Assembly: GCF_901411515.1 (NCBI RefSeq)
Contig: NZ_CABDUX010000002.1
Location: 558,001-622,000, forward strand
DNA length: 64,000 nt
Direction: 5' to 3'
From: Raoultibacter phocaeensis
Lineage (GTDB): Bacteria; Actinomycetota; Coriobacteriia; Coriobacteriales; Eggerthellaceae
Positions 1-64,000 of the stretch are shown here, one piece after another. The notes beneath the pieces are model-generated. The model was not told the origin of the DNA, searched no databases, and was given only the letters and a program-made list of their open reading frames with translations. Both the position numbers and the translations under genes were made by a program. Numbering within the stretch: position 1 is the stretch's first letter; each line of letters begins with the position of its first letter.

Positions 1-1
1 C

Positions 2-814
2 CTTCTGCAGGCCACGGTGGTAGCCGTATCGACGTTTCTCGTGATCTATTTCGCGGGTACGAAGCTCTTCAAGCTCGAGAAGCCGTTCGCTGCCACCTTG
101 GGCGCTGGCGGCTCCATCTGCGGCGTTTCCGCATCGATCGCCATCGGCAGCTCGGTCAACGCCAAGAAAGACCACGTGTCCGTCGCCATCTCCATGGTGG
201 TTATCTGGGCCACGGTCATGGTCTTTCTGCTTCCTATCGTCTGCCGCGCGCTCGGCCTGTCCGACGGTGCCTCCGGCGCCTTCATCGGAACTTCCGAGTT
301 CGCCGATGCCGCCGGTATCGCTGCGGCTGCCCAGTTCGGCGACGGGGCCATTACGACGTTTACGCTCATGAAGGTTGTCGGCCGCGATATCTTCGTCGGC
401 ATCTGGGCGTTCATCCTGGCCATCATCTCCGTGACGCTGTGGGAACGTAAAGCGGCTACCGCCGACGGCACGCGCCAGAAGCCCTCTGCGGGCGTTATCT
501 GGGAGCGTTTCCCGAAGTTCGTGGTCGGCTTCTTCATCGCCTCCATCATCGTGACGCTTGTGAACATCGGCGCTTCGCCCGAGGTGGTTTCCTCCATCGA
601 ATCGTCAGTCATCTCGCCGGTTAAGAACCTCCGCGGCTGGGCCTTCGTGCTGTGCTTCCTCTGCATCGGCCTGACCACGCGCTTCAAAGACCTCGCCGCA
701 ACCGGCTGGAAGCCCTTCGCGGCGTTCACCATCGGCGTTGTGGTCAACGTGGCGCTCGGCTTCTTGTTCTCCGTGTTCATCCTGAACGACTACTGGACGG
801 CCGTAGGGATGTAG
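2..814 (+). CDS. YeiH-family (UPF0324) putative sulfate/sulfite exporter, 3' part
   Basis: The reading frame is open from the window edge, so the 5' end is missing; 271 codons including the stop remain. The visible part is a polytopic membrane protein with the glycine-rich segment GAGGSICGVSASIAIGSS and the later motif GTSEFADAAGIAAAAQFGD, both typical of the YeiH/UPF0324 family. Family members are annotated as putative sulfate or sulfonate-related exporters, but the substrate is not proven. It lies upstream of a dsr locus on the same strand, so a role in sulfite or sulfur-anion movement is a reasonable inference. The family call is firm; the substrate is not. Confidence 0.8.
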   Translation, partial: LLQATVVAVSTFLVIYFAGTKLFKLEKPFAATLGAGGSICGVSASIAIGSSVNAKKDHVSVAISMVVIWATVMVFLLPIVCRALGLSDGASGAFIGTSEFADAAGIAAAAQFGDGAITTFTLMKVVGRDIFVGIWAFILAIISVTLWERKAATADGTRQKPSAGVIWERFPKFVVGFFIASIIVTLVNIGASPEVVSSIESSVISPVKNLRGWAFVLCFLCIGLTTRFKDLAATGWKPFAAFTIGVVVNVALGFLFSVFILNDYWTAVGM

Positions 815-818
815 TGTC

Positions 819-1193
819 ATGGATGCAGCGGCACCGGTTAAGGAAACCTGCATTCAAAGCGCATGCTTCTTCCTGCCGTTCTTCGAGTCGGGAGAATGGC
901 GGAGAAGGGGAAAGTCGCCTTGGAAGACGCTTAAGAAAGCAACGGTGGTTCCGGATACGCTTCGGTCGCTTGCCGCATACACGCAGGAGCGCATCGCGCG
1001 CAGCGCTGACGGCATGGAGTTTCTCATGAGCATCCATCACGACTGGGAGGTCACCGTCAAGAAGGACGGCGTTTGGATGGAAACCGAAACGATGCTGTAC
1101 GAAGATATCCTGCCCAAACTCAAAGAAGCAGGCTTTTCTGAGGACGACTACGTGCTGTACAGCGAGTACACCCGCAAATGGGGCATGCTGTAA
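819..1193 (+). CDS. Small hypothetical protein, 124 aa
   Basis: This frame begins with ATG five bases after the upstream transporter stop and encodes 124 residues. I do not recognise the family. The C-terminal half is acidic and looks like a folded domain (MSIHHDWEVTVKKDGVWMET, then an acidic helix and EYTRKWGML). The N-terminal 60 residues are basic and could be an extension: an internal ATG near 1015 would give a 59-residue protein starting MEFLMSIHHDW. No signal peptide or metal motif is seen. Its position between the YeiH-like gene and the DVU0298-like gene suggests co-transcription with the sulfur locus. Confidence 0.55.
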   Translation: MDAAAPVKETCIQSACFFLPFFESGEWRRRGKSPWKTLKKATVVPDTLRSLAAYTQERIARSADGMEFLMSIHHDWEVTVKKDGVWMETETMLYEDILPKLKEAGFSEDDYVLYSEYTRKWGML

Positions 1194-1295
1194 GCGAAGT
1201 CCGATACGGCGCACGTGCAGGCGGTCCCGCGGAAGCGGGGCTGCCTGCAGCCGTTGTCCTGGTGCATGGAAGCGGCGCGAGCGAAACGGGGTTGT

Positions 1296-1769
1296 GTGGA
1301 GACCATTACGAAAGAGGCCGTTCGCGCGCTTGTCGAAGCGGGCGGCGAAGAGAAGCTCGTCGAGCTGTTCGACGAAGATCCGAGCCGGATCAGGCGGTTT
1401 CTGACGCGCCTTTGCTACGAGCGCGACGAGGTCTGTCGGCTGCGTGCCATCGAGTGCTTCGCGCTGCTTTCACGCGAGCGCGCCGATGCGCTGCCCGCGT
1501 TCTTCACCGAGATCATTCGCCGCTGCCTGTGGGAGATGAACGAGGAGGGCGGAAACGTGGCCTGGTCGGCCCCTGAGATCGCCGGGGCGGTGATAGCGGG
1601 CTCACCCGACCGGTTCGGAGCCTATTTCTCGTACGTGGCCTGCGCGGCGCTCGACGAGCCGACGTTCGGCCCCAGCCTGATTGCGGCGTACGATCGGGTT
1701 TGCCAGGCGAAACCTTCGGTTGTGCAGGACTTCGAGGAGTCGGTGCGCGCGCTGTGCGAACGCCTTTAG
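1296..1769 (+). CDS. DVU0298-family HEAT-like protein
   Basis: A helical protein of about 157 residues. The segment RRCLWEMNEEGGNVAWSAPE closely resembles the central signature of the DVU0298 family known from sulfate reducers (tryptophan, N-E/D-E-G-G, then W-x-x-P-E). The repeated helix pairs look like HEAT repeats. I chose the GTG at 1296 (METITKEAV...) because family members begin at about this point; an in-frame GTG at 1215 would add 27 residues of unlikely composition. The biochemical role is unknown. Its place between the transporter and the siroheme gene fits a sulfite-metabolism context. Confidence 0.65.
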   Translation: METITKEAVRALVEAGGEEKLVELFDEDPSRIRRFLTRLCYERDEVCRLRAIECFALLSRERADALPAFFTEIIRRCLWEMNEEGGNVAWSAPEIAGAVIAGSPDRFGAYFSYVACAALDEPTFGPSLIAAYDRVCQAKPSVVQDFEESVRALCERL

Positions 1770-1809
1770 CTGTGGGGTTTGGTTGACGGTGCGCACTGCG
1801 CGAACGCGT

Positions 1810-2469
1810 TTAGCCGCGCGGTTCGGTTTCGCGCAGCGCCTCGGAAAGCAGGCTCTCGAACAGCGCGCGGGCGGCTTCTTGCTCGCCAGCGCTCACCAGC
1901 GCGAACATGCGGCTGTCGGCCACCTGCTGCCAGAACCGAGCGCGTGCGCCCTCGTCGGGAAGCGCCTCGATGACGCGGCTTCTTTGCGCCTGCAACGCGT
2001 CGAGGTAGCCCTCGTAGCCTTCGGGTATGCGCTCTTCGAGTTCGGCGCGGAGGCGGCGGGCGGTAAGGGGGCTTGCGCCCTCGGTCGAGACGGCTACCGA
2101 GAGCTTGCCGCGCCTCATGACCGAAGGAAGAAAGAACGTGCACAGCTCGGGGCGGTCGGCTACGTTGACCATCAGGTGCTTGCCTGCGGCATCGCGGTAC
2201 ACGCGCGCGTTAGCCGCCTCGTCGTCGGTTGCGACGAAGACGATGTCGGCACCTTGAAGGTCGGTGGGTGTATAGGCGCGAGGCCGCCATTCTATACGGC
2301 GCTCGCATGCGAGCGCATGCAGGGTTTCGGTGAGCTCGGGCGATACCACGGCAATGGAAGCACCGCAGGGTACAAGCCCCTCGACTTTGCGCGTTGCAAC
2401 AGCGCCTCCCCCCACAACGAGCGCCGTGCGGCCTTCCAGTACAAGCGAAACGGGGTAGGTTTGCAACAT
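1810..2469 (-). CDS. Precorrin-2 dehydrogenase / sirohydrochlorin ferrochelatase (CysG N-terminal type)
   Basis: A 219-residue protein with an N-terminal Rossmann fold (VVGGGAVATRKVEGL, residues about 17-31) followed by VVSPELTETL, then TDDEAANARV and the segment VNVADRPELCTFFLPSVMRRGKLSVAVSTEGASP that marks the bifunctional siroheme synthase N-domain. It oxidises precorrin-2 with NAD+ and probably inserts iron to give siroheme, the cofactor of sulfite reductases. The start ATG at 2469 has AGGAG five bases upstream; the frame is open further upstream, but without such a site. It is transcribed divergently from the dsrD-like gene, which suggests siroheme supply for a DsrAB encoded nearby. No methyltransferase domain is attached. 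Confidence 0.88.
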   Translation of the reverse strand: MLQTYPVSLVLEGRTALVVGGGAVATRKVEGLVPCGASIAVVSPELTETLHALACERRIEWRPRAYTPTDLQGADIVFVATDDEAANARVYRDAAGKHLMVNVADRPELCTFFLPSVMRRGKLSVAVSTEGASPLTARRLRAELEERIPEGYEGYLDALQAQRSRVIEALPDEGARARFWQQVADSRMFALVSAGEQEAARALFESLLSEALRETEPRG

Positions 2470-2737
2470 GGCGACTCCTGCTCTGCGCGGATGGCGACGG
2501 GTGCGTGGCACCTTGGCGGCGAGCGGCGAGGCTAAGGGGTGCGCCAAGTGCCGCAGCCTGTGCAACCCAGTATATGACCAGGCGATCCCCTCAGTCATCG
2601 CCTTTCGTAATGCTTTGATGAATTCATTTTATTTTACAGGCGGAATCCAGGGTGATTAACTGGTAGTCACGTGTACGGGCCGAAGGCTCGCGCTGGGATG
2701 CCCTCGGACTCGCGTCCAATTCAAGGAGGAGACCGCA

Positions 2738-2959
2738 ATGGAAAAAGGTGCTGCAGATCCTGCCATCAAGCAAAAAGTTCTCGACTATCTTGACACCGTT
2801 GAAAAAGCGAAGAGCAAAGAGATCGCCAAAGCGATTTCGGAGGACAAATCGGCTGTCGATTTGGCTGTGAAGGAGCTCGCCTTCGAGGACAAGGTCGAAT
2901 ACCTCTACATCACTACCACGTTCATCGCCCTCAAAGGCAAAGTCGCCCCGCCGCAGTAA
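2738..2959 (+). CDS. dsrD: DsrD-like winged-helix protein
   Basis: A 73-residue protein with a perfect Shine-Dalgarno (AAGGAGGAG) before the ATG. The layout is that of a small winged helix: helix KQKVLDYLDTVEKAKSKE, helix AKAISEDKSAVDLAVKELAFED, then a beta wing VEYLYITTTFIALKG. Length and the ending Y-x-T-T-x-x-x-x-LKG resemble DsrD of sulfate reducers, a small protein encoded after dsrAB and reported to activate DsrAB allosterically. Its place just upstream of dsrMKJOP supports this. Overall identity to DsrD cannot be measured here, so a generic winged-helix protein remains possible. Confidence 0.6.
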   Translation: MEKGAADPAIKQKVLDYLDTVEKAKSKEIAKAISEDKSAVDLAVKELAFEDKVEYLYITTTFIALKGKVAPPQ

Positions 2960-2997
2960 GGCGGATTCGAGCCGAAAGCACTGAACTCAACCGCTCC

Positions 2998-3025
2998 TTG
3001 CGCCGATGCCGCTTTGTCGGCGCAA
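2998..3025. promoter_or_regulatory. Perfect 9-bp hairpin between dsrD-like gene and RsbRD-type gene
   Basis: Arms 2998-3006 (TTGCGCCGA) and 3017-3025 (TCGGCGCAA) are perfectly complementary around a 10-base loop. No T-run follows, so this is not a canonical terminator. It lies about 40 bases after the dsrD-like stop and about 85 bases before the next start, so attenuation or mRNA processing in the dsr operon is possible. Confidence 0.45.
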
Positions 3026-3109
3026 AGACGGGGGTAAGCGCGCAGCTGGGAACTGCGCTCTGCATTCCTGGTTTGCCGGGGTCCGGCGAAAAACATGGAA
3101 GTGGGATGA

Positions 3110-3634
3110 ATGCTGATGAACACGTTGTATGGGGAGATCGAATCGAGGCGTGCATCGATTCTCAAAGCCTGGCGGGCCAGCTTCGGCACCGAATCCCAGG
3201 CAAGCGGGTTTGCGCCGAAAAAAGGCGACAACCGATTCACCGATTCTCTTGGTTACCTGATCGACGAGAGCACAAACGACGCCCTTACCTGGTTGGTGAG
3301 GGGCGGCGGTAAGGAAAGCATTCCCGAGACGCTCGTCGACCTGTGCCGTTTGAAGGCCGTCCAGGAAGCGAGCCCGTCTGCCGCATTCGGGTTCATCTTC
3401 GATCTGAAGCGCGCCATCCGCTCGACGTGCGGGGGCGCCGCGCTCGCGAGCGGAACCGAGTTCGTGCAGGTAGAAGAGCGGATCGACGAGCTCGCCCTGT
3501 TCGCCTTCGATTGGTATTCGCAGTTCAGGGAGAAGATCTACCGGATCAAATTCGACGAGATGCAGAGAAGCGAGGGGCTCATGCAAAGAAGACGGACCGC
3601 GAAACGCGGCGAATGCGAAAGAGAAGCGGTATGA
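3110..3634 (+). CDS. RsbRD N-terminal-domain protein upstream of dsrM
   Basis: A soluble, mostly helical protein of 174 residues. It opens with helix LYGEIESRRASILKAWRASF, a pattern of the RsbRD N-terminal domain (globin-like sensor of the RsbR family), and continues with short helices and a final amphipathic helix. Such proteins commonly precede dsrM in dsrMKJOP operons. The start could be ATG 3110 or ATG 3116. The stop overlaps the dsrM ATG (ATGA), so the two are translationally coupled. No STAS domain is attached. A regulatory or sensory role in the dsr operon is inferred from context only. Confidence 0.65.
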   Translation: MLMNTLYGEIESRRASILKAWRASFGTESQASGFAPKKGDNRFTDSLGYLIDESTNDALTWLVRGGGKESIPETLVDLCRLKAVQEASPSAAFGFIFDLKRAIRSTCGGAALASGTEFVQVEERIDELALFAFDWYSQFREKIYRIKFDEMQRSEGLMQRRRTAKRGECEREAV

Positions 3635-4620
3635 AGATAGTCATTCCTTTGGCGCTCACGGTTTTCTTAGCGCTGATCGCATGGGTGGGCACCGAGGTAC
3701 TCGGCCTGTACGCCCTGTTCGGCATCGTCATACCCTACGTTGCCGTGGTAAGTTTCGTCGGCGGATTCGTCTACCGCCTCATCGTGTGGGGCCGGTCGGC
3801 CGTGCCGTTTCGCATTCCCACCACGTGCGGGCAGCAGAAATCGCTTCCGTGGGTCAAACAGAACAAGATCGACAACCCCTCATCGTCGGCCGGCGTCGTC
3901 GGCAGGATGCTGCTCGAAGTGCTCGTGTTCCGCTCGCTGTTCCGCAACACGAAAACCGAAAAGCGCGGCGAGGCGTTCGGCGTGGGCTCGGCGAAATGGC
4001 TGTGGCTCGGAGCGCTCGTATTCCACTGGTCGATGCTCGTCATCGTGCTGAGGCATCTGCGCTTCTTCCTCGATCCCGTGCCGGCTCCCTTGGCGGCAAT
4101 CGAGGGCATGGATTCGTTTTTGCAGGTCGGCTTGCCGCTGCTCTACATCACCGACCTTCTGATCGTGTCCGCGCTCACGTTTCTGTTCATACGGCGCGTC
4201 GTCGTTCCGCGCGTGCGCTACCTTTCGCTGCCCAACGATTACTTCCCGCTGTTTCTGCTCATCGGGGTCGTCGTCGCAGGCATTGCGATGCGCTATTTCT
4301 TGAGGGTCGATATCACCGCGGTGAAGGAGATGGCCATGGGGCTTGTGACGTTGCACCCGGTTGTCATGGACAACGTCGGTTCGATCTTCTACGTCCATCT
4401 GTTCTTGGCAAGCGTGCTTGTGGGGTACTTCCCGTGGAGCAAGCTCATGCATGCGGGCGGGATCATCCTTTCTCCGACGCGCAACATGGCCAACAACACC
4501 CGCATGGTGCGCCACGTCAACCCGTGGAACCCCGAGGTCGAGGTGCATACGTACGCTGAGTACGAAGAGGAATTCAAAGACAAAATGGTGAAAGTCGGAT
4601 TGCCGCTGGATGCGGAGTGA
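3631..4620 (+). CDS. dsrM: DsrM, membrane cytochrome b-type subunit of the DsrMKJOP complex
   Basis: A 329-residue membrane protein with about six hydrophobic segments. It is related to NarI-type di-heme cytochrome b subunits: histidines in transmembrane segments (for example WLGALVFHWSMLVIVLRHL and SIFYVHLFLASVLVGYFPWSKLMHAGG) are candidate heme ligands. The C-terminal tail ends in the cytoplasm with NMANNTRMVRHVNPWNPEVEV, a stretch seen in DsrM proteins. In DsrMKJOP it exchanges electrons with the quinone pool and DsrK. The start ATG at 3631 overlaps the preceding stop; a longer in-frame reading upstream lies inside the previous gene and is rejected. Confidence 0.92.
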   Translation: MKIVIPLALTVFLALIAWVGTEVLGLYALFGIVIPYVAVVSFVGGFVYRLIVWGRSAVPFRIPTTCGQQKSLPWVKQNKIDNPSSSAGVVGRMLLEVLVFRSLFRNTKTEKRGEAFGVGSAKWLWLGALVFHWSMLVIVLRHLRFFLDPVPAPLAAIEGMDSFLQVGLPLLYITDLLIVSALTFLFIRRVVVPRVRYLSLPNDYFPLFLLIGVVVAGIAMRYFLRVDITAVKEMAMGLVTLHPVVMDNVGSIFYVHLFLASVLVGYFPWSKLMHAGGIILSPTRNMANNTRMVRHVNPWNPEVEVHTYAEYEEEFKDKMVKVGLPLDAE

Positions 4621-4625
4621 GGGCT

Positions 4626-6287
4626 ATGGCAAACCAAGTGAAACAAGACGAGCTGCTCGATTTCTCCTTCGACGTTCCGGCTGCGAAATGGACGGATGTG
4701 CCGGTGGAGTTCAAGCCGGGCATGTACTGCCACGGAGCGAAGCCGAAGAACCTCGAGATCGTCGGTCTGCCGAACGGACACGACTGGTCCGTGACCGATG
4801 AAGATTGGCATCTGCCCGAGGGGTGGAAGGAAACCGTTCTGAACGGCATGCAGGACCTCATGAAGAAGTACCGATCGTTTCGGCTGTTCATGGACGTGTG
4901 CGTGCGCTGCGGCGCCTGCGCCGACAAGTGCCATTTCTACCTGGGTTCGGGCGATCCAAAGAACATGCCTGTTGTGCGCGCCGAGCTCTTGCGGTCGGTG
5001 TACCGCCGCTACTTCACCACGTCGGGCAAGCTGTTCGGCGAGCTGGTGGGTGCGCGCGACCTCACCGAAGAGGTGATCAAGGAGTGGTACGCCTACTTCT
5101 TCCAATGTACGGAGTGCCGCCGGTGCTCGGTGTTCTGCCCCTACGGGATCGACCAGGCCGAAATCACCATGATGGGCAGGGAGCTCTTGAACCTGCTCGG
5201 CCTCAACACCGAGTGGATCGCAGGGCCTGTTGCCAACTGCTACATGAAGGGCAACCACGTGGGCCTCGAGCCGCAGACCATCATGAGCAACATCGAGTTT
5301 CTCATGGAGGATCTGGCCGATATCACGGGCAAGGAGTTCAAGCCCTCGTTCAACCGGAAGGGTGCCGAGATCCTGCTCGTCGTACCCTCCGGAGACCTGT
5401 ACGCCGAGCCGGGAACGTATACGTTCATGGGCTACATCCTTCTGCTCGAGCATCTGGGGCTCGACTACACGCTGAGCACCTACGCTTCGGAGGGCGGCAA
5501 CTTCGGCTTCTTCACGACGAACGACATGGCGAAGCGACTCAACGCGAAGATGTATGCCGAGGCCGAGCGCTTGGGCGTCAAATGGATGCTCGGCGGCGAG
5601 TGCGGCCACATGTGGCGGCTCGTGAACCAGTACATGGACACGTGGAACGGGCCGGCCGATTTCCTCGAGGTGCCGGTATCCCCGATCACGGGCACGAGGT
5701 TCGAGAACGCGCGTTCCACGAAGATGGTCCACATCACCGAATTCACGGCCGACCTGCTCCACCACGGCAAGCTCAACCTCGACCCGAGCAGGAACGACCA
5801 CCATGTGGTGACCTACCACGATTCCTGCAACACGGCGCGCGGTATGGGGTTGCTCGAGGAGCCGCGCTTCATCATCAACAAGGTGTGCAACCACTTTCAC
5901 GAGATGCCCGAAGAGACCATCCGCGAGAAGACGCTGTGCTGCGGCAGCGGCGCCGGGCTCAATGCGGGCGAGAACATGGAGATGCGCATGCGGGGCGGGT
6001 TCCCGCGCGCGAACGCGGTGCGCTACGTGAGGGACCGCTACGGCGTGAACACGCTCGCCAACATCTGCGCGCTCGACCGCGCGTCGTTTCCGGCGCTTAT
6101 GGATTACTGGGTTCCCGGAACCGAGGTTGCGGGCGTGCACGAGCTTTTGGGCAACGCGCTCATTCTTGACGGCGAGACCGAGCGCACGCTCGACTTGAGG
6201 CTGCGGGAGATTCCCCAGAAGCCCGCTGCGCCCGGGGACGAGGGTGCAGGCGATTGCCCAGAGCAGGGGGGAGACGAGCATGTATAA
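4626..6287 (+). CDS. dsrK: DsrK, HdrD-like iron-sulfur catalytic subunit
   Basis: A 553-residue cytoplasmic protein. Two 4Fe-4S motifs are visible: CVRCGACADKCHF (from about residue 92) and CTECRRCSVFCPYG (from about residue 161). The C-terminal half carries the CCG-domain features HDSCNTARG (about residue 398) and CCGSGAGLNAGEN (about residue 438), which in HdrD/DsrK bind the special 4Fe-4S cluster used for disulfide chemistry. In the dsr pathway DsrK is thought to reduce the DsrC trisulfide. The ATG at 4626 has GGAG eight bases upstream; the in-frame GTG at 4617 is less likely. The 3' end overlaps dsrJ by eight bases. Confidence 0.95.
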   Translation: MANQVKQDELLDFSFDVPAAKWTDVPVEFKPGMYCHGAKPKNLEIVGLPNGHDWSVTDEDWHLPEGWKETVLNGMQDLMKKYRSFRLFMDVCVRCGACADKCHFYLGSGDPKNMPVVRAELLRSVYRRYFTTSGKLFGELVGARDLTEEVIKEWYAYFFQCTECRRCSVFCPYGIDQAEITMMGRELLNLLGLNTEWIAGPVANCYMKGNHVGLEPQTIMSNIEFLMEDLADITGKEFKPSFNRKGAEILLVVPSGDLYAEPGTYTFMGYILLLEHLGLDYTLSTYASEGGNFGFFTTNDMAKRLNAKMYAEAERLGVKWMLGGECGHMWRLVNQYMDTWNGPADFLEVPVSPITGTRFENARSTKMVHITEFTADLLHHGKLNLDPSRNDHHVVTYHDSCNTARGMGLLEEPRFIINKVCNHFHEMPEETIREKTLCCGSGAGLNAGENMEMRMRGGFPRANAVRYVRDRYGVNTLANICALDRASFPALMDYWVPGTEVAGVHELLGNALILDGETERTLDLRLREIPQKPAAPGDEGAGDCPEQGGDEHV

Positions 6288-6669
6288 GGGAGGAAGGATC
6301 ATCCTGTTCGCGGTGCTGTTCTGCCTCGTGGCGCTTTCGCCGTTTCTCGTGAATGCGTTCTCGGCATCGGCAGGACCCGAGGTGAGCACCGATACGCCCG
6401 TTATCAACGAGCTAAAAGCCAAGGAGTGCGTCGCGTCGACCGAGTACATGAAAGACTCGCATATGCAGCTGCTCGACCAGTGGCGAAACGACGTCGTCCG
6501 CGAAGGCTCGTACGAGTACGAAAGCGCGTCCGGGCAGATATACGAGAAGAGCCTCGACGAAACCTGCCTCGAGTGCCACTCGAACCGCGAGGAATTCTGC
6601 GACGCGTGCCACTCGTATGCGGGAGTCGAGCTGTACTGCTGGGATTGTCATGACAACGCCGGATCGTGA
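6280..6669 (+). CDS. dsrJ: DsrJ, triheme cytochrome c subunit
   Basis: A 129-residue protein with an N-terminal membrane anchor (RIILFAVLFCLVALSPFLV) that doubles as export signal and three heme c motifs, CLECH, CDACH and CWDCH, near the C-terminus. Before them lies the DsrJ-conserved segment KECVASTEYMKDSHMQLLDQ; the cysteine in ECVA (residue 50) matches the unusual cysteine heme ligand described for DsrJ. The protein faces outside the membrane and needs a cytochrome c maturation system, not seen in this window. The start at 6280 has GGGGGAG upstream and lies within the end of dsrK. Confidence 0.94.
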   Translation: MYKGGRIILFAVLFCLVALSPFLVNAFSASAGPEVSTDTPVINELKAKECVASTEYMKDSHMQLLDQWRNDVVREGSYEYESASGQIYEKSLDETCLECHSNREEFCDACHSYAGVELYCWDCHDNAGS

Positions 6670-6721
6670 GCTGGTTTAGGATGTGCGGTTCAGGGGTGAC
6701 GAGAGGAGTCGGGGACCGGTT

Positions 6722-7501
6722 ATGAAAAGACGCGATTTTCTGATAGCGGGTGCCGCTTTGGGCGCTGCCGGGCTCGGCTGCCTTGCAGGATGCAGCGCGC
6801 CTGAGGCCGATGCCGCCGCTGCAGATTCAGGAGGCGTGGCTGGCAGGCATTGGGGGTTCGTGATCGATGTCGAGAAGTTCAACCGCGACGCCGATATGGA
6901 AAAGATCCGCACGGCGTGCCATAGCGCCTACAACGTTCCTTCGATCGATGATTCGAAGGAAGAGATCAAATGGATTTGGGAGGAAAGCTTCGAGCATGCG
7001 TTTCATGAGGTGAGCGGCGAGTTCTTAACGAGCGAGATCAAGGAGTCGGGGGTTCCCGTGCTCTGCAACCACTGCGAGGAGCCTCCGTGCGTGCGCGTGT
7101 GTCCGACGAAGGCCACGTTCAAGCGCGCCGACGGCATCGTGGAGATGGACTACCACCGCTGTATCGGCTGCCGGTTCTGCATGGCCGCCTGCCCCTACGG
7201 TGCGCGCAGCCTCAACTTCAGCGATCCGGCCGATCACCTCGACGCGGTCGATCCCGGCTATCCCACGCGGATGAGGGGCGTCGTTGAGAAATGCATGATG
7301 TGCGCCGGGCGCATCGACAAGGGCGAGATGCCCTTGTGCGCAGAGGCGTCGAACGGCTCGATCCTGTTCGGCGATTTGAACGATCCCGAATCGGAGGTGA
7401 GAAAGGTGCTCGATAGCTCCTTCTCGCTGAGGCGCAGGGCGTCGCTCGGTACTGGCCCGTCTGTCTACTACGTGCTCGGGGGAGGCGAACAGCATGCTTG
7501 A
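6722..7501 (+). CDS. dsrO: DsrO, exported ferredoxin-like iron-sulfur subunit
   Basis: A 259-residue protein with a Tat signal (KRRDFLIAGAALGAAGLG) that also ends in a lipobox-like LAGC. The mature part has the 4Fe-4S cysteine clusters of the DMSO-reductase beta-subunit type: CNHCEEPPCVRVCPTKAT (about residues 114-131), CIGCRFCMAACPYGA (about 147-161) and CMMCAGRIDKGEMPLC. In DsrMKJOP it links DsrJ to the membrane protein DsrP on the outer face. The ATG at 6722 directly precedes the Tat motif; an earlier in-frame start would put 13 extra residues before it. The last eight bases overlap dsrP. Confidence 0.93.
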   Translation: MKRRDFLIAGAALGAAGLGCLAGCSAPEADAAAADSGGVAGRHWGFVIDVEKFNRDADMEKIRTACHSAYNVPSIDDSKEEIKWIWEESFEHAFHEVSGEFLTSEIKESGVPVLCNHCEEPPCVRVCPTKATFKRADGIVEMDYHRCIGCRFCMAACPYGARSLNFSDPADHLDAVDPGYPTRMRGVVEKCMMCAGRIDKGEMPLCAEASNGSILFGDLNDPESEVRKVLDSSFSLRRRASLGTGPSVYYVLGGGEQHA

Positions 7502-8708
7502 GAAAGCCTTGCGGGGTTCGAGGGGCTACCTGCTCTGGGTCGCCGTTTTGCTCATCGCCATAGCCGTCGGCGTGGCCGCCTATGCCAACCAGATCCAGAA
7601 CGGCTTGGAGCTGACGGGCATGAGCCGCGATGTTTCCTGGGGGCTCTATATCTCCCAGTTCGTGTTTCTTGTGGGCGTGGCCGCTTCGGGCGTCATGGTG
7701 TCCATCCCGCACTACCTGCACCACTACAAGGAGTACGGAAAAATCGTCATCATCGGCGAGTTCATGGCGGTTGCCGCCGTGCTCACGGCCGTTCTGTTCG
7801 TGGTCGTCGATCTGGGCCAGCCCATGCGCGTGCTGAACGTGATTTTGTTCCCCACGCCGTCATCGATCCTGTTCTGGGACATGCTCGTGCTTTCGTCATA
7901 TCTGATCGTCAACCTTGTGATCGGCTGGACGATGCTCAATGCGGAGAAGAAGGGCTTTCCGCCCCCGAAGTGGACCAAGATCTTGAGTTATGTCGCGATT
8001 CCTTTGGCCATCGGCATCCATACGGTAACCGCGTTTCTGATTTCGGGGTTGCCGGGAAGGGATTATTGGCTTACGGCCATTATGGCGGCGCGCTTTCTGT
8101 CATCTGCGTTCGCCGCGGGTCCGGCGGTGCTCATCATCTTGTGCCTGATCCTCAAGAAGGCGGCCTCGTTCGACGTGTCTGCGCGCGCCATCGACTCGCT
8201 CGCGAAAACGGTGTGCTACGCCATGATCGCGAACGTGTTCTTCTACGTGCTTGAGCTGTTCACCGCGTTTTACAGCAACATGCCGGGGCATATGGCGCCG
8301 TTCGAATACCTGTTCGCCGGGTTGAACGGGCACGGACAGCTCGTGCCTGTCATGTGGATCGGCGCGCTGCTCGCGTTCATCGGCATAGGGCTTTTGCTGG
8401 TCCCCCGTTTGCGACGCACCTACAAGGTGCTCGTTCCCGCGCTGCTTGCGGTGTTCTTCGCCTGCATGATCGATAAGGGGCTCGGCCTCGTGCTAGGCGG
8501 CTTCGTGCCGAATTCGTTCGAGCAGGTGGTCGAGTACACGCCCCATATCAACGAGATCCTCGTCATCGTGGGTGTGTACGGCATAGGGCTTTTGGTTCTG
8601 ACGGTTCTGTGCAAGGTGGCCGTGGGTGTACGGGCGGAAACCAGGGGGAAGGCCGAAAGCGTTGACGGGGGCGAGCCCCTCGTCGTGCGCGAAGAACCGG
8701 CCGCATAA
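7494..8708 (+). CDS. dsrP: DsrP, NrfD-like integral membrane quinone-interacting subunit
   Basis: A 404-residue polytopic protein with about ten hydrophobic helices and NrfD/PsrC-type features early on (SWGLYISQFVFLVGVAASGV, then a conserved segment around DLGQPMRVLN). NrfD-type proteins exchange electrons between an extracellular ferredoxin-like subunit, here DsrO, and menaquinone. The ATG lies inside the end of dsrO, which supports coupled translation. The last 25 residues are hydrophilic and probably cytoplasmic. This completes the order dsrM-K-J-O-P seen in sulfate and sulfite reducers. Confidence 0.94.
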   Translation: MLEKALRGSRGYLLWVAVLLIAIAVGVAAYANQIQNGLELTGMSRDVSWGLYISQFVFLVGVAASGVMVSIPHYLHHYKEYGKIVIIGEFMAVAAVLTAVLFVVVDLGQPMRVLNVILFPTPSSILFWDMLVLSSYLIVNLVIGWTMLNAEKKGFPPPKWTKILSYVAIPLAIGIHTVTAFLISGLPGRDYWLTAIMAARFLSSAFAAGPAVLIILCLILKKAASFDVSARAIDSLAKTVCYAMIANVFFYVLELFTAFYSNMPGHMAPFEYLFAGLNGHGQLVPVMWIGALLAFIGIGLLLVPRLRRTYKVLVPALLAVFFACMIDKGLGLVLGGFVPNSFEQVVEYTPHINEILVIVGVYGIGLLVLTVLCKVAVGVRAETRGKAESVDGGEPLVVREEPAA

Positions 8709-8783
8709 CGGTAATGCATGGGTCGACTGACTGATCAGCGACTGGGCATAGTGGCATGAAGAAACGATTAGAGGAGGTACGAC

Positions 8784-9098
8784 ATGGCTGATTTGGTGGT
8801 AGGAGATCGCACGCTCGCTCTCGACGAGGACGGGTTTCTCGAAGATGCAAGCGAGTGGGACGAAGAGGTTGCGGCGAAGCTTGCGGAAACCGAAGAGGTA
8901 GAGCTGACGCCCGAGCACTGGGAGGTCATCAACTACCTGCGCGGATACTACGCCGAGTTCGGCGTGGCCCCGATGGTGCGCAAAATGCTGCGCGACACCG
9001 GCAAGACGAATGCCGAAATCTACGAGCTGTTCCCGAGCGGCCCGGGCAAGGGAGCCTGCAAGATCGCCGGTTTGCTCAAGCCGACCGGCTGCGTGTAG
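8784..9098 (+). CDS. dsrC: DsrC, sulfur-carrier protein
   Basis: A 104-residue TusE/DsrC/DsvC family protein. The N-terminal LDEDGFLEDASEWDEEVA and the C-terminal arm GKGACKIAGLLKPTGCV are diagnostic. Both redox cysteines are present: C92 and C103, ten residues apart, with C103 next to last. This separates true DsrC from TusE-like proteins having only the last cysteine. In sulfite reduction DsrC receives the sulfur from DsrAB as a trisulfide that DsrMKJOP reduces. A strong Shine-Dalgarno (GAGGAGGT) precedes the ATG, in line with the high abundance usual for DsrC. Confidence 0.96.
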   Translation: MADLVVGDRTLALDEDGFLEDASEWDEEVAAKLAETEEVELTPEHWEVINYLRGYYAEFGVAPMVRKMLRDTGKTNAEIYELFPSGPGKGACKIAGLLKPTGCV

Positions 9099-9145
9099 GA
9101 AGCGCTTCGGGTACGCGTTTGATGCGCGGCCTGGAAGGATACACC

Positions 9146-10762
9146 ATGCGAGGGGACGAAAAAGCATCGAGTGCGGCGATTCCCCGCATCATGATCGCAG
9201 CACCCCATGGGAGAAGCGGTAAAACCGTTATCACCTTGGGGCTGCTGCGCGCCTTGCGGCGGCGCGGGCTTCTCGTGCAGCCGTTCAAGAAGGGTCCCGA
9301 TTACATCGATCCCGGCTGGCATGCTGCTGCGGTCGGCGGGGTGAGCCGTAACCTCGACCTCTTCTTCATGAGCCCCGCCCAGATACGGGAGGTCGTTTTC
9401 GAGTGCGCCTGCGGCTCTGACGTGGGTGTGATCGAGGCGGCCATGGGGCTCTTCGACGGCCTTGATGTCGAGGGGAGCGGCTCGTCGGCGAAGATCGCCT
9501 GCGAAACGGCGACGCCTGTGGTGCTCGTCGTCGATGTGACGCGTATGACCAGGACGGCTGCTGCGCTTGTGCTGGGATGCCAGACGTTCGATCCCGCTGT
9601 TACGATCGCGGGCGTGATCCTCAACAAGGTGCGCGGAAAGCGCCAACGCGATCTTGTGACTGAGGCGATCGAGCGGTACTGCGGCATACCCGTTGTCGGG
9701 GCGGTGCCGAAAGACGCGCTGATGACCGTGCCGGACCGGCATCTGGGGCTTGTGACGAGCGCCGAGTCGGCCGAGCGCGATCGCGTGCTCGACGGGATCG
9801 CCGAGGTGATCGAGGCCTCCGTCGACCTCGACGCCGTGCTGGCCATCGCTCGCGCAGCCGAGCCGCTTGCCGGGGAAGGCTTCGGCGGTGGTGCCGGTGC
9901 GGTGGGGGAGCGCGGGCGGCCTGGTGCGGCCAGCGCCCCCGATTGCGCACGGGAGATGCATGCTCCGGCGGCCCCTGGGCAACCTTGTGCGACCAGCGCT
10001 GTACCCCCCGAGCAACCCTGTGCGACCATCGCCGTGATGCGCGACCAGGGGACGCACGCTGCGGCGACTCCCGAGCAATTGTGCGCGACAACCGCTGTGC
10101 CCCCCGAGCAATCCCGCACGACCATCGCCGTGATGCGCGACCAGGTGTTCTCGTTCTACTATCCCGAAAACCTCGCCGCGCTCGAGCGGGCCGGTGCGCA
10201 GCTTCGGTTCGTGCAGAGCCTCGGCGACGAAGCACTGCCTGAAGAGGTCGACGGACTCTACATAGGGGGCGGCTTTCCCGAGGAGTTCGCCGCCGAGCTC
10301 GAGGCGAACGAAGCGTTGCGGCGAAGCATCCGCAGCCGTGCCGAGGCCGGTTTGCCGATATTCGCCGAATGCGGCGGCCTCATGTATCTGGGGCGCACGC
10401 TTCGCTGCGGCGACGCTGTGTTTGAGATGGTGGGGGCTCTCGGATTGGACACGGTCATGCACGACCGGCAGACCGCGCACGGCTACGCGCAGGGTGTCAT
10501 CGAAGAGCCGTGCGCCTGGCTTTCGCCGGGTACCGTGCTCGTCGGGCACGAACACCACCACTCCCAAGCGGTGAACCTCGATCCCGACCTGTGCCTTTCA
10601 TGCAACCTTGGGCGCGGGAACGGCATCGCCGAAGGCCGTGACGGCGCGTGCGCACACACGGTCGTGGCCGGGTACCTCCACGTGAACGCTCTCGCATCGC
10701 CCGGATGGGCCCCGAGCTTCGTTGCCGCAGCGCAGGCGTACCGGGAGCGGAAGCGTAGGTAG
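9146..10762 (+). CDS. dsrN: CbiA-type a,c-diamide synthase, probable siroheme amidase DsrN
   Basis: A 538-residue glutamine-dependent amidotransferase. The N-terminal ATP-binding domain has the P-loop APHGRSGKTVITLG (from about residue 18) and FKKGPDYIDPGWH; the C-terminal class I GATase domain starts at FSFYYPEN and has its nucleophile in FAECGGLMYLG (about C409) and HEHHHSQ. The family makes cobyrinate a,c-diamide; next to dsr genes it is called DsrN and amidates siroheme to siroamide. No other cobalamin gene lies nearby, which favours DsrN. ATG 9146 has GGAAGGA upstream. It is longer than typical CbiA because of a low-complexity linker with a duplicated segment (about residues 240-333). 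Confidence 0.85.
   Translation: MRGDEKASSAAIPRIMIAAPHGRSGKTVITLGLLRALRRRGLLVQPFKKGPDYIDPGWHAAAVGGVSRNLDLFFMSPAQIREVVFECACGSDVGVIEAAMGLFDGLDVEGSGSSAKIACETATPVVLVVDVTRMTRTAAALVLGCQTFDPAVTIAGVILNKVRGKRQRDLVTEAIERYCGIPVVGAVPKDALMTVPDRHLGLVTSAESAERDRVLDGIAEVIEASVDLDAVLAIARAAEPLAGEGFGGGAGAVGERGRPGAASAPDCAREMHAPAAPGQPCATSAVPPEQPCATIAVMRDQGTHAAATPEQLCATTAVPPEQSRTTIAVMRDQVFSFYYPENLAALERAGAQLRFVQSLGDEALPEEVDGLYIGGGFPEEFAAELEANEALRRSIRSRAEAGLPIFAECGGLMYLGRTLRCGDAVFEMVGALGLDTVMHDRQTAHGYAQGVIEEPCAWLSPGTVLVGHEHHHSQAVNLDPDLCLSCNLGRGNGIAEGRDGACAHTVVAGYLHVNALASPGWAPSFVAAAQAYRERKRR
10023..10145 (+). repeat. 27-bp exact direct repeat inside the dsrN linker
   Basis: The same 27 bases occur at 10023-10049 and 10119-10145, 96 bp (32 codons) apart and in frame. 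Each copy encodes (T)TIAVMRDQ; only the second copy is followed by the normal FSFYYPEN start of the GATase domain. The stretch between carries further similar pieces (PEQ.CAT.AV). This looks like an internal tandem duplication that lengthened the interdomain linker. Confidence 0.85.
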
Positions 10763-10865
10763 TAGGGCTCGGTATGCTGCGCTTGGCGGACTTCGAAGGT
10801 TTGCAGGCGCTCGGACTCCCGACCCGCACCCGATCCGTCCTCGCCGGGCGATCCTCTTGGCAGGG

Positions 10866-11010
10866 ATCGTGCCATATGGCACGATTGTGGTCCCGCTATC
10901 CTCGTTCATTTCGGCAAGCGAGGAATCGTTTTCGCATAACACCTGATCAGATCGGTATCATTTTTCTCAAAGGATATTATTCTTCATTACGGACCATGCC
11001 AAATGGCATG
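10866..11010. promoter_or_regulatory. Two related palindromes sharing TGCCAWATGGCA
   Basis: A perfect 20-bp palindrome lies at 10866-10885 (atcgtgccatatggcacgat). A second lies at 10995-11010 with arms CATGCC and GGCATG around AAAT. Both share the core TGCCA-W-ATGGCA and their centres are 127 bp apart. Symmetric sites of this length are typical of dimeric repressors or activators. No adjacent regulator gene points to the ligand. Confidence 0.55.
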
Positions 11011-11074
11011 ATGTTTGTTCGAGGCGGAGCTCGGCTTTTAAAGGCTATGATCGATAAGAATCGGATATGCCCTT

Positions 11075-11169
11075 AAAAAGCGGATGTAGCCATAAAAAGC
11101 GCATATACCCTCAAAAAGCGGCGGCCACCTTTGGTGCACGCTTTCCGACCTTCAGTACACGTTTTCCGA
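11075..11169. repeat. Short direct repeats: 3 x 19-bp period (AAAAAGCG) and 2 x GTRCACGYTTTCCGA
   Basis: AAAAAGCG occurs at 11075, 11094 and 11113, a spacing of exactly 19 bp. Just downstream GTGCACGCTTTCCGA (11134-11148) and GTACACGTTTTCCGA (11155-11169) are 21 bp apart. The spacing near two helical turns suggests binding sites on one DNA face. There is no replication gene nearby, so I read them as regulatory repeats, not origin iterons. Confidence 0.55.
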
Positions 11170-11769
11170 TGAAGTGTTGCGTTTTTCAGGCCCTCGGGAA
11201 GGGATGCAAGACCCGGAAGCGGCACCCGTGGGAAGCTCGAATCGGCGCGAGCCGATGATCAGGCGTTATAGCCGAAGCGAAAGCAGCCGCCGCCGAAGAG
11301 GGATCCCGGAGCGCAACACTTGGCGAGAAACTGTGTATTTGGAAGGCACCTCGCTGTCGAACCGGGATGGACACGATCTGCGGAGCGCCTCACGGCGATC
11401 TGATGCTCGAGTGCTCCGAGTGGGCGTATGCCAATCCTGATTGACAGCGGACGAGGCCTGCTTGGGGCTCGGCGATGCCGCTGCGACCTTCCGAAGTTCC
11501 CGAAATGTGAAGAAACTGTGGATCCCGTCAATTCCGAGCGTTTTGCTGTATAAACCGCTGATTTAAGCTGGCGGTGCGGCGTTTCGTTCGGAGAAAACTC
11601 AACTTCAAATTTAACATCCCAGGTTGCATGCGGCGGAAGCACCCGATAGCGGCTGCGGCAAACCCCTTGAAATGCGTGCTATGCTCACTAAAATGGTCAT
11701 CATTAACGCGCAGAGCGTCTAGCTGGCGACCAAAAAATAAAGCGTAAACGTTGCAGGGGGATGTTCTCT

Positions 11770-12351
11770 ATGAAACCGAATACGATGGGAAAAGCTCTAA
11801 CGGGAAGGGCCGCTCGGTCCGTTCTGTCGGTTGCGCTCGCCTTCGCCCTCGTGACGACATCCGTCCCGCTGGCGATTGCTGATGAGGGGGCATCCGGCGC
11901 GAATGACGCTGCGCAAGCGGAGGCAAGCGAAGCCCAGGGTGCGAAGAAGCCAGAAACCACCCTGCCCGCAGACTGCATTTCCGAAGACGTTGCCCTGCCT
12001 GAGGCCGAAGCTCCTGCCGATCGCGTGTTCAAAGACGTCGAGATCGCGCCGCCTGAGGCGCCCGAAGGCCCCGGCGAATCCGGGGCGAAAGCGCCTGCTG
12101 TGCCGAAGGCAGCGGCTGACGTGCCGCTTGCGGAGAAGAACCCGAAGCCCGCAGTGGGCACGCTTGTGTTCGACGGCTTGGAATACGAGCTCAACCAGGA
12201 CGGCGAGACCGTGACGCTCGTCGGTTTCCACGGAGATGCGCCGAGGGGCGATCTGGTGATTCCCTCAAGAATTAAATCGGGCGAAGACGAATACTCTGTA
12301 ACCCGCGTAGAGTTTCGGGGGGGGGCGTATATTTCCCTGCGCCTGAGGTAA
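11770..12351 (+). CDS. N-terminal fragment of a BspA-like surface protein, frameshifted at a poly-G tract
   Basis: Starts at ATG 11770 (GGGGG nine bases upstream) with a Sec signal peptide (RAARSVLSVALAFALVTTSVPLAIADE), then a proline/alanine/glutamate-rich segment, then the start of a leucine-rich-repeat domain (TLVFDGLEYELNQDGETVTLVGF...VIPSRIKSGEDEYSVTRVEF). After nine G residues at 12317-12325 the frame runs into a stop at 12351. With one G fewer the frame would continue as RGGVYFPAPEVTSVSIPATV, a normal LRR_5-type repeat, into the 1.4-kilocodon frame downstream. The two pieces are therefore one gene of about 1640 codons, switched off in this sequence or misassembled at the G run. Confidence 0.8.
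   Translation: MKPNTMGKALTGRAARSVLSVALAFALVTTSVPLAIADEGASGANDAAQAEASEAQGAKKPETTLPADCISEDVALPEAEAPADRVFKDVEIAPPEAPEGPGESGAKAPAVPKAAADVPLAEKNPKPAVGTLVFDGLEYELNQDGETVTLVGFHGDAPRGDLVIPSRIKSGEDEYSVTRVEFRGGAYISLRLR
12317..12325 (+). repeat. Poly-G tract (G9) at the frameshift of the LRR surface gene
   Basis: Nine consecutive G residues, preceded by TTTC and followed by CGTAT. Mononucleotide tracts of this length vary by slipped-strand mispairing; eight G (or eleven) would restore one continuous reading frame. Position within the first fifth of a secreted surface protein is classical for phase variation. Confidence 0.85.
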
Positions 12352-15300
12352 CGTCCGTTTCGATACCCGCCACCGTCTGCGAAATCGATACGGAATCGCT
12401 TTCGGCTCTCGACGGCTTGCAATCCGTGCACGTCGATTCGAAGAGCGAGGGCTACGCATCCTACGACGGGATGATTTTCGGAAAGGACCTCTCCGAGCTC
12501 TTGTTCGTACCTGCGGGCAAAGCGGGCACGGCGAATCTTCCCAACGAGGCAGCCGCCGTATCCGCTGCGGTTTTCTCCCGGGCCGGCGCGCTTTCGGCGA
12601 TAGCGGTCGGCGAAGGCAACGCCGCGTTCTCGTCGGTTGACGGCGTTTTGTATACCAAGGATAAGAGGCTGCTCGTCTGCGGTCCGGCCGCTGGCGGCGA
12701 TGCGGTGGCGTTGCCCGTCGAGACGCGCGAGATCGGCGAAAGCGCTTTCGCGCAGGCGGATCCTGCGTCCATCGTCGCTCCCGGCTTCGTGGAAACCATC
12801 GATTCGTCGGCGTTCTCGGACAAGACGAAGGCCAACGCGTGCGTCGCCCTTGCCGCAGGCGATTCGTACGATGAGCGCAAGGCCGTCTGGGAGGCCGCCG
12901 GGTTTTCGCGATTCGCCGAGCCTGCGCGGCCGGGCGAGACCGTTACCCCCGACGGGGAAGAAGAACCAGCGGCTTCCGGCTTCGCTTTCACGCTTCTCGA
13001 TGACTACACGTTGGCCGTGTCGTGGCAGGGCAGCGAAGCCCCCGATGCGGATATCGAGATACCCTCGTCGGCTCGGGTTGGCGGCGTGTCCTACCGCGTG
13101 ACCGCCGTTGCGCCCGACGGGTTCGCGGGACTGCCGATCGCCTCGGTGATAATCCCGTCATCCGTGTCGACGATCGAAAGCGGCGCGTTCTCGGCGTGCG
13201 GGAGCCTGGCTTCGGTCACGTTGCCTGAGGGTTTGGCGAAAATCGGTGAGCGCGCTTTCGAGGGCACTGCGGTAACGAACCTCGTTTTGCCGACATCGCT
13301 CGTCTCGGTGGGCGAGCGCGCCTTCGCCGACTGCGCTTCGCTTGCGCGCGTGGTCGCGCTTTCCGCCGTACTCTCCGTAGCCGCGAGCGCGCTCGCAGGA
13401 TGCTCGGGGGTCTCGGTCTATTGCCCGTACGAGGAATCGGGCGCGTATCCCTGGAACCCCGGCATCGTTGCGGGGGGCAACCATGTGATGCCCTACGGCC
13501 TTTCCCTGGCAGGCGAGCCGCTTGTTGTGGAAACGGACGAAGCCGCTGACCTGTTCGAAGGCGGCATGTGCGAAGCGCCCGAGGGTGCCGAGCTCGCATA
13601 CGCCTACGCCGCGTCGTTCATGTCGGTAGAAGGCGGAACCGTGACCGGCAAGAGGGCCGGTGCCGCCGACGTTACCGCCGTGCTTACGCTCGACGGGATT
13701 GAGCTCGCCCGCGCATCGCGCACGGTCGAGGTGACCGGTGCGCCCGCACGGGAAGATGCCCCCGAGGTGTCGGTCCCGCACCTGAGTCTCGACGTCGCTC
13801 TGGCCCCGGCATCCGCCGACGAGCCCGCCCCCGCGGCCGCCGACATAGCGAGCGGCGAATGGGGACGCTGCACGTGGGTCATCGATTCCGCGGGGAAGCT
13901 GACGATCTCACCGACCCCTGGGCAGTCGGGCGAGCTCGCGTCGTTCGCATTCAATGGCTCTGCGCCATGGTTTCCCCACGTGACCGAGGTAACTTCCGTT
14001 TCGATCATCCCCGGCGTGCGCGCGGGTTCGAGCCTGAAGGGTGCGTTCGTCAATTGCGCATCCCTGACCTCCGTCGACCTCTCGGGCCTCGACGCCTCGC
14101 GGGCGACGGACCTGTCCAGCATGTTCCAGGGCTGCTCCAAGCTGGCCTCCCTCGACCTGACGCCCCTCGCCGCCTCGAGGGCGGAGAACCTGTCCGGCAT
14201 GTTCTCCGGCTGCTTATCCCTGACCACCCTAGACCTGACGCCCTTCGCCGCCTCGCGGCCGACGAACCTGTCCTGCATGTTTCAGAGCTGCTCCAAGCTG
14301 GCCTCCTTCGAGCTGCCCGACGGCTTCGCCTCTGCCGCCACGTACGTAGATAACATGTTCTACGGCTGCAACTCCCTCTCGGACATCCCCTCGAACCTTT
14401 CGTTCGGAAGCGCCGCTTCGATCCCGGCAAACTGCTTCAAGGTGACCTCGGGAGCTCCGCTGCGGACCGTGTACAAGGGGTCGGACGCGAAGATCCACGC
14501 CTACGACTGGGCGGCGGCCGGCCGCGCGTTCGAGGGGGCCGACGGGTTCTCGGGCGGCTGCTCGTGGGCCATCGACGACGCGGGAGTCCTGCGCATCTGG
14601 CCCACCGACGGCGCATCGGGCGAGCTCACGTCGTTCGCTGATTACAACGTCGTGCCCTGGTATTCCCGCAAGGCCGAGGTGACCTCCGCCTCCGTCGCTC
14701 CCGGCGTGCGCGCGGGTTCGAGCCTGAAGGGCATGTTCTACCAATGCTCATCCCTCACCTCGATTGACCTCTCGGGCCTCGACACATCGCAAGCGACTAA
14801 CCTGTCCCAGATGTTCTACCAATGCTCATCCCTGGCCTCCCTCGACCTGACGCCCCTCGCCGCCTCGCGGGCGACTAACCTGTCCGGGATGTTCCGCGAC
14901 TGCTACTCCCTGGCCTCCCTCGACCTGACGCCCCTCTCCGCCTCGCGGGCGACTAACCTGTCCCAGATGTTTCAAAGCTGCTACTCCCTGGCCTCCCTCG
15001 ACCTGACGCCCCTCTCCGCCTCGCGGGCGACTAACCTGTCCCAGGTGTTCTACCAATGCTCATCACTGGTCTCCCTCGACCTGCCCGACGGCTTCGCCTC
15101 GGCCGCCACGAACCTGCTTTACGCGTTCTCCGACTGCAACTCCCTCTCGGTCATCCCCTCGAACCTCTCGTTCGGAAGCGCCGCCTCGATCCCGGTCGGC
15201 TGTTTCAGGGTGACCGCGGGGGAGCCGCTGCGGACCGTGTACAAGGGGTCCGACGCGAAGATCCACGCCTACGACTGGGCGGCGGCCGGCCGCACGTTCG

Positions 15301-16697
15301 AGGGGGCCGACGGGTTCTCGGGCGGCTGCTCGTGGGCCATCGACGACGCGGGCGCCCTGCGCGTCTGGCCGACCGACGGCGTGTCGGGCGAGCTCGCGTC
15401 GTTCGCCTCCGTGACGTCCGTGCCCTGGCACCTCCGCAGGGCCGAGGTGACCTCCGCCTCGGTCCTTCCCGGCGTGCGCGCGGGTGCTGGCCTGGTCGGC
15501 ATGTTCCTTAACTGCTCAGAACTGGCCTACCTCGACCTCTCGGGCCTCGACGCCTCGCAGGCTACGGACCTGTCTACCATGTTCCGCAACTGCAGATCCC
15601 TTACCTCCCTCGACCTGACGCCCCTCGCCGCCTCTCGGGCTGGGAACTTGTCCAACATGTTCAACGGCTGCTCCGAGCTGGCCTCCCTCGACCTGACGCC
15701 CCTTGGCAACTCTCAGGCGACGAACCTGGCCAGCATGTTCCAGGGCTGCTCCAAGCTGGCCTCACTCGACCTGACGCCCCTCGACGCCTCGCAGGCGTTG
15801 TACCTGACCGAGATGTTCCTACGCTGCTCCAAACTGACCTCCCTGAAGCTCCCCGACGGCTTCGCCTCGGCCGCCACGTCCGTGAACGCCATGTTCTCAG
15901 GCTGCAACTCCCTCAAAACCATCCCCCCGAACCTCTCGTTCGAGAACCTCGCCTCGATCCCGCAGGGCTGCTTCTCCTACGCGGGCTCAACCCCGCCGCT
16001 TTCGACGCGCTACGAGGGCGACGACCCCAAGCTCAAATCCTACAACTGGGCGGCGGACAAACGCACGCTCGACGTCGAGCACGTCGTGTCCTTCGATGCG
16101 GGCGGGGGATCGCCCGAGCCCGCCGGCCAGTCCGTCTGGACGGGCGATCTCGCGACCGAGCCCGAGGCTCCGAAGAGGGCGGGCTACACGTTCGCGGGCT
16201 GGTGTTCGGACGCGGCGCTTGCCTCGCCCTACGACTTCTCGTCTCCGGTAACGTCCGATCTCACCCTCTACGCCAAGTGGACGCTCGTGATATCGGGCAC
16301 GGTGCCGCTCAACGCGACCTTCTCGGTGGAATCGTCTGGTTCCGTTGCCGAGGTTCCCTGCGAGATTACCTCGACGTCGGCGGGCCCGCTCAAAGTGGTG
16401 TCGGTGGTGTGCGCCGAGGAGGCGGGGGCGGCGGAGGTGTTCCCCGATGCGGCCGAGCGCGCGCAGATCGCCGTAACGCTCAAACCCGGGGCGGCGAGCG
16501 CGGTGCAGCTTGCGCTTGGCGGCACCTTGCAGGAAGGCGGGCTTTCCGGATTCGCCATCGAAGCGAACGGGAAGCTGCCGCTTGCGCTGGGACTCTCCCT
16601 TCCGAAGGGCATCCGCATCGAGCCCACCGGCACCGACGCCGATCCCGATGCGACGAAGGCCTTCGCGAAGCTCGTCTACACCGTCGCACCTGCCTAA
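12324..16697 (+). CDS. Main part of the BspA/DUF285 leucine-rich-repeat surface protein (out of frame with its start)
   Basis: Reading resumes after the poly-G tract; the first usable start codon of its own would be a poor TTG at 12417, so it is best seen as the downstream part of the gene beginning at 11770. Order of parts: LRR_5 repeats (LPIASVIIPSSVSTIESGAF and similar), a bacterial Ig-like segment, three blocks of DUF285/BspA repeats (units like LSSMFQGCSKLASLDLTPLA), each introduced by a C-(T/S)-W-(V/A)-I-D-(S/D)-A-G module, an InlB/Flg_new repeat (RAGYTFAGWCSD...LTLYAKW), and a C-terminal beta domain ending KLVYTVAPA. No sortase motif is seen at the end. Likely a cell-surface or matrix adhesin. 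Confidence 0.82.
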   Translation, partial: GVYFPAPEVTSVSIPATVCEIDTESLSALDGLQSVHVDSKSEGYASYDGMIFGKDLSELLFVPAGKAGTANLPNEAAAVSAAVFSRAGALSAIAVGEGNAAFSSVDGVLYTKDKRLLVCGPAAGGDAVALPVETREIGESAFAQADPASIVAPGFVETIDSSAFSDKTKANACVALAAGDSYDERKAVWEAAGFSRFAEPARPGETVTPDGEEEPAASGFAFTLLDDYTLAVSWQGSEAPDADIEIPSSARVGGVSYRVTAVAPDGFAGLPIASVIIPSSVSTIESGAFSACGSLASVTLPEGLAKIGERAFEGTAVTNLVLPTSLVSVGERAFADCASLARVVALSAVLSVAASALAGCSGVSVYCPYEESGAYPWNPGIVAGGNHVMPYGLSLAGEPLVVETDEAADLFEGGMCEAPEGAELAYAYAASFMSVEGGTVTGKRAGAADVTAVLTLDGIELARASRTVEVTGAPAREDAPEVSVPHLSLDVALAPASADEPAPAAADIASGEWGRCTWVIDSAGKLTISPTPGQSGELASFAFNGSAPWFPHVTEVTSVSIIPGVRAGSSLKGAFVNCASLTSVDLSGLDASRATDLSSMFQGCSKLASLDLTPLAASRAENLSGMFSGCLSLTTLDLTPFAASRPTNLSCMFQSCSKLASFELPDGFASAATYVDNMFYGCNSLSDIPSNLSFGSAASIPANCFKVTSGAPLRTVYKGSDAKIHAYDWAAAGRAFEGADGFSGGCSWAIDDAGVLRIWPTDGASGELTSFADYNVVPWYSRKAEVTSASVAPGVRAGSSLKGMFYQCSSLTSIDLSGLDTSQATNLSQMFYQCSSLASLDLTPLAASRATNLSGMFRDCYSLASLDLTPLSASRATNLSQMFQSCYSLASLDLTPLSASRATNLSQVFYQCSSLVSLDLPDGFASAATNLLYAFSDCNSLSVIPSNLSFGSAASIPVGCFRVTAGEPLRTVYKGSDAKIHAYDWAAAGRTFEGADGFSGGCSWAIDDAGALRVWPTDGVSGELASFASVTSVPWHLRRAEVTSASVLPGVRAGAGLVGMFLNCSELAYLDLSGLDASQATDLSTMFRNCRSLTSLDLTPLAASRAGNLSNMFNGCSELASLDLTPLGNSQATNLASMFQGCSKLASLDLTPLDASQALYLTEMFLRCSKLTSLKLPDGFASAATSVNAMFSGCNSLKTIPPNLSFENLASIPQGCFSYAGSTPPLSTRYEGDDPKLKSYNWAADKRTLDVEHVVSFDAGGGSPEPAGQSVWTGDLATEPEAPKRAGYTFAGWCSDAALASPYDFSSPVTSDLTLYAKWTLVISGTVPLNATFSVESSGSVAEVPCEITSTSAGPLKVVSVVCAEEAGAAEVFPDAAERAQIAVTLKPGAASAVQLALGGTLQEGGLSGFAIEANGKLPLALGLSLPKGIRIEPTGTDADPDATKAFAKLVYTVAPA
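13854..16080 (+). repeat. Three DUF285 repeat blocks with near-identical DNA
   Basis: Blocks begin near 13854, 14545 and 15319. Blocks 2 and 3 are preceded by nearly identical DNA: the stretch from 14463 to about 14583 recurs from 15231 with only a few mismatches, including exact runs of about 42 and 58 bp. The offset is 768 bp, i.e. 256 codons, so recombination between the copies would add or remove a whole block in frame. Inside each block LRR units recur every 23 to 24 codons. Confidence 0.8.
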
Positions 16698-16752
16698 ACG
16701 CAGTGCGACGCACATGCCCGACCGAACCGTACGAACCTAAGGAACAGCAACC

Positions 16753-17361
16753 ATGAAACTTGAGGAACTGCCGACCATCGACAACGCAGACCCGGTAAAC
16801 GGCCGGGCGAAACCAGACCCCCGGGAGCGGGGAGGGGTTGCACCGGGAACAGGAAGCCCGGCCCCGAAAAAGCGGCGTGTGCTCGTAGCCATTGCAGCAG
16901 TGCTGGTGCTGCTCGCGGCCGCCGGCGCAATCTGGCTTCTCGCAGGCGGCGCGCCCGACGATTTCTTCGACGCCGACGCCCAGTCGGGGCAGGCTCCCTA
17001 CAAGACGCAGGAGGAGATCCAGGCCGAGCTCGACCGCGTGGTGGAGGAGGGCATGTTCAACATCTCCATCGCGAGCCTGATCGAGTTCGCCGACGGGACG
17101 TCCCCCGGCACCGCCTACATCGAGAACGTGCCGGGCAACCGCTACCTCATGCAGGTGACGATCTCGCTCGATGACACGGGCGAGGCGGTGTACGAATCGA
17201 AGGCCATCAAACCCGGCAGCTACATCGAGAACGTCGCCCTCGCAACCGACCTCGAACCCAGCGACTACCCGGCCACGGCCACCTTCGCCGCGCTCGACCC
17301 CGACTCCCGCGAGGAGATCGGCCGCGCTGCGGCGAAGGTGACCCTGAGCGTGAGGGGGTGA
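16753..17361 (+). CDS. Membrane-anchored extracellular protein, paralogue A
   Basis: A 202-residue protein: about 40 polar proline-rich residues, one transmembrane helix (RVLVAIAAVLVLLAAAGAIWLLAGG), then an outside domain beginning KTQEEIQAELDRVVEEGMFNIS and continuing IENVPGNRYLMQVTISLDDTG, YES..IKPGSYIENVAL and a final beta strand AAKVTLSVRG. The same domain occurs in the second membrane protein of this operon (18252-18839). I recognise it only as an unnamed family found beside surface proteins of Gram-positive bacteria. AAGGAAC precedes the ATG. Cytoplasmic N-terminus and outside C-terminus are inferred. It may help assemble or anchor the neighbouring secreted proteins. Confidence 0.7.
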   Translation: MKLEELPTIDNADPVNGRAKPDPRERGGVAPGTGSPAPKKRRVLVAIAAVLVLLAAAGAIWLLAGGAPDDFFDADAQSGQAPYKTQEEIQAELDRVVEEGMFNISIASLIEFADGTSPGTAYIENVPGNRYLMQVTISLDDTGEAVYESKAIKPGSYIENVALATDLEPSDYPATATFAALDPDSREEIGRAAAKVTLSVRG

Positions 17362-17464
17362 TCCGCACGGCATCCATAGGTGATCGGGGCGGTTGACCGC
17401 GCGGCGCGGCATTCCGCATATCGATAGCACGGACAGAGAACGCAACGACTAAGGAGGAACCGAC

Positions 17465-18064
17465 ATGAAGAAGACCAAGACAACCCTGACGGCGCTCGCG
17501 CTTACTGCGGCGCTTGCGATGGCGGCGGCACCGGCCGCGCTCGCAGCCGACGCATCCGTAAACGAAACGGGCTCCATCGCATCGGACGGCACCGCATCCA
17601 CCACGCTCAACGTGTACGCGACCGCATCGCAGATCCAGGCGACCATCCCAATCGACATCACCATCGTCACCCCTGCTGCGGGCGGAACCATCACCGCGCC
17701 CTCGGCCAACGCCTACAAGATCGTCAACAACAACACGACGACCGACCTGTACGTGAAGTCGGTCCAGGGCGTGAACGCCAACGGCTGGAATGCCGTTGAC
17801 ACCCTCACGTCGCCTGCCTCCGGCATGGCCGCCACTACCGGCGAGCTCAAGATGACGGTCAAGGCGGGCGCTTCGAACCCCCTTGCCATCGCCGCGGCGG
17901 CAACCGCAGTGCCCGAGCAGGCCAAAGAGTACTTCAAGGTTCCGGCGAAGGGCGAACTCGGCCTGACGCTTGCGGGCGAGAGCTCGGTTAAGACGGAGCT
18001 GACGGCCGACAGCACCTATCCCGCCGTCAAGATCGCCTACACCGTGGCCGTACCCACCGCGTAA
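17465..18064 (+). CDS. Small secreted beta-rich surface protein
   Basis: A 199-residue protein with a clear Sec signal (MKKTKTTLTALALTAALAMA...ALAADA). The mature part is alanine/threonine-rich and predicted beta: TASTTLNVYATASQIQATIP, IDITIVTPAAGG, YKIVNNNTTTDLYVKSVQG, and ends KIAYTVAVPTA. The ending and the pattern of N-x-(T/S) followed by hydrophobic K-S-V-(Q/V) resemble the C-terminal domain of the large LRR protein upstream (ending KLVYTVAPA). It has an excellent Shine-Dalgarno (AAGGAGGA). It is flanked by the two paralogous membrane proteins. No enzyme motif, LPXTG or cysteine is present, so a structural surface role is most likely. Confidence 0.7.
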   Translation: MKKTKTTLTALALTAALAMAAAPAALAADASVNETGSIASDGTASTTLNVYATASQIQATIPIDITIVTPAAGGTITAPSANAYKIVNNNTTTDLYVKSVQGVNANGWNAVDTLTSPASGMAATTGELKMTVKAGASNPLAIAAAATAVPEQAKEYFKVPAKGELGLTLAGESSVKTELTADSTYPAVKIAYTVAVPTA

Positions 18065-18251
18065 ACGCGGCAACCGAAAGCGGCAGCGTGCAATCAGCCG
18101 AACCCGGGCAGCCTCCTGCGCGAGGCTGCCCGCCCTGCGTGCCCTTCGCCATCCCGCGCACGGCACGCACCGAGCGCCCTGCGCGCGACGCCCAGCAACC
18201 GCCCGCGCGCCCGACCCGCGCATGCGGCAAGCCCATCCGAGAAAGAAGACC

Positions 18252-18839
18252 ATGCAAGCACCCGAAGAACGCCACGCAGAAGAAAGCCTTCCGACGCCGA
18301 TGCCTGATCCCGGGGCAGCGTCGCATGCCCGCGCGAGCGCCAAAAAGCCCGCGAGCTTCTACCTTGCCATCGCGCTTTCCGCACTCGTCTCGATCGCCCT
18401 TCTCGGCTTTCTGTGGTTTTCCACCCGCGACGAGGGCCCCGCGCGCGATCCCAACGCGGCGCTCGGGCAGCTCGAGGGGAAGACCCAGGAAGAGATCCAG
18501 GCCGAGCTCGACCGCACGGTGGCCGAGGGCATGCTCTCCATCTCCATCGCCTCGTTCGTGGAGTTTTCCGACGGCTCATCGGAAGGCGAGGTCAAAATCG
18601 AGAACGCTCCGTCGAACCACTACCTGATGAAGGTTCGCATAACGCGCGACGACACGGGCGAGACCGTCTACGAATCGGGGATCATCGAACCCAACCGCCA
18701 CATACAGAAGGCGAAGCTCGCCGTCGACCTCGATGCGGGCGAGTATCCGTGCACGGCCGTGTTCGACGCGTACGACAGCGAGACGGAGGAGCCCGTGGGC
18801 CAGGCGGCCGCGAAGCTCACGATAGCGGTGAAGGCGTAA
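18252..18839 (+). CDS. Membrane-anchored extracellular protein, paralogue B
   Basis: A 195-residue paralogue of the protein encoded at 16753-17361. It has a polar N-terminus, one transmembrane helix (FYLAIALSALVSIALLGFLWF) and the same outside domain: KTQEEIQAELDRTVAEGMLSIS, IENAPSNHYLMKVRITRDDTGE, YESGIIEPN, GQAAAKLTIAVKA. The start ATG at 18252 follows AGAAAGAAG; an in-frame ATG at 18222 would add ten residues. The pair sits on both sides of the small secreted protein, which suggests that each serves a different partner (secreted protein or the downstream adhesin). Function unknown. Confidence 0.7.
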   Translation: MQAPEERHAEESLPTPMPDPGAASHARASAKKPASFYLAIALSALVSIALLGFLWFSTRDEGPARDPNAALGQLEGKTQEEIQAELDRTVAEGMLSISIASFVEFSDGSSEGEVKIENAPSNHYLMKVRITRDDTGETVYESGIIEPNRHIQKAKLAVDLDAGEYPCTAVFDAYDSETEEPVGQAAAKLTIAVKA

Positions 18840-18869
18840 ACCATGGGCACGAGAGAGGTAATCGCAGCT

Positions 18870-21635
18870 ATGAGAAGGCATACGAACACATGGTTGGCGG
18901 CGCTTCTGTGCGCATGCCTGCTCATATCCTCGGTTCCCGCAACCGCGCTGGGTGCGGCGCGGCCCTCGGTGGGGCCGCACGGGCGCGTAGGCGAAAACGG
19001 CGTGGCCTACACGAGCGTCAACGTGCTTGCCGTCAAAGAGCTCTCGGTCCGGGCGAGCGAGAGCTTCGCGGCCACGGTAACCCAGATCCAGCAAGCACCC
19101 GACTTGTATATGCTCAAAGCGGCCGTGTCGGGCCACTCGGGCGAGCTTTCCTATGCGTGGACCCGCACGGTGGACGGCGAACCCGACGACGCGTTTTCCT
19201 GGGACGGCGCCGAAGTGCGGCTCGCCGATTGGATCGGCGATGGAGCGGGGGGCATCGAGGACGGACGCGAGTACGTCTACACGGTCACGGCGACCGATTC
19301 GTCGGGGGCGAGCGCGAGCGCGGCGGTCAGCGTGGCGACCCTCGACGGCTACGGGCGGGCGACCCGCACCGAGAACGGCGTCACCGTCGAGGGCGTGCTT
19401 GCCGACGAGGCGGTGTTCGCCGCAGGCGAGCTGGACGGCTCGGCGCCCGCCTACGACCACCTGCTCGCCTCGGCCGAGGGCAAACCGGTCGCAGGCGTTT
19501 GGTGCACGGAGCTCTCGGGCACGCGCGGCAGCCGGCCCGCCCATGTGGGCCCCTTGGACGTCACGCTGCCTGCAGCCGGGCTCGGCGAAGGCTCCGAGGT
19601 CGTCGTCATCGGGCTGGATGCCCGGGGTGCCGTCGCTAAGTATCCGGGCACGGTGGAAGGCGGCTGCGTGACCGTATCGGTTCCCGCGCTCGGCGCGTTC
19701 GCCGTCGCCGCCTGCGGTTCGGGCGGTTCGAGCTACACGATCGAGGCGAGCGCGGGCGAGGGCGGCCAGATCACCCCGTGTGAGACGGCATCGTACGCCG
19801 AAGGCGCGGCTCCCCGCTACGTCGTCCTGCCCGATTCGGGGTACGTGGTCGATCAGGTGCTCGTAGACGGTGCGCCCGCTGCGCTTTCCGGAAACGCGTA
19901 CGTATTCGCACCGCTCGATGCAAACCATGCCATCCGCGCGACCTTCGCAGCCGTCGAACCCGATGCATCGACCGGGCACCGCCTTTCCGCATCCGTGAGC
20001 GGCGGGCACGGACGCGTATCCGTGGCGGGCGGCGAGGCGGCTGCCACAGTAGAGGCCGAGCTTTCGCACGGCGCGTCCGCGCTGGTCGAGTTTCTGCCCG
20101 ACGACGGCTACGCGGTGGACGCCCTCACCGTGAACGGGGTGCCCCATGCGGTCATCGGCGATTCGTTCCTCGTCTCGTGCGCGACCGAAGACGTCGCGGT
20201 GCAGGTGACGTTCAAGCCGGGTATCGCGCCGCCGCTACCCGTGCACGCCGTCGAGGCGTCGGTCACAGGCGCAGGCGGAAGCGTCTCGCCCGAGCGCGCC
20301 CTGGTTCCCCACGGTCGGTCGGAATCCTTCACCTTCGTGCCCGACGAGGGCTACGAGCTCGAGGCGGTCGCCCTCAACGGCGACGACGTGACGCATCGGG
20401 TGCAGCAGGCCGACGGGGCAACGCTCTTGATCGAGAACGTCGTGAAAAGCCACGCGATCGAAGCTTCGTTCAAGGAGAAGGACGATCCCGGCCCCGCTCC
20501 CGACGAGCCGTTCGTCAACGTAGACGTGAAGGTGGAGGTGAGCTCGGAAGGCGGCGAGGGCGGAAGCGTGTCGCCGTCGGGCGCCCTGGTGATGGCGCAC
20601 GGATCGTCCCAGACCTTCTATATCTACCCCGAGGAGGGCTATGACCTCGACCGGGTGACCGTGAACGGCGAGCTTGTCGAAGCCCGACCCCTCGCGCGGG
20701 CGACGCTGTTTTCGGCGCGCAGCACGGCGGGCGCGTACGGCGGATACGTGGTGTCGGTCGAATCCGTGACGACGGATACGGTCATCGAGGTTTCCTTCAG
20801 GAAGCTCGGCGAGGGCGAACCTCAGCCTCCTGCCGTCGCGGTCTGGGAGGTGGCTTCGTCGGCTTCGGGGGGAGGCACCGTCTCTCCTGCGGGGGTTTCG
20901 CGCGTGCCCCAGGGCGAATCGCTTTTCTTGACGCTCAAACCCGACGAGGGGCACCGCTTGGCATCCCTTATCGTGAACGGAACGGATGCAACCGCCGAGG
21001 TGTCCGGAAACGTATTCGCCCTTGCCGATGTGCGGGCCGATACGGCCGTGCACGCGGTGTTCGAGCCCGAGGGCGGTGATCCTGGACCCGGCCCAGGGCC
21101 TGGCCCCGACCCCGGTCCAGGGCCCGATCCAGGGCCTGATCCAGGGCCTGACCCCGACCCCGAAGGCGAGTTCTTCGCCATCGAGGTGGCGGCGGGCCCG
21201 CACGGCACCGTGTCCGACCTTGGCGGCGCCCCGTCGGCAACCATGCAGGTGTCAAAGGGTGCGGACAAGGCGTTCTTCTTCCTGCCCGAGGCGGGCTATG
21301 CGGTCGGCGAGGTGAAGGTGGACGGGCAGCCGGTGGTCGCCGCGCGCAGCTACACGTTCTTGAACGTGCAGGCCGACCATACGCTCGAAGTCACGTTTAA
21401 GGCTCAGGCTGCGCCGGTTCCCGTACATCCCGGCCAGGCTTTCGGGCGGTTCGCCCAGACGGGCGATGCGCCGTTCGCCTTCGCTGCGGCGGGCCTTGCG
21501 GCCCTTGCGGGCGTGGTTGCGCTTATCGGATGGCTCCGTTCGGCTCCGCTTCGTAGGCGTTTTAGCATGAGCCCGGTCTGTGGGGGCAGCAGAGCCGAGA
21601 GGACGGATAAAATCGACGGAAGGGGTAGCCGATGA
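18870..21635 (+). CDS. Large cell-wall adhesin with InlB-like repeats and degenerate sortase signal
   Basis: About 921 residues. N-terminal signal peptide (NTWLAALLCACLLISSVPATALGAA), a PKD/Ig-like part (LSYAWTRTVDGEPDD...YVYTVTATDSSG), then at least five copies of a roughly 75-residue beta repeat with the pattern G-G-x-V/I-x-P ... P-D-x-G-Y-x-V/L-x-x-V-x-V-(D/N)-G ... I-x-A-(T/S)-F, like bacterial InlB B-type repeats, and a (DPGPGP)n linker. The C-terminus has FAQTGD, a hydrophobic helix and RRR, resembling an LPXTG-type anchor with a weak consensus. ATG 18870 follows GAGAGGT; ATG 18843 is an alternative. It overlaps the next gene by four bases. Confidence 0.78.
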   Translation: MRRHTNTWLAALLCACLLISSVPATALGAARPSVGPHGRVGENGVAYTSVNVLAVKELSVRASESFAATVTQIQQAPDLYMLKAAVSGHSGELSYAWTRTVDGEPDDAFSWDGAEVRLADWIGDGAGGIEDGREYVYTVTATDSSGASASAAVSVATLDGYGRATRTENGVTVEGVLADEAVFAAGELDGSAPAYDHLLASAEGKPVAGVWCTELSGTRGSRPAHVGPLDVTLPAAGLGEGSEVVVIGLDARGAVAKYPGTVEGGCVTVSVPALGAFAVAACGSGGSSYTIEASAGEGGQITPCETASYAEGAAPRYVVLPDSGYVVDQVLVDGAPAALSGNAYVFAPLDANHAIRATFAAVEPDASTGHRLSASVSGGHGRVSVAGGEAAATVEAELSHGASALVEFLPDDGYAVDALTVNGVPHAVIGDSFLVSCATEDVAVQVTFKPGIAPPLPVHAVEASVTGAGGSVSPERALVPHGRSESFTFVPDEGYELEAVALNGDDVTHRVQQADGATLLIENVVKSHAIEASFKEKDDPGPAPDEPFVNVDVKVEVSSEGGEGGSVSPSGALVMAHGSSQTFYIYPEEGYDLDRVTVNGELVEARPLARATLFSARSTAGAYGGYVVSVESVTTDTVIEVSFRKLGEGEPQPPAVAVWEVASSASGGGTVSPAGVSRVPQGESLFLTLKPDEGHRLASLIVNGTDATAEVSGNVFALADVRADTAVHAVFEPEGGDPGPGPGPGPDPGPGPDPGPDPGPDPDPEGEFFAIEVAAGPHGTVSDLGGAPSATMQVSKGADKAFFFLPEAGYAVGEVKVDGQPVVAARSYTFLNVQADHTLEVTFKAQAAPVPVHPGQAFGRFAQTGDAPFAFAAAGLAALAGVVALIGWLRSAPLRRRFSMSPVCGGSRAERTDKIDGRGSR

Positions 21636-22021
21636 GCGCGCGGGCGAACAGACGGCGCGCTTCGGCGCTGCGCAGGTCGCCGTCCGGCCGTCGCGTGCCG
21701 CGGCCGACCATGGCCGATGCCTGCGCCCGCTTCGGCAGGGAATCGCTGCGCGTCAGGCAGATCGAGCACTTCGTCGCCGCGGTGGAACTCGGGAGCCTCT
21801 CGGCCGCAGCCGAGGCGGCGGGCATCTCGGTGCAGGGGATGTCCCAGTCGATCGCGGGGCTCGAGGAGGAGGTGGGTGCGCGGCTGCTCGAGCGGGGCCG
21901 CCTCGGGACGTCGCCGACGGCGTTCGGCTGGGAGTGCTACGACCGCGCGAAGGACCTCCTTGCGGAGTTTGACGGTTTCGACGCGTTCGTGCGGAGCCGA
22001 AGCGGCCCGGACGATGCCTGA
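21632..22021 (+). CDS. Stand-alone LysR-type HTH domain protein
   Basis: A 129-residue protein. After a basic 38-residue N-terminus comes a LysR winged-helix domain: LRVRQIEHFVAAVELGSLSAAAEAAGISVQGMSQSIAGLEEEVGARLLERG. The usual substrate-binding domain of about 200 residues is absent; the protein ends soon after the linker helix. ATG 21632 overlaps the adhesin stop (ATGA) and the 3' end overlaps the EAL gene by eight bases, so all three genes are coupled. It may act as a ligand-independent DNA-binding regulator of the surface operon. A shorter start at 21710 is possible. Confidence 0.7.
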   Translation: MSARANRRRASALRRSPSGRRVPRPTMADACARFGRESLRVRQIEHFVAAVELGSLSAAAEAAGISVQGMSQSIAGLEEEVGARLLERGRLGTSPTAFGWECYDRAKDLLAEFDGFDAFVRSRSGPDDA

Positions 22022-23588
22022 GGTCGGCTGGCTGCCCGCCTTGTGCCTTATCGCGGGAGCCGTCGCTTTGGCGCTTGCGCTGGCGGCGATCATCCTGGCT
22101 CTGCTGAGGCGAATCCGGGTTCTCGCCGAGCTCGCCTACGTCGATCAGGTGACGGGCGGTTGCACGCAGGCTCGCTTTGAGCGAATGGCGGCCGAGCGGC
22201 TTTCCGGGGCCCTTGCGAACGAATACATGCTCGTGACCCTGAATCTCGAGGGCTTCAAGCTGGTGAACGACGCGTTCGGGAGCGAGCGGGGCGATGCCGT
22301 GCTTCGCCACGTGTACCGCACCGTCGAGCGGTGGATGGACGAGGGCGATCTGCTCTGCCGCACGTTCGCCGACCATTTCATCCTGCTCGTCGAGACGAAG
22401 CCGCGCGCAGAAATCGTCAGGCGGCTCCAGGGGCTCTCGACCGAGCTCAACCGTTTCAACGAGGGGGCGGCTCGCGCGTACCGCCTCGTTTTGAGCGCGG
22501 GGGCCTACCCGATCGACGATCCGTCGCTTCCGCTCGTGCAGATCCGCGACCGATCGAACGTGGCGCGCCTGAGCGCCGCCGATTTGGAATCGGGGAGCCT
22601 GTTCTCGTGCGGGTTCTACTCCGATGCCGACAGGCTGCGGCTTTTGCGCGAGAAGCGGCTGGAGAACCGGACGGGTGATTTGGTGGAGAGCGGCGAGCTC
22701 GCCGTGTTCCTGCAGCCCAAGCTCGACTTGCGCGTGGGTGGGGTAGCCGGGGCTGAGGCGCTCGTTCGGTGGCGCGACCCCGAGCGCGGCCTCGTCATGC
22801 CCGACGGGTTCGTGCCGTTCTACGAGAGGAATGGCTACATCGTGAAGATCGACCTGTTCGTGTTCGAATCCGCGTGCGCGCTTCTGCGGAAGTGGATCGG
22901 CGCCGGGGTTGAACCTCTGCCGATCTCCTTCAACCTCTCCCGCGCCCACCTTTCGGATCCCCTGTTTCTCGATGCCTTCGAGCGGGTGAGGGAGCGCTAC
23001 GGCGTGCCGGCGCATCTGCTCGATTTCGAGCTCACCGAGACCTACGCGGCGAGCGACCCCGGCGTCGTGGCCGCCGCTTTCGACGCCATCCGCGCGGCGG
23101 GCTACCGCGTTTCCGTCGACGACTTCGGCAGCGGGTGCTCGTCGCTCAACATGCTGAAGGACATGCGGGCCGACACCCTCAAGCTCGACCGCGAGTTTCT
23201 GTACGCCGCAAGAGCAGCGAGCCGAGGGAAGCCTGCAGCAGGCGATGCGGCCCCCGACTCGTCCCGCGCCAGTGTCGAGGATCCCGGCCCCGAAGCTGCT
23301 TCTGGGAGCGGGCCCGGCTCGTCGCAGCTCGCCCGGCTCGCACCGGGCGAGGCATGTCTGCCGCCCAGCGGGCCCGCCGACTTACCCTGCGCCGTCGTCG
23401 TGGTCGAATCGGTGGTGGCCATGGCCAAGCGCCTCGGCATGCAGGTCGTCTGCGAAGGCGTGGAGTCCGACTCCCAGCTTGAAGCCCTCGCCGCCATGGG
23501 CTGCGACCTCGCCCAAGGTTTCGCCATCGCCCCGGCGCTGCCTCTCGACGAGTTCGAGCGCATGGCGTTCGGACGGGTTGTGGAGTAG
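22014..23588 (+). CDS. GGDEF-EAL protein, probable c-di-GMP phosphodiesterase
   Basis: 524 residues: one N-terminal transmembrane helix (LPALCLIAGAVALALALAAIILALL), a GGDEF domain and an EAL domain. The GGDEF signature is lost (FADHF at about 118-122), so no cyclase activity is expected. The EAL domain keeps EALVRW (about 248), an asparagine in ISFNLSRAH, the glutamate in ELTETYA, DDFGSG, KLDREF and EGVES, the usual metal and catalytic set. A low-complexity insertion of about 60 residues (roughly 398-458) separates KLDREFLY from VVESVVAMAKRLGM. Coupled to the LysR-HTH gene by an 8-base overlap. Likely lowers c-di-GMP in relation to surface adhesion. Confidence 0.85.
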   Translation: MPEVGWLPALCLIAGAVALALALAAIILALLRRIRVLAELAYVDQVTGGCTQARFERMAAERLSGALANEYMLVTLNLEGFKLVNDAFGSERGDAVLRHVYRTVERWMDEGDLLCRTFADHFILLVETKPRAEIVRRLQGLSTELNRFNEGAARAYRLVLSAGAYPIDDPSLPLVQIRDRSNVARLSAADLESGSLFSCGFYSDADRLRLLREKRLENRTGDLVESGELAVFLQPKLDLRVGGVAGAEALVRWRDPERGLVMPDGFVPFYERNGYIVKIDLFVFESACALLRKWIGAGVEPLPISFNLSRAHLSDPLFLDAFERVRERYGVPAHLLDFELTETYAASDPGVVAAAFDAIRAAGYRVSVDDFGSGCSSLNMLKDMRADTLKLDREFLYAARAASRGKPAAGDAAPDSSRASVEDPGPEAASGSGPGSSQLARLAPGEACLPPSGPADLPCAVVVVESVVAMAKRLGMQVVCEGVESDSQLEALAAMGCDLAQGFAIAPALPLDEFERMAFGRVVE

Positions 23589-23618
23589 GGCGATCCCACG
23601 CTTCTCTTCGACGTCCGT

Positions 23619-23722
23619 TTATTCGGAATCCGCGCCACGATCTCCCGGCAGCGCATGCTCGCCGCGGCCCGAAAGGCGGGTGAAGCGGTTGACTTCCTGC
23701 GCTCGGAGGTGTTGGGGCGGCT
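23619..23722 (-). pseudogene. Remnant of the gadC-like 3' end
   Basis: Read on the minus strand this fragment encodes PPQHLRAQEVNRFTRLSG, then RGEHALPGDRGADSE and a stop at 23619. The first part is the same as the C-terminal tail of the GadC-like antiporter whose gene lies at 27292-28872, where the tail instead ends PGEAATPLNVSEPETKSPA. No start or upstream coding sequence is attached. It lies 30 bases from the convergent EAL-gene stop, as expected if the antiporter gene originally ended here. Confidence 0.7.
23641..23722. repeat. 82-bp direct repeat, left copy
   Basis: Matches 27344-27425 over 82 bases with one difference (GTTGAC here, GTTAAC there). The copies are 3703 bp apart in the same orientation and bracket the flavoprotein, iron-sulfur protein and tetR genes. 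Confidence 0.9.
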
Positions 23723-23920
23723 TGGGGTGAAATAAGGCGTCGATTTTCTCGGTGACGATGGCTGCCCCTTGTAACCGTTCGTCGGACAAAACGAAAAAAT
23801 GTCACTTTATCTCAAACGAACTGAAAGTTCCGTCCTTTGAAAGCTTCTTCCGCGCTTGGAACAATGAAGCGGTCGGCATGGTGCCGGCATGCGCACAGGT
23901 GCGTACGGGAGGAGGAGACC

Positions 23921-25786
23921 ATGAAAGAAGACAACGCTTTACGATCTGCAAAGTCGGCAATGTCTCGTCGGACGTTTCTCGGGGGAAGTGCCGTAGCGTT
24001 CGGGACGCTTATGCTTTCGGGTACGCTCGGTATGACCGGCTGCTCGTCAGCGAACGAGCACGAGGCAAAAGGGGATGTCGCCTCGACTCAAGCGGGCGAT
24101 CAGGCGACCTTCGAGATCTACGATACCGAAATACTGATCATAGGGGGTGGGCTGGCTGGTTCCCATGCAGCGCTTCAGGCCTATAAGCAGGGTAAAGATG
24201 TGACCGTTGTAGAAAAGGGTCCGTTCCATTTCGGTGGTGCTTGCGGGTACAACTGGTGCAACTGGATAAACTTCATTCAAACCGATACGCCGTGGGATCA
24301 GTCGGAAGATTTCGTGCTGAACGAACTGACGAACAAGAAGATTGCAAAAGCAACCCACGAAGCGTTCAGCGTAGATGAGCGAAATCTGCTTCTGAGGTAC
24401 GCCCAAGAAGGAAACAACCTGTTCGTTCGCGATGAAGAGGGAAATTTCGCTCCAGGGCTCGACATGTCCGACTATCCGTTGTTCGGGACGTTCAACGGCT
24501 TCCCCCGATACTTCACGGATTCCGTTGAACGCACAGGGGCTCGCATCTTCGACCATACGATGATCACCGATGTCATCATCGAGGGCGGCTCATGCATAGG
24601 GGCGATAGGCCTTCATGTGCCAACCGGCGTGGTAAGGGTATTCAGGGCGAAGGCGACGGTTTCTTGTACCGGTGCGAGTTCGTGGATATATGGATGGAAT
24701 ACAGTCGCTCCGACATCGATCAACTCGCCTGACAACACAGGTGACGTCGATGCAGCGGCGTATCGGAGGGGCGCTTTGCTTCAGGATTCGGAATTCTTCC
24801 AATTCGACCTCATCAGCATGTACCCTACCGGACTTGCAGCAACGTTCGTGGGCGGAATCGGCGCCGACAACCTCTGCTGCGAGTACATCTGCGATGCGAA
24901 CGACAATTATTTCTTCCGTGGCATGGATTATTCGACCCTCGATCGCATTACGTTCACGCGTACGATCGCGAAAGCCATACACGATGGCGGGGGATCCCCG
25001 AGCGGCGGGGTGTACGTCGATTTTTCCAACCCCGAGGCATTTGCGGCAATGGGCGAGGTGTATCGTCGAAACGTCGGCCTCTGGAAAGACGTGTTCGGCA
25101 TCGACGTTGCTTCGACCAAGCTCGAGTGCGCACTCGAAGCCTACGAGCATGGAAGCAACCCGCGCGTCGATGAAAACCTTATGGTCGAAGGTATGCCGGG
25201 GCTGTTCTGCTCGCGCGGTGGCGGTGTGTACGGTGCACAAGGGGGTTCGTCGGTCAACGTTGCCTACCGAGACGGGTCGTATGCCATGATGAAGGCGATC
25301 GAATACGCCGAAGGCGAAGGAGAAGCGCGTCCGGCGGCGTTTTCGTTCGATCTCATCGGGGAGGAAATCAACCGCCTCCACGAGCTGCGTGTTCGACAAA
25401 ACGGGGGAAAGAGGCCCCAGGAGATTACCCGCATGATCCAGAAGGCCGCGTATGCGGCATGCCAGCCGACGCGCGAGACCGATGCCATGAAGCAAGCCGT
25501 GGCCGAGCTCGAGCGCATACGAGTCGAAGACATGCCGAGTATGACGCTTGCCGATCATTCGCTAACCTATAACAGCGATTGGAAGGCGGCCATCGAGGCT
25601 TACAACGTGCTCGATATAGCCGAGGCTAGCTCAAAAGCCGCGCTTATGAGGGAAGAGAGCCGTGGACACAGCTACCGCCCAGAGTATCCAGAAGAAAACC
25701 CTGCAGAATGGACGTGCAACATCGTAGCCGAAAACGTGAACGGCGAGATGAAACTTGCAACCGTTCCTGTCGTAGAGCTTGACTAG
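23921..25786 (+). CDS. Tat-exported FAD-dependent reductase (FrdA/AprA-like flavoprotein)
   Basis: 621 residues. Tat signal SRRTFLGGSAVAFGTLMLSG ending in a lipobox-like MTGC, so it is exported folded and perhaps lipid-anchored. The FAD site is EILIIGGGLAGSHAALQAYKQGKDVTVVEKG, followed by a fumarate reductase/succinate dehydrogenase flavoprotein fold with GASSWIYGWN and a C-terminal helical region (LHELRVRQNGGKRPQE) as in FrdA or AprA proteins. The FrdB-like protein encoded 34 bases downstream is its likely partner. Such reductases in Eggerthellaceae use various organic acceptors; the substrate here is unknown. GGAGGAG precedes the ATG. Confidence 0.85.
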   Translation: MKEDNALRSAKSAMSRRTFLGGSAVAFGTLMLSGTLGMTGCSSANEHEAKGDVASTQAGDQATFEIYDTEILIIGGGLAGSHAALQAYKQGKDVTVVEKGPFHFGGACGYNWCNWINFIQTDTPWDQSEDFVLNELTNKKIAKATHEAFSVDERNLLLRYAQEGNNLFVRDEEGNFAPGLDMSDYPLFGTFNGFPRYFTDSVERTGARIFDHTMITDVIIEGGSCIGAIGLHVPTGVVRVFRAKATVSCTGASSWIYGWNTVAPTSINSPDNTGDVDAAAYRRGALLQDSEFFQFDLISMYPTGLAATFVGGIGADNLCCEYICDANDNYFFRGMDYSTLDRITFTRTIAKAIHDGGGSPSGGVYVDFSNPEAFAAMGEVYRRNVGLWKDVFGIDVASTKLECALEAYEHGSNPRVDENLMVEGMPGLFCSRGGGVYGAQGGSSVNVAYRDGSYAMMKAIEYAEGEGEARPAAFSFDLIGEEINRLHELRVRQNGGKRPQEITRMIQKAAYAACQPTRETDAMKQAVAELERIRVEDMPSMTLADHSLTYNSDWKAAIEAYNVLDIAEASSKAALMREESRGHSYRPEYPEENPAEWTCNIVAENVNGEMKLATVPVVELD

Positions 25787-25820
25787 TCCGCCTTATCCAA
25801 GGTGAAGGAGGCGTTTTACT

Positions 25821-26525
25821 ATGAAGATCAAGGTCCAAAAGTACAATCCGTCCGTGGATGCAGAGCCATCGTTTTCCGAATACGACATCGACTATTGGGA
25901 GCACATGACGCTTTTGGAGGCGTTAGTGCTGATAAACGATACGATCGAGCCTATTGCATTCGACTATAGCTGCAGAGGCCGCGTGTGCGGTAGATGCGCG
26001 ATGGCGCTTGATGCCACACCGTGCCTCGCCTGCGTCACGCTTGTAGAAGAAAACGGCAAGAACGTGGTGACTCCGCTTCCCGGTTTTCCCGTCATCCGCG
26101 ACCTTATCGTCGATAAAACGAAGATTACCGATAAAGTGAGCAGAATACTTGCCCGGCAACGTGCGTTCGACCTTTCGCTTGACGAAGTTAAGGCGCCGAT
26201 CGATCCCGAGGTGTACGAGAAGCTCGAGCCGCTTGAGTACTGCGCCCGCTGCGGCGTATGCATGGCGGCATGTCCGGTCGTGCAGGCGGACGGTGCGAAA
26301 TCCTATATCGGCCCAACGGGGATGGTAGCAATCGCCAATCGCTTCTACGATCCGTACGATCAGGGGGATCGTGTGGTCGAAGCCGTGCAGAACGGATTGT
26401 GGAACTGCACCCAATGTGGCACGTGCGACGTAGTGTGCAAAGCGCTTGAGATCGACCATCAGTCGGTTTGGAAGGATCTGCGCGCCGCCGCAGAGGCAGC
26501 GGGGTTGAAGCCCGCGAACGCATAG
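25821..26525 (+). CDS. FrdB/SdhB-like iron-sulfur subunit
   Basis: 234 residues with a plant-type 2Fe-2S site (SCRGRVCGRCAMALDATPC, about 53-71) and two C-terminal 4Fe-4S/3Fe-4S type motifs (CARCGVCMAACPV and CTQCGTCDVVCKALEID). The order is that of fumarate reductase or succinate dehydrogenase iron-sulfur subunits, with an N-terminal ferredoxin fold. Strong Shine-Dalgarno (AAGGAGG) and a 34-base gap put it in an operon with the flavoprotein. It lacks a signal peptide although the flavoprotein has a Tat signal, so either it is co-exported as a folded partner or it works inside. No membrane anchor subunit follows. Confidence 0.87.
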   Translation: MKIKVQKYNPSVDAEPSFSEYDIDYWEHMTLLEALVLINDTIEPIAFDYSCRGRVCGRCAMALDATPCLACVTLVEENGKNVVTPLPGFPVIRDLIVDKTKITDKVSRILARQRAFDLSLDEVKAPIDPEVYEKLEPLEYCARCGVCMAACPVVQADGAKSYIGPTGMVAIANRFYDPYDQGDRVVEAVQNGLWNCTQCGTCDVVCKALEIDHQSVWKDLRAAAEAAGLKPANA

Positions 26526-26535
26526 GGCCTTATTT

Positions 26536-26573
26536 AGCCGTCCTGCATCTAAGCGTGGCGACGCGGGACGGCT
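26536..26573 (+). terminator. Stem-loop after the iron-sulfur gene
   Basis: Arms 26536-26546 and 26563-26573 pair over 11 positions with one G-T pair, starting 11 bases after the stop. The downstream sequence is only moderately T-rich, so it may be a weak terminator or a processing site between the reductase genes and tetR. Confidence 0.45.
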
Positions 26574-26703
26574 TACTTCGTTCGGACGGATGCTCTCAGA
26601 TGAAAGCGAGCCTGCAGGTTAGCATACCATTCGTGCGCACGAACGCGTAAGGGAGTATACTTTTTCATGAGGGGTTTCCGTATGGGATGCGGATGGGGGA
26701 TAT

Positions 26704-27282
26704 ATGAAAAACGATGCTTGGGAGCCGCAGGGCCTCTTCGATAGCGAGGACGTTCAAATCAAGCTGCGCATCATGCATGCGGTCGATGGTTCGCTCGATC
26801 AGATAACCGTGGCGGATCTGTGCGAAAAGACGGGTATTTCCCGACAGACCTTCTATCGGAATTTCGACAGCAAGTACAGTTTGCATTGGTGGTGGCCGAC
26901 GCATATCCACAAGTTCTACCTTGTTGAAGTGGGCAGAACCATCGATTGGGAGACGGGCTATTTTCACCATATTCGGTTACTCTCGCTTGAAAAAGACTTC
27001 TTCGAGGTTGCAACGCAGTATACGCTCAACTTCCCAACCGAGCGCAGCATCATGCCGCATTACCGCAAATGCGCCCTCATCGAAACCCTGCGGGATTACC
27101 GCGACATCGAAATCGATGACGACCTCATGTTCTGCGTAAACACATGGGTCAAAACTGAAACCGAGATACTGACCGAGTGGTATCGGCTCGGCACGACGCC
27201 GTCTCCGAGGGAAGCTGCAGCCAAGATCGCAGGCGTTATTCCCAAGCGGCTCTACGATGCTCTTTCTATGGAAGCGGACTAG
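26704..27282 (+). CDS. TetR/AcrR-family regulator
   Basis: 192 residues. The N-terminal HTH is KLRIMHAVDGSLDQITVADLCEKTGISRQTFYRNFDSKYSL, with the TetR-typical T-x-x-x-(L/I)-x-x-x-x-(G)-(I/V)-S-x-x-T-F-Y-x-x-F pattern. The C-terminal ligand domain is aromatic-rich (HWWWPTHIHKFY). It lies 178 bases behind the flavoprotein/iron-sulfur pair on the same strand and within the same direct-repeat-bracketed segment, so it probably regulates that pair. Its stop is ten bases from the convergent antiporter stop. Confidence 0.85.
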   Translation: MKNDAWEPQGLFDSEDVQIKLRIMHAVDGSLDQITVADLCEKTGISRQTFYRNFDSKYSLHWWWPTHIHKFYLVEVGRTIDWETGYFHHIRLLSLEKDFFEVATQYTLNFPTERSIMPHYRKCALIETLRDYRDIEIDDDLMFCVNTWVKTETEILTEWYRLGTTPSPREAAAKIAGVIPKRLYDALSMEAD

Positions 27283-27291
27283 AGACGAGCA

Positions 27292-28872
27292 TCACGCGGG
27301 GCTTTTAGTTTCAGGTTCGGACACATTAAGCGGAGTCGCGGCCTCTCCCGGCAGCGCATGCTCGCCGCGGCCCGAAAGGCGGGTGAAGCGGTTAACTTCC
27401 TGCGCTCGGAGGTGTTGGGGCGGCTCGCTCGGCTCGCGGCGATGCTTCTTTCCGTACAGCTCGTAGATGAGAAACGGGATGAGCACGGTCACGGCGGAGC
27501 CGATCGCAAGGAGCGCTTCGTAGGCGGGCTGCTGCGATGCGGATATCACGATGGGCGGGAAAAACGCGATGACGAGCGCAAAAAGCGAGCTCGCGAACCC
27601 GGCGACCGCGAACACCCATTTGCCAACTGCTTTGCCCGGTACGTGGTAGCCGCGCTTGATCTCAGGGTGCAGAATGAGCTTGATGTAGGAGATGAACAGC
27701 ATCAAATACGCCACCAGGTAGATCACGGCCGTGAGCGATACGGCGGCGAGGTAGGAGAGGTTGTTGCCTCCGCCTGCGAGCGTGAGCACGACCGCCCATA
27801 TGCTCACGACGATGCCCTGCACGACGATGATGGGCACGGGCGCACCGTGCTTGTTGAGGCTTTTGAAGCGCTCGGGGATGAGCCCCTGCTGGGCGACCGC
27901 GTACAGGGCCCGCGAGGGGCCGACCACCCACGAGCCCACCTCCCCGATCACGCCGAGCACGAGCATGAGGCAGAGCACCTTCACCGCCCAGCCGAGTTCG
28001 GGGCCGATGCCGAGCACGAGCGTCTCGTAGGTTTGCACCATGCCGCCGCTCATGGAAAGCTGTTCGAGCGGCACGACGCCCGCAACGGCGAAGCCGCCGA
28101 TGGCGTTGAGCACCGTCGCGACGATGACGAGGACGATCATCGCGATCGGGTAGTTGCGCGAGGGGTTCTTGAGCTCGTTGATGTGGCTCGCGCTCGCCTC
28201 GGTGCCCATGTTCGCGAACAGGAAGCTCACGAATACGACGAGCGTGGAGGCGTGGGCGAAATCGGGCAGCAGGTTCGGGTGCGCAAGGTCGAGCTCGAGC
28301 GGTTTTCCCGAAGCGAGGTAGAGTGCGCTTAGCACGATGAGCAGAAGCGTCGGCACGAGAACGCCGACGATGAAGCCGATGCGCGCGAACGCGGCGGTCT
28401 TCTTGGTTCCGCCGAGCTGCAAGAGCGTGACCGCCCAGAACACGACGAGCACGCCTATGGTTTTGACGAGCGGATCGTTGTCGAGCGCGGGGAAATCGAG
28501 CAGGTAGGAAAGCGCGCTCAGACCGAAGTAAATGATTATGATGAAGCAGATGGTGATCTGGAACCATTGGAAGAACACGGCGGCGAACCCAAACCGCGGC
28601 CCGAGCATGCGCCCGACCCATGCGAAGATGCCGCCGTTTTCCCAGCCTTTGACGGTAGCCATCTCGGCCGAGCAGAGGGCGACGGGGAGAAACCAGAGAA
28701 AACCGCTCGCCAACAGGAAAAACGGTATTTGCATGCCTGCGACTGCGAAGGTGGGGTACTCGTGTACCGACATGACCATGGCGGCGGTGATGGAAAGGAA
28801 GCCTGCGAGCGTGAGCGCAGGTTTGGCGGCGGCACGTGCGCGGGATCGGGTGCTTTCGGGCGATGCTTTCAT
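27292..28872 (-). CDS. GadC-like amino-acid antiporter (APC superfamily) with altered C-terminal tail
   Basis: 526 residues with about twelve transmembrane helices. Strong similarity by eye to glutamate:GABA antiporter GadC: ITAAMVMSVHEYPTFAVAG, CSAEMATVKGWENGGIFAWV, TLLQLGGTKKTAAFARIGF, VSFLFANMGTEASASHINEL and IGEVGSWVVGPSRALYAVAQ all match family segments. It probably exchanges an amino acid for its decarboxylation product, but no decarboxylase gene is near. ATG 28872 has GAGG five bases upstream. In E. coli GadC the C-terminal tail forms a pH-dependent plug; here the tail contains the 82-bp repeat and ends in 16 residues that differ from the remnant copy at 23619. Confidence 0.88.
   Translation of the reverse strand: MKASPESTRSRARAAAKPALTLAGFLSITAAMVMSVHEYPTFAVAGMQIPFFLLASGFLWFLPVALCSAEMATVKGWENGGIFAWVGRMLGPRFGFAAVFFQWFQITICFIIIIYFGLSALSYLLDFPALDNDPLVKTIGVLVVFWAVTLLQLGGTKKTAAFARIGFIVGVLVPTLLLIVLSALYLASGKPLELDLAHPNLLPDFAHASTLVVFVSFLFANMGTEASASHINELKNPSRNYPIAMIVLVIVATVLNAIGGFAVAGVVPLEQLSMSGGMVQTYETLVLGIGPELGWAVKVLCLMLVLGVIGEVGSWVVGPSRALYAVAQQGLIPERFKSLNKHGAPVPIIVVQGIVVSIWAVVLTLAGGGNNLSYLAAVSLTAVIYLVAYLMLFISYIKLILHPEIKRGYHVPGKAVGKWVFAVAGFASSLFALVIAFFPPIVISASQQPAYEALLAIGSAVTVLIPFLIYELYGKKHRREPSEPPQHLRAQEVNRFTRLSGRGEHALPGEAATPLNVSEPETKSPA
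27344..27425. repeat. 82-bp direct repeat, right copy
   Basis: Lies inside the 3' end of the GadC-like gene and matches 23641-23722 with one mismatch. Bases on both outer sides differ immediately, so the repeat limits are sharp. Confidence 0.9.
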
Positions 28873-29070
28873 GTATCCTCGCTTGATTGGATGGTATCGA
28901 TAGCGTAGCGCGCAGAGGGCTTCGGTGGCGGCAATCGTCATGCAAGCGTAGCCGATGGGATACGATTTCGATCCTTTTCCGCAGCTTTCCGTTGCGCTTG
29001 TTGCCCTGATGCCTATAATCGGGAGCGAGCGGTGCCGATGCGCCGCCTGCGGCTGTAAGCCGCATACATA

Positions 29071-29173
29071 GCAGGGGAGCTTGCAGGAAGCGCGTTGAGC
29101 GCTGCGGCAGGCTGAGAGGAAGCGCGATCCCGCTTCGACCCTTTGAACCTGATGGTTAATGCCAGCGAAGGGA
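29071..29173 (+). promoter_or_regulatory. TPP (THI-box) riboswitch upstream of thiC
   Basis: The conserved parts appear in order: GGGGAGC (from 29074), GGCTGAGA (from about 29112), ACCCTTTGAACCTGAT (to about 29154) and TAATGCCAGCGAAGGGA (to 29173). The closing helix 3' strand AAGGGA overlaps the Shine-Dalgarno of thiC, whose ATG is at 29179, so thiamine pyrophosphate binding should hide the ribosome site. A small GCGGCT/AGCCGC hairpin (29049-29063) precedes it. Confidence 0.93.
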
Positions 29174-29178
29174 GTGCC

Positions 29179-30471
29179 ATGACGCAGATTACTGCTGCAC
29201 GTGACGGAACCGTCACACCTCAGATGAGAATCGTCGCCGAAAAAGAGGGCCTCGAGGCCGAAACGATACGCGAAGGCGTGGCCGCGGGGCGCATCGCCAT
29301 TCCCGCAAACGTCAACCACACCGCGCTTTCGCCCGAGGGCGTGGGCGGCGGGCTTCGGACCAAGGTGAACGTGAACCTCGGCATTTCGGGCGATATGCAC
29401 GACGAGGAAGAGGAGTTCTCCAAGGTGGCCGTCGCGCTCGAACTGGGCGCCGAGGGCATCATGGATCTGTCGAACCACGGCAAGACGCGCGAATTTCGCA
29501 CCAAGCTCATCGAGCGGTCGAGCGCGATGGTGGGCACCGTGCCGATGTACGATGCGATCGGGTACCTCGAAAAGCCGCTCGTGGACATCACGGTCGAAGA
29601 TTTTCTCGAGGTCATCCGCGTGCATGCCGAAGACGGCGTCGATTTCGCAACCATCCATGCCGGCATGAACCGGCGCGTCATCGACTCGTTTCGCGAAACG
29701 GGACGGCTTACCAACATCGTGAGCCGCGGCGGTTCGCTCATCTTCGCCTGGATGGAGGCGACCGGCAACGAGAACCCGTTTTACGAGCACTACGACGAAG
29801 TGCTCGCCATCTGCCGCGAATACGACGTGACGATCAGCCTCGGCGACGCGATGCGGCCGGGAAGCACCTATGATGCATCCGACGCGGCCCAAATAGCCGA
29901 GCTCATTGAAATCGGCACGCTCAACCGGCGTGCGTGGGATGCGGGCGTGCAGGTGATGGTGGAGGGGCCGGGCCACATGGCGCTCGACGAGATCGCCGCG
30001 AACATGAAGCTCGAGAAGCGTTTGTGCCACAACGCGCCGTTTTACGTGCTCGGCCCGCTCGTGACCGACATCGCTCCGGGCTACGATCACATCACGGCGG
30101 CCATTGGAGGCGCGGTGGCGGCGGCATCGGGTGCGGATTTCCTCTGCTACGTGACGCCTGCCGAGCACTTGCGCCTGCCGGATGTGAACGACGTGCGCGA
30201 AGGGCTCGTGGCTACCAAGATCGCAGCTCATGCGGCCGACATCGCGAAGGGCGTGCGCGGCGCACGCGACATCGACAACCGCATGAGCGATGCGCGCCGC
30301 CGCATCGATTGGGAGGGCATGTTCGACTGCGCAATCGATCCGGTGCGTGCGCGGAAGGTGTTCGAGAGCGCGCCTCCCGCGACGGAGGGCACCTGCACGA
30401 TGTGCGGGAAGATGTGCGCCATGCGCACGGTGAACACCATCATGGAAGGCTTAGTGGTTTCGCTGGACTGA
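29179..30471 (+). CDS. thiC: Phosphomethylpyrimidine synthase ThiC
   Basis: 430 residues. Radical-SAM-type enzyme that converts aminoimidazole ribotide to the thiamine pyrimidine HMP-P. Seen: [34 protein letters not shown]-like [33 protein letters not shown], and the C-terminal 4Fe-4S motif [11 protein letters not shown] (C-x2-C-x4-C when counted to the third cysteine). Length fits the short bacterial form. The start follows directly on the TPP riboswitch; the in-frame ATG at 29152 lies inside the riboswitch and is rejected. First gene of the thi cluster. Confidence 0.97.
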
Positions 30472-30664
30472 CGTCCATCGAAACGGGTCGACTGCTACGC
30501 CGCGAAGCAAGTCCCCTCGGGACGGGTTTCCGCAGCGCCCCGCCTCGACGGTCCAAGCCCTCGTCGCGTACGAAGTACGCGTCCCCGGGCTTTCCCGCCG
30601 ATTCGAGGCACCGCGAAAACCCTCGCTGACTTACAGGGACCTGGAAGGTTGAAAGGAAACGAAC
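30472..30664. other. thiC-thiM spacer with small hairpins
   Basis: 193 bases without a gene. It contains several short self-complementary stretches, for example GTCCC-CTC-GGGAC near 30510 and GTACGAAGTAC near 30570, but no T-run. Possibly an mRNA processing region within the thi operon. Confidence 0.35.
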
Positions 30665-31504
30665 ATGGAACGGTTCTCTTTGAAAAACGCCCTCGAGACG
30701 GTGCGCGCCACGGTGCCGCTCGTCCACAACATCACGAACTACGTGACGGTCAACGATTGCGCGAACGCGCTTCTGGCGGCGGGTGCGAGCCCCATCATGA
30801 GCGACGAGCCCGAAGACGTCGTCGATATTACAACGATCTGCGGCGCACTCACCCTGAACATCGGAACGCTCAACAAGGCGAGCATCGAAGCGATGTTTCT
30901 CGCAGGCGAGCGTGCAGCCGAGCTCGCCCATCCCATCGTGCTCGACCCGGTGGGGGCGGGGGCGTCGGGCTTGCGTACGCGTACCGCGGCGGAGCTTCTT
31001 GACAAACTCCCCGTTGCGGTGATCCGCGGCAACATGTCGGAGATGAAGGCGCTCGCGAGCGGTGCCGCCTCCACGCGCGGCGTCGACGTGTGTCCCGACG
31101 ACGCGGTCACGCCCGAGAACCTTGCCGAATCGGCCGCGTTCGCCCGTGCCTTTGCCCGGAAAACCGGCGCAGTCGTTGCTATCACCGGCGCGATCGATAT
31201 CGTGACCGACGGCGAGGAGGCGTACGCCATCTCGAACGGATCGCCGGTTATGGGAAAGATCACGGGAGCTGGCTGCATGCTTTCGTGCTTATGCGCTGCT
31301 TACGCGTGCGCAAACCCCGCTTCGGTACTCGATGCGACGGTTGCCGTGGTTGCCGGCATGGGTCTTGCGGGCGAGACGGCCGAGAAGCGCATGGGCACCC
31401 GCGACGGCAACGGGTCGTTTCGCACGTATCTGCTCGACGCGCTCTACCGCATGGACGGTGAGGCGCTCGAAGCAGGGGCGAAGATCGAGCGGATCGAGCG
31501 GTAG
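30665..31504 (+). CDS. thiM: Hydroxyethylthiazole kinase ThiM
   Basis: 279 residues, a ribokinase-like fold enzyme that phosphorylates 4-methyl-5-hydroxyethylthiazole for salvage. Recognised by VPLVHNITNYVTVNDCANALLA, GASPIMSDEPEDVVDI, HPIVLDPVGAGAS, VIRGNMSEMKAL and the catalytic GKITGAGCMLSCL. AAAGGAAAC precedes the ATG. It lies three bases upstream of thiE, so both are cotranscribed. No thiazole de novo genes (thiG, thiS, thiH) are in the window, so the thiazole half may be obtained by salvage. Confidence 0.96.
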   Translation: MERFSLKNALETVRATVPLVHNITNYVTVNDCANALLAAGASPIMSDEPEDVVDITTICGALTLNIGTLNKASIEAMFLAGERAAELAHPIVLDPVGAGASGLRTRTAAELLDKLPVAVIRGNMSEMKALASGAASTRGVDVCPDDAVTPENLAESAAFARAFARKTGAVVAITGAIDIVTDGEEAYAISNGSPVMGKITGAGCMLSCLCAAYACANPASVLDATVAVVAGMGLAGETAEKRMGTRDGNGSFRTYLLDALYRMDGEALEAGAKIERIER

Positions 31505-31507
31505 GCC

Positions 31508-32155
31508 ATGTACCCGCGCGAGAAAATCCGCGAGGGCATGCGCCTGTATGCGGTCACGGACAACGCATGGCTTGCGGGTCGCACGCTCGCGACGTGCGTA
31601 CAGGAGGCGCTTGCTGGGGGAGCGACGTTCGTGCAGCTGCGCGACAAGCGGGCGACAACCGACGAGTTGGTCGTGCAAGCCCGCGCGCTCATGCCGCTGT
31701 GCGCGAAGGCCGGCGTGCCGTTCGTGGTGAACGACGATGTGGAGGCGGCGCGCGCATCGGGCGCCTGCGGGGTGCACGTGGGCCAGGATGATACGGCATG
31801 CGCGAGCGCCCGGGCGGTGCTCGGGCCCGATAAGATCGTGGGCGTGTCGGTGCAAACGCGCGAAGAGGCGCTCGCGGCCGAGGCCGCAGGTGCCGATTAT
31901 CTTGGGGTTGGGGCGATGTTCGGCACACCGACCAAACCCGAGGCGGTGGATGTGAGCTTTGCGGAGCTCGCATCCATCTGCGCCGCCGTCTCCATTCCCG
32001 TCGTGGCGATCGGGGGCTTGAACGAACGCACCATCCCGCAGCTTGCGCAGACCGGCGTCGACGGAGCTGCGGTGGTGTCGGCGATCTTTGCAGCGGCGGA
32101 CATCGAAACGGCAACGCAACGCCTGCGATTGCTCGTTGACGAGGCGATCAGGTAA
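31508..32155 (+). CDS. thiE: Thiamine-phosphate synthase ThiE
   Basis: 215 residues, TIM-barrel enzyme that joins HMP-PP and thiazole phosphate. Motifs: LYAVTDNAW, GGATFVQLRDKRA, FVVNDDVEAARASGACGVHVGQDD, GADYLGVGAMFGTPTKP and VVAIGGLN. The start ATG lies three bases after thiM. A weak ribosome site suggests coupled translation. Confidence 0.96.
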   Translation: MYPREKIREGMRLYAVTDNAWLAGRTLATCVQEALAGGATFVQLRDKRATTDELVVQARALMPLCAKAGVPFVVNDDVEAARASGACGVHVGQDDTACASARAVLGPDKIVGVSVQTREEALAAEAAGADYLGVGAMFGTPTKPEAVDVSFAELASICAAVSIPVVAIGGLNERTIPQLAQTGVDGAAVVSAIFAAADIETATQRLRLLVDEAIR

Positions 32156-32225
32156 GCGCTACGATGAACGCGAAGCAACGACGATGCGGGCGCATCGGCG
32201 GGCGCGGACGGCGAAAGGACCGAAC

Positions 32226-33008
32226 ATGGAAGCAGTATTGAGCATAGCAGGTTCCGATTCGAGCGGGGGAGCCGGCATCCAAGCCGATATCAAGACCATC
32301 GCAGCGCATAAGCTCTATGCCGAGACGGTCATTACGGCGCTCACGGCGCAGAACACCACGGGCGTCTTCGGCGTCATGGAGGTCGATCCGGCGTTCGTTG
32401 CGCAGCAGATCGACGCGGTGTTCGATGACATCCGCCCCGACGCCGTGAAAATCGGCATGGTGTCTTCGGCCCCCATTATCGAGGTTATCGCCGAGCGTCT
32501 TGTCGCCCATAAGGCCGAGAACATCGTGGTGGATCCCGTCATGGTATCGACCTCGGGGGCTTATCTCATCGACGACGATGCCGTGGAAGCCCTCAAGACC
32601 ACGCTCATTCCCTTGGCGAACATCATCACCCCGAACATTCCCGAAGCCGAGGTGCTCTGCGGCCGCCGGATCGCATCCGAAGAGGCCATGGAGGAGGCGG
32701 CGAAGGAGCTTGCCGAGCTTACGACGGGTGCGGTGCTCGTGAAAGGGGGGCATGGCTCCCAGCGAGCCGACGATGTGCTCGTCACCGAGCACGGGCGCGT
32801 GGTGTGGCTGCGCCATAAGCTCATCCCGACGCCGAATACCCACGGCACGGGCTGTACGCTCTCTTCGGCCATTGCCTGCGGTCTTGCGCAGGACTTCGAG
32901 ATGCAGGCGGCGGTGTCGAAGGCGAAGGCGTACGTGACAGGAGCGCTACAGTACGGCCTCGACCTCGGACGGGGCAACGGCCCGTTGAACCACATGTGGG
33001 ATTACTGA
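32226..33008 (+). CDS. thiD: Bifunctional HMP kinase / HMP-P kinase ThiD
   Basis: 260 residues of the ribokinase-like family: SIAGSDSSGGAGIQADIKT at the N-terminus, TAQNTTGVFGV, VDPVMVSTSGAYLI, TPNIPEAEVL, VKGGHGS and the anion-hole/catalytic THGTGCTLSSAIA. It phosphorylates the pyrimidine HMP twice to HMP-PP for ThiE. The ATG at 32226 fits the homologue start; upstream in-frame codons lie in the thiE end and are rejected. Last gene of the thi cluster. Confidence 0.96.
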   Translation: MEAVLSIAGSDSSGGAGIQADIKTIAAHKLYAETVITALTAQNTTGVFGVMEVDPAFVAQQIDAVFDDIRPDAVKIGMVSSAPIIEVIAERLVAHKAENIVVDPVMVSTSGAYLIDDDAVEALKTTLIPLANIITPNIPEAEVLCGRRIASEEAMEEAAKELAELTTGAVLVKGGHGSQRADDVLVTEHGRVVWLRHKLIPTPNTHGTGCTLSSAIACGLAQDFEMQAAVSKAKAYVTGALQYGLDLGRGNGPLNHMWDY

Positions 33009-33063
33009 CGGTTGCTCTTCGCTCGACGAGTTCGGTTGCTCGGGGCCCGCGCGGCGGCGGGCA

Positions 33064-33090
33064 GGGCTTCCGTGTAGCGTACGGAAGCCC
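33064..33090 (+). terminator. Perfect 10-bp stem-loop after thiD
   Basis: Arms 33064-33073 (GGGCTTCCGT) and 33081-33090 (ACGGAAGCCC) enclose a 7-base loop, 55 bases after the thiD stop. There is no clear T-run. The rest of the 33009-33418 gap holds no frame or motif I can support. Confidence 0.5.
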
Positions 33091-33418
33091 ATGGTTTCGC
33101 GTGCCCCTGGAGGTGGCCGCTTTTCGGTGCCCTTGCATGAATCTGGCGCGGAAAATGGCCAATTGTCTCGCTTGTCCCACGCTGTCGCGTACATGCCCGA
33201 GGTTGAACGTGTATCGCTCTCGTTTGATCAGGCATGATGTTCGTGCGCCGTGGTTCGTGGCATAACAGGTGCTGAGAAAACCGCGATTTTTTGGGACAGA
33301 CGAGACGATTGGCCAAAACAGGGTGGTTTTTTGTGCATGCACCCACTCTCAATCGTCGACGTGCCATATTGTCCTGCGATTTGCGTGTGGTTGAGCCGCT
33401 TGCCCCATCGGTTCGGCT

Positions 33419-35044
33419 CTATCGTTCGTACTTCAGCGTGCCTCCCACGTAGGTGGCGATAACCTGCGTGCTCTGTATCTCATCGTCGGGCAGTGCGAGC
33501 AGGTTTCGGTCGAGTACGCAGAAGTCGGCGAGTTTGCCCGCTTCGAGCGTACCGAGCTCATGGGCGCGACCTGCCGCATGGGCGCTCCCGAGCGTGTAGG
33601 CGCGTATCGCATCGGCCAGGGGAATGCGCTCTTCGGGCAGCCACCCGCCGCGCGGCATGTGGGTGTGCGGGTCTTGCCGGGTGACGGCAGCGTAGAGCAC
33701 ATCCATGGAATTCACGTCGACCACGGGCGAATCGGTTCCGAACGCCATCTTCACGCCCTCGTCCAAAAACGTTGCGAACGGCCACATCCACCGCGTGCGC
33801 TCGGGCCCCAGATCGCGTTCGGGGCCGCCGGGGTCGAGCGTGATGTGGGGCGGCTGCACGGCGGCGAGCACATTGAGCGCGGATAGGCGCGCGATGTCGG
33901 CTGGCTGGAGGTTCTCGAGGTGCTCGAGGCAGTTCTGGCCGTGTGCGGGCAGTCCGTATTCACGCTGCGCTTCCTCGAAGATGTCGAGCGCGAGGTGGAT
34001 GGCCTCGTCTCCGATCGTGTGGATGCGCACAGCATGGCCCGCCTGCGCTGCAGCCAACACAAGCTCGCGCATCGTTTCGGGTTCGATGGTCGGCCGTCCG
34101 CGATCTCCTTCGAACCGTGCGTTGGCGTAGGGCTCTGCAAGGTAGGCGGTGTGCTGGCTCGATACGCCGTCGAAGAACTGCTTGAAGCCGGGTGCTTTAA
34201 GATAGGGCCCAGAAAAGCGGCGCTGCATGGCTTCGAGGCGGCTCATGTCGAAGGTGAGCGTGGGGAACACATGCACGCGCACCGCGAGCTCGCCGCGCGC
34301 TTCGAGTGCCGCGTAGATATCGTCGCGCACGAAATCGAGTCCCGGATGCGCCATGAGCGACAGATCGCAGACCGACGTGATGCCATTTTCGAGCAAGGTT
34401 TCCATGAAGCCACGGTATGCGCTTCGCATCTCCTCGTCGGAGAACGAGGAAACGATGCGCGGCATGAGTTCCATGGCCGCAGCTTCGCGGATGATGCCCG
34501 TAAGGTTTCCGTCGCTGTCGCGGTCATAGCTGCCGCCTTGGGGCGGTTTGCTTTCTGTTGTTACGCCGAGGGCGGCAAGGGCTGCTGAATTGACCCAGAG
34601 CGTATGGGCGTCGCCCGAATACAAAGCGACGGGTCTATCGGGAAAGGCGGCGTCGAGAGAGCGCTTGCTCGGCATGATCGGCGGGTCCCACCGGTACTCG
34701 CGCCAACCTTGGGCGAGTATCCACGAACCATGCGGGCGGGCGGCGGCAAGCGGAGCGAGGTGTTCCACGTAGTCCGCCTCGCTCGTTCCGAGATAGTTCA
34801 GCGCGAGCGGGGACGAATAGAGCGCCGAGTGGAAGACGTGCAGGTGCGAATCGTGGAATCCAGCCACGATCATCGACGAACCGAAGTCACGCACGGTCGT
34901 GTGCGGTCCGCGGAAGGGCCGTACCCCTTCGTTCGGGCCTGCGTATACAATGCGGTCGCCCTTAACGGCGAGGGATCCGGGTGCGGCATCGTTTCCGATG
35001 CCCGTGAACAGCGCTTGGGTTTCGAAGATGGTGTCTGCGAACAT
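33419..35044 (-). CDS. YtcJ-like metal-dependent amidohydrolase
   Basis: 541 residues. The amidohydrolase-3 family pattern is clear: metal ligands in VAGFHDSHLHVF (near residue 65), GWREYRWDPP, SGDAHTLWVNSAAL, FFDGVSSQHTAYLAEPY, HTIGDEAIHLALD, CLEHLENLQP, and FGTDSPVVDVNSMDVL, with C-terminal GTLEAGKLADFCVLD. No signal peptide. Members hydrolyse N-acyl, carbamoyl or related bonds; the substrate cannot be named. AAGGA lies about seven bases before the ATG. It is followed, in transcription from the upstream side, by nothing on its 3' side for about 400 bases; the MBL-fold gene lies 139 bases upstream on the same strand. Confidence 0.88.
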   Translation of the reverse strand: MFADTIFETQALFTGIGNDAAPGSLAVKGDRIVYAGPNEGVRPFRGPHTTVRDFGSSMIVAGFHDSHLHVFHSALYSSPLALNYLGTSEADYVEHLAPLAAARPHGSWILAQGWREYRWDPPIMPSKRSLDAAFPDRPVALYSGDAHTLWVNSAALAALGVTTESKPPQGGSYDRDSDGNLTGIIREAAAMELMPRIVSSFSDEEMRSAYRGFMETLLENGITSVCDLSLMAHPGLDFVRDDIYAALEARGELAVRVHVFPTLTFDMSRLEAMQRRFSGPYLKAPGFKQFFDGVSSQHTAYLAEPYANARFEGDRGRPTIEPETMRELVLAAAQAGHAVRIHTIGDEAIHLALDIFEEAQREYGLPAHGQNCLEHLENLQPADIARLSALNVLAAVQPPHITLDPGGPERDLGPERTRWMWPFATFLDEGVKMAFGTDSPVVDVNSMDVLYAAVTRQDPHTHMPRGGWLPEERIPLADAIRAYTLGSAHAAGRAHELGTLEAGKLADFCVLDRNLLALPDDEIQSTQVIATYVGGTLKYER

Positions 35045-35183
35045 TGCCGTCCTTTCCTTTCACGTGCCGAAAGCGCAGTGCGTTTCGTCTTCTGCCCTTG
35101 GCCGCGCGAAGCGAGCGATCCGTGCGGCGCGCTCGTCTTCGGCTTCGGTTGCCGCGTGTAGGGCGGGCCTTCGTCGGAAAAGC

Positions 35184-36245
35184 TTACGAGGGAAGTTCGA
35201 AGCGGTACTCGTCGCCGCAGATCGTCTGCTTGATCTTCCCGTCGCATACGAGGTACACCAAATGCGCCATCGTCTCGGCCATCGAGAAGTACTTCTGGTC
35301 GAGGGGCCAGCGGCACCAGTCGGGGTACTTCCATTGCGCGTTTTGCGAGATGGAGATGATGTCGTGGTGGCCCTCGGCGACGAGTTCGTAGATTTCCTCG
35401 AGGCGCTTTTCGTGATGGTCCTTCAAGTATAAAACGCGTTCGTGCAAGCCGGTGAAGGGGTTTCCGTGTGCGGGGAGCACGAGCTTAACGTCGTAGCGGT
35501 TCATCTTGCCGAGGCTTTCCATAAACTCTTCGAGCGCGTTGTGGGTGGCGAACCACGACGAGATGGCGGGCGTGATGCGTTCGAGCACGTGATCGCCGAT
35601 GATCATCGTCTTCGTAGCAGGCTCGTACAGGCAGATGTGCCAATTGTCGTGGCCGGGCGTTTCGATGACCTCGAACTCGTAGCCGCCGGCAAAGATGGTA
35701 TCGCCCTCTTCGACGTAGGTGACGAACGGGCGGTGCTTCAAAGGCAGTAGTTCGGCATGAAGCCTGAGGCGCGGTACGCCTTTTTCGAAGGAGAGCCCCT
35801 CGTCTTGGGGGCGCGCCGCCTGGCGTACGAGCGGCTCAAACACCTTCGCCTCCATCATCTGGAGGTTCTCTACTTCCTGGAACGAATGGAGGTTCGCGTA
35901 CAGGCACATCCCATCGCGGTAAATACGGTCGAGGTTGCCGGTATGGTCGGGATGGGAATGCGTGAGCACGATCTTCACCGAATCCCAGCCGCGCCCGAGT
36001 TTGGCGAGCGCTGCGTTGAGCGCCGCTTCGCACGCCGGATGGTCGAACCCGACGTCGACGATCGTGGTCGTCTCGTCGTCGAGGATGAAGTACGAGTTCA
36101 GCTCGCGCAGCGGGTTGTCGGGAAGCGGTACGCGCACCTGGTAGATGTGCGGCACCACTTCGGTGATGAAACCGTCGTAGTCGAACTCGTATGTAGGAGA
36201 AGCCTTCGTATCGATGCTCGAGGCCCTGTTGCCTATACTGTCCAT
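35184..36245 (-). CDS. Metallo-beta-lactamase-fold hydrolase
   Basis: 353 residues. Metal-binding THSHPDHTGNLDRIY (about residue 94), further histidines in ETPGHDNWHICLY, the aspartate in IIGDHVLERITP and LVLPAHGNPF, all as in glyoxalase-II/RNase-Z-like MBL proteins. The C-terminal helical domain (ERVLYLKDHHEKRLEEIYEL) resembles that of thioesterase/flavin-type LACTB2 relatives. Cytoplasmic. The AGAAGG site precedes ATG 36245. It is on the same strand as the amidohydrolase downstream and may form an operon with it. Substrate unknown. Confidence 0.85.
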   Translation of the reverse strand: MDSIGNRASSIDTKASPTYEFDYDGFITEVVPHIYQVRVPLPDNPLRELNSYFILDDETTTIVDVGFDHPACEAALNAALAKLGRGWDSVKIVLTHSHPDHTGNLDRIYRDGMCLYANLHSFQEVENLQMMEAKVFEPLVRQAARPQDEGLSFEKGVPRLRLHAELLPLKHRPFVTYVEEGDTIFAGGYEFEVIETPGHDNWHICLYEPATKTMIIGDHVLERITPAISSWFATHNALEEFMESLGKMNRYDVKLVLPAHGNPFTGLHERVLYLKDHHEKRLEEIYELVAEGHHDIISISQNAQWKYPDWCRWPLDQKYFSMAETMAHLVYLVCDGKIKQTICGDEYRFELPS

Positions 36246-36392
36246 TGTCTGCCTTCTGTTCGGTGTCCTGCGTTCATTGTACGACGGGGCGGGTGCGTAT
36301 GCAGGTTACGACTGGGCAGCGAGTTGAAAGTCTCCGTAAAACGATGGTTCGAAAGTGCGGCTTGCAATGCCGACAGGCAGGGTTTTGAGCAT

Positions 36393-37397
36393 TTACCCAG
36401 CGCTCAGGCTATGGAGAATGCTTTCGGGAATATCGAAAGGCGTAACCGCCCCTTGTTTCGCTGCCGCTTCGTTCTTGAAGTCACGAATCAGAGCGCGCTT
36501 GATATGCGCAATGGCACCTGTGGGCTCGAATACGTACTCCGCGAGCGCATCCAAAAACAGGGGAAGCGGCGAGTTCCTTCCTGCAATTTTCATTCTGGTA
36601 AACCCGCGAGAGCACAGGTAAGAAATACGAGAGTTGGAAATAAACAGATTGTTACCGAGACGGTTTTCGATGTTCGAAGCGGTTTCCAGATGATAGCAGG
36701 GCTGCCCCGATCCTCTGCAGCCCCCATCGTTCCATTCTTCGAGCTTTTTAATATGATTGTAGACGTTTTGGCAGTTCGGGACGCAGAATTGATTAACAAT
36801 TATTTCAACCTTTTCGCGAACGTCGTACAGGTTTTCTAGGCATTCGTCGTTCAGCGCGTATTCGCTTCTTACAACGATCTCGTCGTAGAGCTCGAGGAGA
36901 CTTCTGTAATAGGCGGTCTCCTGTTCGCAGTCTTCGTGCATAGTGCTCATGGCCTTGTTCAGCGACGCCACGGTTTTGATGCTGGGTCGGGTTTGCTTTA
37001 TATGGTTTGCCAGAACATCATCGAACAAGATGACCTCGCCATCATATTCTTCAACGAAATCCAACAGCAGGTTGCAATACGTGTCGCGGTAGTAGCCCTC
37101 ATCGACACTAAGTCGGGATAGGGTCAAGGCACACCGGACACCGAAGTGCGCGTATGCAGAAAAATATGTATCAAGTTGTTCTTCGTTGAGGCGGGCTTTT
37201 ACAGCAGAGGGCCGTCCGCCCGACCAGGCGCAATAGGGAGCTCCGTATACGATGTCGAACGGCCGATCGAAGCCTAAAGTCGAGCACAGCTCCAAGAGCT
37301 TCAGCGCACCCCAGTCGTTGCAGCAGAATGCTGGAATTTTCCAAGAAGCTCGAACCGGATGATTACGGTATACGTCAATGTCGTTTCGAACGGTCAT
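36393..37397 (-). CDS. Uncharacterised protein, U32-peptidase-like TIM barrel features
   Basis: 334 residues. Two features recall the peptidase U32/UbiU family: VEIIVNQFCVPNCQNVYNHI (cysteines in a strand-turn after the barrel) and the late MKIAGR. More cysteines follow (GGCRGSGQPC, SYLC), enough for an iron-sulfur cluster. Global similarity is uncertain. The start at 37397 (MTVRNDIDVYR) has AGGAG about eleven bases upstream; the frame is open further upstream but overlaps the hairpin between the genes. It lies 95 bases downstream of the Tat flavoprotein and is probably in one operon with it. Confidence 0.5.
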   Translation of the reverse strand: MTVRNDIDVYRNHPVRASWKIPAFCCNDWGALKLLELCSTLGFDRPFDIVYGAPYCAWSGGRPSAVKARLNEEQLDTYFSAYAHFGVRCALTLSRLSVDEGYYRDTYCNLLLDFVEEYDGEVILFDDVLANHIKQTRPSIKTVASLNKAMSTMHEDCEQETAYYRSLLELYDEIVVRSEYALNDECLENLYDVREKVEIIVNQFCVPNCQNVYNHIKKLEEWNDGGCRGSGQPCYHLETASNIENRLGNNLFISNSRISYLCSRGFTRMKIAGRNSPLPLFLDALAEYVFEPTGAIAHIKRALIRDFKNEAAAKQGAVTPFDIPESILHSLSAG

Positions 37398-37455
37398 AGC
37401 AGCAGCAACTCCTCGTGATAGCGTGCGTTTCGCAGCAGGGGTACATGCATGGTAG

Positions 37456-37486
37456 GCAACCGGCCGATTGAAAATCGGCCGGTTGC
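37456..37486. promoter_or_regulatory. Perfect 13-bp hairpin between flavoprotein and U32-like gene
   Basis: Arms 37456-37468 (GCAACCGGCCGAT) and 37474-37486 (ATCGGCCGGTTGC) around a 5-base loop, starting 6 bases from the flavoprotein stop. No T-run follows on the minus strand, so it may be a processing or stability element more than a full terminator. Confidence 0.6.
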
Positions 37487-37492
37487 GAAACC

Positions 37493-39241
37493 TTATGCGC
37501 CTTGGAGAGCCGAAGAAGCAGCGAGATATCCGCTCCCCCAGCTCAGTGCGCATGCGCCTGCAAGGCTCGTGTTAGTCCATTGAGAGCCGTAGCTGTTCTC
37601 GCCCGCTATGCCTCCCGCAGTTAAGAAATTGGCGTAGAGACCGGGAATCTGCTTTCCTTTAGCGTCCACGACGTGCATGTTCTCGTCAACGCGCAGTCCG
37701 CAGAGCGTCTTTCCAATCATGGCGCCGATCTTTGCGCAGTAATAGGGCGGCTTTTCAATGGGAACAAGCCATTGGGGATTGTAGGGTACAGCGAGATCGG
37801 TGTCTTCCCCAAGAGCGCAAAGCTCGTTCCATCGCTTGACGGCCGCTTCGAACGCGACTGGATCGAGCCCGACTTCTACAGCCAGCTCCTCAAGCGTGTC
37901 GGCTTTTTTAATGGATCCGCGCTCTACGGCATCCAGTACCTCTTGCCGCCAATCATCGGTAACAAGATCGGTTTGAATCATCGGCTCGCCCTTTTCGATA
38001 GGGATTTTTGAATGGTCGAGGGCTTTTCGGTAAATGATCTTCTCAAGATTCTCTTCATAGTTATCGTCGAGAACTGCGTAAGCCCCGTGTCCTGGTAGCG
38101 ACATCTGGATGGACGCGTTGGTGCATTCGCCCATGCAAAAATCGCCGTTGTAGAATTCGGGTTGAAAATCGTATCCCGAAAGGTACTGGACGCGATTGCA
38201 GGTTTCATCGAGCAACAACCATGGGTTGGTTAAGAGCTGGCGCGGACCATTCCAGAAATAATGCCAATACGAACCGTCGCCTGCTCCGTAGTATTCGTCA
38301 AGCCCGCCTTCCCAGCAGCTGAATGAATTCAATCCTGCATAATCGGCTCCCGCACCAAGACCCATGCGGAAAACTTCTCCGGTATGGAAGGGCATCGGAC
38401 CACCCTGCAGGGCTTGCTCAAAGCAGGATGGGATATATCGCTGCAACAGATCGCGGTTCATGCCGAAGCCGCCTCCGCAGAGCACGACACCTTTGGCTCC
38501 CTTGATGTATATCTCGGTGCCTTCCGCCGTGGTCGCCATAATGCCGACGGCAACTCCGTCGTCGATAACGAGCGCTTCCGCTTTGGTGTTCAGCATGATG
38601 TCCGCACCTGCGGAAAGCGCGGCTTTTTCCATCGCGTTCACTGTGTTGTTCATGCCAAGGACAAAGTTTTGTTTACCCTCGAGAACATCGTTGTCCAAGT
38701 ACGAGCGCGGCGTGGCGAATAACGATATTCCATCATGCTCCAACATCCAGTCAACGCATTCGCCACACGCGGTGAGGACGTTTGCGTGCAGGGGAGCATT
38801 GAGTGAGAACTGATAATAGGGATTGATTCTGTTTACTGCAGCGATGGGATCGAACGTATCGCCGGGCCATGCAGCGCCCATTTCTGTTTGCAGTTTCGAG
38901 CCGCCGGCGAAAAGGACATAGCCCACGGCGTGGCGAGTTGCTCCACCTACTTGACCCTCTTTTTCCACAGCGATCACGGTAGTGCCGTTTTCTGCGGCGA
39001 GCGTCGTTGCGGCAAGACCGCCTCCCCCTGTGCCCACAACCACCAAATCAGCTTCGAAATCCCAAGAAGCTGGAGGATCGAGCGGCGCGATGGGATCGGC
39101 TTCGTTTGCGTTTTGAGATGCATCCTTCTCATCTTCGCCAGCTTTCGGAGCTGGCGGGCTGCATGCGGTGACGCCGAACAGCGCAGCCGTACTTCCCGCT
39201 AATGCGGCTCCCTTCAAAAAACTACGACGATCAAGTTCCAT
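37493..39241 (-). CDS. Tat-exported FAD-binding reductase (fumarate-reductase-like)
   Basis: 582 residues. Tat signal DRRSFLKGAALAGSTAALFG with a lipobox-like VTAC, then a proline-rich spacer and a flavoprotein of the flavocytochrome c/KstD type: ADLVVVGTGGGGLAATTLAAENGTTVIAVEKEG binds FAD, GGATRHAVGY follows, and TAGGIAGENSYGSQWTNTSLAGACALSWG is the C-terminal FAD motif. No heme-binding CxxCH is present, so the electron donor must be a separate protein. This class is highly expanded in Eggerthellaceae and each enzyme reduces its own organic acceptor. AGGGGGA precedes the ATG. LysR gene upstream on the same strand. Confidence 0.9.
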   Translation of the reverse strand: MELDRRSFLKGAALAGSTAALFGVTACSPPAPKAGEDEKDASQNANEADPIAPLDPPASWDFEADLVVVGTGGGGLAATTLAAENGTTVIAVEKEGQVGGATRHAVGYVLFAGGSKLQTEMGAAWPGDTFDPIAAVNRINPYYQFSLNAPLHANVLTACGECVDWMLEHDGISLFATPRSYLDNDVLEGKQNFVLGMNNTVNAMEKAALSAGADIMLNTKAEALVIDDGVAVGIMATTAEGTEIYIKGAKGVVLCGGGFGMNRDLLQRYIPSCFEQALQGGPMPFHTGEVFRMGLGAGADYAGLNSFSCWEGGLDEYYGAGDGSYWHYFWNGPRQLLTNPWLLLDETCNRVQYLSGYDFQPEFYNGDFCMGECTNASIQMSLPGHGAYAVLDDNYEENLEKIIYRKALDHSKIPIEKGEPMIQTDLVTDDWRQEVLDAVERGSIKKADTLEELAVEVGLDPVAFEAAVKRWNELCALGEDTDLAVPYNPQWLVPIEKPPYYCAKIGAMIGKTLCGLRVDENMHVVDAKGKQIPGLYANFLTAGGIAGENSYGSQWTNTSLAGACALSWGSGYLAASSALQGA

Positions 39242-39534
39242 GGTTCCCCCTCAGGTAGTGATGCTCAAAGATTTGAACATCTCTTTTCGTTCGCAGGCGT
39301 GTGCCGTGCGGGTTCAGAATACCTGCTTATCATTTGATGGGAAAAACGATGATTCTTGATAGGTTCATGCGAAAAATCCATCGAGGGTATCGTGATTTTT
39401 GGCAGAATGAATCGCGAACTACGATAGCCGATCACGGTTGGTGGGCGATAGGTTTTTGAAGGCGAGTCGGAATGCGGAGCGCTCTTACGGCGCAAATAAG
39501 CGATCCGTTACACAGGAGCTGGTCATCGTAGAAA

Positions 39535-40482
39535 CTATGCGTCCTTATGGCAATCCTGCCAGTGGGTTTCTTTGTAGGATTCCAACAGATGCTCCTTGAA
39601 GCTCGTAACGGCTCTACTGTTATCCTTGCTGCGAAATACGAGATATCCAACCGAGTAGATGGGAGGCTTGAAGCAGCGAAACACTTTGCCGTTCGCTTCG
39701 TTTATTGCAGCCACCATTTGGGAGCCTCGATTGAGTATCAGCAAATCGTCTCGCTTGATTTTCGAGAGAAAAAAATCATCGATCGATTGGCAATAACGAG
39801 GTTTGATGTTCGCTTTTGCTCCGAAAGACGAAAAAAGCTCCTCGTACATCGGCGGCAAATAGCCGCTGTAGGTGCCGGCGCTTACAGGTACGGGAAGAAC
39901 GGAGTTTTCTAGGTCGAGCGGCGCCAGGAATTCCTTATCGAGTAGGGGCGAATCCCTGTCCATCCAGACGATGAACTCTTCATCGACGACGGGAATCAGT
40001 TCGAACTCTCTTTCTACCTCGGGCTTGTTGATCGAATTTCCGAAGTATCCGCAATCGATGCTTCCATCCCTAAGCTCTTCGAACAGCCGGTTGCTCTGCG
40101 TGTTTTGAATATCGATGGTTGCGTATGGATTGTCTTTCTTGAAATCGATTATTTTGTTGAGCAGGGCTAAAATGAAACCTTCTCGACGTTGCGGAGCCCG
40201 AACCGTAATGACCTCTTCGCTCTGATGCCGATTTTTCTTCACGCGCTCCTTGAACTCGTCATACAAACCCATGATGTCCGATGCCGTTTCGAGAAACTCC
40301 CTTCCCGCCAACGTAAGGCAAGGGGTTCCGTCGCGCTCGATAAGCTGAACGCCGAGTTCTTTTTCGAGTTTGATGATATGGCTGCTCAAAGTCGATTGGG
40401 CAATATTGAGCTCACGAGATGTTTTGGTGACATTGAGGCCTTCGGAAAGAGAGATGAACTCTCTGAATATTTCTATATCCAT
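39535..40482 (-). CDS. LysR-family transcriptional regulator
   Basis: 315 residues: N-terminal LysR HTH (MDIEIFREFISLSEGLNVTKTSRELNIAQSTLSSHIIKLEKELGVQLIERD, domain limits about 1-60) and a periplasmic-binding-like effector domain. GGGAG lies five bases before the ATG. It is encoded upstream of the Tat flavoprotein on the same strand with a 293-base gap, in which I see no gene, so it probably controls the flavoprotein in response to its substrate. Confidence 0.9.
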   Translation of the reverse strand: MDIEIFREFISLSEGLNVTKTSRELNIAQSTLSSHIIKLEKELGVQLIERDGTPCLTLAGREFLETASDIMGLYDEFKERVKKNRHQSEEVITVRAPQRREGFILALLNKIIDFKKDNPYATIDIQNTQSNRLFEELRDGSIDCGYFGNSINKPEVEREFELIPVVDEEFIVWMDRDSPLLDKEFLAPLDLENSVLPVPVSAGTYSGYLPPMYEELFSSFGAKANIKPRYCQSIDDFFLSKIKRDDLLILNRGSQMVAAINEANGKVFRCFKPPIYSVGYLVFRSKDNSRAVTSFKEHLLESYKETHWQDCHKDA

Positions 40483-40774
40483 GATTCTCCCCGTTATAGA
40501 ACTCCCTGCCGCTCAGTATAGCACCGGGAATGGCGGATTGACAGAGGTGCCGAAGCACGGAGCCCATGCTTTCATGTCTTCGACGGTCGTTTCAAACGAG
40601 TTGAACGGCGGCTCAGGGCGACCCTGTCAGGAATCCGACCATCCAGCTGACAATCGCCGTTTTTCGTGCTTTTCCGTATCGTAATGATTCCCGACGAGTA
40701 ACGGTTGATCTTCTTTTTCGATTCGGCTTCGACGGAAGGATACGATGCTGTCAAACCGATTTGAAGGAGCGATC

Positions 40775-43423
40775 ATGACAGCGCAGCCCTACCGCCTTAC
40801 GGCGGATGAGGTCATCGAAGAGCAGCAAAGCAGCCCAGAAGGGCTGACCCCCGAGGAAGCGAAGGAGCGGCTTGCGCGCTTCGGGGAAAACGAGCTGTAC
40901 GAGAGCGAAGGCAAAAGCGCGATCGCTGTATTCTTCGGGCAGTTCAAAGATCTGCTCGTCATCATCCTCATCGTCGCTGCCGTCATATCGCTTTTGTCGG
41001 GCCATCTGGAGAGCACGATCGTCATCTTCGTCGTCATCGTCTTGAACGCGGTGCTCGGCACCGTGCAGACCATCAAGGCCGAGCAATCGCTTGCGAGCCT
41101 CAAAGAGATGAGCGCACCGGCAGCCCGCGTCGTGCGCTCAGGCGAGCGCGCCCTTGTGCCCGCTGCCGAGGTGGTACCGGGCGACGTGCTCGAACTCGAA
41201 GCAGGCGATTTGGTGGCAGCCGACGCGCGTATCGTGGAAAGCTTCTCGCTCAAGGTGAACGAGAGCGCGCTGACGGGGGAGAGCGAGAGCGTGGAGAAGA
41301 TCGCAGACGCGCTCGACGGCGCGGACATCCCCATCGGGGATCGCGACAACATGGTGTTCTCGGGCTCGCTTGTCACGTACGGGCGCGCGCGTGCCGTGGT
41401 CACTGCGACCGGCATGGCGACCGAGATCGGCAGGATCGCATCGCTCATGAACGAGACGAGCGCCCGCAAGACGCCGTTGCAGAAGAGCCTCGATGACTTC
41501 TCGGCGAAGCTCGCCATCGGCATTTTCATCATCTGCGGGATCGTGTTCGCCCTCTCGATATTCCGCAGCGGCATGAGCGTCATCGATTCGCTCATGTTCG
41601 CCGTCGCGCTCGCCGTAGCGGCAATCCCCGAAGCGCTCGGCTCCATCGTCACGATCATCCTCGCTATCGGCACGCAGAAGATGGCGAAGCAACATGCGAT
41701 CATCAAAGACCTCAAGGCGGTCGAATCGCTCGGCAGCGTTTCGGTGATCTGCTCGGACAAGACGGGCACGCTCACGCAGAACCGCATGAGCGTCCAGGGT
41801 ATCTACGTGGAGGACCGCTACGTTGCGTTTGCCGACATCGACCTCGACGATGCCGTGGAGCGCCGCCTTGTCGAGATCGGCCTGCTTGCAAGCGATGCGA
41901 CCACCGACGAGGCTACGGGTGCGGCGATCGGCGATCCCACCGAAGTGGCGCTCGTGCGCATCGGGGACAACCTCGCCATCGATGAGGGGGCGTTTCGTGC
42001 GAGCCATCCGCGGCTGGGCGAGCTCGCATTCGATTCCGACCGCAAGCTCATGAGTACGCTGCACCAGCGCTCAAGCGGTCCGACGCTTCTCACCAAAGGG
42101 GCGCTCGACGTGCTGCTCGACCGCTCCGTGAACGTGCTGACCGCAGACGGGGTCGTGCCTCTGACCGAAGAGCGCAAGGCCGCCATCCTCGACGAGAACC
42201 GCCGGCTTTCGGAAAACGGCCTGCGCGTGCTCGCCTTCGCCGAGCGCACGCTCGATGCAGTTCGCGAACCCGCGCTCGAAGACGAGTTCGGCTACACGTT
42301 CGTCGGGCTCGCGGCCATGATGGACCCGCCGCGACCCGAGGCGGTCCGTGCTGTGGCCGACGCGCGCAAAGCGGGCATCCGCACGGTTATGATCACGGGC
42401 GATCACAAGGTGACGGCCTCAGCCATTGCACGCGAGCTCGGCATACTCGGGCCCGACGATCGCGCTCTCGACGGCGCGGAGCTCGATGCGATGAGCGATG
42501 AGGAACTCGACCGCGAGCTCGCGCATATCTCGGTGTATGCCCGTGTATCGCCCGAGCACAAGATCCGCATCGTGTCGGCGTGGCAGCGCAGAGGCTCGAT
42601 CGTGGCGATGACCGGCGACGGCGTGAACGACGCGCCCGCGCTCAAGCAGGCCGACATCGGCGTGGCGATGGGCATCACCGGCACCGAGGTGAGCAAGGAC
42701 GCTGCGTCGATGATCCTCTCCGACGATAACTTCGCCACCATCGTGCGGGCGGTGGAGAACGGGCGCGGGGTGTACGCGAACATCAAGGGCACCGTGCACT
42801 TCTTGCTTTCGGGCAACGCGGCGGGGATCTTAAGCGTGCTGTTCGCCTCGCTTGCCGCGCTTCCCGCACCGTTCGCTCCGGTGCAGCTTCTGTTCATCAA
42901 CCTTTTGACCGACAGCCTGCCCGCGGTTTCGATCGGCATGGAACCTGTGGCCGACGACGTGCTCGCGCACAAGCCGCGCGATCCGAAGGAGCCCATCTTA
43001 GATAAGAGGCTGCTCGCGCAGATCGGCATCGAGGGCGTGCTGATCACGATCCCCACGATGGCCGCGTTTTTCATCGGCCTCGATGCGGGTGGCGCCGCCC
43101 TTGCGATGACCATGGCGTTCGCGACGCTCTCGCTCGCACGGCTGTTCCACGGATTCAACTGCCGCGGCAACGCCTCGATCTTCCACTTGGGGCTTTTGAG
43201 CAATCCCTATACGCTCGGGGCGTTCGTGCTCGGCGTCGTGCTGCTTGCCGCCGTACTGTTCATCCCGGCTCTGCACCCGTTCGTACAGGTTGTCGAGATC
43301 ACGGCGGGCCAGGCGGGTTTGATCGCGGCGCTGGCGTTCGCACCCACCGCGGTTATACAATTGTACCGTGTGGTAAGGGGGTTGGTCACGCGGAAGGAAG
43401 ACAGCCATGAAGCGCAACGCTAA
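40775..43423 (+). CDS. P-type cation-transporting ATPase (type II, probable Ca2+)
   Basis: 882 residues. N-terminal cation-ATPase domain (GLTPEEAKERLARFGENEL), actuator motif NESALTGESESVEK (TGES), M4 segment AVAAIPEALGSIVTIILAIG, phosphorylation site CSDKTGTLTQN (D328), ATP-binding part (LAFDSDRKLMSTL, MITGDHKVTASAIA), hinge AMTGDGVNDAPALKQADIG and the C-terminal membrane domain with INLLTDSLPAVSIGME. This is the P2A layout. M4 reads IPEAL where SERCA-type pumps usually have IPEGLP; the M4 glutamate is kept. AAGGAG precedes ATG 40775. The last 17 bases overlap the hydrolase gene. Confidence 0.92.
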   Translation: MTAQPYRLTADEVIEEQQSSPEGLTPEEAKERLARFGENELYESEGKSAIAVFFGQFKDLLVIILIVAAVISLLSGHLESTIVIFVVIVLNAVLGTVQTIKAEQSLASLKEMSAPAARVVRSGERALVPAAEVVPGDVLELEAGDLVAADARIVESFSLKVNESALTGESESVEKIADALDGADIPIGDRDNMVFSGSLVTYGRARAVVTATGMATEIGRIASLMNETSARKTPLQKSLDDFSAKLAIGIFIICGIVFALSIFRSGMSVIDSLMFAVALAVAAIPEALGSIVTIILAIGTQKMAKQHAIIKDLKAVESLGSVSVICSDKTGTLTQNRMSVQGIYVEDRYVAFADIDLDDAVERRLVEIGLLASDATTDEATGAAIGDPTEVALVRIGDNLAIDEGAFRASHPRLGELAFDSDRKLMSTLHQRSSGPTLLTKGALDVLLDRSVNVLTADGVVPLTEERKAAILDENRRLSENGLRVLAFAERTLDAVREPALEDEFGYTFVGLAAMMDPPRPEAVRAVADARKAGIRTVMITGDHKVTASAIARELGILGPDDRALDGAELDAMSDEELDRELAHISVYARVSPEHKIRIVSAWQRRGSIVAMTGDGVNDAPALKQADIGVAMGITGTEVSKDAASMILSDDNFATIVRAVENGRGVYANIKGTVHFLLSGNAAGILSVLFASLAALPAPFAPVQLLFINLLTDSLPAVSIGMEPVADDVLAHKPRDPKEPILDKRLLAQIGIEGVLITIPTMAAFFIGLDAGGAALAMTMAFATLSLARLFHGFNCRGNASIFHLGLLSNPYTLGAFVLGVVLLAAVLFIPALHPFVQVVEITAGQAGLIAALAFAPTAVIQLYRVVRGLVTRKEDSHEAQR

Positions 43424-44555
43424 AGCTATCGGATGGATTGCAGGCGTCGGTGCAGGTGTTCTCGCGCTTGCGGCGGCGTCCGTTGTGCTCATCGGCAATG
43501 CGGCCATCGATTTCGCCCTCGTACCTGGCAAGGACGGCAAGACCGGGCGCATGCGCAAACCCGACCGCATCGGGGGCGATCTGGCAAACGGGTCGGTCGA
43601 TCGCAGCGTGCGCGGTCTCGTTGAGCGCAACCGCCGTGCGATCCGCGAGAAACGCGACGAGTGGCTTTCGACGGTGGACGTGGAGCGCGTGTTCATCAAG
43701 TCGTCGTGCGATTCGGGGGCTTTGCAGTGCGCGTATGCGGGCGAGGGGGGCCGCGATGCGCGAGCAGGGAATTCGGTTCGACATGGCGTCCGTGCGCGCC
43801 GCCACGAGCATCGAGGCGCGCACGCATTCGGCCACGGCGAGCCGTTCGACCTTGCGGGCTTCGTCTATCCCGCGCGCGAGCGCACAGCGAAATGGGCTGT
43901 TCTCGTGCATGGCTACACCAACGACCATACCGATATGGAGCACATCGGCGCCTTCTACGCCGAGCGCGGCTACAACGTGTTTGCCCCCGATCTGCGGGCA
44001 CAGGGTGAAAGCGGCGGCGACCTCATCGGCATGGGCTGGACCGATCGCAACGACCTCGTGCTGTGGATCGACTACCTTGTGAAAAGATTCGGAAGCGACA
44101 TCTCGATCGTCTTGCACGGTGTATCGATGGGCGGGGCGGCGGTGTGCATGGCGTCGGGCGAGCGGCTGCCCGCTCAGGTGAGAGCCGTCGTGTCCGATTG
44201 CGCGTTCACCGATGTGGAAAGTATGTTCGCGGGCCAGGTCAAGAAGCTCTACGGCTTGCCCAGACACCCCGTCGTCGACGACGGCCGCATCATGCTCAAG
44301 GCGCGGGGCGGCTACGATATCAAGCACGCCTCGGCGCTCGACCAGGTGAAGCAAAGCTGCACGCCCACGCTGTTCATCCATGGGGCGAGCGACGGGTTCG
44401 TGCCGCCCGCCATGGCTCGCGCGCTGTTCGAGGCGTGCTCGGCACCCGAGAAGCGCCTGCTCGTCATGAGGGGAGCGGGCCATGCGCTTGCCGCCGAAAC
44501 CGACCCCGATTTGTATTTCCGGACGGTGTTCGACTTCCTTCAGGGGAAGATGTAA
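43407..44555 (+). CDS. Alpha/beta-hydrolase with N-terminal membrane anchor
   Basis: 382 residues. One N-terminal transmembrane segment (AIGWIAGVGAGVLALAAASVVLIG), then an alpha/beta-hydrolase fold: oxyanion region WAVLVHGYTND, nucleophile elbow LHGVSMGGAAV, an acid near TLFIHGASDGFVPP and the histidine in MRGAGHALA. It resembles the BEM46/YqkD-like hydrolases. A stretch of about 35 residues before the fold (GRDARAGNSVRHGVRARRHEHRGAH) is unusually rich in Arg and His and may come from two compensating frameshifts or relaxed sequence. GGAAGG precedes the ATG, which overlaps the ATPase gene by 17 bases. Substrate unknown. Confidence 0.82.
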   Translation: MKRNAKAIGWIAGVGAGVLALAAASVVLIGNAAIDFALVPGKDGKTGRMRKPDRIGGDLANGSVDRSVRGLVERNRRAIREKRDEWLSTVDVERVFIKSSCDSGALQCAYAGEGGRDARAGNSVRHGVRARRHEHRGAHAFGHGEPFDLAGFVYPARERTAKWAVLVHGYTNDHTDMEHIGAFYAERGYNVFAPDLRAQGESGGDLIGMGWTDRNDLVLWIDYLVKRFGSDISIVLHGVSMGGAAVCMASGERLPAQVRAVVSDCAFTDVESMFAGQVKKLYGLPRHPVVDDGRIMLKARGGYDIKHASALDQVKQSCTPTLFIHGASDGFVPPAMARALFEACSAPEKRLLVMRGAGHALAAETDPDLYFRTVFDFLQGKM

Positions 44556-44582
44556 CAAGCGCTAGCATGACCGATCCATGCC

Positions 44583-46007
44583 TTATGCAAACCCGAACAC
44601 CATGCACAGCGCGGGCAGGAGCGTGGAGGTGAGCACCACGAGGAGCACCGTGGGCATCCAGCCGATCTTCACCATGTCGGACATGCGGTAGTACCCGGTC
44701 GAATACGTGAGAATGGGCACGCAGTCGAGCGGCAGGATGTAGGCGAGTGAGGCGTGCAGGGCAACTACCATGAGCATGCAGTACATGCTGATGCCGAAAT
44801 CGCCCGCGATCACACCGAACGGATAGGCGAGGATGCCCGCCACAGCCGGCCCCACGGGAACGATGTTGTGCACGATGGCGCCGATGGCGGACAGCACGAG
44901 CAGGATGACGAGCGGTATCTTCCAGCTTTCGGGCAGAGCACCCACGACGGCTGTAACCATCCAATCGCCGGCACCGGTTGCCACCACGAAGTGCGCGACC
45001 GATAAGATGCACATGATCATGACGAGTACTCCCCAGTTCATGCGCGAAACGAGTCCCTTGAACTCGAGGGTAGAGCATCCGGGCACCGAGAGTAGCACGA
45101 CGGCGAAGATGGCGATCATGGCGGTGTTGAGCACGGGTATCCACGAACTCAGAATCCAGAACACCATGGCAAGCGCGATAATGACGACGGTCATGAGTTC
45201 GGGGCGGGTGACTTTTCCCATGTGCGAGGCCTCGGCCATGGTGATATCGATCGACGATTGCGAGATGGGCTCCGGTTTGAAGAAGCGGGTGATGATGAAC
45301 CACGAGGCGAACAGCATGATGAGACAGAACGGCAGTCCGAGCATCGACCATTCGACGAAGTTTATGTTCACACCGAACAGCGACGAGAACAACCCGACGG
45401 TGACTATGTTGCACCCGTTGCCGGTCATGACTGCACAGCCGCCCGCATACGAGGCCCAGGGTATGGCGATCATGAGGGCCTTTCCCATGGGCGATGCGAG
45501 CTTTTCCGCTTCGTTGAGTTCGAGTAGCCGTTTGCCCACCGATATGAACACGCCGCATGCAGCCACGTCCGACATGAAGAACGAGAGAAAGGCCGTCGCG
45601 CACATGAAGCCGAGCAGCATCTTGTTCGTGCTGGTGCCCGACCATCGAAGCACGAACGCGGCGATGCGGGTGGGTATGGTGGTGGCATCGAGTGCGACGG
45701 TGAACGCGAACGTTCCCATAAGGAAGAACACGGTCGAACCCATGGCGTTCGCATACGCATCCTCGAACGTGCATACGCCCATGATCGGCATCATCACAAG
45801 GATGAGCAGCGCCGTTGCGGGCAAGGGCAGCGATTCGGTTACCCACAAAAGTATGCCCGCCCCGAGAATTCCCAGAACCATACGGCCCTCGTAGGAAAGT
45901 CCCTCGGTCGCCGGGGCGAGTGCCGTTGCGGCTACGATGCCGATAGCGAGCAAGATGCACACGACGGCGCGCGGACGCAGCGCGGTTCGCTGTATGGCTT
46001 CAGACAT
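44583..46007 (-). CDS. DASS/SLC13-family anion transporter (locus 1, second copy)
   Basis: 474 residues, about eleven transmembrane segments. Family signs: ITESLP-like VTESLPLPATALLILVMMP near the N-terminus, the substrate loop MTGNGCNIVTVG, and the second hairpin IVPVGPAVAGILAYP. These proteins carry di- or tricarboxylates or sulfate, often sodium-coupled. It is the last gene of the minus-strand operon that begins with the molybdenum enzyme at 51073, after another DASS gene. GGGGG lies upstream of the ATG. Carriage of the aromatic acid substrate or product of the molybdenum enzyme is an inference from position. Confidence 0.85.
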   Translation of the reverse strand: MSEAIQRTALRPRAVVCILLAIGIVAATALAPATEGLSYEGRMVLGILGAGILLWVTESLPLPATALLILVMMPIMGVCTFEDAYANAMGSTVFFLMGTFAFTVALDATTIPTRIAAFVLRWSGTSTNKMLLGFMCATAFLSFFMSDVAACGVFISVGKRLLELNEAEKLASPMGKALMIAIPWASYAGGCAVMTGNGCNIVTVGLFSSLFGVNINFVEWSMLGLPFCLIMLFASWFIITRFFKPEPISQSSIDITMAEASHMGKVTRPELMTVVIIALAMVFWILSSWIPVLNTAMIAIFAVVLLSVPGCSTLEFKGLVSRMNWGVLVMIMCILSVAHFVVATGAGDWMVTAVVGALPESWKIPLVILLVLSAIGAIVHNIVPVGPAVAGILAYPFGVIAGDFGISMYCMLMVVALHASLAYILPLDCVPILTYSTGYYRMSDMVKIGWMPTVLLVVLTSTLLPALCMVFGFA

Positions 46008-46049
46008 GATTAACCCCCGTTACGTGATGCCTGTCCTTGTGCTTTCGTA

Positions 46050-46126
46050 GCACCCGAGCAGGCGTATCCCCTGGAATGGTTTTGCTCGGGTGCGTCGCAC
46101 GGGTTCCCAAGCGAAGGAGCCCGTGC
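46050..46126. promoter_or_regulatory. Two perfect hairpins between the DASS transporter genes of locus 1
   Basis: First hairpin: arms 46050-46060 (GCACCCGAGCA) and 46083-46093 (TGCTCGGGTGC). Second: arms 46097-46103 (GCACGGG) and 46120-46126 (CCCGTGC). They fill most of the 139-base gap. Neither is followed by a T-run. Confidence 0.55.
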
Positions 46127-46146
46127 GAATCGTGCGGATCGATACG

Positions 46147-47565
46147 TTACAACGCTCCCAGCATGGGTGGAACGACGAGCAGAAATGCGCTGAAGAATAC
46201 CATCGTCGCGATAGTGACGGGAAGCCCGCCCTTCCACATCTCGTTGAACTTGTAGTACCCGCCCGCATACGAAACGAGCAGGACCGAATCCAAGGGAACG
46301 AGGAAGCAGAGGGCGCACCACAGAGCCAGCATGAGGATAGTTGCCGTGAAGTTGCCGCCGACCGCCGCCACGAGGCCGAGCACGGGCGCGGTCACGAGAG
46401 CCGCAAGGCCCGGGCCCGAGGGGAAGAAGTTGTGCACGATGGCCAGCACGACGCTGATAACCATGAACAGCATGACGAAGCTCATATCGGACGTCACGCC
46501 GAGCAGCATGTTGACGATCCATGCGACGGAGCCCGCTGCCGACATGGCGGCGACGATACCGTTGATGGACGCCATCATGAGCAGGATGTCCCACGGGCTT
46601 TCGGATCGGTACTGCTTCGTCGTGATCATGGACGTACCGGGCAAGAACAGGAGGCCGAGCGCGACGAGCGCGACGAACGTGGTGTTGAGCGCGGGAATCC
46701 AAGAACTTGCGATCCAGCATACGAGTGCGACGAGCAGCACACCGATGTTGAACTTCTCTTTGAAGTCCATGGGCGGCAGCGCGGATACTTCGCCGAGGAA
46801 CGCATCGACGGTCTCTTGGCTCAAGGGTTCGGGCTTGTATACCTTGACAAGAATGATCCAGCAGGCGATGAGGCTCAGCGTTACCGGGATGATGGTGTAG
46901 CCGAACCATTCCGCAAACGTGATGGTGACGCCGCACGCGGTTTCAGCGAGGCCGAGCACGACGACGTTGATGGGCGTGCCTGATGGCAACAGGCATCCGC
47001 CGAACATGACGGCGAACGGAATTGCGAGCGCAAGGCAGCGACCCATGTTGGATTCGCCCGGTTTGGCACCGGCCGCACGCAAAAGCGATGCCGCGAAACC
47101 CATCATGATGGCGGTAAGCGCGATGTTCGACATGACCATCGAGATGATGGCGGAGATCACCATGAAACCCAGTATGACCAGGTTGATGTTGCCCTTCACC
47201 ATTTTCACGACCATGGCTATCAAGCGCTGGGGGAACGTGGACACCCCGAGAAACGTCGTGAAGCCGAAGATGCCGATGAACATCCAGAGCGATCCCGTAA
47301 ACGTTGCCGCCCAGATGTCGTTGTAGGCGGCGATCCCCAAAAACCCGCACATCGCCACCATGACAAGCGAAGTGATGGGCAAAGGCAGCGCCTCGGTCGC
47401 CCACATGACCACGGCGGCTAGCAGGACCATGATGGCCGCCTGGCCCTCGCGTGTTAAGTCGGGCGACCAGAGCGGGCCGAACTGCCCGATGATGATCATG
47501 ACGATGGCAACGGCGATCCAGATCCATTTGAAGACCACCTTGTTGCCCTTGGCTGTTTCAGCCAT
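46147..47565 (-). CDS. DASS/SLC13-family anion transporter (locus 1, first copy)
   Basis: 472 residues, polytopic. Shows ATEALPLPITSLVMVAMCGF, LLPSGTPINVVVLGLAE and FFPSGPGLAALVTAPVLG, the two symmetric substrate hairpins of the DASS fold. The ATG at 47565 has GGAAGGGG upstream; a longer in-frame start would overlap the ferredoxin subunit gene. It follows the molybdoenzyme and its iron-sulfur subunit in one operon. Together with its neighbour it could form separate import and export routes, but the substrate is not seen in the sequence. Confidence 0.86.
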   Translation of the reverse strand: MAETAKGNKVVFKWIWIAVAIVMIIIGQFGPLWSPDLTREGQAAIMVLLAAVVMWATEALPLPITSLVMVAMCGFLGIAAYNDIWAATFTGSLWMFIGIFGFTTFLGVSTFPQRLIAMVVKMVKGNINLVILGFMVISAIISMVMSNIALTAIMMGFAASLLRAAGAKPGESNMGRCLALAIPFAVMFGGCLLPSGTPINVVVLGLAETACGVTITFAEWFGYTIIPVTLSLIACWIILVKVYKPEPLSQETVDAFLGEVSALPPMDFKEKFNIGVLLVALVCWIASSWIPALNTTFVALVALGLLFLPGTSMITTKQYRSESPWDILLMMASINGIVAAMSAAGSVAWIVNMLLGVTSDMSFVMLFMVISVVLAIVHNFFPSGPGLAALVTAPVLGLVAAVGGNFTATILMLALWCALCFLVPLDSVLLVSYAGGYYKFNEMWKGGLPVTIATMVFFSAFLLVVPPMLGAL

Positions 47566-47595
47566 TGTTACCCCTTCCTGTTGTATCGTGTGTAG

Positions 47596-47630
47596 CCCCG
47601 CAGCGGCGCCGAACGTGCACCGCTGCGGGG
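47596..47630. promoter_or_regulatory. Perfect 11-bp hairpin between ferredoxin subunit and transporter (locus 1)
   Basis: Arms 47596-47606 (CCCCGCAGCGG) and 47620-47630 (CCGCTGCGGGG) with a 13-base loop, 18 bases behind the ferredoxin-subunit stop. No T-run. Could cause partial termination or mRNA processing so that enzyme and transporter are made in different amounts. Confidence 0.6.
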
Positions 47631-47647
47631 AAGATCCCAGGCTCGGT

Positions 47648-48457
47648 TTACGCAGCGGCATTCAGGAAGATGTCGCCTAAAACCACATCCTCTTCGGTGG
47701 TGTCGGCGGCAAGGACCACATCCTCGTAGCCGTCCACCTTCGCATGCACGGTATACGCCGCTTCGTCGAGCTCCTTGAAGCGGAACTCTCCGAACTCGTC
47801 GGTTTCGACTGAGGCGACCTCGGCGCCTTCGGCGTCGACGAGCTGTACGGTTGCGCCGACGATCACTTCGTTGATGGTGCGGTCCACGAGCACGCCGTAC
47901 ACCCAGCGTTTCGGGATGTTCATGTAGTACACGTGCGGATGCAGCTCTCCTGCGGCAGGCATGGGATAGGCTGCCTCGGGCACGTCCTCTTCGTCGATGT
48001 AGGCGAGGGCTCCCGTGGCGCATACGTCGACACAGCGCGGAGTTGTCCAGCCGTCGTCGAGCAGGTGGGCACAGCCCGTGCACTTCTGAGGAAGATCAAG
48101 CGCCTCGTTGTAGTACACGGCGCCGGCGGGGCAAGCATCCGCGATCGCTTTCTGGCCCTTCGCTTTTACCGGATCGATGATCACGAGCCCGTCGTCGCGG
48201 CGGTACACGGCGTTGTCGGTCGCAGCCTCCATGCAGGCGGCGTTTTCGCAGTGCCCGCACAGCACGGGTTGGTACTGTACTTTGATCTCGGGAATCTTGC
48301 CTCGGGTGGTCTGCTCGACCTTGCACCAGAACTGGCCGGTTGTGGGCTGTTCGGCAGCGATGGGGCTCCAATCGTTGCCGCAGTGCTCGTCTTTGCACGC
48401 CATCTGGCAACCGTAGCAGCCGTTGCACAGGCTGGCGTCAAACAGAATAGTCTTCAT
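47648..48457 (-). CDS. Ferredoxin-type electron-transfer subunit with C-terminal beta domain (locus 1)
   Basis: 269 residues. N-terminal part has the 4Fe-4S cysteine sets of the DMSO-reductase beta family: CNGCYGCQMACKDEHCGNDW, CGHCENAACMEA, CPAGAVYY, CTGCAHLLDDGW and CVDVCATGAL. The last 90 residues (VYGVLVDRTINEVIVGATVQ...EFGEFRFKELDEAAYTVHAKVDGYEDV) form a carboxypeptidase-regulatory/Cna-B-like beta domain. This combination matches the small subunit of pyrogallol transhydroxylase. It starts 3 bases behind the molybdenum-subunit stop. No signal peptide, so the complex is cytoplasmic. Confidence 0.88.
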   Translation of the reverse strand: MKTILFDASLCNGCYGCQMACKDEHCGNDWSPIAAEQPTTGQFWCKVEQTTRGKIPEIKVQYQPVLCGHCENAACMEAATDNAVYRRDDGLVIIDPVKAKGQKAIADACPAGAVYYNEALDLPQKCTGCAHLLDDGWTTPRCVDVCATGALAYIDEEDVPEAAYPMPAAGELHPHVYYMNIPKRWVYGVLVDRTINEVIVGATVQLVDAEGAEVASVETDEFGEFRFKELDEAAYTVHAKVDGYEDVVLAADTTEEDVVLGDIFLNAAA

Positions 48458-48460
48458 TCT

Positions 48461-51073
48461 TTATGCCTCCTGCAGATAATCGTAGACGTTCGTACCTGTT
48501 TCGATGGTGTAGTGCTCGGCTTCGAAAGCCTCGGGATACTGTTCCATGAGCGCGTGGATGTCGCATTTGCGCACGCCCACCAAAAAGCCGCCCGTCACTT
48601 CGCCGGCCGCGTTCTTGGACGACGTTTTGCTGGGAGCGATCAGGTTATTCGCGCCGCCGCGATCGATGCCGCCCACTCCGGGGACGATCGGGTCGGTTTC
48701 GGCTCCGTGGTCTTGCAGCACCGCTCCGGGAATGATGCGCTCGGTGATGTAGGCGCCTCCGAGCACGGTGCCGCGCTCGTTGAATACCTCGACGATATCG
48801 CCGTTTTCGATGCCGAGCTTCGCGGCATCGGTGGGATGGATCCAAACGGGTTCGTAGGCGTAGCCGTCGACGCCGACCACCTTGCACGTTTCGATCTCAC
48901 GCGTCCACGGACAGTCGTCGAAGTTCGCATGGATGCGCCAACGCGGATGGTTGGATACCAGCAAAAAGGGGTAGTCCTTCGCGCGGTCGCAGCTAATGCG
49001 CTCATGATGGCTTTCGGATTCTTCGATCCACTTGGCCACCGGTTGGCGCTCCATGTCGTCGGGGAAGAAGTTGGCGAGGCCGGTGGAGTAGAACTCGATC
49101 TTGCCCGTCGGGGTTTCCATAGGGTTGTTTTCGGGGTCCTCGAAGAATTCGATCATACCCGCGGGTTCCTTGTCCCAGCCTTCGCGGGTGGGAAGCATCT
49201 GGTAGCCTTGGCTTTTGATGAGCTCGAGGTCCTGCTCCTCTTCGGGCAGGCCCGATCCCTGGTAGCCCACCTCCTGCCATTGTTCGACGGTCATGTCGCC
49301 GGAAAGGTGGCTTGCGCAATCCTCGTAGACGCCGCCGTACTTCTCGAGCTTTTTCGCCACTTCGAGCACGGCTTCGTAGTCGGAGAGCGATTCGTACTGA
49401 CGCTCGCACGCCTTCTGCTCCCAGATGATTGAGTTGAACTGGCCGGAATACGTGTCGACGCCGAAGTCGTCAAGCTCGAGCGTGGTCGAGATGGGAAGGA
49501 TCAAGTCGGCGAACAGGGTATCGTTTTCCATCCAGGGATGCTCCACTAAGAAGAACTCGAGGTTGGGGTTCAAGAGCGCATCCTGGAATTCGTTGCCGCC
49601 GTTCCAGCAGGTGGACCAGCAGGGGGAATCCGACCAGATCATCTTGATGCCGTGATCGCCGTCCTGCGGGAACTGGAACTTCTTGAACTGATCGGTGCGG
49701 TGGTGGCGGCTTGTGGTGTGGCCGTACCATTCGACCTTCTCGCCCTCCTCGACGGTGATGCACTGGGGTACGAGGGTCTTCGGGATGAAGGAGGCAGGAA
49801 GCTCGCCGAGCACCGAGCCGTGGTAGCAGGCGCGAACCTCGGGCAGGAAGTTTCCGGGAGGCAGCGGGTTGAACGAGTCCATGCCGATGAGCGCCCATTC
49901 GATGAATTTCACCTGGTTGCGTCCCGGTTTGCCGACAGCCTGCATGGCGAGCAGGTACACCTCGAGGCGTGCAGGCTCGTGGGAGTAGCAGGAACGGATG
50001 TAGGAGCCGCCGTTGCAGTGCCCGATCGACACGTTGTGCTTGGCCCAGTAGCGGGCGAGCGCCTTGATGCGGTAGGCGGGCACGTGGCATTTCTCCTCGG
50101 CCCATTCAGGCGTTTTCGGGATGCCGTCCTCGTTGCCGAGCACGTAGTACTCGAACCAATCGAAGCCTTCGGTATGGGTTTCGACGTAGTCTTTGTCGTA
50201 GGTGCCTTCGGTCATCCACACGTACGCGATGGCAAGCTGAAGCGCCGCATCGGTGTTGGGGAGTACGGGGATCCACATGTCGGAATGGACGGCGTTGGCG
50301 TAGTTCACGTCGGGTGCGATGTGAATTTGCTTCACGTCGATTTCGCTGAACCAGAAGCACAAACGCGACGCCTGCTGCCCCGACCAGCCCCACGGCGTGG
50401 TCTCGGGGTCGCAGCCCCAGAACAGCACGGCGTCGGAGTTTTCGGAAATGTCCTTGAACAGGTTGTGCTGGTGGGTGTTTTGGCCCAGTGGCTCGTTTCC
50501 CCAAGCGTGCTTGGCGCCCCAGTACCATCCCTCCCAGCTGTCGGGCTGGCGGGCCTGCATGGTCAGGCCGCCCGTCATATCGAGGAGGTTTGCCATGGTG
50601 CCGTGGGGTCCGTGGATGGAGCCGGTTTCGCCGTGGCCGTCGCCCTGGCAGAAGATGGAGTTGCGGCCGTAGGTTTCGTCGATGCGCACGATTTCGGAGG
50701 CGATGATATCGGTCGCTTCGTCCCAGCTGATGCGCTCGAATTTCGATTTGCCGCGGTTCTGCGGATTGCGCTCTCCGTTCGGATCCCAATCGACGCGTTT
50801 AAGCGGGAAGGGGATGCGGTTGGGGGAGTACGTGCGGGTCTTGTAGATGAAGGTGAAGGGCGAGTTCAGCGTCTTCATGCCCGGCTCGAAGGAATGGCCC
50901 TTCGCCTCGATGGTCCAGTAGTTCAGGTCTTCTTTGGTGTAGTGCTCGTCGTAGTGCACGGGGCGCATACGAACGATCTTTCCGTCTTTGGAGTCGACAG
51001 CGGTGAGATTGGCGCCGTTGCCGAAAGAACACAGCGACATGTTCTTGTAGATTGTCTTGTCAGACGTCTTCAT
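48461..51073 (-). CDS. Molybdopterin enzyme, transhydroxylase / catechol-dehydroxylase-like (locus 1)
   Basis: 870 residues, without Tat signal and without an N-terminal C-x2-C-x3-C cluster, as in pyrogallol transhydroxylase. Matching segments: IEAKGHSFEPGMKTL, DPNGERNPQNRGKSKFERIS, WDEATDIIASEI, ARQPDSWEGWYWGAKHAWG, AVLFWGCDPETTPWG, and the C-terminal molybdopterin-dinucleotide domain (GDIVEVFNERGTVLGGA). The family binds bis-MGD molybdenum and acts on polyphenols; catechol dehydroxylases of gut Eggerthellaceae are relatives. AGGAGG precedes ATG 51073. The segment before QPDSWEGW reads HGPHGTMANLLD. Reaction on a catechol or related phenol is inferred; exact substrate unknown. Confidence 0.88.
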   Translation of the reverse strand: MKTSDKTIYKNMSLCSFGNGANLTAVDSKDGKIVRMRPVHYDEHYTKEDLNYWTIEAKGHSFEPGMKTLNSPFTFIYKTRTYSPNRIPFPLKRVDWDPNGERNPQNRGKSKFERISWDEATDIIASEIVRIDETYGRNSIFCQGDGHGETGSIHGPHGTMANLLDMTGGLTMQARQPDSWEGWYWGAKHAWGNEPLGQNTHQHNLFKDISENSDAVLFWGCDPETTPWGWSGQQASRLCFWFSEIDVKQIHIAPDVNYANAVHSDMWIPVLPNTDAALQLAIAYVWMTEGTYDKDYVETHTEGFDWFEYYVLGNEDGIPKTPEWAEEKCHVPAYRIKALARYWAKHNVSIGHCNGGSYIRSCYSHEPARLEVYLLAMQAVGKPGRNQVKFIEWALIGMDSFNPLPPGNFLPEVRACYHGSVLGELPASFIPKTLVPQCITVEEGEKVEWYGHTTSRHHRTDQFKKFQFPQDGDHGIKMIWSDSPCWSTCWNGGNEFQDALLNPNLEFFLVEHPWMENDTLFADLILPISTTLELDDFGVDTYSGQFNSIIWEQKACERQYESLSDYEAVLEVAKKLEKYGGVYEDCASHLSGDMTVEQWQEVGYQGSGLPEEEQDLELIKSQGYQMLPTREGWDKEPAGMIEFFEDPENNPMETPTGKIEFYSTGLANFFPDDMERQPVAKWIEESESHHERISCDRAKDYPFLLVSNHPRWRIHANFDDCPWTREIETCKVVGVDGYAYEPVWIHPTDAAKLGIENGDIVEVFNERGTVLGGAYITERIIPGAVLQDHGAETDPIVPGVGGIDRGGANNLIAPSKTSSKNAAGEVTGGFLVGVRKCDIHALMEQYPEAFEAEHYTIETGTNVYDYLQEA

Positions 51074-51331
51074 GCTCCTCCTACTTTCTTCGTCTTCTGC
51101 TGATGTCCAACCGGTCGGCAGGGCTTTGCCTTGCATGTCGGCAGAAACACCAATCTGCATGCTCGCCTGGCCTCGTTTGGGTGAGCGATCGTAAGATCTT
51201 GGCTCCCGTGCGCACAAAAGCGTCGATCCGATCCCCTTGCCTCAAGTGTATGGACCGGTGCGGCGGGAGAAAATAAGCGGAGCGTTGGGCTGCCCCTCGT
51301 TTTTGTGGGGCCTGCGCACGGCTACGCATTT

Positions 51332-51349
51332 CGTTGACGCGGCTCAACG
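51332..51349. promoter_or_regulatory. Inverted repeat CGTTGA-N6-TCAACG, candidate LysR operator
   Basis: A perfect 6-6 inverted repeat lies in the 442-base divergent region between the molybdoenzyme gene (start 51073) and the LysR gene (start 51516). The half-site and spacing agree with the T-N11-A type box of LysR regulators. The rest of the gap holds no gene. Confidence 0.5.
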
Positions 51350-51515
51350 TTTCGTTGCTCGAAGCGCATATCGGGGCAGATCAGTGCTCGGGAGTTGTCT
51401 CAAGCTCCCGACGAAAACCCGCATCGGCGATTCGGCGCGCAATTCGGTATGCCGAGCGCCCCGCCTTGCCTTATAATGAGGCTGCTTCGATCGGATCGAC
51501 GCCAAGGGGGACAGG

Positions 51516-52481
51516 GTGAACATCGAGTATCTGCACTATTTTTTGGATGTGGCTAAAACCAAATCCATCACCCGGGCGGCTAAGCTGAACTTCATTTCGC
51601 CTCAGGGTATGAGCCGCGCGATGAACGAGCTCGAAAAGGAACTCGGCTGCGAGCTGCTCATCCGTTACTCCAACAAACTCGTCTTATCGCCGATCGGCGA
51701 GGAGCTCGCCCCCAAAATCGCCGATGTCGTGGACGGCTACACGGGCATACTCGAGTACGCCGCTGCGAAATCCCAGGTTCAGCTTACCGGCGGCCATTCT
51801 ATCCAGCTCGAATGCCAGAACGTGGCCATGCTGGCGTTTCTCACGCAACAGGCGAAGGATTACATCTTCGGTTGCCGCGATATCCATTTCCGCGAATCGC
51901 AGAACTCCCAGATCCGTCATGATCTTTTAGCAAACAACGCGAACGATCCTGCGGGGGCGAACCCCATCATTGGGCTTGTGTGCTTCTTCAACCAGGATCG
52001 CAGCACCAACATGGGCGGCATCGACGATTTGGAGGAGAAGGGCTACCAGTACAGGCCGTATCTGAAGACCTACGACAAGGTAATGGTGAACGCGCAGTCT
52101 CCTTTGGCGAAGAAGGACACGCTATCCGACGAAGACATCGTATCGAAGCCTCTGGTGTCCACCAACACGTATCTGTACAGCGTTTTATCGAAACGCTTCG
52201 GGCAAAGTGCCATCGAGTTCTCGAGTTCGGATTTCTCGCTGCGAAAAAGCATGGTGGAGCGGGATTCGGCCGTATCGTTTCTGCCTGCTATCGCAGCGCT
52301 CACCATGGCCGACGAGGCCGGGTTCGTTTTGCGCGACATGGAGCATTCGTACGAGGTCGAGATAGGGTTCGTCGGGATGGAGTCCGATTTGGAGTCCTCA
52401 TGCTTCCAGGGCCTTATGCGCATCTTAGACGAGTTCTACCGCGCTCATGAGGATTCGGGATTGTACGCCTTGTGCAGATAG
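51516..52481 (+). CDS. LysR-family regulator divergent from molybdoenzyme operon 1
   Basis: 321 residues, GTG start with AAGGGGG upstream. The HTH is MNIEYLHYFLDVAKTKSITRAAKLNFISPQGMSRAMNELEKELGCELLIR, with the less common SPQGMSRAM recognition helix, followed by an effector-binding domain. Its position divergent from the molybdoenzyme and its transporters makes it the probable activator of that operon, with the phenolic substrate as likely ligand. Relation and substrate are inferred. Confidence 0.9.
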   Translation: MNIEYLHYFLDVAKTKSITRAAKLNFISPQGMSRAMNELEKELGCELLIRYSNKLVLSPIGEELAPKIADVVDGYTGILEYAAAKSQVQLTGGHSIQLECQNVAMLAFLTQQAKDYIFGCRDIHFRESQNSQIRHDLLANNANDPAGANPIIGLVCFFNQDRSTNMGGIDDLEEKGYQYRPYLKTYDKVMVNAQSPLAKKDTLSDEDIVSKPLVSTNTYLYSVLSKRFGQSAIEFSSSDFSLRKSMVERDSAVSFLPAIAALTMADEAGFVLRDMEHSYEVEIGFVGMESDLESSCFQGLMRILDEFYRAHEDSGLYALCR

Positions 52482-52744
52482 GCGAGCGGAGTTACTGCGC
52501 GGGTGCCGACTGGTGCGTCTGCTGGCGTCTGGCAGGTACAGCGGCGAACTGAGCGATCCAGCCGCTGCATGACTTGCATATGCTTGTTCGGAGCGGCAAA
52601 ACGGCACCTCGCCCTCGAACGCTTTTCAGGGGCGAGCGAGTATCGGTCAGCAGCGGTGCATTCTGCGGGTTCGTTCGGGTTCGATGCGGTCAGGAACCGG
52701 ATTGCTGTTCGCGCCCCCGGCTCCTGACTCTCGTAGCGGTGCGG

Positions 52745-52969
52745 TTACGCGCCAGGGGCTTTAGGCGCGCCCGGCGCGCTTGGCGCTTTCGGGGCGCCGG
52801 GAGCTTTGGGGGCACCGGGGGCCTTGGGGGCGCCAGGCGCACCGGGAGCAGTGGCTCCGCTCGCGGCGAAACCGCATTCCTCGCATACCGTTGCCGAGAT
52901 GGGGTTCTCGTGACCGCACATGGGACACGCGATCAAGCCGGTGTTGACTGCTGCTGGTCTGAAGCACAT
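52745..52969 (-). CDS. MCFRP-type zinc-ribbon small protein (locus 1 side)
   Basis: 74 residues: MCFRPAAVNTG, a zinc ribbon CPMCGHENP...CEECGF (two C-x2-C pairs) and a tail made of APG-APK-type repeats (GAPKAPGAPKAPGAPKAP pattern). GGAGGA lies four to five bases before the ATG. A similar protein starts at 55606 on the other strand: both begin MCFRP, have the two C-x2-C pairs and end in alanine/proline/lysine repeats. The family function is unknown to me. Zn binding is likely. Confidence 0.75.
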   Translation of the reverse strand: MCFRPAAVNTGLIACPMCGHENPISATVCEECGFAASGATAPGAPGAPKAPGAPKAPGAPKAPSAPGAPKAPGA

Positions 52970-53287
52970 GGTATTCCTCCATTCGATTCGCTTAACGGTT
53001 TAAAGCTTACGTAAGCTTGCCTCGAATGCACAGCAGCCGGATATTGATGACCCCCAACGAAATCTGGGGGAGCCGAACCTCTCATACCGCTTGCCTGCGG
53101 TGTTTTGCTGCAAACGCGCAGCATTGCAGTCTCGTATTCCCCGATGCAGACATGTTGCCGAGCGCCAAAGCTCGCGGGCATCTTCTTTCTGTTGGGCATC
53201 CCCTCGTTTTCATTGAACTGATCTCGAAGTATTTTTGCGTCAGGTCCGTATCATTGAAGCAATGCAACTACGTTAAAGGAGGACGAC
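52970..53287. other. Divergent promoter region between the two small genes
   Basis: 318 bases without a gene. It has an inverted repeat CCCCCA (53051-53056) / TGGGGG (53065-53070). AT-richer parts near 53210-53270 could hold the promoter of the 53288 gene. Confidence 0.4.
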
Positions 53288-53545
53288 ATGCTTGGACCGC
53301 TCGGCGGAGACCGCCTGTGGAACCCGAAGGAACTCGACGCATGCAAAGCTGCCGCGCAGGAAGCGGTGGATGCTCAGGACAAGGGCGCCGAAGAAGGCGG
53401 CATCATCTACGGCTACATGTACACGATGAACAACAGCAACTACGGCTACAAGGGCGACGATCTTGAGTTCAAGACCATCGCCGAGATCGAGGCGTTCGAC
53501 GCGAACGGCCAGGTGAAAGAAACGTACGTCGCGTATAAGGCGTAA
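53288..53545 (+). CDS. Small protein, 85 aa, unknown
   Basis: Begins MLGPLGGDRLWNPKELDACK, with an excellent Shine-Dalgarno (AAAGGAGGACGAC) nearly identical to that of the MCFRP gene at 55606. Acidic, with a helix (AAAQEAVDAQDKGAEEGG) and an aromatic middle (IIYGYMYTMNNSNYGYKGDD) followed by beta-like ...VKETYVAYKA. One cysteine. I do not recognise the family. Its placing among the molybdoenzyme regulators and accessory genes suggests a shared regulation. Confidence 0.65.
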   Translation: MLGPLGGDRLWNPKELDACKAAAQEAVDAQDKGAEEGGIIYGYMYTMNNSNYGYKGDDLEFKTIAEIEAFDANGQVKETYVAYKA

Positions 53546-53762
53546 CATCTGCATTATTGGAGCATGGTCAAACCAGGTGCCCTTGCATAAAGCTGCGAAA
53601 GCGCAGCTGCAAGGGCACCTCCATTTTCGCGTACCTATGGCATGGAATCAGGCTGACCCGATTCATTTCAGGCGGCAAGCGCTGCTGCGAAGCCCTTCGT
53701 TCTCTGCGAGCCCGGTAGAGTTCACGGTTCTTTCCGGCCTTCTATTTCGGGGCTTGCGATTG

Positions 53763-55271
53763 CTACCATGCATCGACGATATGGATCAGCTCCTGCTGGG
53801 AGTTTATCGTGAGCTTCTGGTAAATATGCTGGATGTGAGTTCTCGTGGTCGGCCGTGCGATGCTCAATTCCGCAGAGATGAAGTCGGCGTGATAGCCCTT
53901 TGCAAGCAGCACGAGCACTTCGGCTTCGCGCGGCGTGAGGCCGTACGCTTGCGCGATGGCGTCGCAGCGGTCGCGGAAACGTCGGGTGGGTACTTCGCCT
54001 TGTTCCGGATTTTGCTGCGGCGACATATGCTGCTCGTCGGTGTTGTTGTAGGTGCAGAACTCCAGGAAAGCAAACGCCACGCATATCAAGGCGACAAGCG
54101 CCGCGATAATTATAGTGAAGACCTCAGTGTTGGAGCTGACGGCGATTTCGCAGACGATGGCTCCTATGAAAAGCCCGAACCAACCCGGCAGTTTCTCTTT
54201 CGAGAAGACCTCTATCGGTCCGCGATGCTTCGAGGATGATTTCCGTGCGGTAGTGTACCAACTGATTGTTGCGGTGAAAATCGAGGTAGCTATGATGGGG
54301 ATACTGCACAGTATGTAGCTTACGATTCCACCGAGTGGAAGGAACAGCAGCGGGGCGGCGACGGGGACGAACCCTATGCGGCGGATATCGGCGCCTCTGC
54401 TCAGCGCTCCCGCCAAAATCGCTACCAACGCTATGCTGCATCCGATTATTCCCCCGACCGCCCCATAGCTGACCGACATCGTCCCGATCGACTGGAGGAG
54501 GATAATCGCAAAACCGAAGTTGATGCCGCAGGTTGTCGAGTAGACGATGCGGGAGAAGGCCTTGAGGGAAATTCGCGTTGACTCGGGCGATGCGTCCTCG
54601 CTTTTTGCGAGATTTCCTGCCGGTATGCTTTCCGGCGTTCGATCGCGCGCGTGTTCGATGGGTTTCGGCGCGAAGAGCAGAAACGCCAACATGCCCGTCG
54701 TTACGGCAGCGCTTGTAAAGCCCAAAAACAGCGAAGATGCTGTGTTGTCGAACGGCACGGTCAGCGAGTATAGGAAGAACATAGAAAAACCGACTACATA
54801 GCCGACGGCAACGATGACGGCGGTCCACGAATCGAAGTTCTCGCTAAAGCACAGCGCCCAAGCAAACATGAGGAAGGCCAGACTAAAGCCATGCGCGCTC
54901 CATACGATGATGCCTATCCACAGGGGCGGAACCGTTACGTGGGGAAGAACCGATGAGAACAGCACCGCTACAAGGGCGGCACCGCCCCCAGCGCCGAGGA
55001 CGAAAACTGGACGGTTTTCAAAGCGACCATACAGCCTCGTTGCGGCGAAAAAGCTCGCTGCAAGAACGAAGAACCCGCACACTCTCATGAACCAAAGCGA
55101 CTCAGGGGGGAAGTAAGGTGCTGCAAACGGAAGAGCACCGAAGATGCCCAGCAATTCCCAGAATATATAGCACGAAAAGCCGAGAAGGGCTAAAAGAGAA
55201 GGCGCACTGAGAGCCGATTTGGGTTCGCGGCCGTTTCTTTTTTCCGATGACCGAGTGAGAAAACGTATCAT
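53763..55271 (-). CDS. LuxR-type regulator with N-terminal multi-pass membrane domain
   Basis: 502 residues. About ten to twelve hydrophobic helices form an MFS-like N-terminal domain (for example SLLALLGFSCYIFWELLGIFG and LFLGFTSAAVTTGMLAFLLF); the last 60 residues are a LuxR/GerE HTH: YGLTPREAEVLVLLAKGYHADFISAELSIARPTTRTHIQHIYQKL. This fusion is typical of Eggerthellaceae, where such proteins lie next to respiratory enzyme genes. ATG 55271 has GAAAGG upstream; ATG 55325 has none. Divergent from the operon-2 genes that start at 55606, it is their likely regulator. Confidence 0.9.
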   Translation of the reverse strand: MIRFLTRSSEKRNGREPKSALSAPSLLALLGFSCYIFWELLGIFGALPFAAPYFPPESLWFMRVCGFFVLAASFFAATRLYGRFENRPVFVLGAGGGAALVAVLFSSVLPHVTVPPLWIGIIVWSAHGFSLAFLMFAWALCFSENFDSWTAVIVAVGYVVGFSMFFLYSLTVPFDNTASSLFLGFTSAAVTTGMLAFLLFAPKPIEHARDRTPESIPAGNLAKSEDASPESTRISLKAFSRIVYSTTCGINFGFAIILLQSIGTMSVSYGAVGGIIGCSIALVAILAGALSRGADIRRIGFVPVAAPLLFLPLGGIVSYILCSIPIIATSIFTATISWYTTARKSSSKHRGPIEVFSKEKLPGWFGLFIGAIVCEIAVSSNTEVFTIIIAALVALICVAFAFLEFCTYNNTDEQHMSPQQNPEQGEVPTRRFRDRCDAIAQAYGLTPREAEVLVLLAKGYHADFISAELSIARPTTRTHIQHIYQKLTINSQQELIHIVDAW

Positions 55272-55347
55272 GGTTGCCTTTCGATCTTGAACGGGAAGCC
55301 AGCGGCGCGCAGAGTGCTTTTTCATTTTATCGGAACACTTCCTCGTT

Positions 55348-55374
55348 GAGCATCATCTCGGGGAGATGATGCTC
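55348..55374. promoter_or_regulatory. Perfect 12-bp palindrome with 3-base centre
   Basis: Arms 55348-55359 (GAGCATCATCTC) and 55363-55374 (GAGATGATGCTC) around GGG. It lies 77 bases upstream of the LuxR start in the divergent region to 55606. A second smaller repeat TCATCA-N5-TGATGA lies at 55469-55485. Candidate operator or mRNA leader hairpin; the rest of this 334-base gap has no gene. Confidence 0.55.
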
Positions 55375-55605
55375 TCAGATACGGTTTCGCGCGCGTTGCA
55401 ACCTCCTTGTTTTTCCTGCAGAAAACAAAGCAAATCACCGTCCTTCATGAACGGTTTGATCAGGCGATTCATCATGTGGTGATGAGATGGCAAGCCGATA
55501 AGAATCACGGTGGCACGATGCGTTTTTCCCGTTTCGTTTCCATACTGCGTGTCATACGCCTCGGTGTGCGATACGCGTGGGGCGTCGATGACGAAAGGAG
55601 GACGT

Positions 55606-55839
55606 ATGTGTTTTAGGCCACCAAGCGTCGATGAGGGGGGAGAGTCGGTGTGCTCTTCGTGCGGTGCGAACAACCCACCGGGAAGCGAGGTGTGCACCTC
55701 GTGCGGAAAGCCTCTGCTGAAGGTGCCCGCAGCAGCTATGGGCCGCGCCGGCGCACCGCCTGTTCCCGGAGCGTCGGGGACGCCCAAAGCACCTGGTGCA
55801 CCGAAGCCGCCAACGGTGCCTCGGGCACCGAAGGCTTAA
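55606..55839 (+). CDS. MCFRP-type zinc-ribbon small protein (locus 2)
   Basis: 77 residues: MCFRPPSVDEGG, zinc ribbon CSSCGANNPPGSEVCTSCG and an alanine/proline/lysine-rich tail ending VPRAPKA. The Shine-Dalgarno is AAAGGAGG. It opens the plus-strand operon with the 61-residue protein, the molybdoenzyme and its partners. It is a homologue of the protein at 52745-52969. A role as small accessory or zinc-binding regulator of the enzyme is only inferred from the repeated association. Confidence 0.75.
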   Translation: MCFRPPSVDEGGESVCSSCGANNPPGSEVCTSCGKPLLKVPAAAMGRAGAPPVPGASGTPKAPGAPKPPTVPRAPKA

Positions 55840-55874
55840 GTTCGAAACGAAAGTTGCAACGTGAGGAGGATGAA

Positions 55875-56060
55875 GTGAGCAACGAGGAGAAGAAGGATAC
55901 ATGCGCAGGGGTCCAGCAAGCCCCGAGCAAGGAGGCCAAAGCGAAAAAGAAGCCTGCGCCGCCAGCGCCGCCGAAGAAGCCGGTAGCGCCGAGTGAAAGC
56001 GCCATCAAGGATAAAGACGCCATGCCCGATCTCGATGCATTCAACTTCATGAAGTGGTAG
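55875..56060 (+). CDS. Small Lys/Pro/Ala-rich protein, 61 aa
   Basis: Starts with GTG at 55875, five bases after GAGGAGGA. Sequence features: a polar N-terminus SNEEKKDTCAGVQ, a K/A/P-rich middle (AKKKPAPPAPPKKP) and a conserved-looking end DKDAMPDLDAFNFMKW. It lies between the MCFRP protein and the molybdoenzyme (17 bases to the next ATG), so it is co-transcribed. Intrinsically disordered except perhaps the end, which could bind a partner. I do not recognise it. Confidence 0.6.
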   Translation: MSNEEKKDTCAGVQQAPSKEAKAKKKPAPPAPPKKPVAPSESAIKDKDAMPDLDAFNFMKW

Positions 56061-56077
56061 GAGACGAAGGGAACACT

Positions 56078-58690
56078 ATGGGAACTGCTACAGGAAAGAC
56101 AATCATAAAGGGTATGGGCTTTTGCGCTTCCGCCATCGGTGCGAACGTGTGCAACGTCGACGTTGCCGAGGATGAGGGCAAGATCCTTCGCATTCGACCC
56201 TTTCATTTCGACGAAGCGTACGATGCCGATCATTTCAACGCCTGGAAGATAGAGGCGCGCGGTCATACGTTCGAGCCAGGGTACAAAATGGTTTCCGGGC
56301 CCTTGTCCTACGGATACAAAAAACGCGTATACTCGAAAAATCGGATTCTTTTTCCCATGAAACGTGCGGACTGGGATCCGGCGGGCGAGCGCAATCCGCA
56401 GAACCGCGGCAAAAGCAAGTACGTGCGTATCTCGTGGGACGAGGCCACCCAGATCATCGCCGAAGAGATAAAGCGCATTCACGACGAGTACGGTCCGCTT
56501 TCGATTCTCATCCAAGGGGACGGCCATGGCGAGACGAAGTTCGTGCACGGTACTCACGGGTGCCAGACCCGCATGCTCGGGTTGGTCGGAGATTACACGC
56601 TGCAGGCGCGCCAGCCCGACAGCTGGGAGGGCTGGTACTGGGGAGCCAAGCACATATGGGGCATGGACCCGCTCGGCCAGCAGAACCTGCAGAACAACGT
56701 GATCAAGGACATCTCCGAGAACGGCGATGCGGTGCTGTTCTGGGGCTGCGATCCTGAGACCACGCCGTGGGGCTGGGGCGGCATGATGGCGAGCCGCATC
56801 TGCTTCTGGTTCACCGAGATCGGCGTGAAGCAGATCCACATCTCGCCCGACGTGAACTACACCAACGCCGTGCACGCCGACAAGTGGATCCCCGTGCTCC
56901 CCAACACCGATGCGGCGCTGCAGCTCGCAATCGCCTACGTGTGGCTATCGGAGAATACGTTCGATCGCGACTACCTCGATACCCACTCCATCGGATTCGA
57001 CAATTTCGCCTACTATGTGATGGGTGGCGAAGACGGTGTTCCCAAGACTCCGAAGTGGGCCGAGAAGAAATGCGGCGTGCCCTCCTACACCATCAAGGCG
57101 CTTGCCCGCTACTGGGCCAAGCACGCCGTGTCGATCGCGCACTGCAACGGCGGCAGCTTCATTCGTTCGGCGTTCGCGCACGAACCCGCCCGCCTCGAGG
57201 TTGCGCTCCTCGGCATGCAGTCGCTCGGCAAACCCGGTGCGAACCAGTTCAAATTCATCGAATGGTCGCTGTTCGGTATGGAAAGCGTCACACCCATGCC
57301 TCCCTCGGTTGAGATTCCGAACTGCGGTCCCGCATTCCGCGGCCGCCAGTATTCGGTGCGGCCGAGCATCATTCCCAAAACGATGATTCCCGAGGCTATT
57401 ACCAACCCGCCCGTGCAATGGTACGGGCACATCGCCGCGGGCTTGCCGCGCGAGGACCAGTTCGTCGGCCCGCTCACCTTCCCGCTCGAGGGCAAAGAGC
57501 GCATCCATATGATCTGGTCGGATGCGCCGTGTTGGGAAACGTGCTGGAACGGCGGCAACGAGATGCAAGAGGCGCTGCGCCACGAATCCATTGAGTTTCT
57601 GCTCATCCAGCACCCGTGGATGGAGAACGACTGTTTGTTCGCCGACATCCTTCTGCCCATCAACACGAAGCTCGAGGAAGAGGACATCGGCACCGATTCC
57701 GATAACGGGATGTGGTCGGTCGTGTACTACGAGCAGCAGGCTATCGAGCCGTTGGGCGAATCGAGATCCGACCTAGAAGCCGTTGAAGAAGTCGCCAAGA
57801 AACTCGAGCGGTTCGGCGGAATCTACGAGAATCTGCATGCCCGCATGATGGACGGCGGCAAGACGGTCGGAGATTTCATCCAGGCCGGCTTCGAGAACAC
57901 GGGCGCATCCGAGAAGCTCACGTTCGAGGAGTTCAAAGAGAAGCAGTACTATCCGTTCCCGACGAAAGAGAGATGGGAAGAGCTTCCCGTGGGCCTAAGC
58001 CAATTCTACGAGGATCCCGAGAACCATCCGCTCACGACGCCGTCGGGCAAGCTCGAGTACTATTCGACGGCTCTTGCCGACATCTTTCCCGATGACGAGA
58101 TTCGCGGACCCATTCCGCGGTGGATCGAGGAGGGCGACGGGCACGAGGAGCGCATCGATTCGAAGCGGGCGGTCGACTATCCGTTCCTTATCGTTTCGAA
58201 CCATCCGCGGTGGCGCGTCCATGCGAACTGCGACGACATCACGTGGTTGCGCGAAATCCAGACATGCAAGGTCGTCGGGCCCGACGGCTACGCGTACGAG
58301 CCTGTGTGGGTGAACCCGGTCGATGCTGGCAAGCTCGGCCTTAAAACTGGCGATGTGGCGAAAATCTACAACGAGCGCGGCGGCGTGCTCGGCGGCGTCA
58401 TCGTGTCGGAGCGCATTATGCCCGGCGCGGTCTACCAGGACCACGGTGCACGCGTCGACACCATTGTTTCGGGGGTCGGTGGGCTCGACCGTGGCGGAGC
58501 GAACAACTTGATCGCTCCTTCGGCAACCACGTCGAAGAATGCACACGGCGAGGTTACGAGCGGCTTTCTCGTCAACATCGAAAAAGTCGATGTCTTCGGG
58601 CTCGCCGAACAGTATCCCGAGGCGTTCGGGCGCTCCTATGATCCGGCATCCGGTGTCGTGGTGGACGAGTATATCGTGGAAGGGAAGTAG
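56078..58690 (+). CDS. Molybdopterin enzyme, transhydroxylase / catechol-dehydroxylase-like (locus 2)
   Basis: 870 residues, a close paralogue of the protein at 48461-51073 with the same length. Shared: IEARGHTFEPGYKM, DPAGERNPQNRGKSKYVRIS, WDEATQIIAEEI, ARQPDSWEGWYWGAKHIWG, AVLFWGCDPETTPWGWGG, WSDAPCWETCWNGGNEMQ, and GDVAKIYNERGGVLGG in the C-terminal pterin domain. No Tat signal or N-terminal cluster motif; electrons pass to the ferredoxin subunit encoded one base downstream. The segment before QPDSWEGW reads HGTHGCQTRMLG, differing from the locus-1 enzyme. AAGGG precedes ATG 56078. Substrate unknown; catechol-type phenols are likely. Confidence 0.88.
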   Translation: MGTATGKTIIKGMGFCASAIGANVCNVDVAEDEGKILRIRPFHFDEAYDADHFNAWKIEARGHTFEPGYKMVSGPLSYGYKKRVYSKNRILFPMKRADWDPAGERNPQNRGKSKYVRISWDEATQIIAEEIKRIHDEYGPLSILIQGDGHGETKFVHGTHGCQTRMLGLVGDYTLQARQPDSWEGWYWGAKHIWGMDPLGQQNLQNNVIKDISENGDAVLFWGCDPETTPWGWGGMMASRICFWFTEIGVKQIHISPDVNYTNAVHADKWIPVLPNTDAALQLAIAYVWLSENTFDRDYLDTHSIGFDNFAYYVMGGEDGVPKTPKWAEKKCGVPSYTIKALARYWAKHAVSIAHCNGGSFIRSAFAHEPARLEVALLGMQSLGKPGANQFKFIEWSLFGMESVTPMPPSVEIPNCGPAFRGRQYSVRPSIIPKTMIPEAITNPPVQWYGHIAAGLPREDQFVGPLTFPLEGKERIHMIWSDAPCWETCWNGGNEMQEALRHESIEFLLIQHPWMENDCLFADILLPINTKLEEEDIGTDSDNGMWSVVYYEQQAIEPLGESRSDLEAVEEVAKKLERFGGIYENLHARMMDGGKTVGDFIQAGFENTGASEKLTFEEFKEKQYYPFPTKERWEELPVGLSQFYEDPENHPLTTPSGKLEYYSTALADIFPDDEIRGPIPRWIEEGDGHEERIDSKRAVDYPFLIVSNHPRWRVHANCDDITWLREIQTCKVVGPDGYAYEPVWVNPVDAGKLGLKTGDVAKIYNERGGVLGGVIVSERIMPGAVYQDHGARVDTIVSGVGGLDRGGANNLIAPSATTSKNAHGEVTSGFLVNIEKVDVFGLAEQYPEAFGRSYDPASGVVVDEYIVEGK

Positions 58691-58691
58691 C

Positions 58692-59519
58692 ATGGGCAAG
58701 ATATTCGTAATCGATCCGGCGAAGTGCAACGGTTGCCGAAACTGCCAGATCGCCTGCAAGGACGAACACTGCGACAACGATTGGTCTCCCATCGCGTTGC
58801 CCCAGCCCGACACCGGTCATTTTTGGATCGGCGTCAACGAGACGGTGCGCGGCAGCGTTCCGAAGGTCAAAGTGTCCTATGTCGTAGAGCTTTGCCAGCA
58901 TTGCGGCGATGCTCCGTGTATGAAGGCCGCTCCCGAAGCGGTGTACCGGCGCGACGACGGGCTTGTGATCGTCGATCCGAGCAAGTCCAAGGGAAAGCGC
59001 GAACTGGTAGATTCCTGCCCATACGGGGCGATTTTCTGGAACGAAGAACTCGACGTGCCGCAGAAGTGCACGGGGTGCGCGCATCTGCTCGATGAAGGAT
59101 GGGCGGTGCCTCGGTGTGTCGATGCGTGCCCGCACGATGCCATCCGCTTCGGCGACGAAAAGGAATTCGCCGAAGAGCTCGGTTCTGCGGAGTTCATTGC
59201 GCCCGACCGTGCGGATGCCGACAAGCCCCACGTCTACTATCTGAATCTGCCTAAGCGCTTTGTTGCCGGTGTCGTCGTCGATCTGGAATCGGACGAGGTG
59301 GTAGTAGGCGCCCAGGTCACTCTTGAGAACGCCGAAACGTCCGAGTTGCTTCAGGCCGAGACCGATGAGTTCGGAGATTTCTGGTTTAATCAAGTGGGTG
59401 CTGCTCCATACAATGTATATGTCGAGGCCGAGGGGTACATGACGCGCATGGTGAAGGCGGATGCAACGGCCGAGGATTGCAACGTCGGACCGATCGACGT
59501 ATTCGCAACTGCTGAGTAA
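58692..59519 (+). CDS. Ferredoxin-type electron-transfer subunit with C-terminal beta domain (locus 2)
   Basis: 275 residues, parallel to the protein at 47648-48457. Cysteine sets CNGCRNCQIACKDEHCDNDW, CQHCGDAPCMKA, CPYGAIFW, CTGCAHLLDEGW and CVDACPHDAI, then the beta domain VAGVVVDLESDEVVVGAQVT...EFGDFWFNQVGAAPYNVYVEAEGY. The ATG starts one base after the molybdenum-subunit stop. Cytoplasmic. Differs from its paralogue mainly by a short insertion between the ferredoxin and beta parts (KEFAEELGSAEFIAPDR). Confidence 0.88.
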   Translation: MGKIFVIDPAKCNGCRNCQIACKDEHCDNDWSPIALPQPDTGHFWIGVNETVRGSVPKVKVSYVVELCQHCGDAPCMKAAPEAVYRRDDGLVIVDPSKSKGKRELVDSCPYGAIFWNEELDVPQKCTGCAHLLDEGWAVPRCVDACPHDAIRFGDEKEFAEELGSAEFIAPDRADADKPHVYYLNLPKRFVAGVVVDLESDEVVVGAQVTLENAETSELLQAETDEFGDFWFNQVGAAPYNVYVEAEGYMTRMVKADATAEDCNVGPIDVFATAE

Positions 59520-59521
59520 TG

Positions 59522-59556
59522 CTGAGCGGGGCCTCTTTGCATGAGGGGCTCCGCTT
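59522..59556. promoter_or_regulatory. Imperfect hairpin between ferredoxin subunit and transporter (locus 2)
   Basis: AGCGGGGCCTC and GAGGGGCTCCGCT pair with small bulges directly after the ferredoxin-subunit stop. It occupies the same place as the 11-bp hairpin of locus 1. Confidence 0.4.
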
Positions 59557-59588
59557 GGATTCTTCAACTCGAATTGTTAGGGGATCAT

Positions 59589-60998
59589 ATGATAAACGTA
59601 TCATCGAAAAAGCAAATCGTCGGCTTGGTCATAGCGGCGATTCTTGTAGTCGGCGGCCTGTTCCTGCCGGGATCGGGGGATCTGACCCACGAGGGAATTT
59701 TGGGACTCGCTATACTGCTTGCGACGGTGGCTCTTTGGATCTGCGAGTCGATACCGATGGGGGTTGCGGGACTCTTGGCGCTCGTCGTAGCGCCGATCGT
59801 CGGCATTGCGGAGATCAACACGGTCTTTTCGGGTTTCGGTACGACAACCGTCATCTTCGCCATCGCGGTGTTCGGACTCACGGCAATCGTCATGAAGTCG
59901 AACCTCGCGATTCGGCTGACCGCTACTATGACAAAGTGGTCGGGAGCCAATTCGAACAAGCTCGTACTTGCCTTCATGTGCGTTTCCTGGCTGCTCTCGA
60001 CGGTTATGAACGACTCCGCCGTTCTAGTGCTCGTCATCGGCCTGTCCATGATCGTTCTCAACAACGCGGGGCACGTAATCGGCACGTCGCGTTTAGCGAA
60101 AGCGCTCTATATCGGCATTGCACTCTGCGCGTTCATCGGCGGAGGCGCGACCCCTGCCGGCTCTTCGATCAACGTGCTCGTCATCGGCATGCTCGAGCAG
60201 ACGATGGGGCAGACGATCAGCTTCGTCGATTGGATGGTCGCCTGCTTGCCGGTTTGCCTTCTGATGGTTCCGATCACGTGGTTTGCCGTCATCAAGATTC
60301 TCAAGCCCGAGCCCATCGAGCCGAAGGATCTCGTCGATCTGCAAAACCGCGCAAAGGCGCTCGGGCCTCTGGCGGCGGAGGAGAAGAAGACGCTTTTCTT
60401 CCTCATCGCCATGCCGGTGCTTTGGATTGCCGGTTCGTGGATTCCCGCTCTCAACGTTACGACGGTGACCGTGCTCGGTCTCGCTGCGATGTTCCTTCCC
60501 GGCGTCAAGCTGCTGACGTTCGAGGAATTCCAGCGCGAGGTTCCGTGGACGATCGTCATCATGATCGGCGCAGTGCTGTGTCTCGGCGGCATCGTTAACG
60601 CCACCGGTGGCGTCGCATACCTAGCGAACATGTTCTTGTCGACGGGTGTGACGGAGCTCGGCGGGTTCTTCTCGTTGCTGCTCATCATGCTGGCCGTGTA
60701 CGCATTTCACACGCTCGTTCCGATCGGACCTGCGTTTATCACGCTGCTCGTGCCTCCCTTGATGGCGTTTTGCGTTTCGGTTGGCATGTCGCCTGCCGTG
60801 CCGGGCATGATGCTCGCGATCCTGCTTTCGGGCAACTTCCTCCTTCCTTTCAACCCGGGTATGGCACTTGCTTACCGCGATAACTGTTGGACGGCAAGCG
60901 AGTTGTTCAAGACGGGCATCATTCCGGCGATCATTTTCGTCGTGCTGCTGAGCGCTTGGACGCCCTTCGCTTCGGGTCTTATGGGCATCGCCATGTAA
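59589..60998 (+). CDS. DASS/SLC13-family anion transporter (locus 2, first copy)
   Basis: 469 residues, polytopic. Shows ICESIPMGVAGLLALVVAPIVG, VFSGFGTTTVIFAIAVFGLTAIV, MNDSAVLVLVIGLS, GGGATPAGSSINVLVIGM and the second hairpin VPIGPAFITLLVPPLMAF. The start ATG follows AGGGG. It is closely similar to the next gene over its entire length, so the two arose by duplication. Expected to carry an anionic substrate such as a phenolic or dicarboxylic acid. Confidence 0.86.
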   Translation: MINVSSKKQIVGLVIAAILVVGGLFLPGSGDLTHEGILGLAILLATVALWICESIPMGVAGLLALVVAPIVGIAEINTVFSGFGTTTVIFAIAVFGLTAIVMKSNLAIRLTATMTKWSGANSNKLVLAFMCVSWLLSTVMNDSAVLVLVIGLSMIVLNNAGHVIGTSRLAKALYIGIALCAFIGGGATPAGSSINVLVIGMLEQTMGQTISFVDWMVACLPVCLLMVPITWFAVIKILKPEPIEPKDLVDLQNRAKALGPLAAEEKKTLFFLIAMPVLWIAGSWIPALNVTTVTVLGLAAMFLPGVKLLTFEEFQREVPWTIVIMIGAVLCLGGIVNATGGVAYLANMFLSTGVTELGGFFSLLLIMLAVYAFHTLVPIGPAFITLLVPPLMAFCVSVGMSPAVPGMMLAILLSGNFLLPFNPGMALAYRDNCWTASELFKTGIIPAIIFVVLLSAWTPFASGLMGIAM

Positions 60999-61024
60999 TA
61001 TATTACTAAGAAACAGTCGCTTAC

Positions 61025-61055
61025 AGGCCTTCCGGCCGATCGAGTCGGAAGGCCT
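61025..61055. promoter_or_regulatory. Perfect 10-bp hairpin between the transporter genes of locus 2
   Basis: Arms 61025-61034 (AGGCCTTCCG) and 61046-61055 (CGGAAGGCCT) around an 11-base loop, in the 74-base gap. No T-run. Confidence 0.6.
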
Positions 61056-61072
61056 TGGGGATAGGGGGAGTT

Positions 61073-62476
61073 ATGGTTCGTGTTAACAAGAAGTACGTCG
61101 GCATCCCTCTTGCGCTTGTCATCTTGCTCGTCGGATGGTTCCTGCCCCCGATCGAGGGGCTTACCCATGAGGGAATAGTCGGGCTCGCTATACTGTTCGC
61201 AGCCGTTGCGCTCTGGATTTGCGAGACGCTGCCAATGGGCGTGACCGGTCTTCTCGCCCTCGTATGCGCGCCTTTGCTCGGCATTGCGGAAATCAACACG
61301 GTCTTCTCGGGTTTCGGCACGACGACCGTCATCTTTGCCATGGCCGTTTTTTCGCTGACGGCTATCGTGATGAAATCCGATCTTGCCATTCGTCTGACGG
61401 GGTTTCTCGTGCGGATAGCGGGAAGGGATTCCCGCAAGCTCGTGTTGGCGTTCATGGCTGCGGGCGGCTTGCTTTCAGCCGTGATGAACGATTCGGCAAC
61501 GCTCGTGCTGTTTTTGGGGTTCGCCGACACGGTGCTTGAGAATGCAGGGCACGTAAAGGGGAAATCGAACCTTGCAAAGTGTTTGTACCTCGGTAGTGCG
61601 TTCGCAATATTTATGGGAGGTATGGCCACGCCCGCAGGCGCTTCCATCAATGTGCTTGCACTCGGGTTGGTGGAGCAGGCAACGGGGCAGACCATCCCGT
61701 TTCTGTCGTGGATGCTCGCAGCCGCACCCGTTGCCATCGTAATGATCCCGATCATCTGGATCGTGCTGACGCGGGTGTTCAAACCCGAGCCCATCGACGA
61801 GGAGAGCTTGCGCGTGCTTACAGCTAAGGCCGCCTCGCTCGGGTCGCTGACGCTCGAAGAAAAGAAGACGCTGGTGTTTCTTCTGGGCGTTCCGGTGCTT
61901 TGGATCATCGGCTCGTGGGTACCGGCGCTCAACGTGACGACGGTTTCGGTTGTGGCGCTTGCGCTCATGTGCGCGCCTGGCGTGAAGCTGCTCACCTTCG
62001 ACGAGTTCCAACGCGAGGTTCCGTGGACGATCGTCATCATGATCGGTGCCGTGATCTCGCTCGGCGGCATCGTCGGTTCGACGGGCGGCGTGGCGTTTCT
62101 GGCGAATCTGTTCCTGAACAGCGGCGTCATGGAGTTGGGCATGTTCCTCACGTTCTGGCTCATCGTGGCGGCTGTCTACTTCACTCACTCGTTCGTACCG
62201 GTCGGTCCTGCGTTCGCCACCATCCTCATTCCGCCGCTCATGACGTACTGCATGTCGGCTGGATATTCTCCTGCGATACCGGCCATTCTGCTTGCCGCTA
62301 TTTTGTCGGGCAATCTGCTGCTTCCCATCAATCCCGGGTTGGCGCTCTCGTATCGCGACAACGTCTATACGTTCGGCGATGCGTTCAAATCGGGTATCGT
62401 TCCAGTCTTGTGCCTGATAACGCTTCTGGCTGCGTGGGTGCCGTTCATGGTGGGGGTTTTGGGAGTGCCAAACTAG
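61073..62476 (+). CDS. DASS/SLC13-family anion transporter (locus 2, second copy)
   Basis: 467 residues. Parallel to the preceding gene: ICETLPMGVTGLLALVCAPLLG, VFSGFGTTTVIFAMAVFSLTAIV, MNDSATLVLFLGFA, GGMATPAGASINVLALGL, FVPVGPAFATILIPPLMTY. The start ATG has AGGGGGAG upstream. Last gene of operon 2, followed by a strong terminator. Two related but not identical carriers suggest an uptake and an export protein or carriers for two related acids. Confidence 0.86.
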   Translation: MVRVNKKYVGIPLALVILLVGWFLPPIEGLTHEGIVGLAILFAAVALWICETLPMGVTGLLALVCAPLLGIAEINTVFSGFGTTTVIFAMAVFSLTAIVMKSDLAIRLTGFLVRIAGRDSRKLVLAFMAAGGLLSAVMNDSATLVLFLGFADTVLENAGHVKGKSNLAKCLYLGSAFAIFMGGMATPAGASINVLALGLVEQATGQTIPFLSWMLAAAPVAIVMIPIIWIVLTRVFKPEPIDEESLRVLTAKAASLGSLTLEEKKTLVFLLGVPVLWIIGSWVPALNVTTVSVVALALMCAPGVKLLTFDEFQREVPWTIVIMIGAVISLGGIVGSTGGVAFLANLFLNSGVMELGMFLTFWLIVAAVYFTHSFVPVGPAFATILIPPLMTYCMSAGYSPAIPAILLAAILSGNLLLPINPGLALSYRDNVYTFGDAFKSGIVPVLCLITLLAAWVPFMVGVLGVPN

Positions 62477-62498
62477 CGTCCACGTGTGTTCTGCAAGC

Positions 62499-62536
62499 AA
62501 AGAACCCCCGACTTGCGGGGGTTCTTTAAATTTTTG
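62499..62536 (+). terminator. Rho-independent terminator after operon 2
   Basis: Stem AAAGAACCCCC (62499-62509) / GGGGGTTCTTT (62517-62527), 7-base loop, followed by AAATTTTT. It ends the transporter operon, and because the stem is nearly symmetric it could also serve the convergent tRNA transcripts from the minus strand. Confidence 0.92.
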
Positions 62537-62611
62537 GTAGTCCCGACCGGATTCGAACCGGCGACCTCCGCCTTGAGAGGGCGGCGTCCTGAACCGCTAG
62601 ACGACGGGACC
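62535..62611 (-). tRNA. tRNA-Glu (CTC anticodon)
   Basis: Read on the minus strand the acceptor GGTCCCG pairs with CGGGACT, the T arm carries GGTTCGAATCC, and the anticodon loop in the GCCGCC-CTCTCAA-GGCGG region gives anticodon CTC. The CCA end is encoded (62535-62537). Length 77 with CCA. Confidence 0.93.
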
Positions 62612-62706
62612 ATTGTGGCGCATCGTGGTAGTTTATCGGGAGCGGCAAGGTTCGTCAAGCACTTATTTTCGAGCCTTGCAGCAGCCGTGTACCGCTCTGC
62701 AAAAAC

Positions 62707-62780
62707 TGGCTGGGGTGGAAGGAGTCGAACCCTCACATACGGTACCAGAAACCGCTGTCCTGCCATTAGACGACACCCCA
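62707..62780 (-). tRNA. tRNA-Gln (CTG anticodon)
   Basis: Minus strand: acceptor TGGGGTG pairs with CACCCCA, discriminator G, encoded CCA (62707-62709). The anticodon stem GCGGT/ACCGT encloses loop TTCTGGT, giving anticodon CTG. T arm GGGTTCGACTCC. Length 74 with CCA. It lies 95 bases upstream of tRNA-Glu on the same strand, probably one transcript. Confidence 0.93.
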
Positions 62781-63156
62781 GCTTCTTTGCGCTGAACTCG
62801 GAACCATCGGTTTCCGGGAGCAAACGCGAGTGAATATATTACGGTGATGTACGCACTTCGTCAAGCCCGTTTTGATAAATTACCGAAAACGCGATGGAAC
62901 GCTTGGGTACTTGGTGGTGAGAGGCCGTTGGCGCACTCGTTGCTGCTCTCGGAAGCTGGCGCGTGGCGCTGCTCGACCCGTCACGCCGCTTGGCGTTCAT
63001 CGCCCGTGCTATATAACATTGTCGCCCGAGCTGCGAAATGGTGCGCACGGACAGCCTGTGTGGCATTCGGTAAGGTCGCGCATGCTGTCCGTGCGACGGG
63101 TGGCCGCTCGCGCTGCCTTCGGGGTTGGGGCTACGCGTGGCTCGAGCCCTGCGGCC
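62781..63156. other. Intergenic region with a 12-bp inverted repeat
   Basis: No supported gene. Arms 63044-63055 (CGCACGGACAGC) and 63084-63095 (GCTGTCCGTGCG) are perfectly complementary with a 28-base loop. It lies downstream of the CDGSH gene stop (63157, minus strand), about 60 to 110 bases behind it, and upstream of the tRNA genes; it could end the CDGSH transcript. Confidence 0.5.
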
Positions 63157-63879
63157 TTACAGCCCGTCGCGGAATGCGGCGGGTACATGCATGGCGTCGC
63201 AGAAGGGCTTGTTGCGGGATTGGCCGCAGCGGCAGAGCGTATAGCGGTTGCGCAGCTCGTAGCGCGTGCCGTCCGCGGATTCGAGCGGGATGCCGCCTTT
63301 CACGTACAAGCCCGCGCTCACGCCCTTCTCGGGGTCTTCGAGCAGTGATATCTCGGGGTCGAGGTCGGGTTCGATGAGCGTGCCGTCGTCGACGCGGCGG
63401 TGCACGAGCCTGCCTGCCGGGCAGTCGGTCGATTCCTGGACGGCTTCGGCCATCAGGCGGGGATCGTCGGATGCTTCGGTGAGCGACCACACGTCGCCGT
63501 CTTCGCGATGGCAGAAGCGGGCGAACGCGCAGCGGTTATCGTCGAGAAGTTCGACGCCGCCGCCGGGATAGAGGTCGGCGCGGTCGAGGAAATCCTCGCG
63601 CGATGCGGTTTCGGTTCCCTTGAAATGCGCCTCGATGTGCGATCCGTCGCAGAACGGATGGTTTTTCGAATGGCCACACCGGCAGAGCGCGTACGTTTCC
63701 TCGGTTTCAAAGATGCGATCAAGCTTGTATTCGCGGTGGCCTCCGACGAGCGTGATGATCTCACGTTTGAGCGGCACGTTTCCCGTGACGAGGTAAGGTC
63801 CGTCTTCCGCGATCGTGATCAGCATGTTTTCGGCCGTGGGCTTGGGTGCGTTCTCGTTTCGCGTGCTGGCTGATTCCAT
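63157..63879 (-). CDS. Double-CDGSH iron-sulfur protein
   Basis: 240 residues with two CDGSH-type 2Fe-2S sites (C-x-C-x2-(S/T)-x3-P-x-C-D-(G/A)-x-H): CRCGHSKNHPFCDGSH (about residues 66-81) and CRCGQSRNKPFCDAMH near the C-terminus. Each binds a cluster with three cysteines and one histidine. Between them lies a segment with extra cysteines (CAFARFCHRED...STDCPAGRLV) like the divergent single-cluster region of bacterial CDGSH proteins of this size. Cytoplasmic; roles proposed for the family are redox sensing or cluster transfer. The start ATG is at 63879. No operon partner is visible before the window edge. Confidence 0.9.
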   Translation of the reverse strand: MESASTRNENAPKPTAENMLITIAEDGPYLVTGNVPLKREIITLVGGHREYKLDRIFETEETYALCRCGHSKNHPFCDGSHIEAHFKGTETASREDFLDRADLYPGGGVELLDDNRCAFARFCHREDGDVWSLTEASDDPRLMAEAVQESTDCPAGRLVHRRVDDGTLIEPDLDPEISLLEDPEKGVSAGLYVKGGIPLESADGTRYELRNRYTLCRCGQSRNKPFCDAMHVPAAFRDGL

Positions 63880-64000
63880 GGATGTCCTCGCTTTCTCGTG
63901 CTAATGTAAGGCTTCGCACCAGTATATGGGTAAGGTCATCAGGAAAACGAGCTTCGGAGGCATCGTTGCCGAACGGTTGCGTCCTCGTCACCGCATACGG

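Follow-up and report, generated by a model that had tools for sequence, protein, structure and literature searches.

The system closest to the locus analyzed here is that of the sortase-dependent pili of Bifidobacterium breve UCC2003 (PMC9187656). As in the present case, a gut commensal of the same phylum carries a 5' G run that splits a surface-protein gene into two ORFs; replication slippage joins these ORFs in B. breve, and G-tracts located in spacers are also mentioned in that study. Further systems share some of these features. Candidatus Mycoplasma girerdii (PMC5476646) possesses multi-copy BspA-like LRR surface proteins subject to frameshifts through changes in repeat length, the wild type often being predicted OFF, but it is a mollicute, and the repeats concerned are dinucleotides, (CA)n among them, instead of G runs. 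In Gardnerella (PMC11287997), an actinomycete, many variable homopolymer tracts lie at surface-protein genes, upstream of or within the ORFs; there, however, other protein families are concerned, and the mechanism was inferred from sequencing, with one tract verified by the Sanger method. Finally, the capsule clusters of Eggerthella lenta (PMC13174815, a preprint) undergo random and reversible surface change within the family concerned here, Eggerthellaceae, through megabase DNA inversions instead of homopolymer slippage.

The present locus lies in the window, by which we mean the whole 64,000-nt stretch of DNA analyzed. It differs from the B. breve system, where pilus operons rather than an LRR gene are concerned and where tract lengths and switching were measured. 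As listed in Table 1, a run of exactly nine G, correctly placed at the switch point in the preliminary description, is found 556 nt 3' of the ATG at 11761. The frame opened by this ATG passes through the tract and ends at the TAA, giving a product of 196 aa, and the body follows in another frame. Since both ORFs align with the intact paralog C1:877573, the left one with its N-terminus (41% over 214 columns) and the body further on (59% over 477 columns), they represent halves of one gene. Codons begin at 1 mod 3 in the left ORF and at 0 mod 3 in the body, so that joining requires a run length of n = 1 mod 3 (7 or 10). The initial proposal that one base fewer would join the halves is incorrect, as the frame of an eight-G version runs into the TGA 18 nt beyond the tract.

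Table 1. Features of the split LRR gene (window positions) and G tracts of its genome (contig positions)
Feature	Coordinates	Strand	Remarks
5' part	11761..12351	+	ATG, hydrophobic signal-peptide-like N-terminus, acidic/Ala-rich linker, start of LRR domain
G9 homopolymer	12317..12325	+	proposed slippage site; Gly-Gly-Gly in first-LRR loop of in-frame homologs
Wrong-frame stops	12344..12351	+	TGA 12344-12346 and TAA 12349-12351; 18 and 23 nt past the tract
Body in second frame	12327..16697	+	1,456 codons plus stop
Best BspA-type LRR stretch (LRR_5, PF13306)	13116..13421	+	one of four stretches
Best DUF285/PARCEL repeat stretch (PF03382)	14721..15065	+	TIGR02167 8e-39
Listeria-Bacteroides repeat domain (Flg_new, PF09479)	16083..16277	+	Pfam match
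Window-type tract	C2:570317		out of frame (window gene)
Window-type tract	C1:849781		out of frame
Window-type tract	C1:871741		out of frame
Window-type tract	C1:889705		out of frame
Window-type tract	C1:877565		in frame (intact paralog C1:877573)
G9, RCC1/SpaA/Cna_B protein			out of frame; weak LPXTG-anchor match
G9, 535-codon ORF			out of frame; signal-like start
G9, giant DUF11 protein			in frame
G9, LicD			in frame
G9, family-2 glycosyltransferase			in frame
G9, 1,432-codon protein			in frame
G9, solute-binding protein gene			present

By inspection, the 5' ORF carries MKPNTMGKALTGRAARSVLSVALAFALVTTSVPLAIADEG, in which basic residues are followed by a hydrophobic stretch, as in a signal peptide. 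Taken by itself, this ORF gave no match to an LRR family, its terminal LRR-like strand being seen by alignment only; the earlier description of a split between two frames is upheld, but its placing of a first LRR in the left part is not confirmed. Using Pfam profile search, the body was matched to LRR_5 (1.2e-52; 177.5 bits, cut-off 27.7), DUF285 (1.5e-42; 144.6 bits, cut-off 25) and Flg_new (1.4e-17), and it scored 130.8 bits against TIGR02167 (cut-off 30), which assigns it to the BspA-type LRR/PARCEL proteins. With its BspA-type LRR, PARCEL and Flg_new repeats, the product is presumably a surface protein and may function in host contact. No Pfam match to the Gram_pos_anchor (LPXTG) motif was obtained in the body, which ends in ...KLVYTVAPA, and by this C-terminal motif the protein falls outside the LPXTG sortase-anchored class.

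The genome to which the window belongs (G000, 3.86 Mb in two contigs, C1 and C2) contains 24 runs of exactly nine G and one G12, with zero G10 and zero G11. In 402 kb of this genome, a sample picked around G9 tracts with little effect expected on the counts of shorter runs, we counted 441 G5, 73 G6 and 4 G7, from which 0.1-1 G9 per genome would be extrapolated, compared to the 24 observed. A G9 lies inside the coding sequence of every one of the five window-type LRR paralogs, compared to 0.18 tracts expected by chance (P~9e-7); three of these runs occupy the homologous site and two lie elsewhere in the gene. The G9 of the window gene is, moreover, a homopolymer of the length (at least about 8 bases) and location (5' coding part, beyond chance) typical of a contingency locus.

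Additional runs were noted outside the LRR family. The G12, the sole run longer than nine in the genome, lies in frame in a 509-codon ORF that resembles a lysA-type decarboxylase by eye (C1:1586979). A G9 at C1:219304 is located four bases 5' of the ATG of a GAF-GGDEF protein, where it is possibly a translational rather than a frame switch, and another at C1:1311469 lies between the two boxes of a promoter-like TTGACA-18-CATTAT. In a same-genus genome (G001:C1:2540000-2558000, minus strand), two G9 runs (local 15213 and 10105) fill the spacers (15) between a perfect TTGACA and TATCAT or TATCCT, as promoter-type tracts do, 88 and 246 nt upstream of the ATGs of 1,361- and 1,930-codon ORFs. A close ortholog of the window gene was not found in that genome.

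Given that G10 and G11 are missing from G000, the assembly may have shortened long runs to nine, which renders the OFF state of the isolate uncertain. The tract could then be real but longer in the cell (e.g. 10), with the gene actually in frame, a reading that we regard as a genuine possibility of somewhat less than even weight. Of the six genes that are clearly split, five would be joined by one extra G, but C2:1050499 requires a change in the opposite direction, and C1:877573 and several other genes are already in frame at G9. In relatives rich in such runs, the G10 count is 0.2-0.75 times the G9 count, ratios at which the P of zero G10 among 24 is 0.015 to 1.5e-6, and an annotated G11 has been reported to be mostly G12 in cells (PMC9187656); yet the G12 of the same assembly was retained in frame within its 509-codon ORF. 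A codon-usage scan of 407 kb for start-less frame switches also speaks against widespread miscalling, as it returned two only, the window tract and a C6 coinciding with a stop (a left/right codon test at homopolymers was overly strict and uninformative). Such an artefact would concern the present state only and is compatible with a contingency locus; it cannot place tracts at homologous sites in other genomes. The preliminary description had considered assembly error capable of refuting the switch; such an error can affect the length call of nine, yet it leaves untouched the tract itself, which recurs at the homologous position in genomes sequenced independently.

Named relatives in which the gene occurs belong to the Eggerthellaceae, within the Coriobacteriia, the class guessed in the preliminary description; no relatives were found among viral contigs. 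Homologs in Candidatus Gordonibacter avicola have tracts of G10 to G13 and the homolog of Adlercreutzia murintestinalis a G10; the four paralogs of one family member (G017) have a G8 in frame, a G9 out of frame, a G10 in frame and a G11 out of frame. Across these three genomes, the homolog tracts comprise 8-13 G, mostly share one codon position with the window tract and occur in mixed frames. At the site shared with the window gene (site B, in the first LRR), where EYSVTRVEF is followed by VYFPAPEVTSVSIPATV in the window and TYTVTAVKTL by FTDSCVESLSLPETI in the Ca. G. avicola locus L127, same-site homologs range from G8 to G12. A second site in Ca. G. avicola (site A), directly after the signal peptide (..SENLRGGGLSEP..), ranges from G10 to G13, so that tract length differs between paralogs as well as between species. 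Homopolymers can promote slippage of RNA polymerase or of the ribosome, and the G9 gene might by this route give some full-length protein, at a low level compatible with the data. A fixed device of this kind would, however, hold its length, whereas the homologs span 8 to 13 and several are plainly in frame, which makes programmed or transcriptional slippage a very unlikely basis for the split. Runs of other lengths at the same spot in sister genes and relatives make it very probable that the tract acts as a random on/off switch.

In two Ca. G. avicola loci, tracts at site A and site B were observed in series, both out of frame in L121 and both in frame in L127. Where two tracts stand in series, both would have to be in frame, which would amount to a two-lock switch. 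In addition, three Ca. G. avicola contigs break off no more than about 90 bases away from the tract; length heterogeneity could be the cause, but repeats or chemistry could also account for it.

A structure of 430 residues was predicted from an 8-sequence alignment for the protein of L127, a naturally in-frame homolog (mean pLDDT 75.6). In this model, the block holding the site B Gly run (by hand count, residues 143-145) has a pLDDT of 59 and its neighbours have 92 and 91, which places the run in a low-confidence loop between two well-predicted strands; the site A run lies inside the first 87 residues, which are predicted to be disordered. Tract-less genes have an ordinary LRR motif at the corresponding position (..FAKCSELTSVSLP..), indicating that the tract occupies a replaceable loop, and as Enteroscipio rubneri possesses the gene without a tract, the tract is dispensable for the protein.

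The length of the tract determines whether the body of the window gene is read in frame, and translation would end early where it is not. The two wrong-frame stops lie 18 and 23 nt past the tract, compared to a gene-internal median of 221 nt (P=0.005). Similarly, in seven tract genes of G000 both wrong frames are stopped within 22-63 nt past the tract, whereas the medians inside these genes are 86-280 nt (combined P 7e-6), and for 15 of 16 loci in other genomes the stop distance ranks among the lowest 20% of the within-gene null. As the loci are largely paralogs, these P values are too small, i.e. optimistic; the direction is consistent across loci. A single out-of-frame copy would look the same had the window gene simply died by a fixed frameshift. 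The unusual nearness of the wrong-frame stops does not fit a dead pseudogene, nor does a body of 1,456 codons with no other stop, nor a design common to four paralogs and many homologs, several of them in frame, and we consider this explanation very unlikely.

A previous study found NucS to be nearly universal in the class Actinobacteria and absent from Coriobacteriia, all analyzed members of which were without NucS and MutS-MutL (PMC5290159). In agreement with that study, the MutS_I and MutL models, which gave matches in control genomes, found no counterpart in any of the 31 genomes screened from the family and order, and NucS, to which controls likewise responded, had no match in the window's genome and weak matches in four others of the 31. 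Together with the published survey, these results make high slippage rates at the tracts plausible.

Taken together, our results favor the view that the G9 tract is a simple-sequence contingency locus of the known, slipped-strand kind, with a probability of about 0.86. Tracts in all five paralogs, homolog tracts in mixed frames, near wrong-frame stops and the absence of known mismatch repair all support the phase-variable character suggested at the outset, and are left unexplained by the alternatives. Judged by its sequence in one strain, with paralogs and species compared, the window gene has the hallmarks of such a locus. In the proposed mechanism, replication slippage would add or remove bases in the G run, probably altering the tract within a population. 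Run lengths of 1 mod 3 (7, 10, 13) would join the signal peptide to the LRR body and yield the surface protein (ON), and at other lengths translation would end at most 9 codons past the tract, leaving a stub of roughly 190 residues (OFF). Switching may thereby vary adhesion or exposure to the immune system or phages.

On a wider scale, the evidence is about evenly poised for a model of a broad G-tract phasome in Eggerthellaceae, and perhaps in much of Coriobacteriia, which are without MutS-MutL and NucS. Surface, LPXTG, glycosyltransferase, LicD and signalling genes would bear tracts, some inside the coding sequence and others in promoter spacers; in one LRR family the tract would keep its codon position across genera, with wrong-frame stops favored just behind it, and Ca. 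G. avicola would possess two-lock genes. If true, clonal gut populations would be mixtures of many surface states, with a bearing on adhesion, on recognition by the immune system and on sensitivity to phages, and strain-level genome comparisons would misread switches as gene loss. Coriobacteriia would also offer a natural test of G-tract switching without known mismatch repair. Phase variation in Eggerthella has already been reported, by inversion (PMC13174815), and the type of switch is known; of added interest is the multi-gene, cross-genus conservation of tracts in a class without known mismatch repair. No description of G-tract switching in Coriobacteriia was found in the literature searched, which comprised open-access papers and a minority of preprints.

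Downstream of the LRR gene, the window encodes two membrane-anchored-looking proteins that are 48% identical (16753-17361 and 18222-18839), with a small secreted-looking protein between them (17465-18064). None of these three proteins had a Pfam match, and two were scanned against NCBIfam with no match. A comparison of the C-terminal domain with the small secreted protein at 17465 reached E = 0.036 only, and relatedness is not claimed. The following gene (18843-21635) encodes a protein of 930 aa in which a divergent InlB B-repeat (PF18998) was recognized; its C-terminal QTGD and hydrophobic tail resemble, by eye, a sortase signal.

Follow-up and report, generated by a model that had tools for sequence, protein, structure and literature searches.

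A reductase cassette between two copies of an antiporter gene end in Raoultibacter phocaeensis and its possible origin by merger of two versions of one locus

Insertion with long target duplication was described in Helicobacter pylori by Nobusato et al. in 2000, as cited in PMC3031569 and PMC1643837. In E. coli, linearised incoming DNA with partial homology led to duplication of the flank in 56 of 60 clones, the duplications being 109–950 bp long in the 14 sequenced; they are ascribed there to a circularised fragment that integrates through a single crossover, RecA-dependent in that study (Amarir-Bouhram et al. 2011, PMC3240628). In homology-facilitated illegitimate recombination, insertion is usually coupled to deletion.

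We analysed a 64,000-nucleotide stretch of the R. phocaeensis genome (the window), in which the first-pass annotation had proposed that a small reductase cassette was captured into the end of a gadC-like gene by an att-like or recombination process, as part of a modular gain of respiratory enzymes.

The repeat pair and the genes it brackets

The cassette lies between two direct copies of an 82-bp repeat (23641–23722 and 27344–27425), spaced 3703 bp start to start and 81/82 identical, the sole mismatch being at an inner position, much as the first-pass annotation had described them. Chance does not come near to explaining the match: comparing 1.51 Mb of this genome and 0.47 Mb of the congener G001 (1.99 Mb in all) with themselves at equal stringency gave zero inverted pairs. 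The whole genome (3,861,034 bases, two contigs) contains exactly two copies and no third, and a dispersed repeat was thereby ruled out.

The repeat corresponds to the 3' end of the gene for a GadC-like antiporter (27292–28860, minus strand, start at about 28860). The alignment to TIGR00910 (GadC) reaches residue 502 of 522, with residues ~479–505 encoded by the repeat, which is therefore native antiporter sequence, as had been proposed. Since the full-length score of 647.6 is slightly below the model cut-off of 673.5, the name GadC-like is correct and GadC is not established. The right copy lies in frame within the intact gene on the minus strand and, again as annotated, reads into 16 different codons (AATPLNVSEPETKSPA) derived from cassette-side DNA, followed by a stop. 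The left copy belongs to an antiporter remnant (23619–23722, minus strand) composed of the repeat, the last codons and a stop; it runs on to PGDRGADSE, the likely original end, and its stop codon begins 30 bases past the stop of a convergent GGDEF-EAL gene. A strain with a single repeat, i.e., an antiporter ending in PGDRGADSE and no cassette, was not found with one genome per species searched; the scan of genome contigs with the antiporter as query gave four distant relatives (44–47%), none of them a strain of the same species.

The cassette proper (23723–27343) begins with a spacer (23723–23764) that has no match in G001, and 23722/23723 is one of two non-homologous joints; homology to G001 starts near 23765 and stops at 27272. 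Only three genes were found between the repeats, all on the plus strand and none encoding a recombinase, in agreement with the earlier reading. The FrdA/SdhA-like flavoprotein (23921–25786; PF00890, PF02910; 86.5% amino acid identity to G001) carries a TAT-type signal, its motif SRRTFLGGSA having been picked out by eye, and its best specific equivalog score among the fumarate reductase/succinate dehydrogenase models, 134.6, is below the cut-off of 826. The SdhB/TfrB-like FeS protein (25821–26525; Fer2_3 and Fer4_8) exceeds the cut-off of the general dhsB subfamily model alone (154 vs 88) and that of no specific equivalog. The third gene (26704–27282; PF00440) encodes a TetR-type regulator with 87.4% amino acid identity to G001.

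On the left, the GGDEF-EAL gene (21717–23588, plus strand; PF00563, PF00990; real start possibly downstream of 21717) forms the right edge of DNA specific to this lineage, and no ortholog of it adjoins the cassette in G001. On the right, synteny with G001 picks up again at 29038 with thiC and its leader (29038–30471, plus strand). Attachment at a tRNA was considered and rejected: the tRNA-Val called by ARAGORN at 21059–21151 lies within a repetitive surface-protein gene and has no Rfam support. A second flavoprotein region of the window (36190–40764), absent from G001, has no repeats at its ends.

The cassette in relatives and the other repeat pairs of the genome

In G001, the sole other genome of the genus compared, the cassette also lies in the interval between thiN and thiC, but antiporter, EAL gene and repeats are lacking; thiN is followed by 1.1 kb of unrelated sequence, then by the cassette, 116 bp and thiC. 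This interval contains no N, and synteny between the two genomes extends beyond both its outer sides. Relative to G001, the window lineage has, as new DNA, the antiporter on the right and, on the left, ~37 kb that comprise an apparent sulfite-reduction cluster, genes for surface proteins and EAL. In a concatenated tree the two cassettes are sisters with 97% bootstrap. Hence the proposed capture into the antiporter end holds only in part: the repeats do bracket the cassette, but the cassette does not appear to be the newcomer. Coding DNA of the two genomes differs by ~15–25% and the repeat copies at 1/82, so the duplication is far younger than the shared cassette position, barring gene conversion. 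The cassette may still have been gained independently, as the flavoprotein identity to G001 (86.5%) is hardly above that to G063 (85.8%) and differences at four-fold sites show no consistent preference for G001. As G001 has no antiporter, it does not show either joint of this locus to be native.

The search for the cassette elsewhere, which the first-pass annotation had suggested, was productive: in other genera it lies between TrkA/MOSC and purB (G054, G077, G078) or in the FolC neighbourhood (G063). Bracketing repeats were found at none of the seven relatives' cassettes, which argues against the proposed att-like process.

In the 1.51 Mb sampled of this genome, there were five direct pairs without a recombinase (43–82 bp, at least 95% identical), namely the window pair and four others, plus one integrase/tRNA element counted apart; direct pairs numbered six and inverted pairs zero. 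Each of the five loci has a repeat of its own sequence and length, with no common core. The sampling used 88 of the 90 PF00890 matches of the genome, 86 of them outside the window (the two short rows omitted are apparently pieces of the same genes). The supposed link with respiratory enzymes did not survive this comparison: bracketed cargo elsewhere includes toxin-antitoxin genes and an ATPase, and the density of pairs was no lower in a reductase-free control (2 in 0.40 Mb vs 4 in 1.11 Mb). Among nine weaker pairs inspected (75–90% identity), several lay in LuxR paralogues, a tRNA end or protein repeats; two pairs that may be decayed examples, an older one of 61 bp (88%) flanking an ATPase that follows eno and one of 59 bp (80%) flanking a reductase, were left uncounted.

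At three of the five loci (the window, L166 and L155) the bracketed genes occur at the same place in relatives; this comparison covered these three and L143, the fifth locus being that at C2:831763. At L166 the order is LuxR-PIN-t-[ParE/Phd-like pair]-t'-aspS, with repeats 64/65 identical. G001 has LuxR-[same pair]-t'-aspS, collinear with it at 88% over the pair, t' and aspS, and the right-hand copy and joint are thus native there; G063, G067 and G069 have PIN-t-aspS without the pair. At L155 (cbiQ-t-[Panacea/HTH-flavoprotein-LuxR]-t-eno, repeats 51/51), G001 and G064 are empty, G001 with a single copy of t, and the flavoprotein-LuxR genes occupy the same place in six of the eight genomes searched (G054, G055, G063, G067, G069, G077). 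At L143 the toxin-antitoxin pair is absent from the DDAH locus in all five relatives compared, so the same-locus rule fails or cannot be judged there.

Origin of the arrangement

We consider it about an even chance (roughly 50%) that two alternative versions of a single locus recombined so that one was added to the other instead of replacing it, duplicating a shared flank. The cassette would be an older resident of the thiN-thiC interval, and the window lineage would have had two versions of this interval, one bearing the cassette and the other bearing new DNA with EAL and then the convergent antiporter at its end. Later recombination would have set both side by side without exchange, so that the flank common to them, the antiporter 3' end, came to bracket the cassette. 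The simplest route, requiring no recombinase, would start from a donor fragment made of the cassette and ~82 bp of shared flank; its ends would be ligated into a circle, which would enter via one RecA crossover in that flank. Such a crossover would duplicate the flank, keep the antiporter frame whole and leave the cassette at its usual locus. The comparisons show the cassette in the G001 interval, no antiporter or EAL gene there, the near-identical copies, and the same arrangement at other loci; that this species had both versions, that a circle formed and that it entered by a single crossover is inferred. The sister relationship of the two cassettes, the excess of direct over inverted pairs and the E. 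coli flank duplications described in PMC3240628 also argue for such a merger. Against it, no donor version with the cassette directly adjoining the antiporter was found among the genomes compared, the L143 pair is missing in relatives, searches of the outer joints gave no repeat and no remnant of a cassette over shuffles, and the laboratory duplications are longer than those found here.

The same facts can be read differently. New DNA ending in EAL and the antiporter could have entered left of the cassette, with the [antiporter-cassette] segment then duplicated in tandem, the first antiporter mostly and the second cassette wholly lost, and the left 82 bp surviving as a pseudogene remnant. This would account for the remnant, the old cassette position and the near-identity of the copies with neither a second haplotype nor a donor, and it fits the position of the G001 cassette next to thiC. 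We regard it as unlikely, since two deletions would have to follow a duplication, the sequence between antiporter and thiC shows nothing of a second cassette over shuffles, and L166, whose halves occur separately in relatives, is left unexplained. If instead, in the direction read by the first-pass annotation, an unspecified process had inserted a 3.6-kb unit into the antiporter end at a locus without the cassette, duplicating 82 bp of target, this locus taken alone would need the fewest joints; the other positions of the cassette in other genera and the Helicobacter precedent, as cited in PMC3031569 and PMC1643837, would agree with it. The G001 position would then be a second, independent insertion, and two landings in one interval of sister species, the sister cassettes and the repeat-free loci of relatives make us give this only a small chance.

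Gene ends commonly serve as attachment sites, and this genome has an integrase-like gene with a 52-bp tRNA repeat at C2:1052586; a site-specific integrative element attaching at the antiporter 3' end, whose integrase has been lost or works from another site, is nonetheless highly improbable, as the unit has no recombinase, the five loci share no core and relatives' cassettes lack repeats. Overlap-length direct repeats do occur near gaps, as in the G001 pair at C1:132659, which adjoins N and was dropped. An unmerged overlap between joined contigs is hardly credible here, as the window has no N, the copies differ at an inner position and one 1.9-Mb contig holds both.

Returning to the merger of two versions, the lineage may, more tentatively, stack small cassettes (reductases, toxin-antitoxin pairs, ATPases) in this recombinase-free way, through circularised fragments of alternative locus versions and a single RecA crossover in 43–82 bp of shared flank, so that versions expected to replace one another pile up, each addition being removable or amplifiable via its repeats; recombination between the window copies should likewise be able to delete or amplify the cassette now. 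If so, gene content could grow without mobile elements, via a few dozen bases of common flank, the repeats would mark and date each addition, and the growth of the reductase set, with dozens of related genes in this genome, could be viewed in this light. Repeats flanking a gene do not prove that the gene is the newcomer.

Comparison with known systems

Gene-end-targeting integrative elements resemble this locus in that the repeat is a gene 3' end; here there is no integrase, no shared core and no repeat at relatives' copies. Homology-facilitated illegitimate recombination and the stacked Vibrio T6SS immunity genes (PMC5361080, PMC2884548) likewise add a new version of a locus beside the old one via one-sided homology, whereas flank duplication, present here, forms no part of those descriptions as given in these sources. 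Single crossover by a circularised fragment, as related in PMC3240628, shares with our loci a short homologous flank duplicated round the insert and no recombinase; the duplications there were made in the laboratory, and the 43–82 bp ones here are natural and their route is inferred.

The merger would count as one variant form of insertion with long target duplication. Common to both, as far as the citing articles describe the Helicobacter case, are a small unit, long direct repeats of target sequence of variable length, no recombinase and addiction-type cargo, and in the window the repeats are indeed target sequence (82 bp of the antiporter end). A single-copy empty site was seen for L155 in G001 and, as PIN-t-aspS, for L166 in G063; for the window there was none, only the congener without the antiporter. 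Our loci differ in that the unit is not foreign to the locus in the window, the cassette being in the G001 thiN-thiC interval, that the cargo lies at the same locus in relatives at three of five loci, that a joint at one of the loci is native in the sister species, and that reductases are among the cargo. For insertion with long target duplication, whose mechanism the articles cited leave open, the same-locus rule would offer a concrete and testable one.

Repeat copies and the antiporter gene end

In the R. phocaeensis genome (3.86 Mb, two contigs; window at G000:C2:558001-622000), the 82-bp direct repeat was found in two copies bracketing the flavoprotein-FeS-TetR cassette (unit of 3.7 kb), and none of the three enclosed genes encodes a recombinase, as the first-pass annotation had proposed. 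Its description of the antiporter end was also upheld: the repeat corresponds to the C-terminal tail of the GadC-like antiporter, alignment with the GadC model spanning most of it. The left copy meets a stop soon after the repeat, 30 bases from the convergent stop of the GGDEF-EAL protein gene (EAL), and the right copy, joined to the antiporter gene body, continues into 16 other codons. Judged by sequence, this antiporter is not close to other antiporters of the family (best identity 52%; strong match in 36/138 genomes). The copies differ at 1/82 positions against 15-25% for coding DNA compared with G001, the congener, which makes the duplication recent, unless conversion kept the copies alike.

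The thiN-thiC interval in relatives

The genus was represented by one other genome, G001 (93% complete), with one genome per species overall and heuristic gene calls in the analysis scripts. The idea that the cassette is a newcomer was not borne out, since G001 has it in the same thiN-thiC interval without the antiporter. The G001 match extends over 3.3 kb at 78%, is followed after ~120 bp by the matching thiC stretch, and has on its left a short gene with no R. phocaeensis counterpart, then thiN. In a further relative, G055, thiN directly adjoins thiC. In R. phocaeensis, 37.4 kb separate thiN, on the left, from the cassette; the intervening DNA, comprising an apparent sulfite-reduction cluster, surface-protein genes and EAL in this order, gave no syntenic match in G001, and the antiporter, lying between cassette and thiC, was not found at the G001 locus. 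Synteny with G001 on the right runs past 55 kb. Because the interval holds the cassette in both genomes and the flanking DNA is unlike, the cassette is common to the interval and both sides are what differs. The two cassettes were sisters in a tree with a distant outgroup (97% support), but flavoprotein identity is nearly equal to G001 (86.5%) and to G063 (85.8%), and the four-fold-site differences are mixed.

The apparent dissimilatory sulfite-reduction cluster (window 1-10730 plus L081:6560-20000) encodes two proteins with sulfite-reductase domains. Its putative genes are LysR, DsrMK-like, heme/siroheme, DsrAB-like, DsrD-like and DsrKMJOP-like. It is collinear with four relatives (G067, G069, G070 and G089) at ~70-79% as far as position ~10,730 of the window; it was not found in G001, and a DsrA-like protein occurs in 18/138 family genomes. 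The Dsr pathway for sulfite is already described for Coriobacteriia (PMC10591310). Among the surface-protein genes, the one at 13867-16072 contains many internal repeats (~71-84% identity). A ~4.6 kb region at 36190-40764 (GC3 ~0.58), which carries genes for a TAT flavoprotein and a LysR-like protein, is absent at the matching G001 place (C1:525070-525245), and a search for bracketing repeats at its ends detected none.

Repeat pairs elsewhere in the genome

Repeat pairs (95% identity, 35-300 bp, 0.4-20 kb spacing) were surveyed in 71 stretches around 86 reductase-type genes, to which the window and two more stretches were added (1.11 Mb, overlaps included), and in 0.40 Mb of reductase-free control DNA of the same genome. 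Four direct pairs were found near reductases and two in the control; inverted pairs were found in neither set. A single direct pair in 0.47 Mb of G001 adjoins an N and was discounted. One of the six R. phocaeensis pairs, a 52-bp tRNA-end-like repeat, brackets 10 kb with an integrase-like gene (L220:12586 to L221:2892) and, by eye, looks like an ordinary integrative element in a tRNA. The remaining five are recombinase-less by reading of the enclosed genes, and in each of them one copy of the repeat covers or adjoins a protein gene's 3' end. This placement may be a matter of harmless insertions having survived and not of targeting. Besides the window pair, the five are a perfect 43-bp repeat at C2:831763 (L211:11763-13451; 1.6 kb unit holding an AAA/DUF4143 gene, located at a transporter-like gene's 3' end) and three pairs for which the comparison covered the genomes given below.

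Between cbiQ and eno (L155:4203-9452), a perfect 51-bp repeat brackets 5.2 kb with a Panacea/HTH protein, a TAT flavoprotein and LuxR. In G001 the flanking genes meet over a single repeat copy, and the site is likewise empty in G064. By contrast, 6/8 genomes searched have these flavoprotein and LuxR genes at this place, without such repeats, although G077 has one short 23-bp pair. Conceivably, G001 instead lost the genes through recombination between older repeats. Between a PIN gene and aspS (L166:10317-11511; 65-bp repeat, 1.1 kb unit), the order is LuxR-PIN-left copy-ParE/Phd-like pair-right copy-aspS. G001 has LuxR-pair-right copy-aspS, collinear at 88% from the pair through the right repeat into aspS; G063, G067 and G069 have PIN-aspS with no pair. 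The right copy is native to one version of the locus and the left copy comes from the other, so the R. phocaeensis arrangement equals the sum of two flank-sharing versions. At the end of a DDAH-like gene (L143:4730-5790; 61-bp repeat, 1.0 kb unit), a low-GC ParE-like toxin (score just under the Pfam cut-off) and its partner were absent from the DDAH loci of all five relatives compared; the reductase neighbouring the pair lies elsewhere in G001.

Proposed joining of two versions of a locus

We favour, at a probability of about 0.5, recombination that added one version of the locus beside the other in the window. Given version A (P-flank) and version B (C-flank), a C-flank fragment of B added to A would yield P-flank-C-flank. 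The figure is no higher because the donor that the window would require, cassette-antiporter, was not seen among the genomes compared. A tandem duplication followed by loss, which would also leave near-identical copies, seems less likely, as does a true insertion of the cassette, against which the G001 interval speaks. Published accounts of insertion with long target duplication concern Helicobacter and restriction-modification genes (PMC3031569, PMC1643837 and PMC2654758); in the portions available of the literature searched, neither a report of it for Eggerthellaceae nor an explanation by versions of the same locus was found.

Joining of versions could proceed by two known routes. A circle of C plus a flank piece might enter through one crossover in the flank, for which the laboratory precedent is E. 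coli, where 56/60 clones had a duplicated flank; this was ascribed to molecules that had been partly degraded and religated and then integrated through a single crossover (PMC3240628). Alternatively, homologous pairing on one side might be combined with illegitimate joining on the other (PMC2884548 and PMC5361080).
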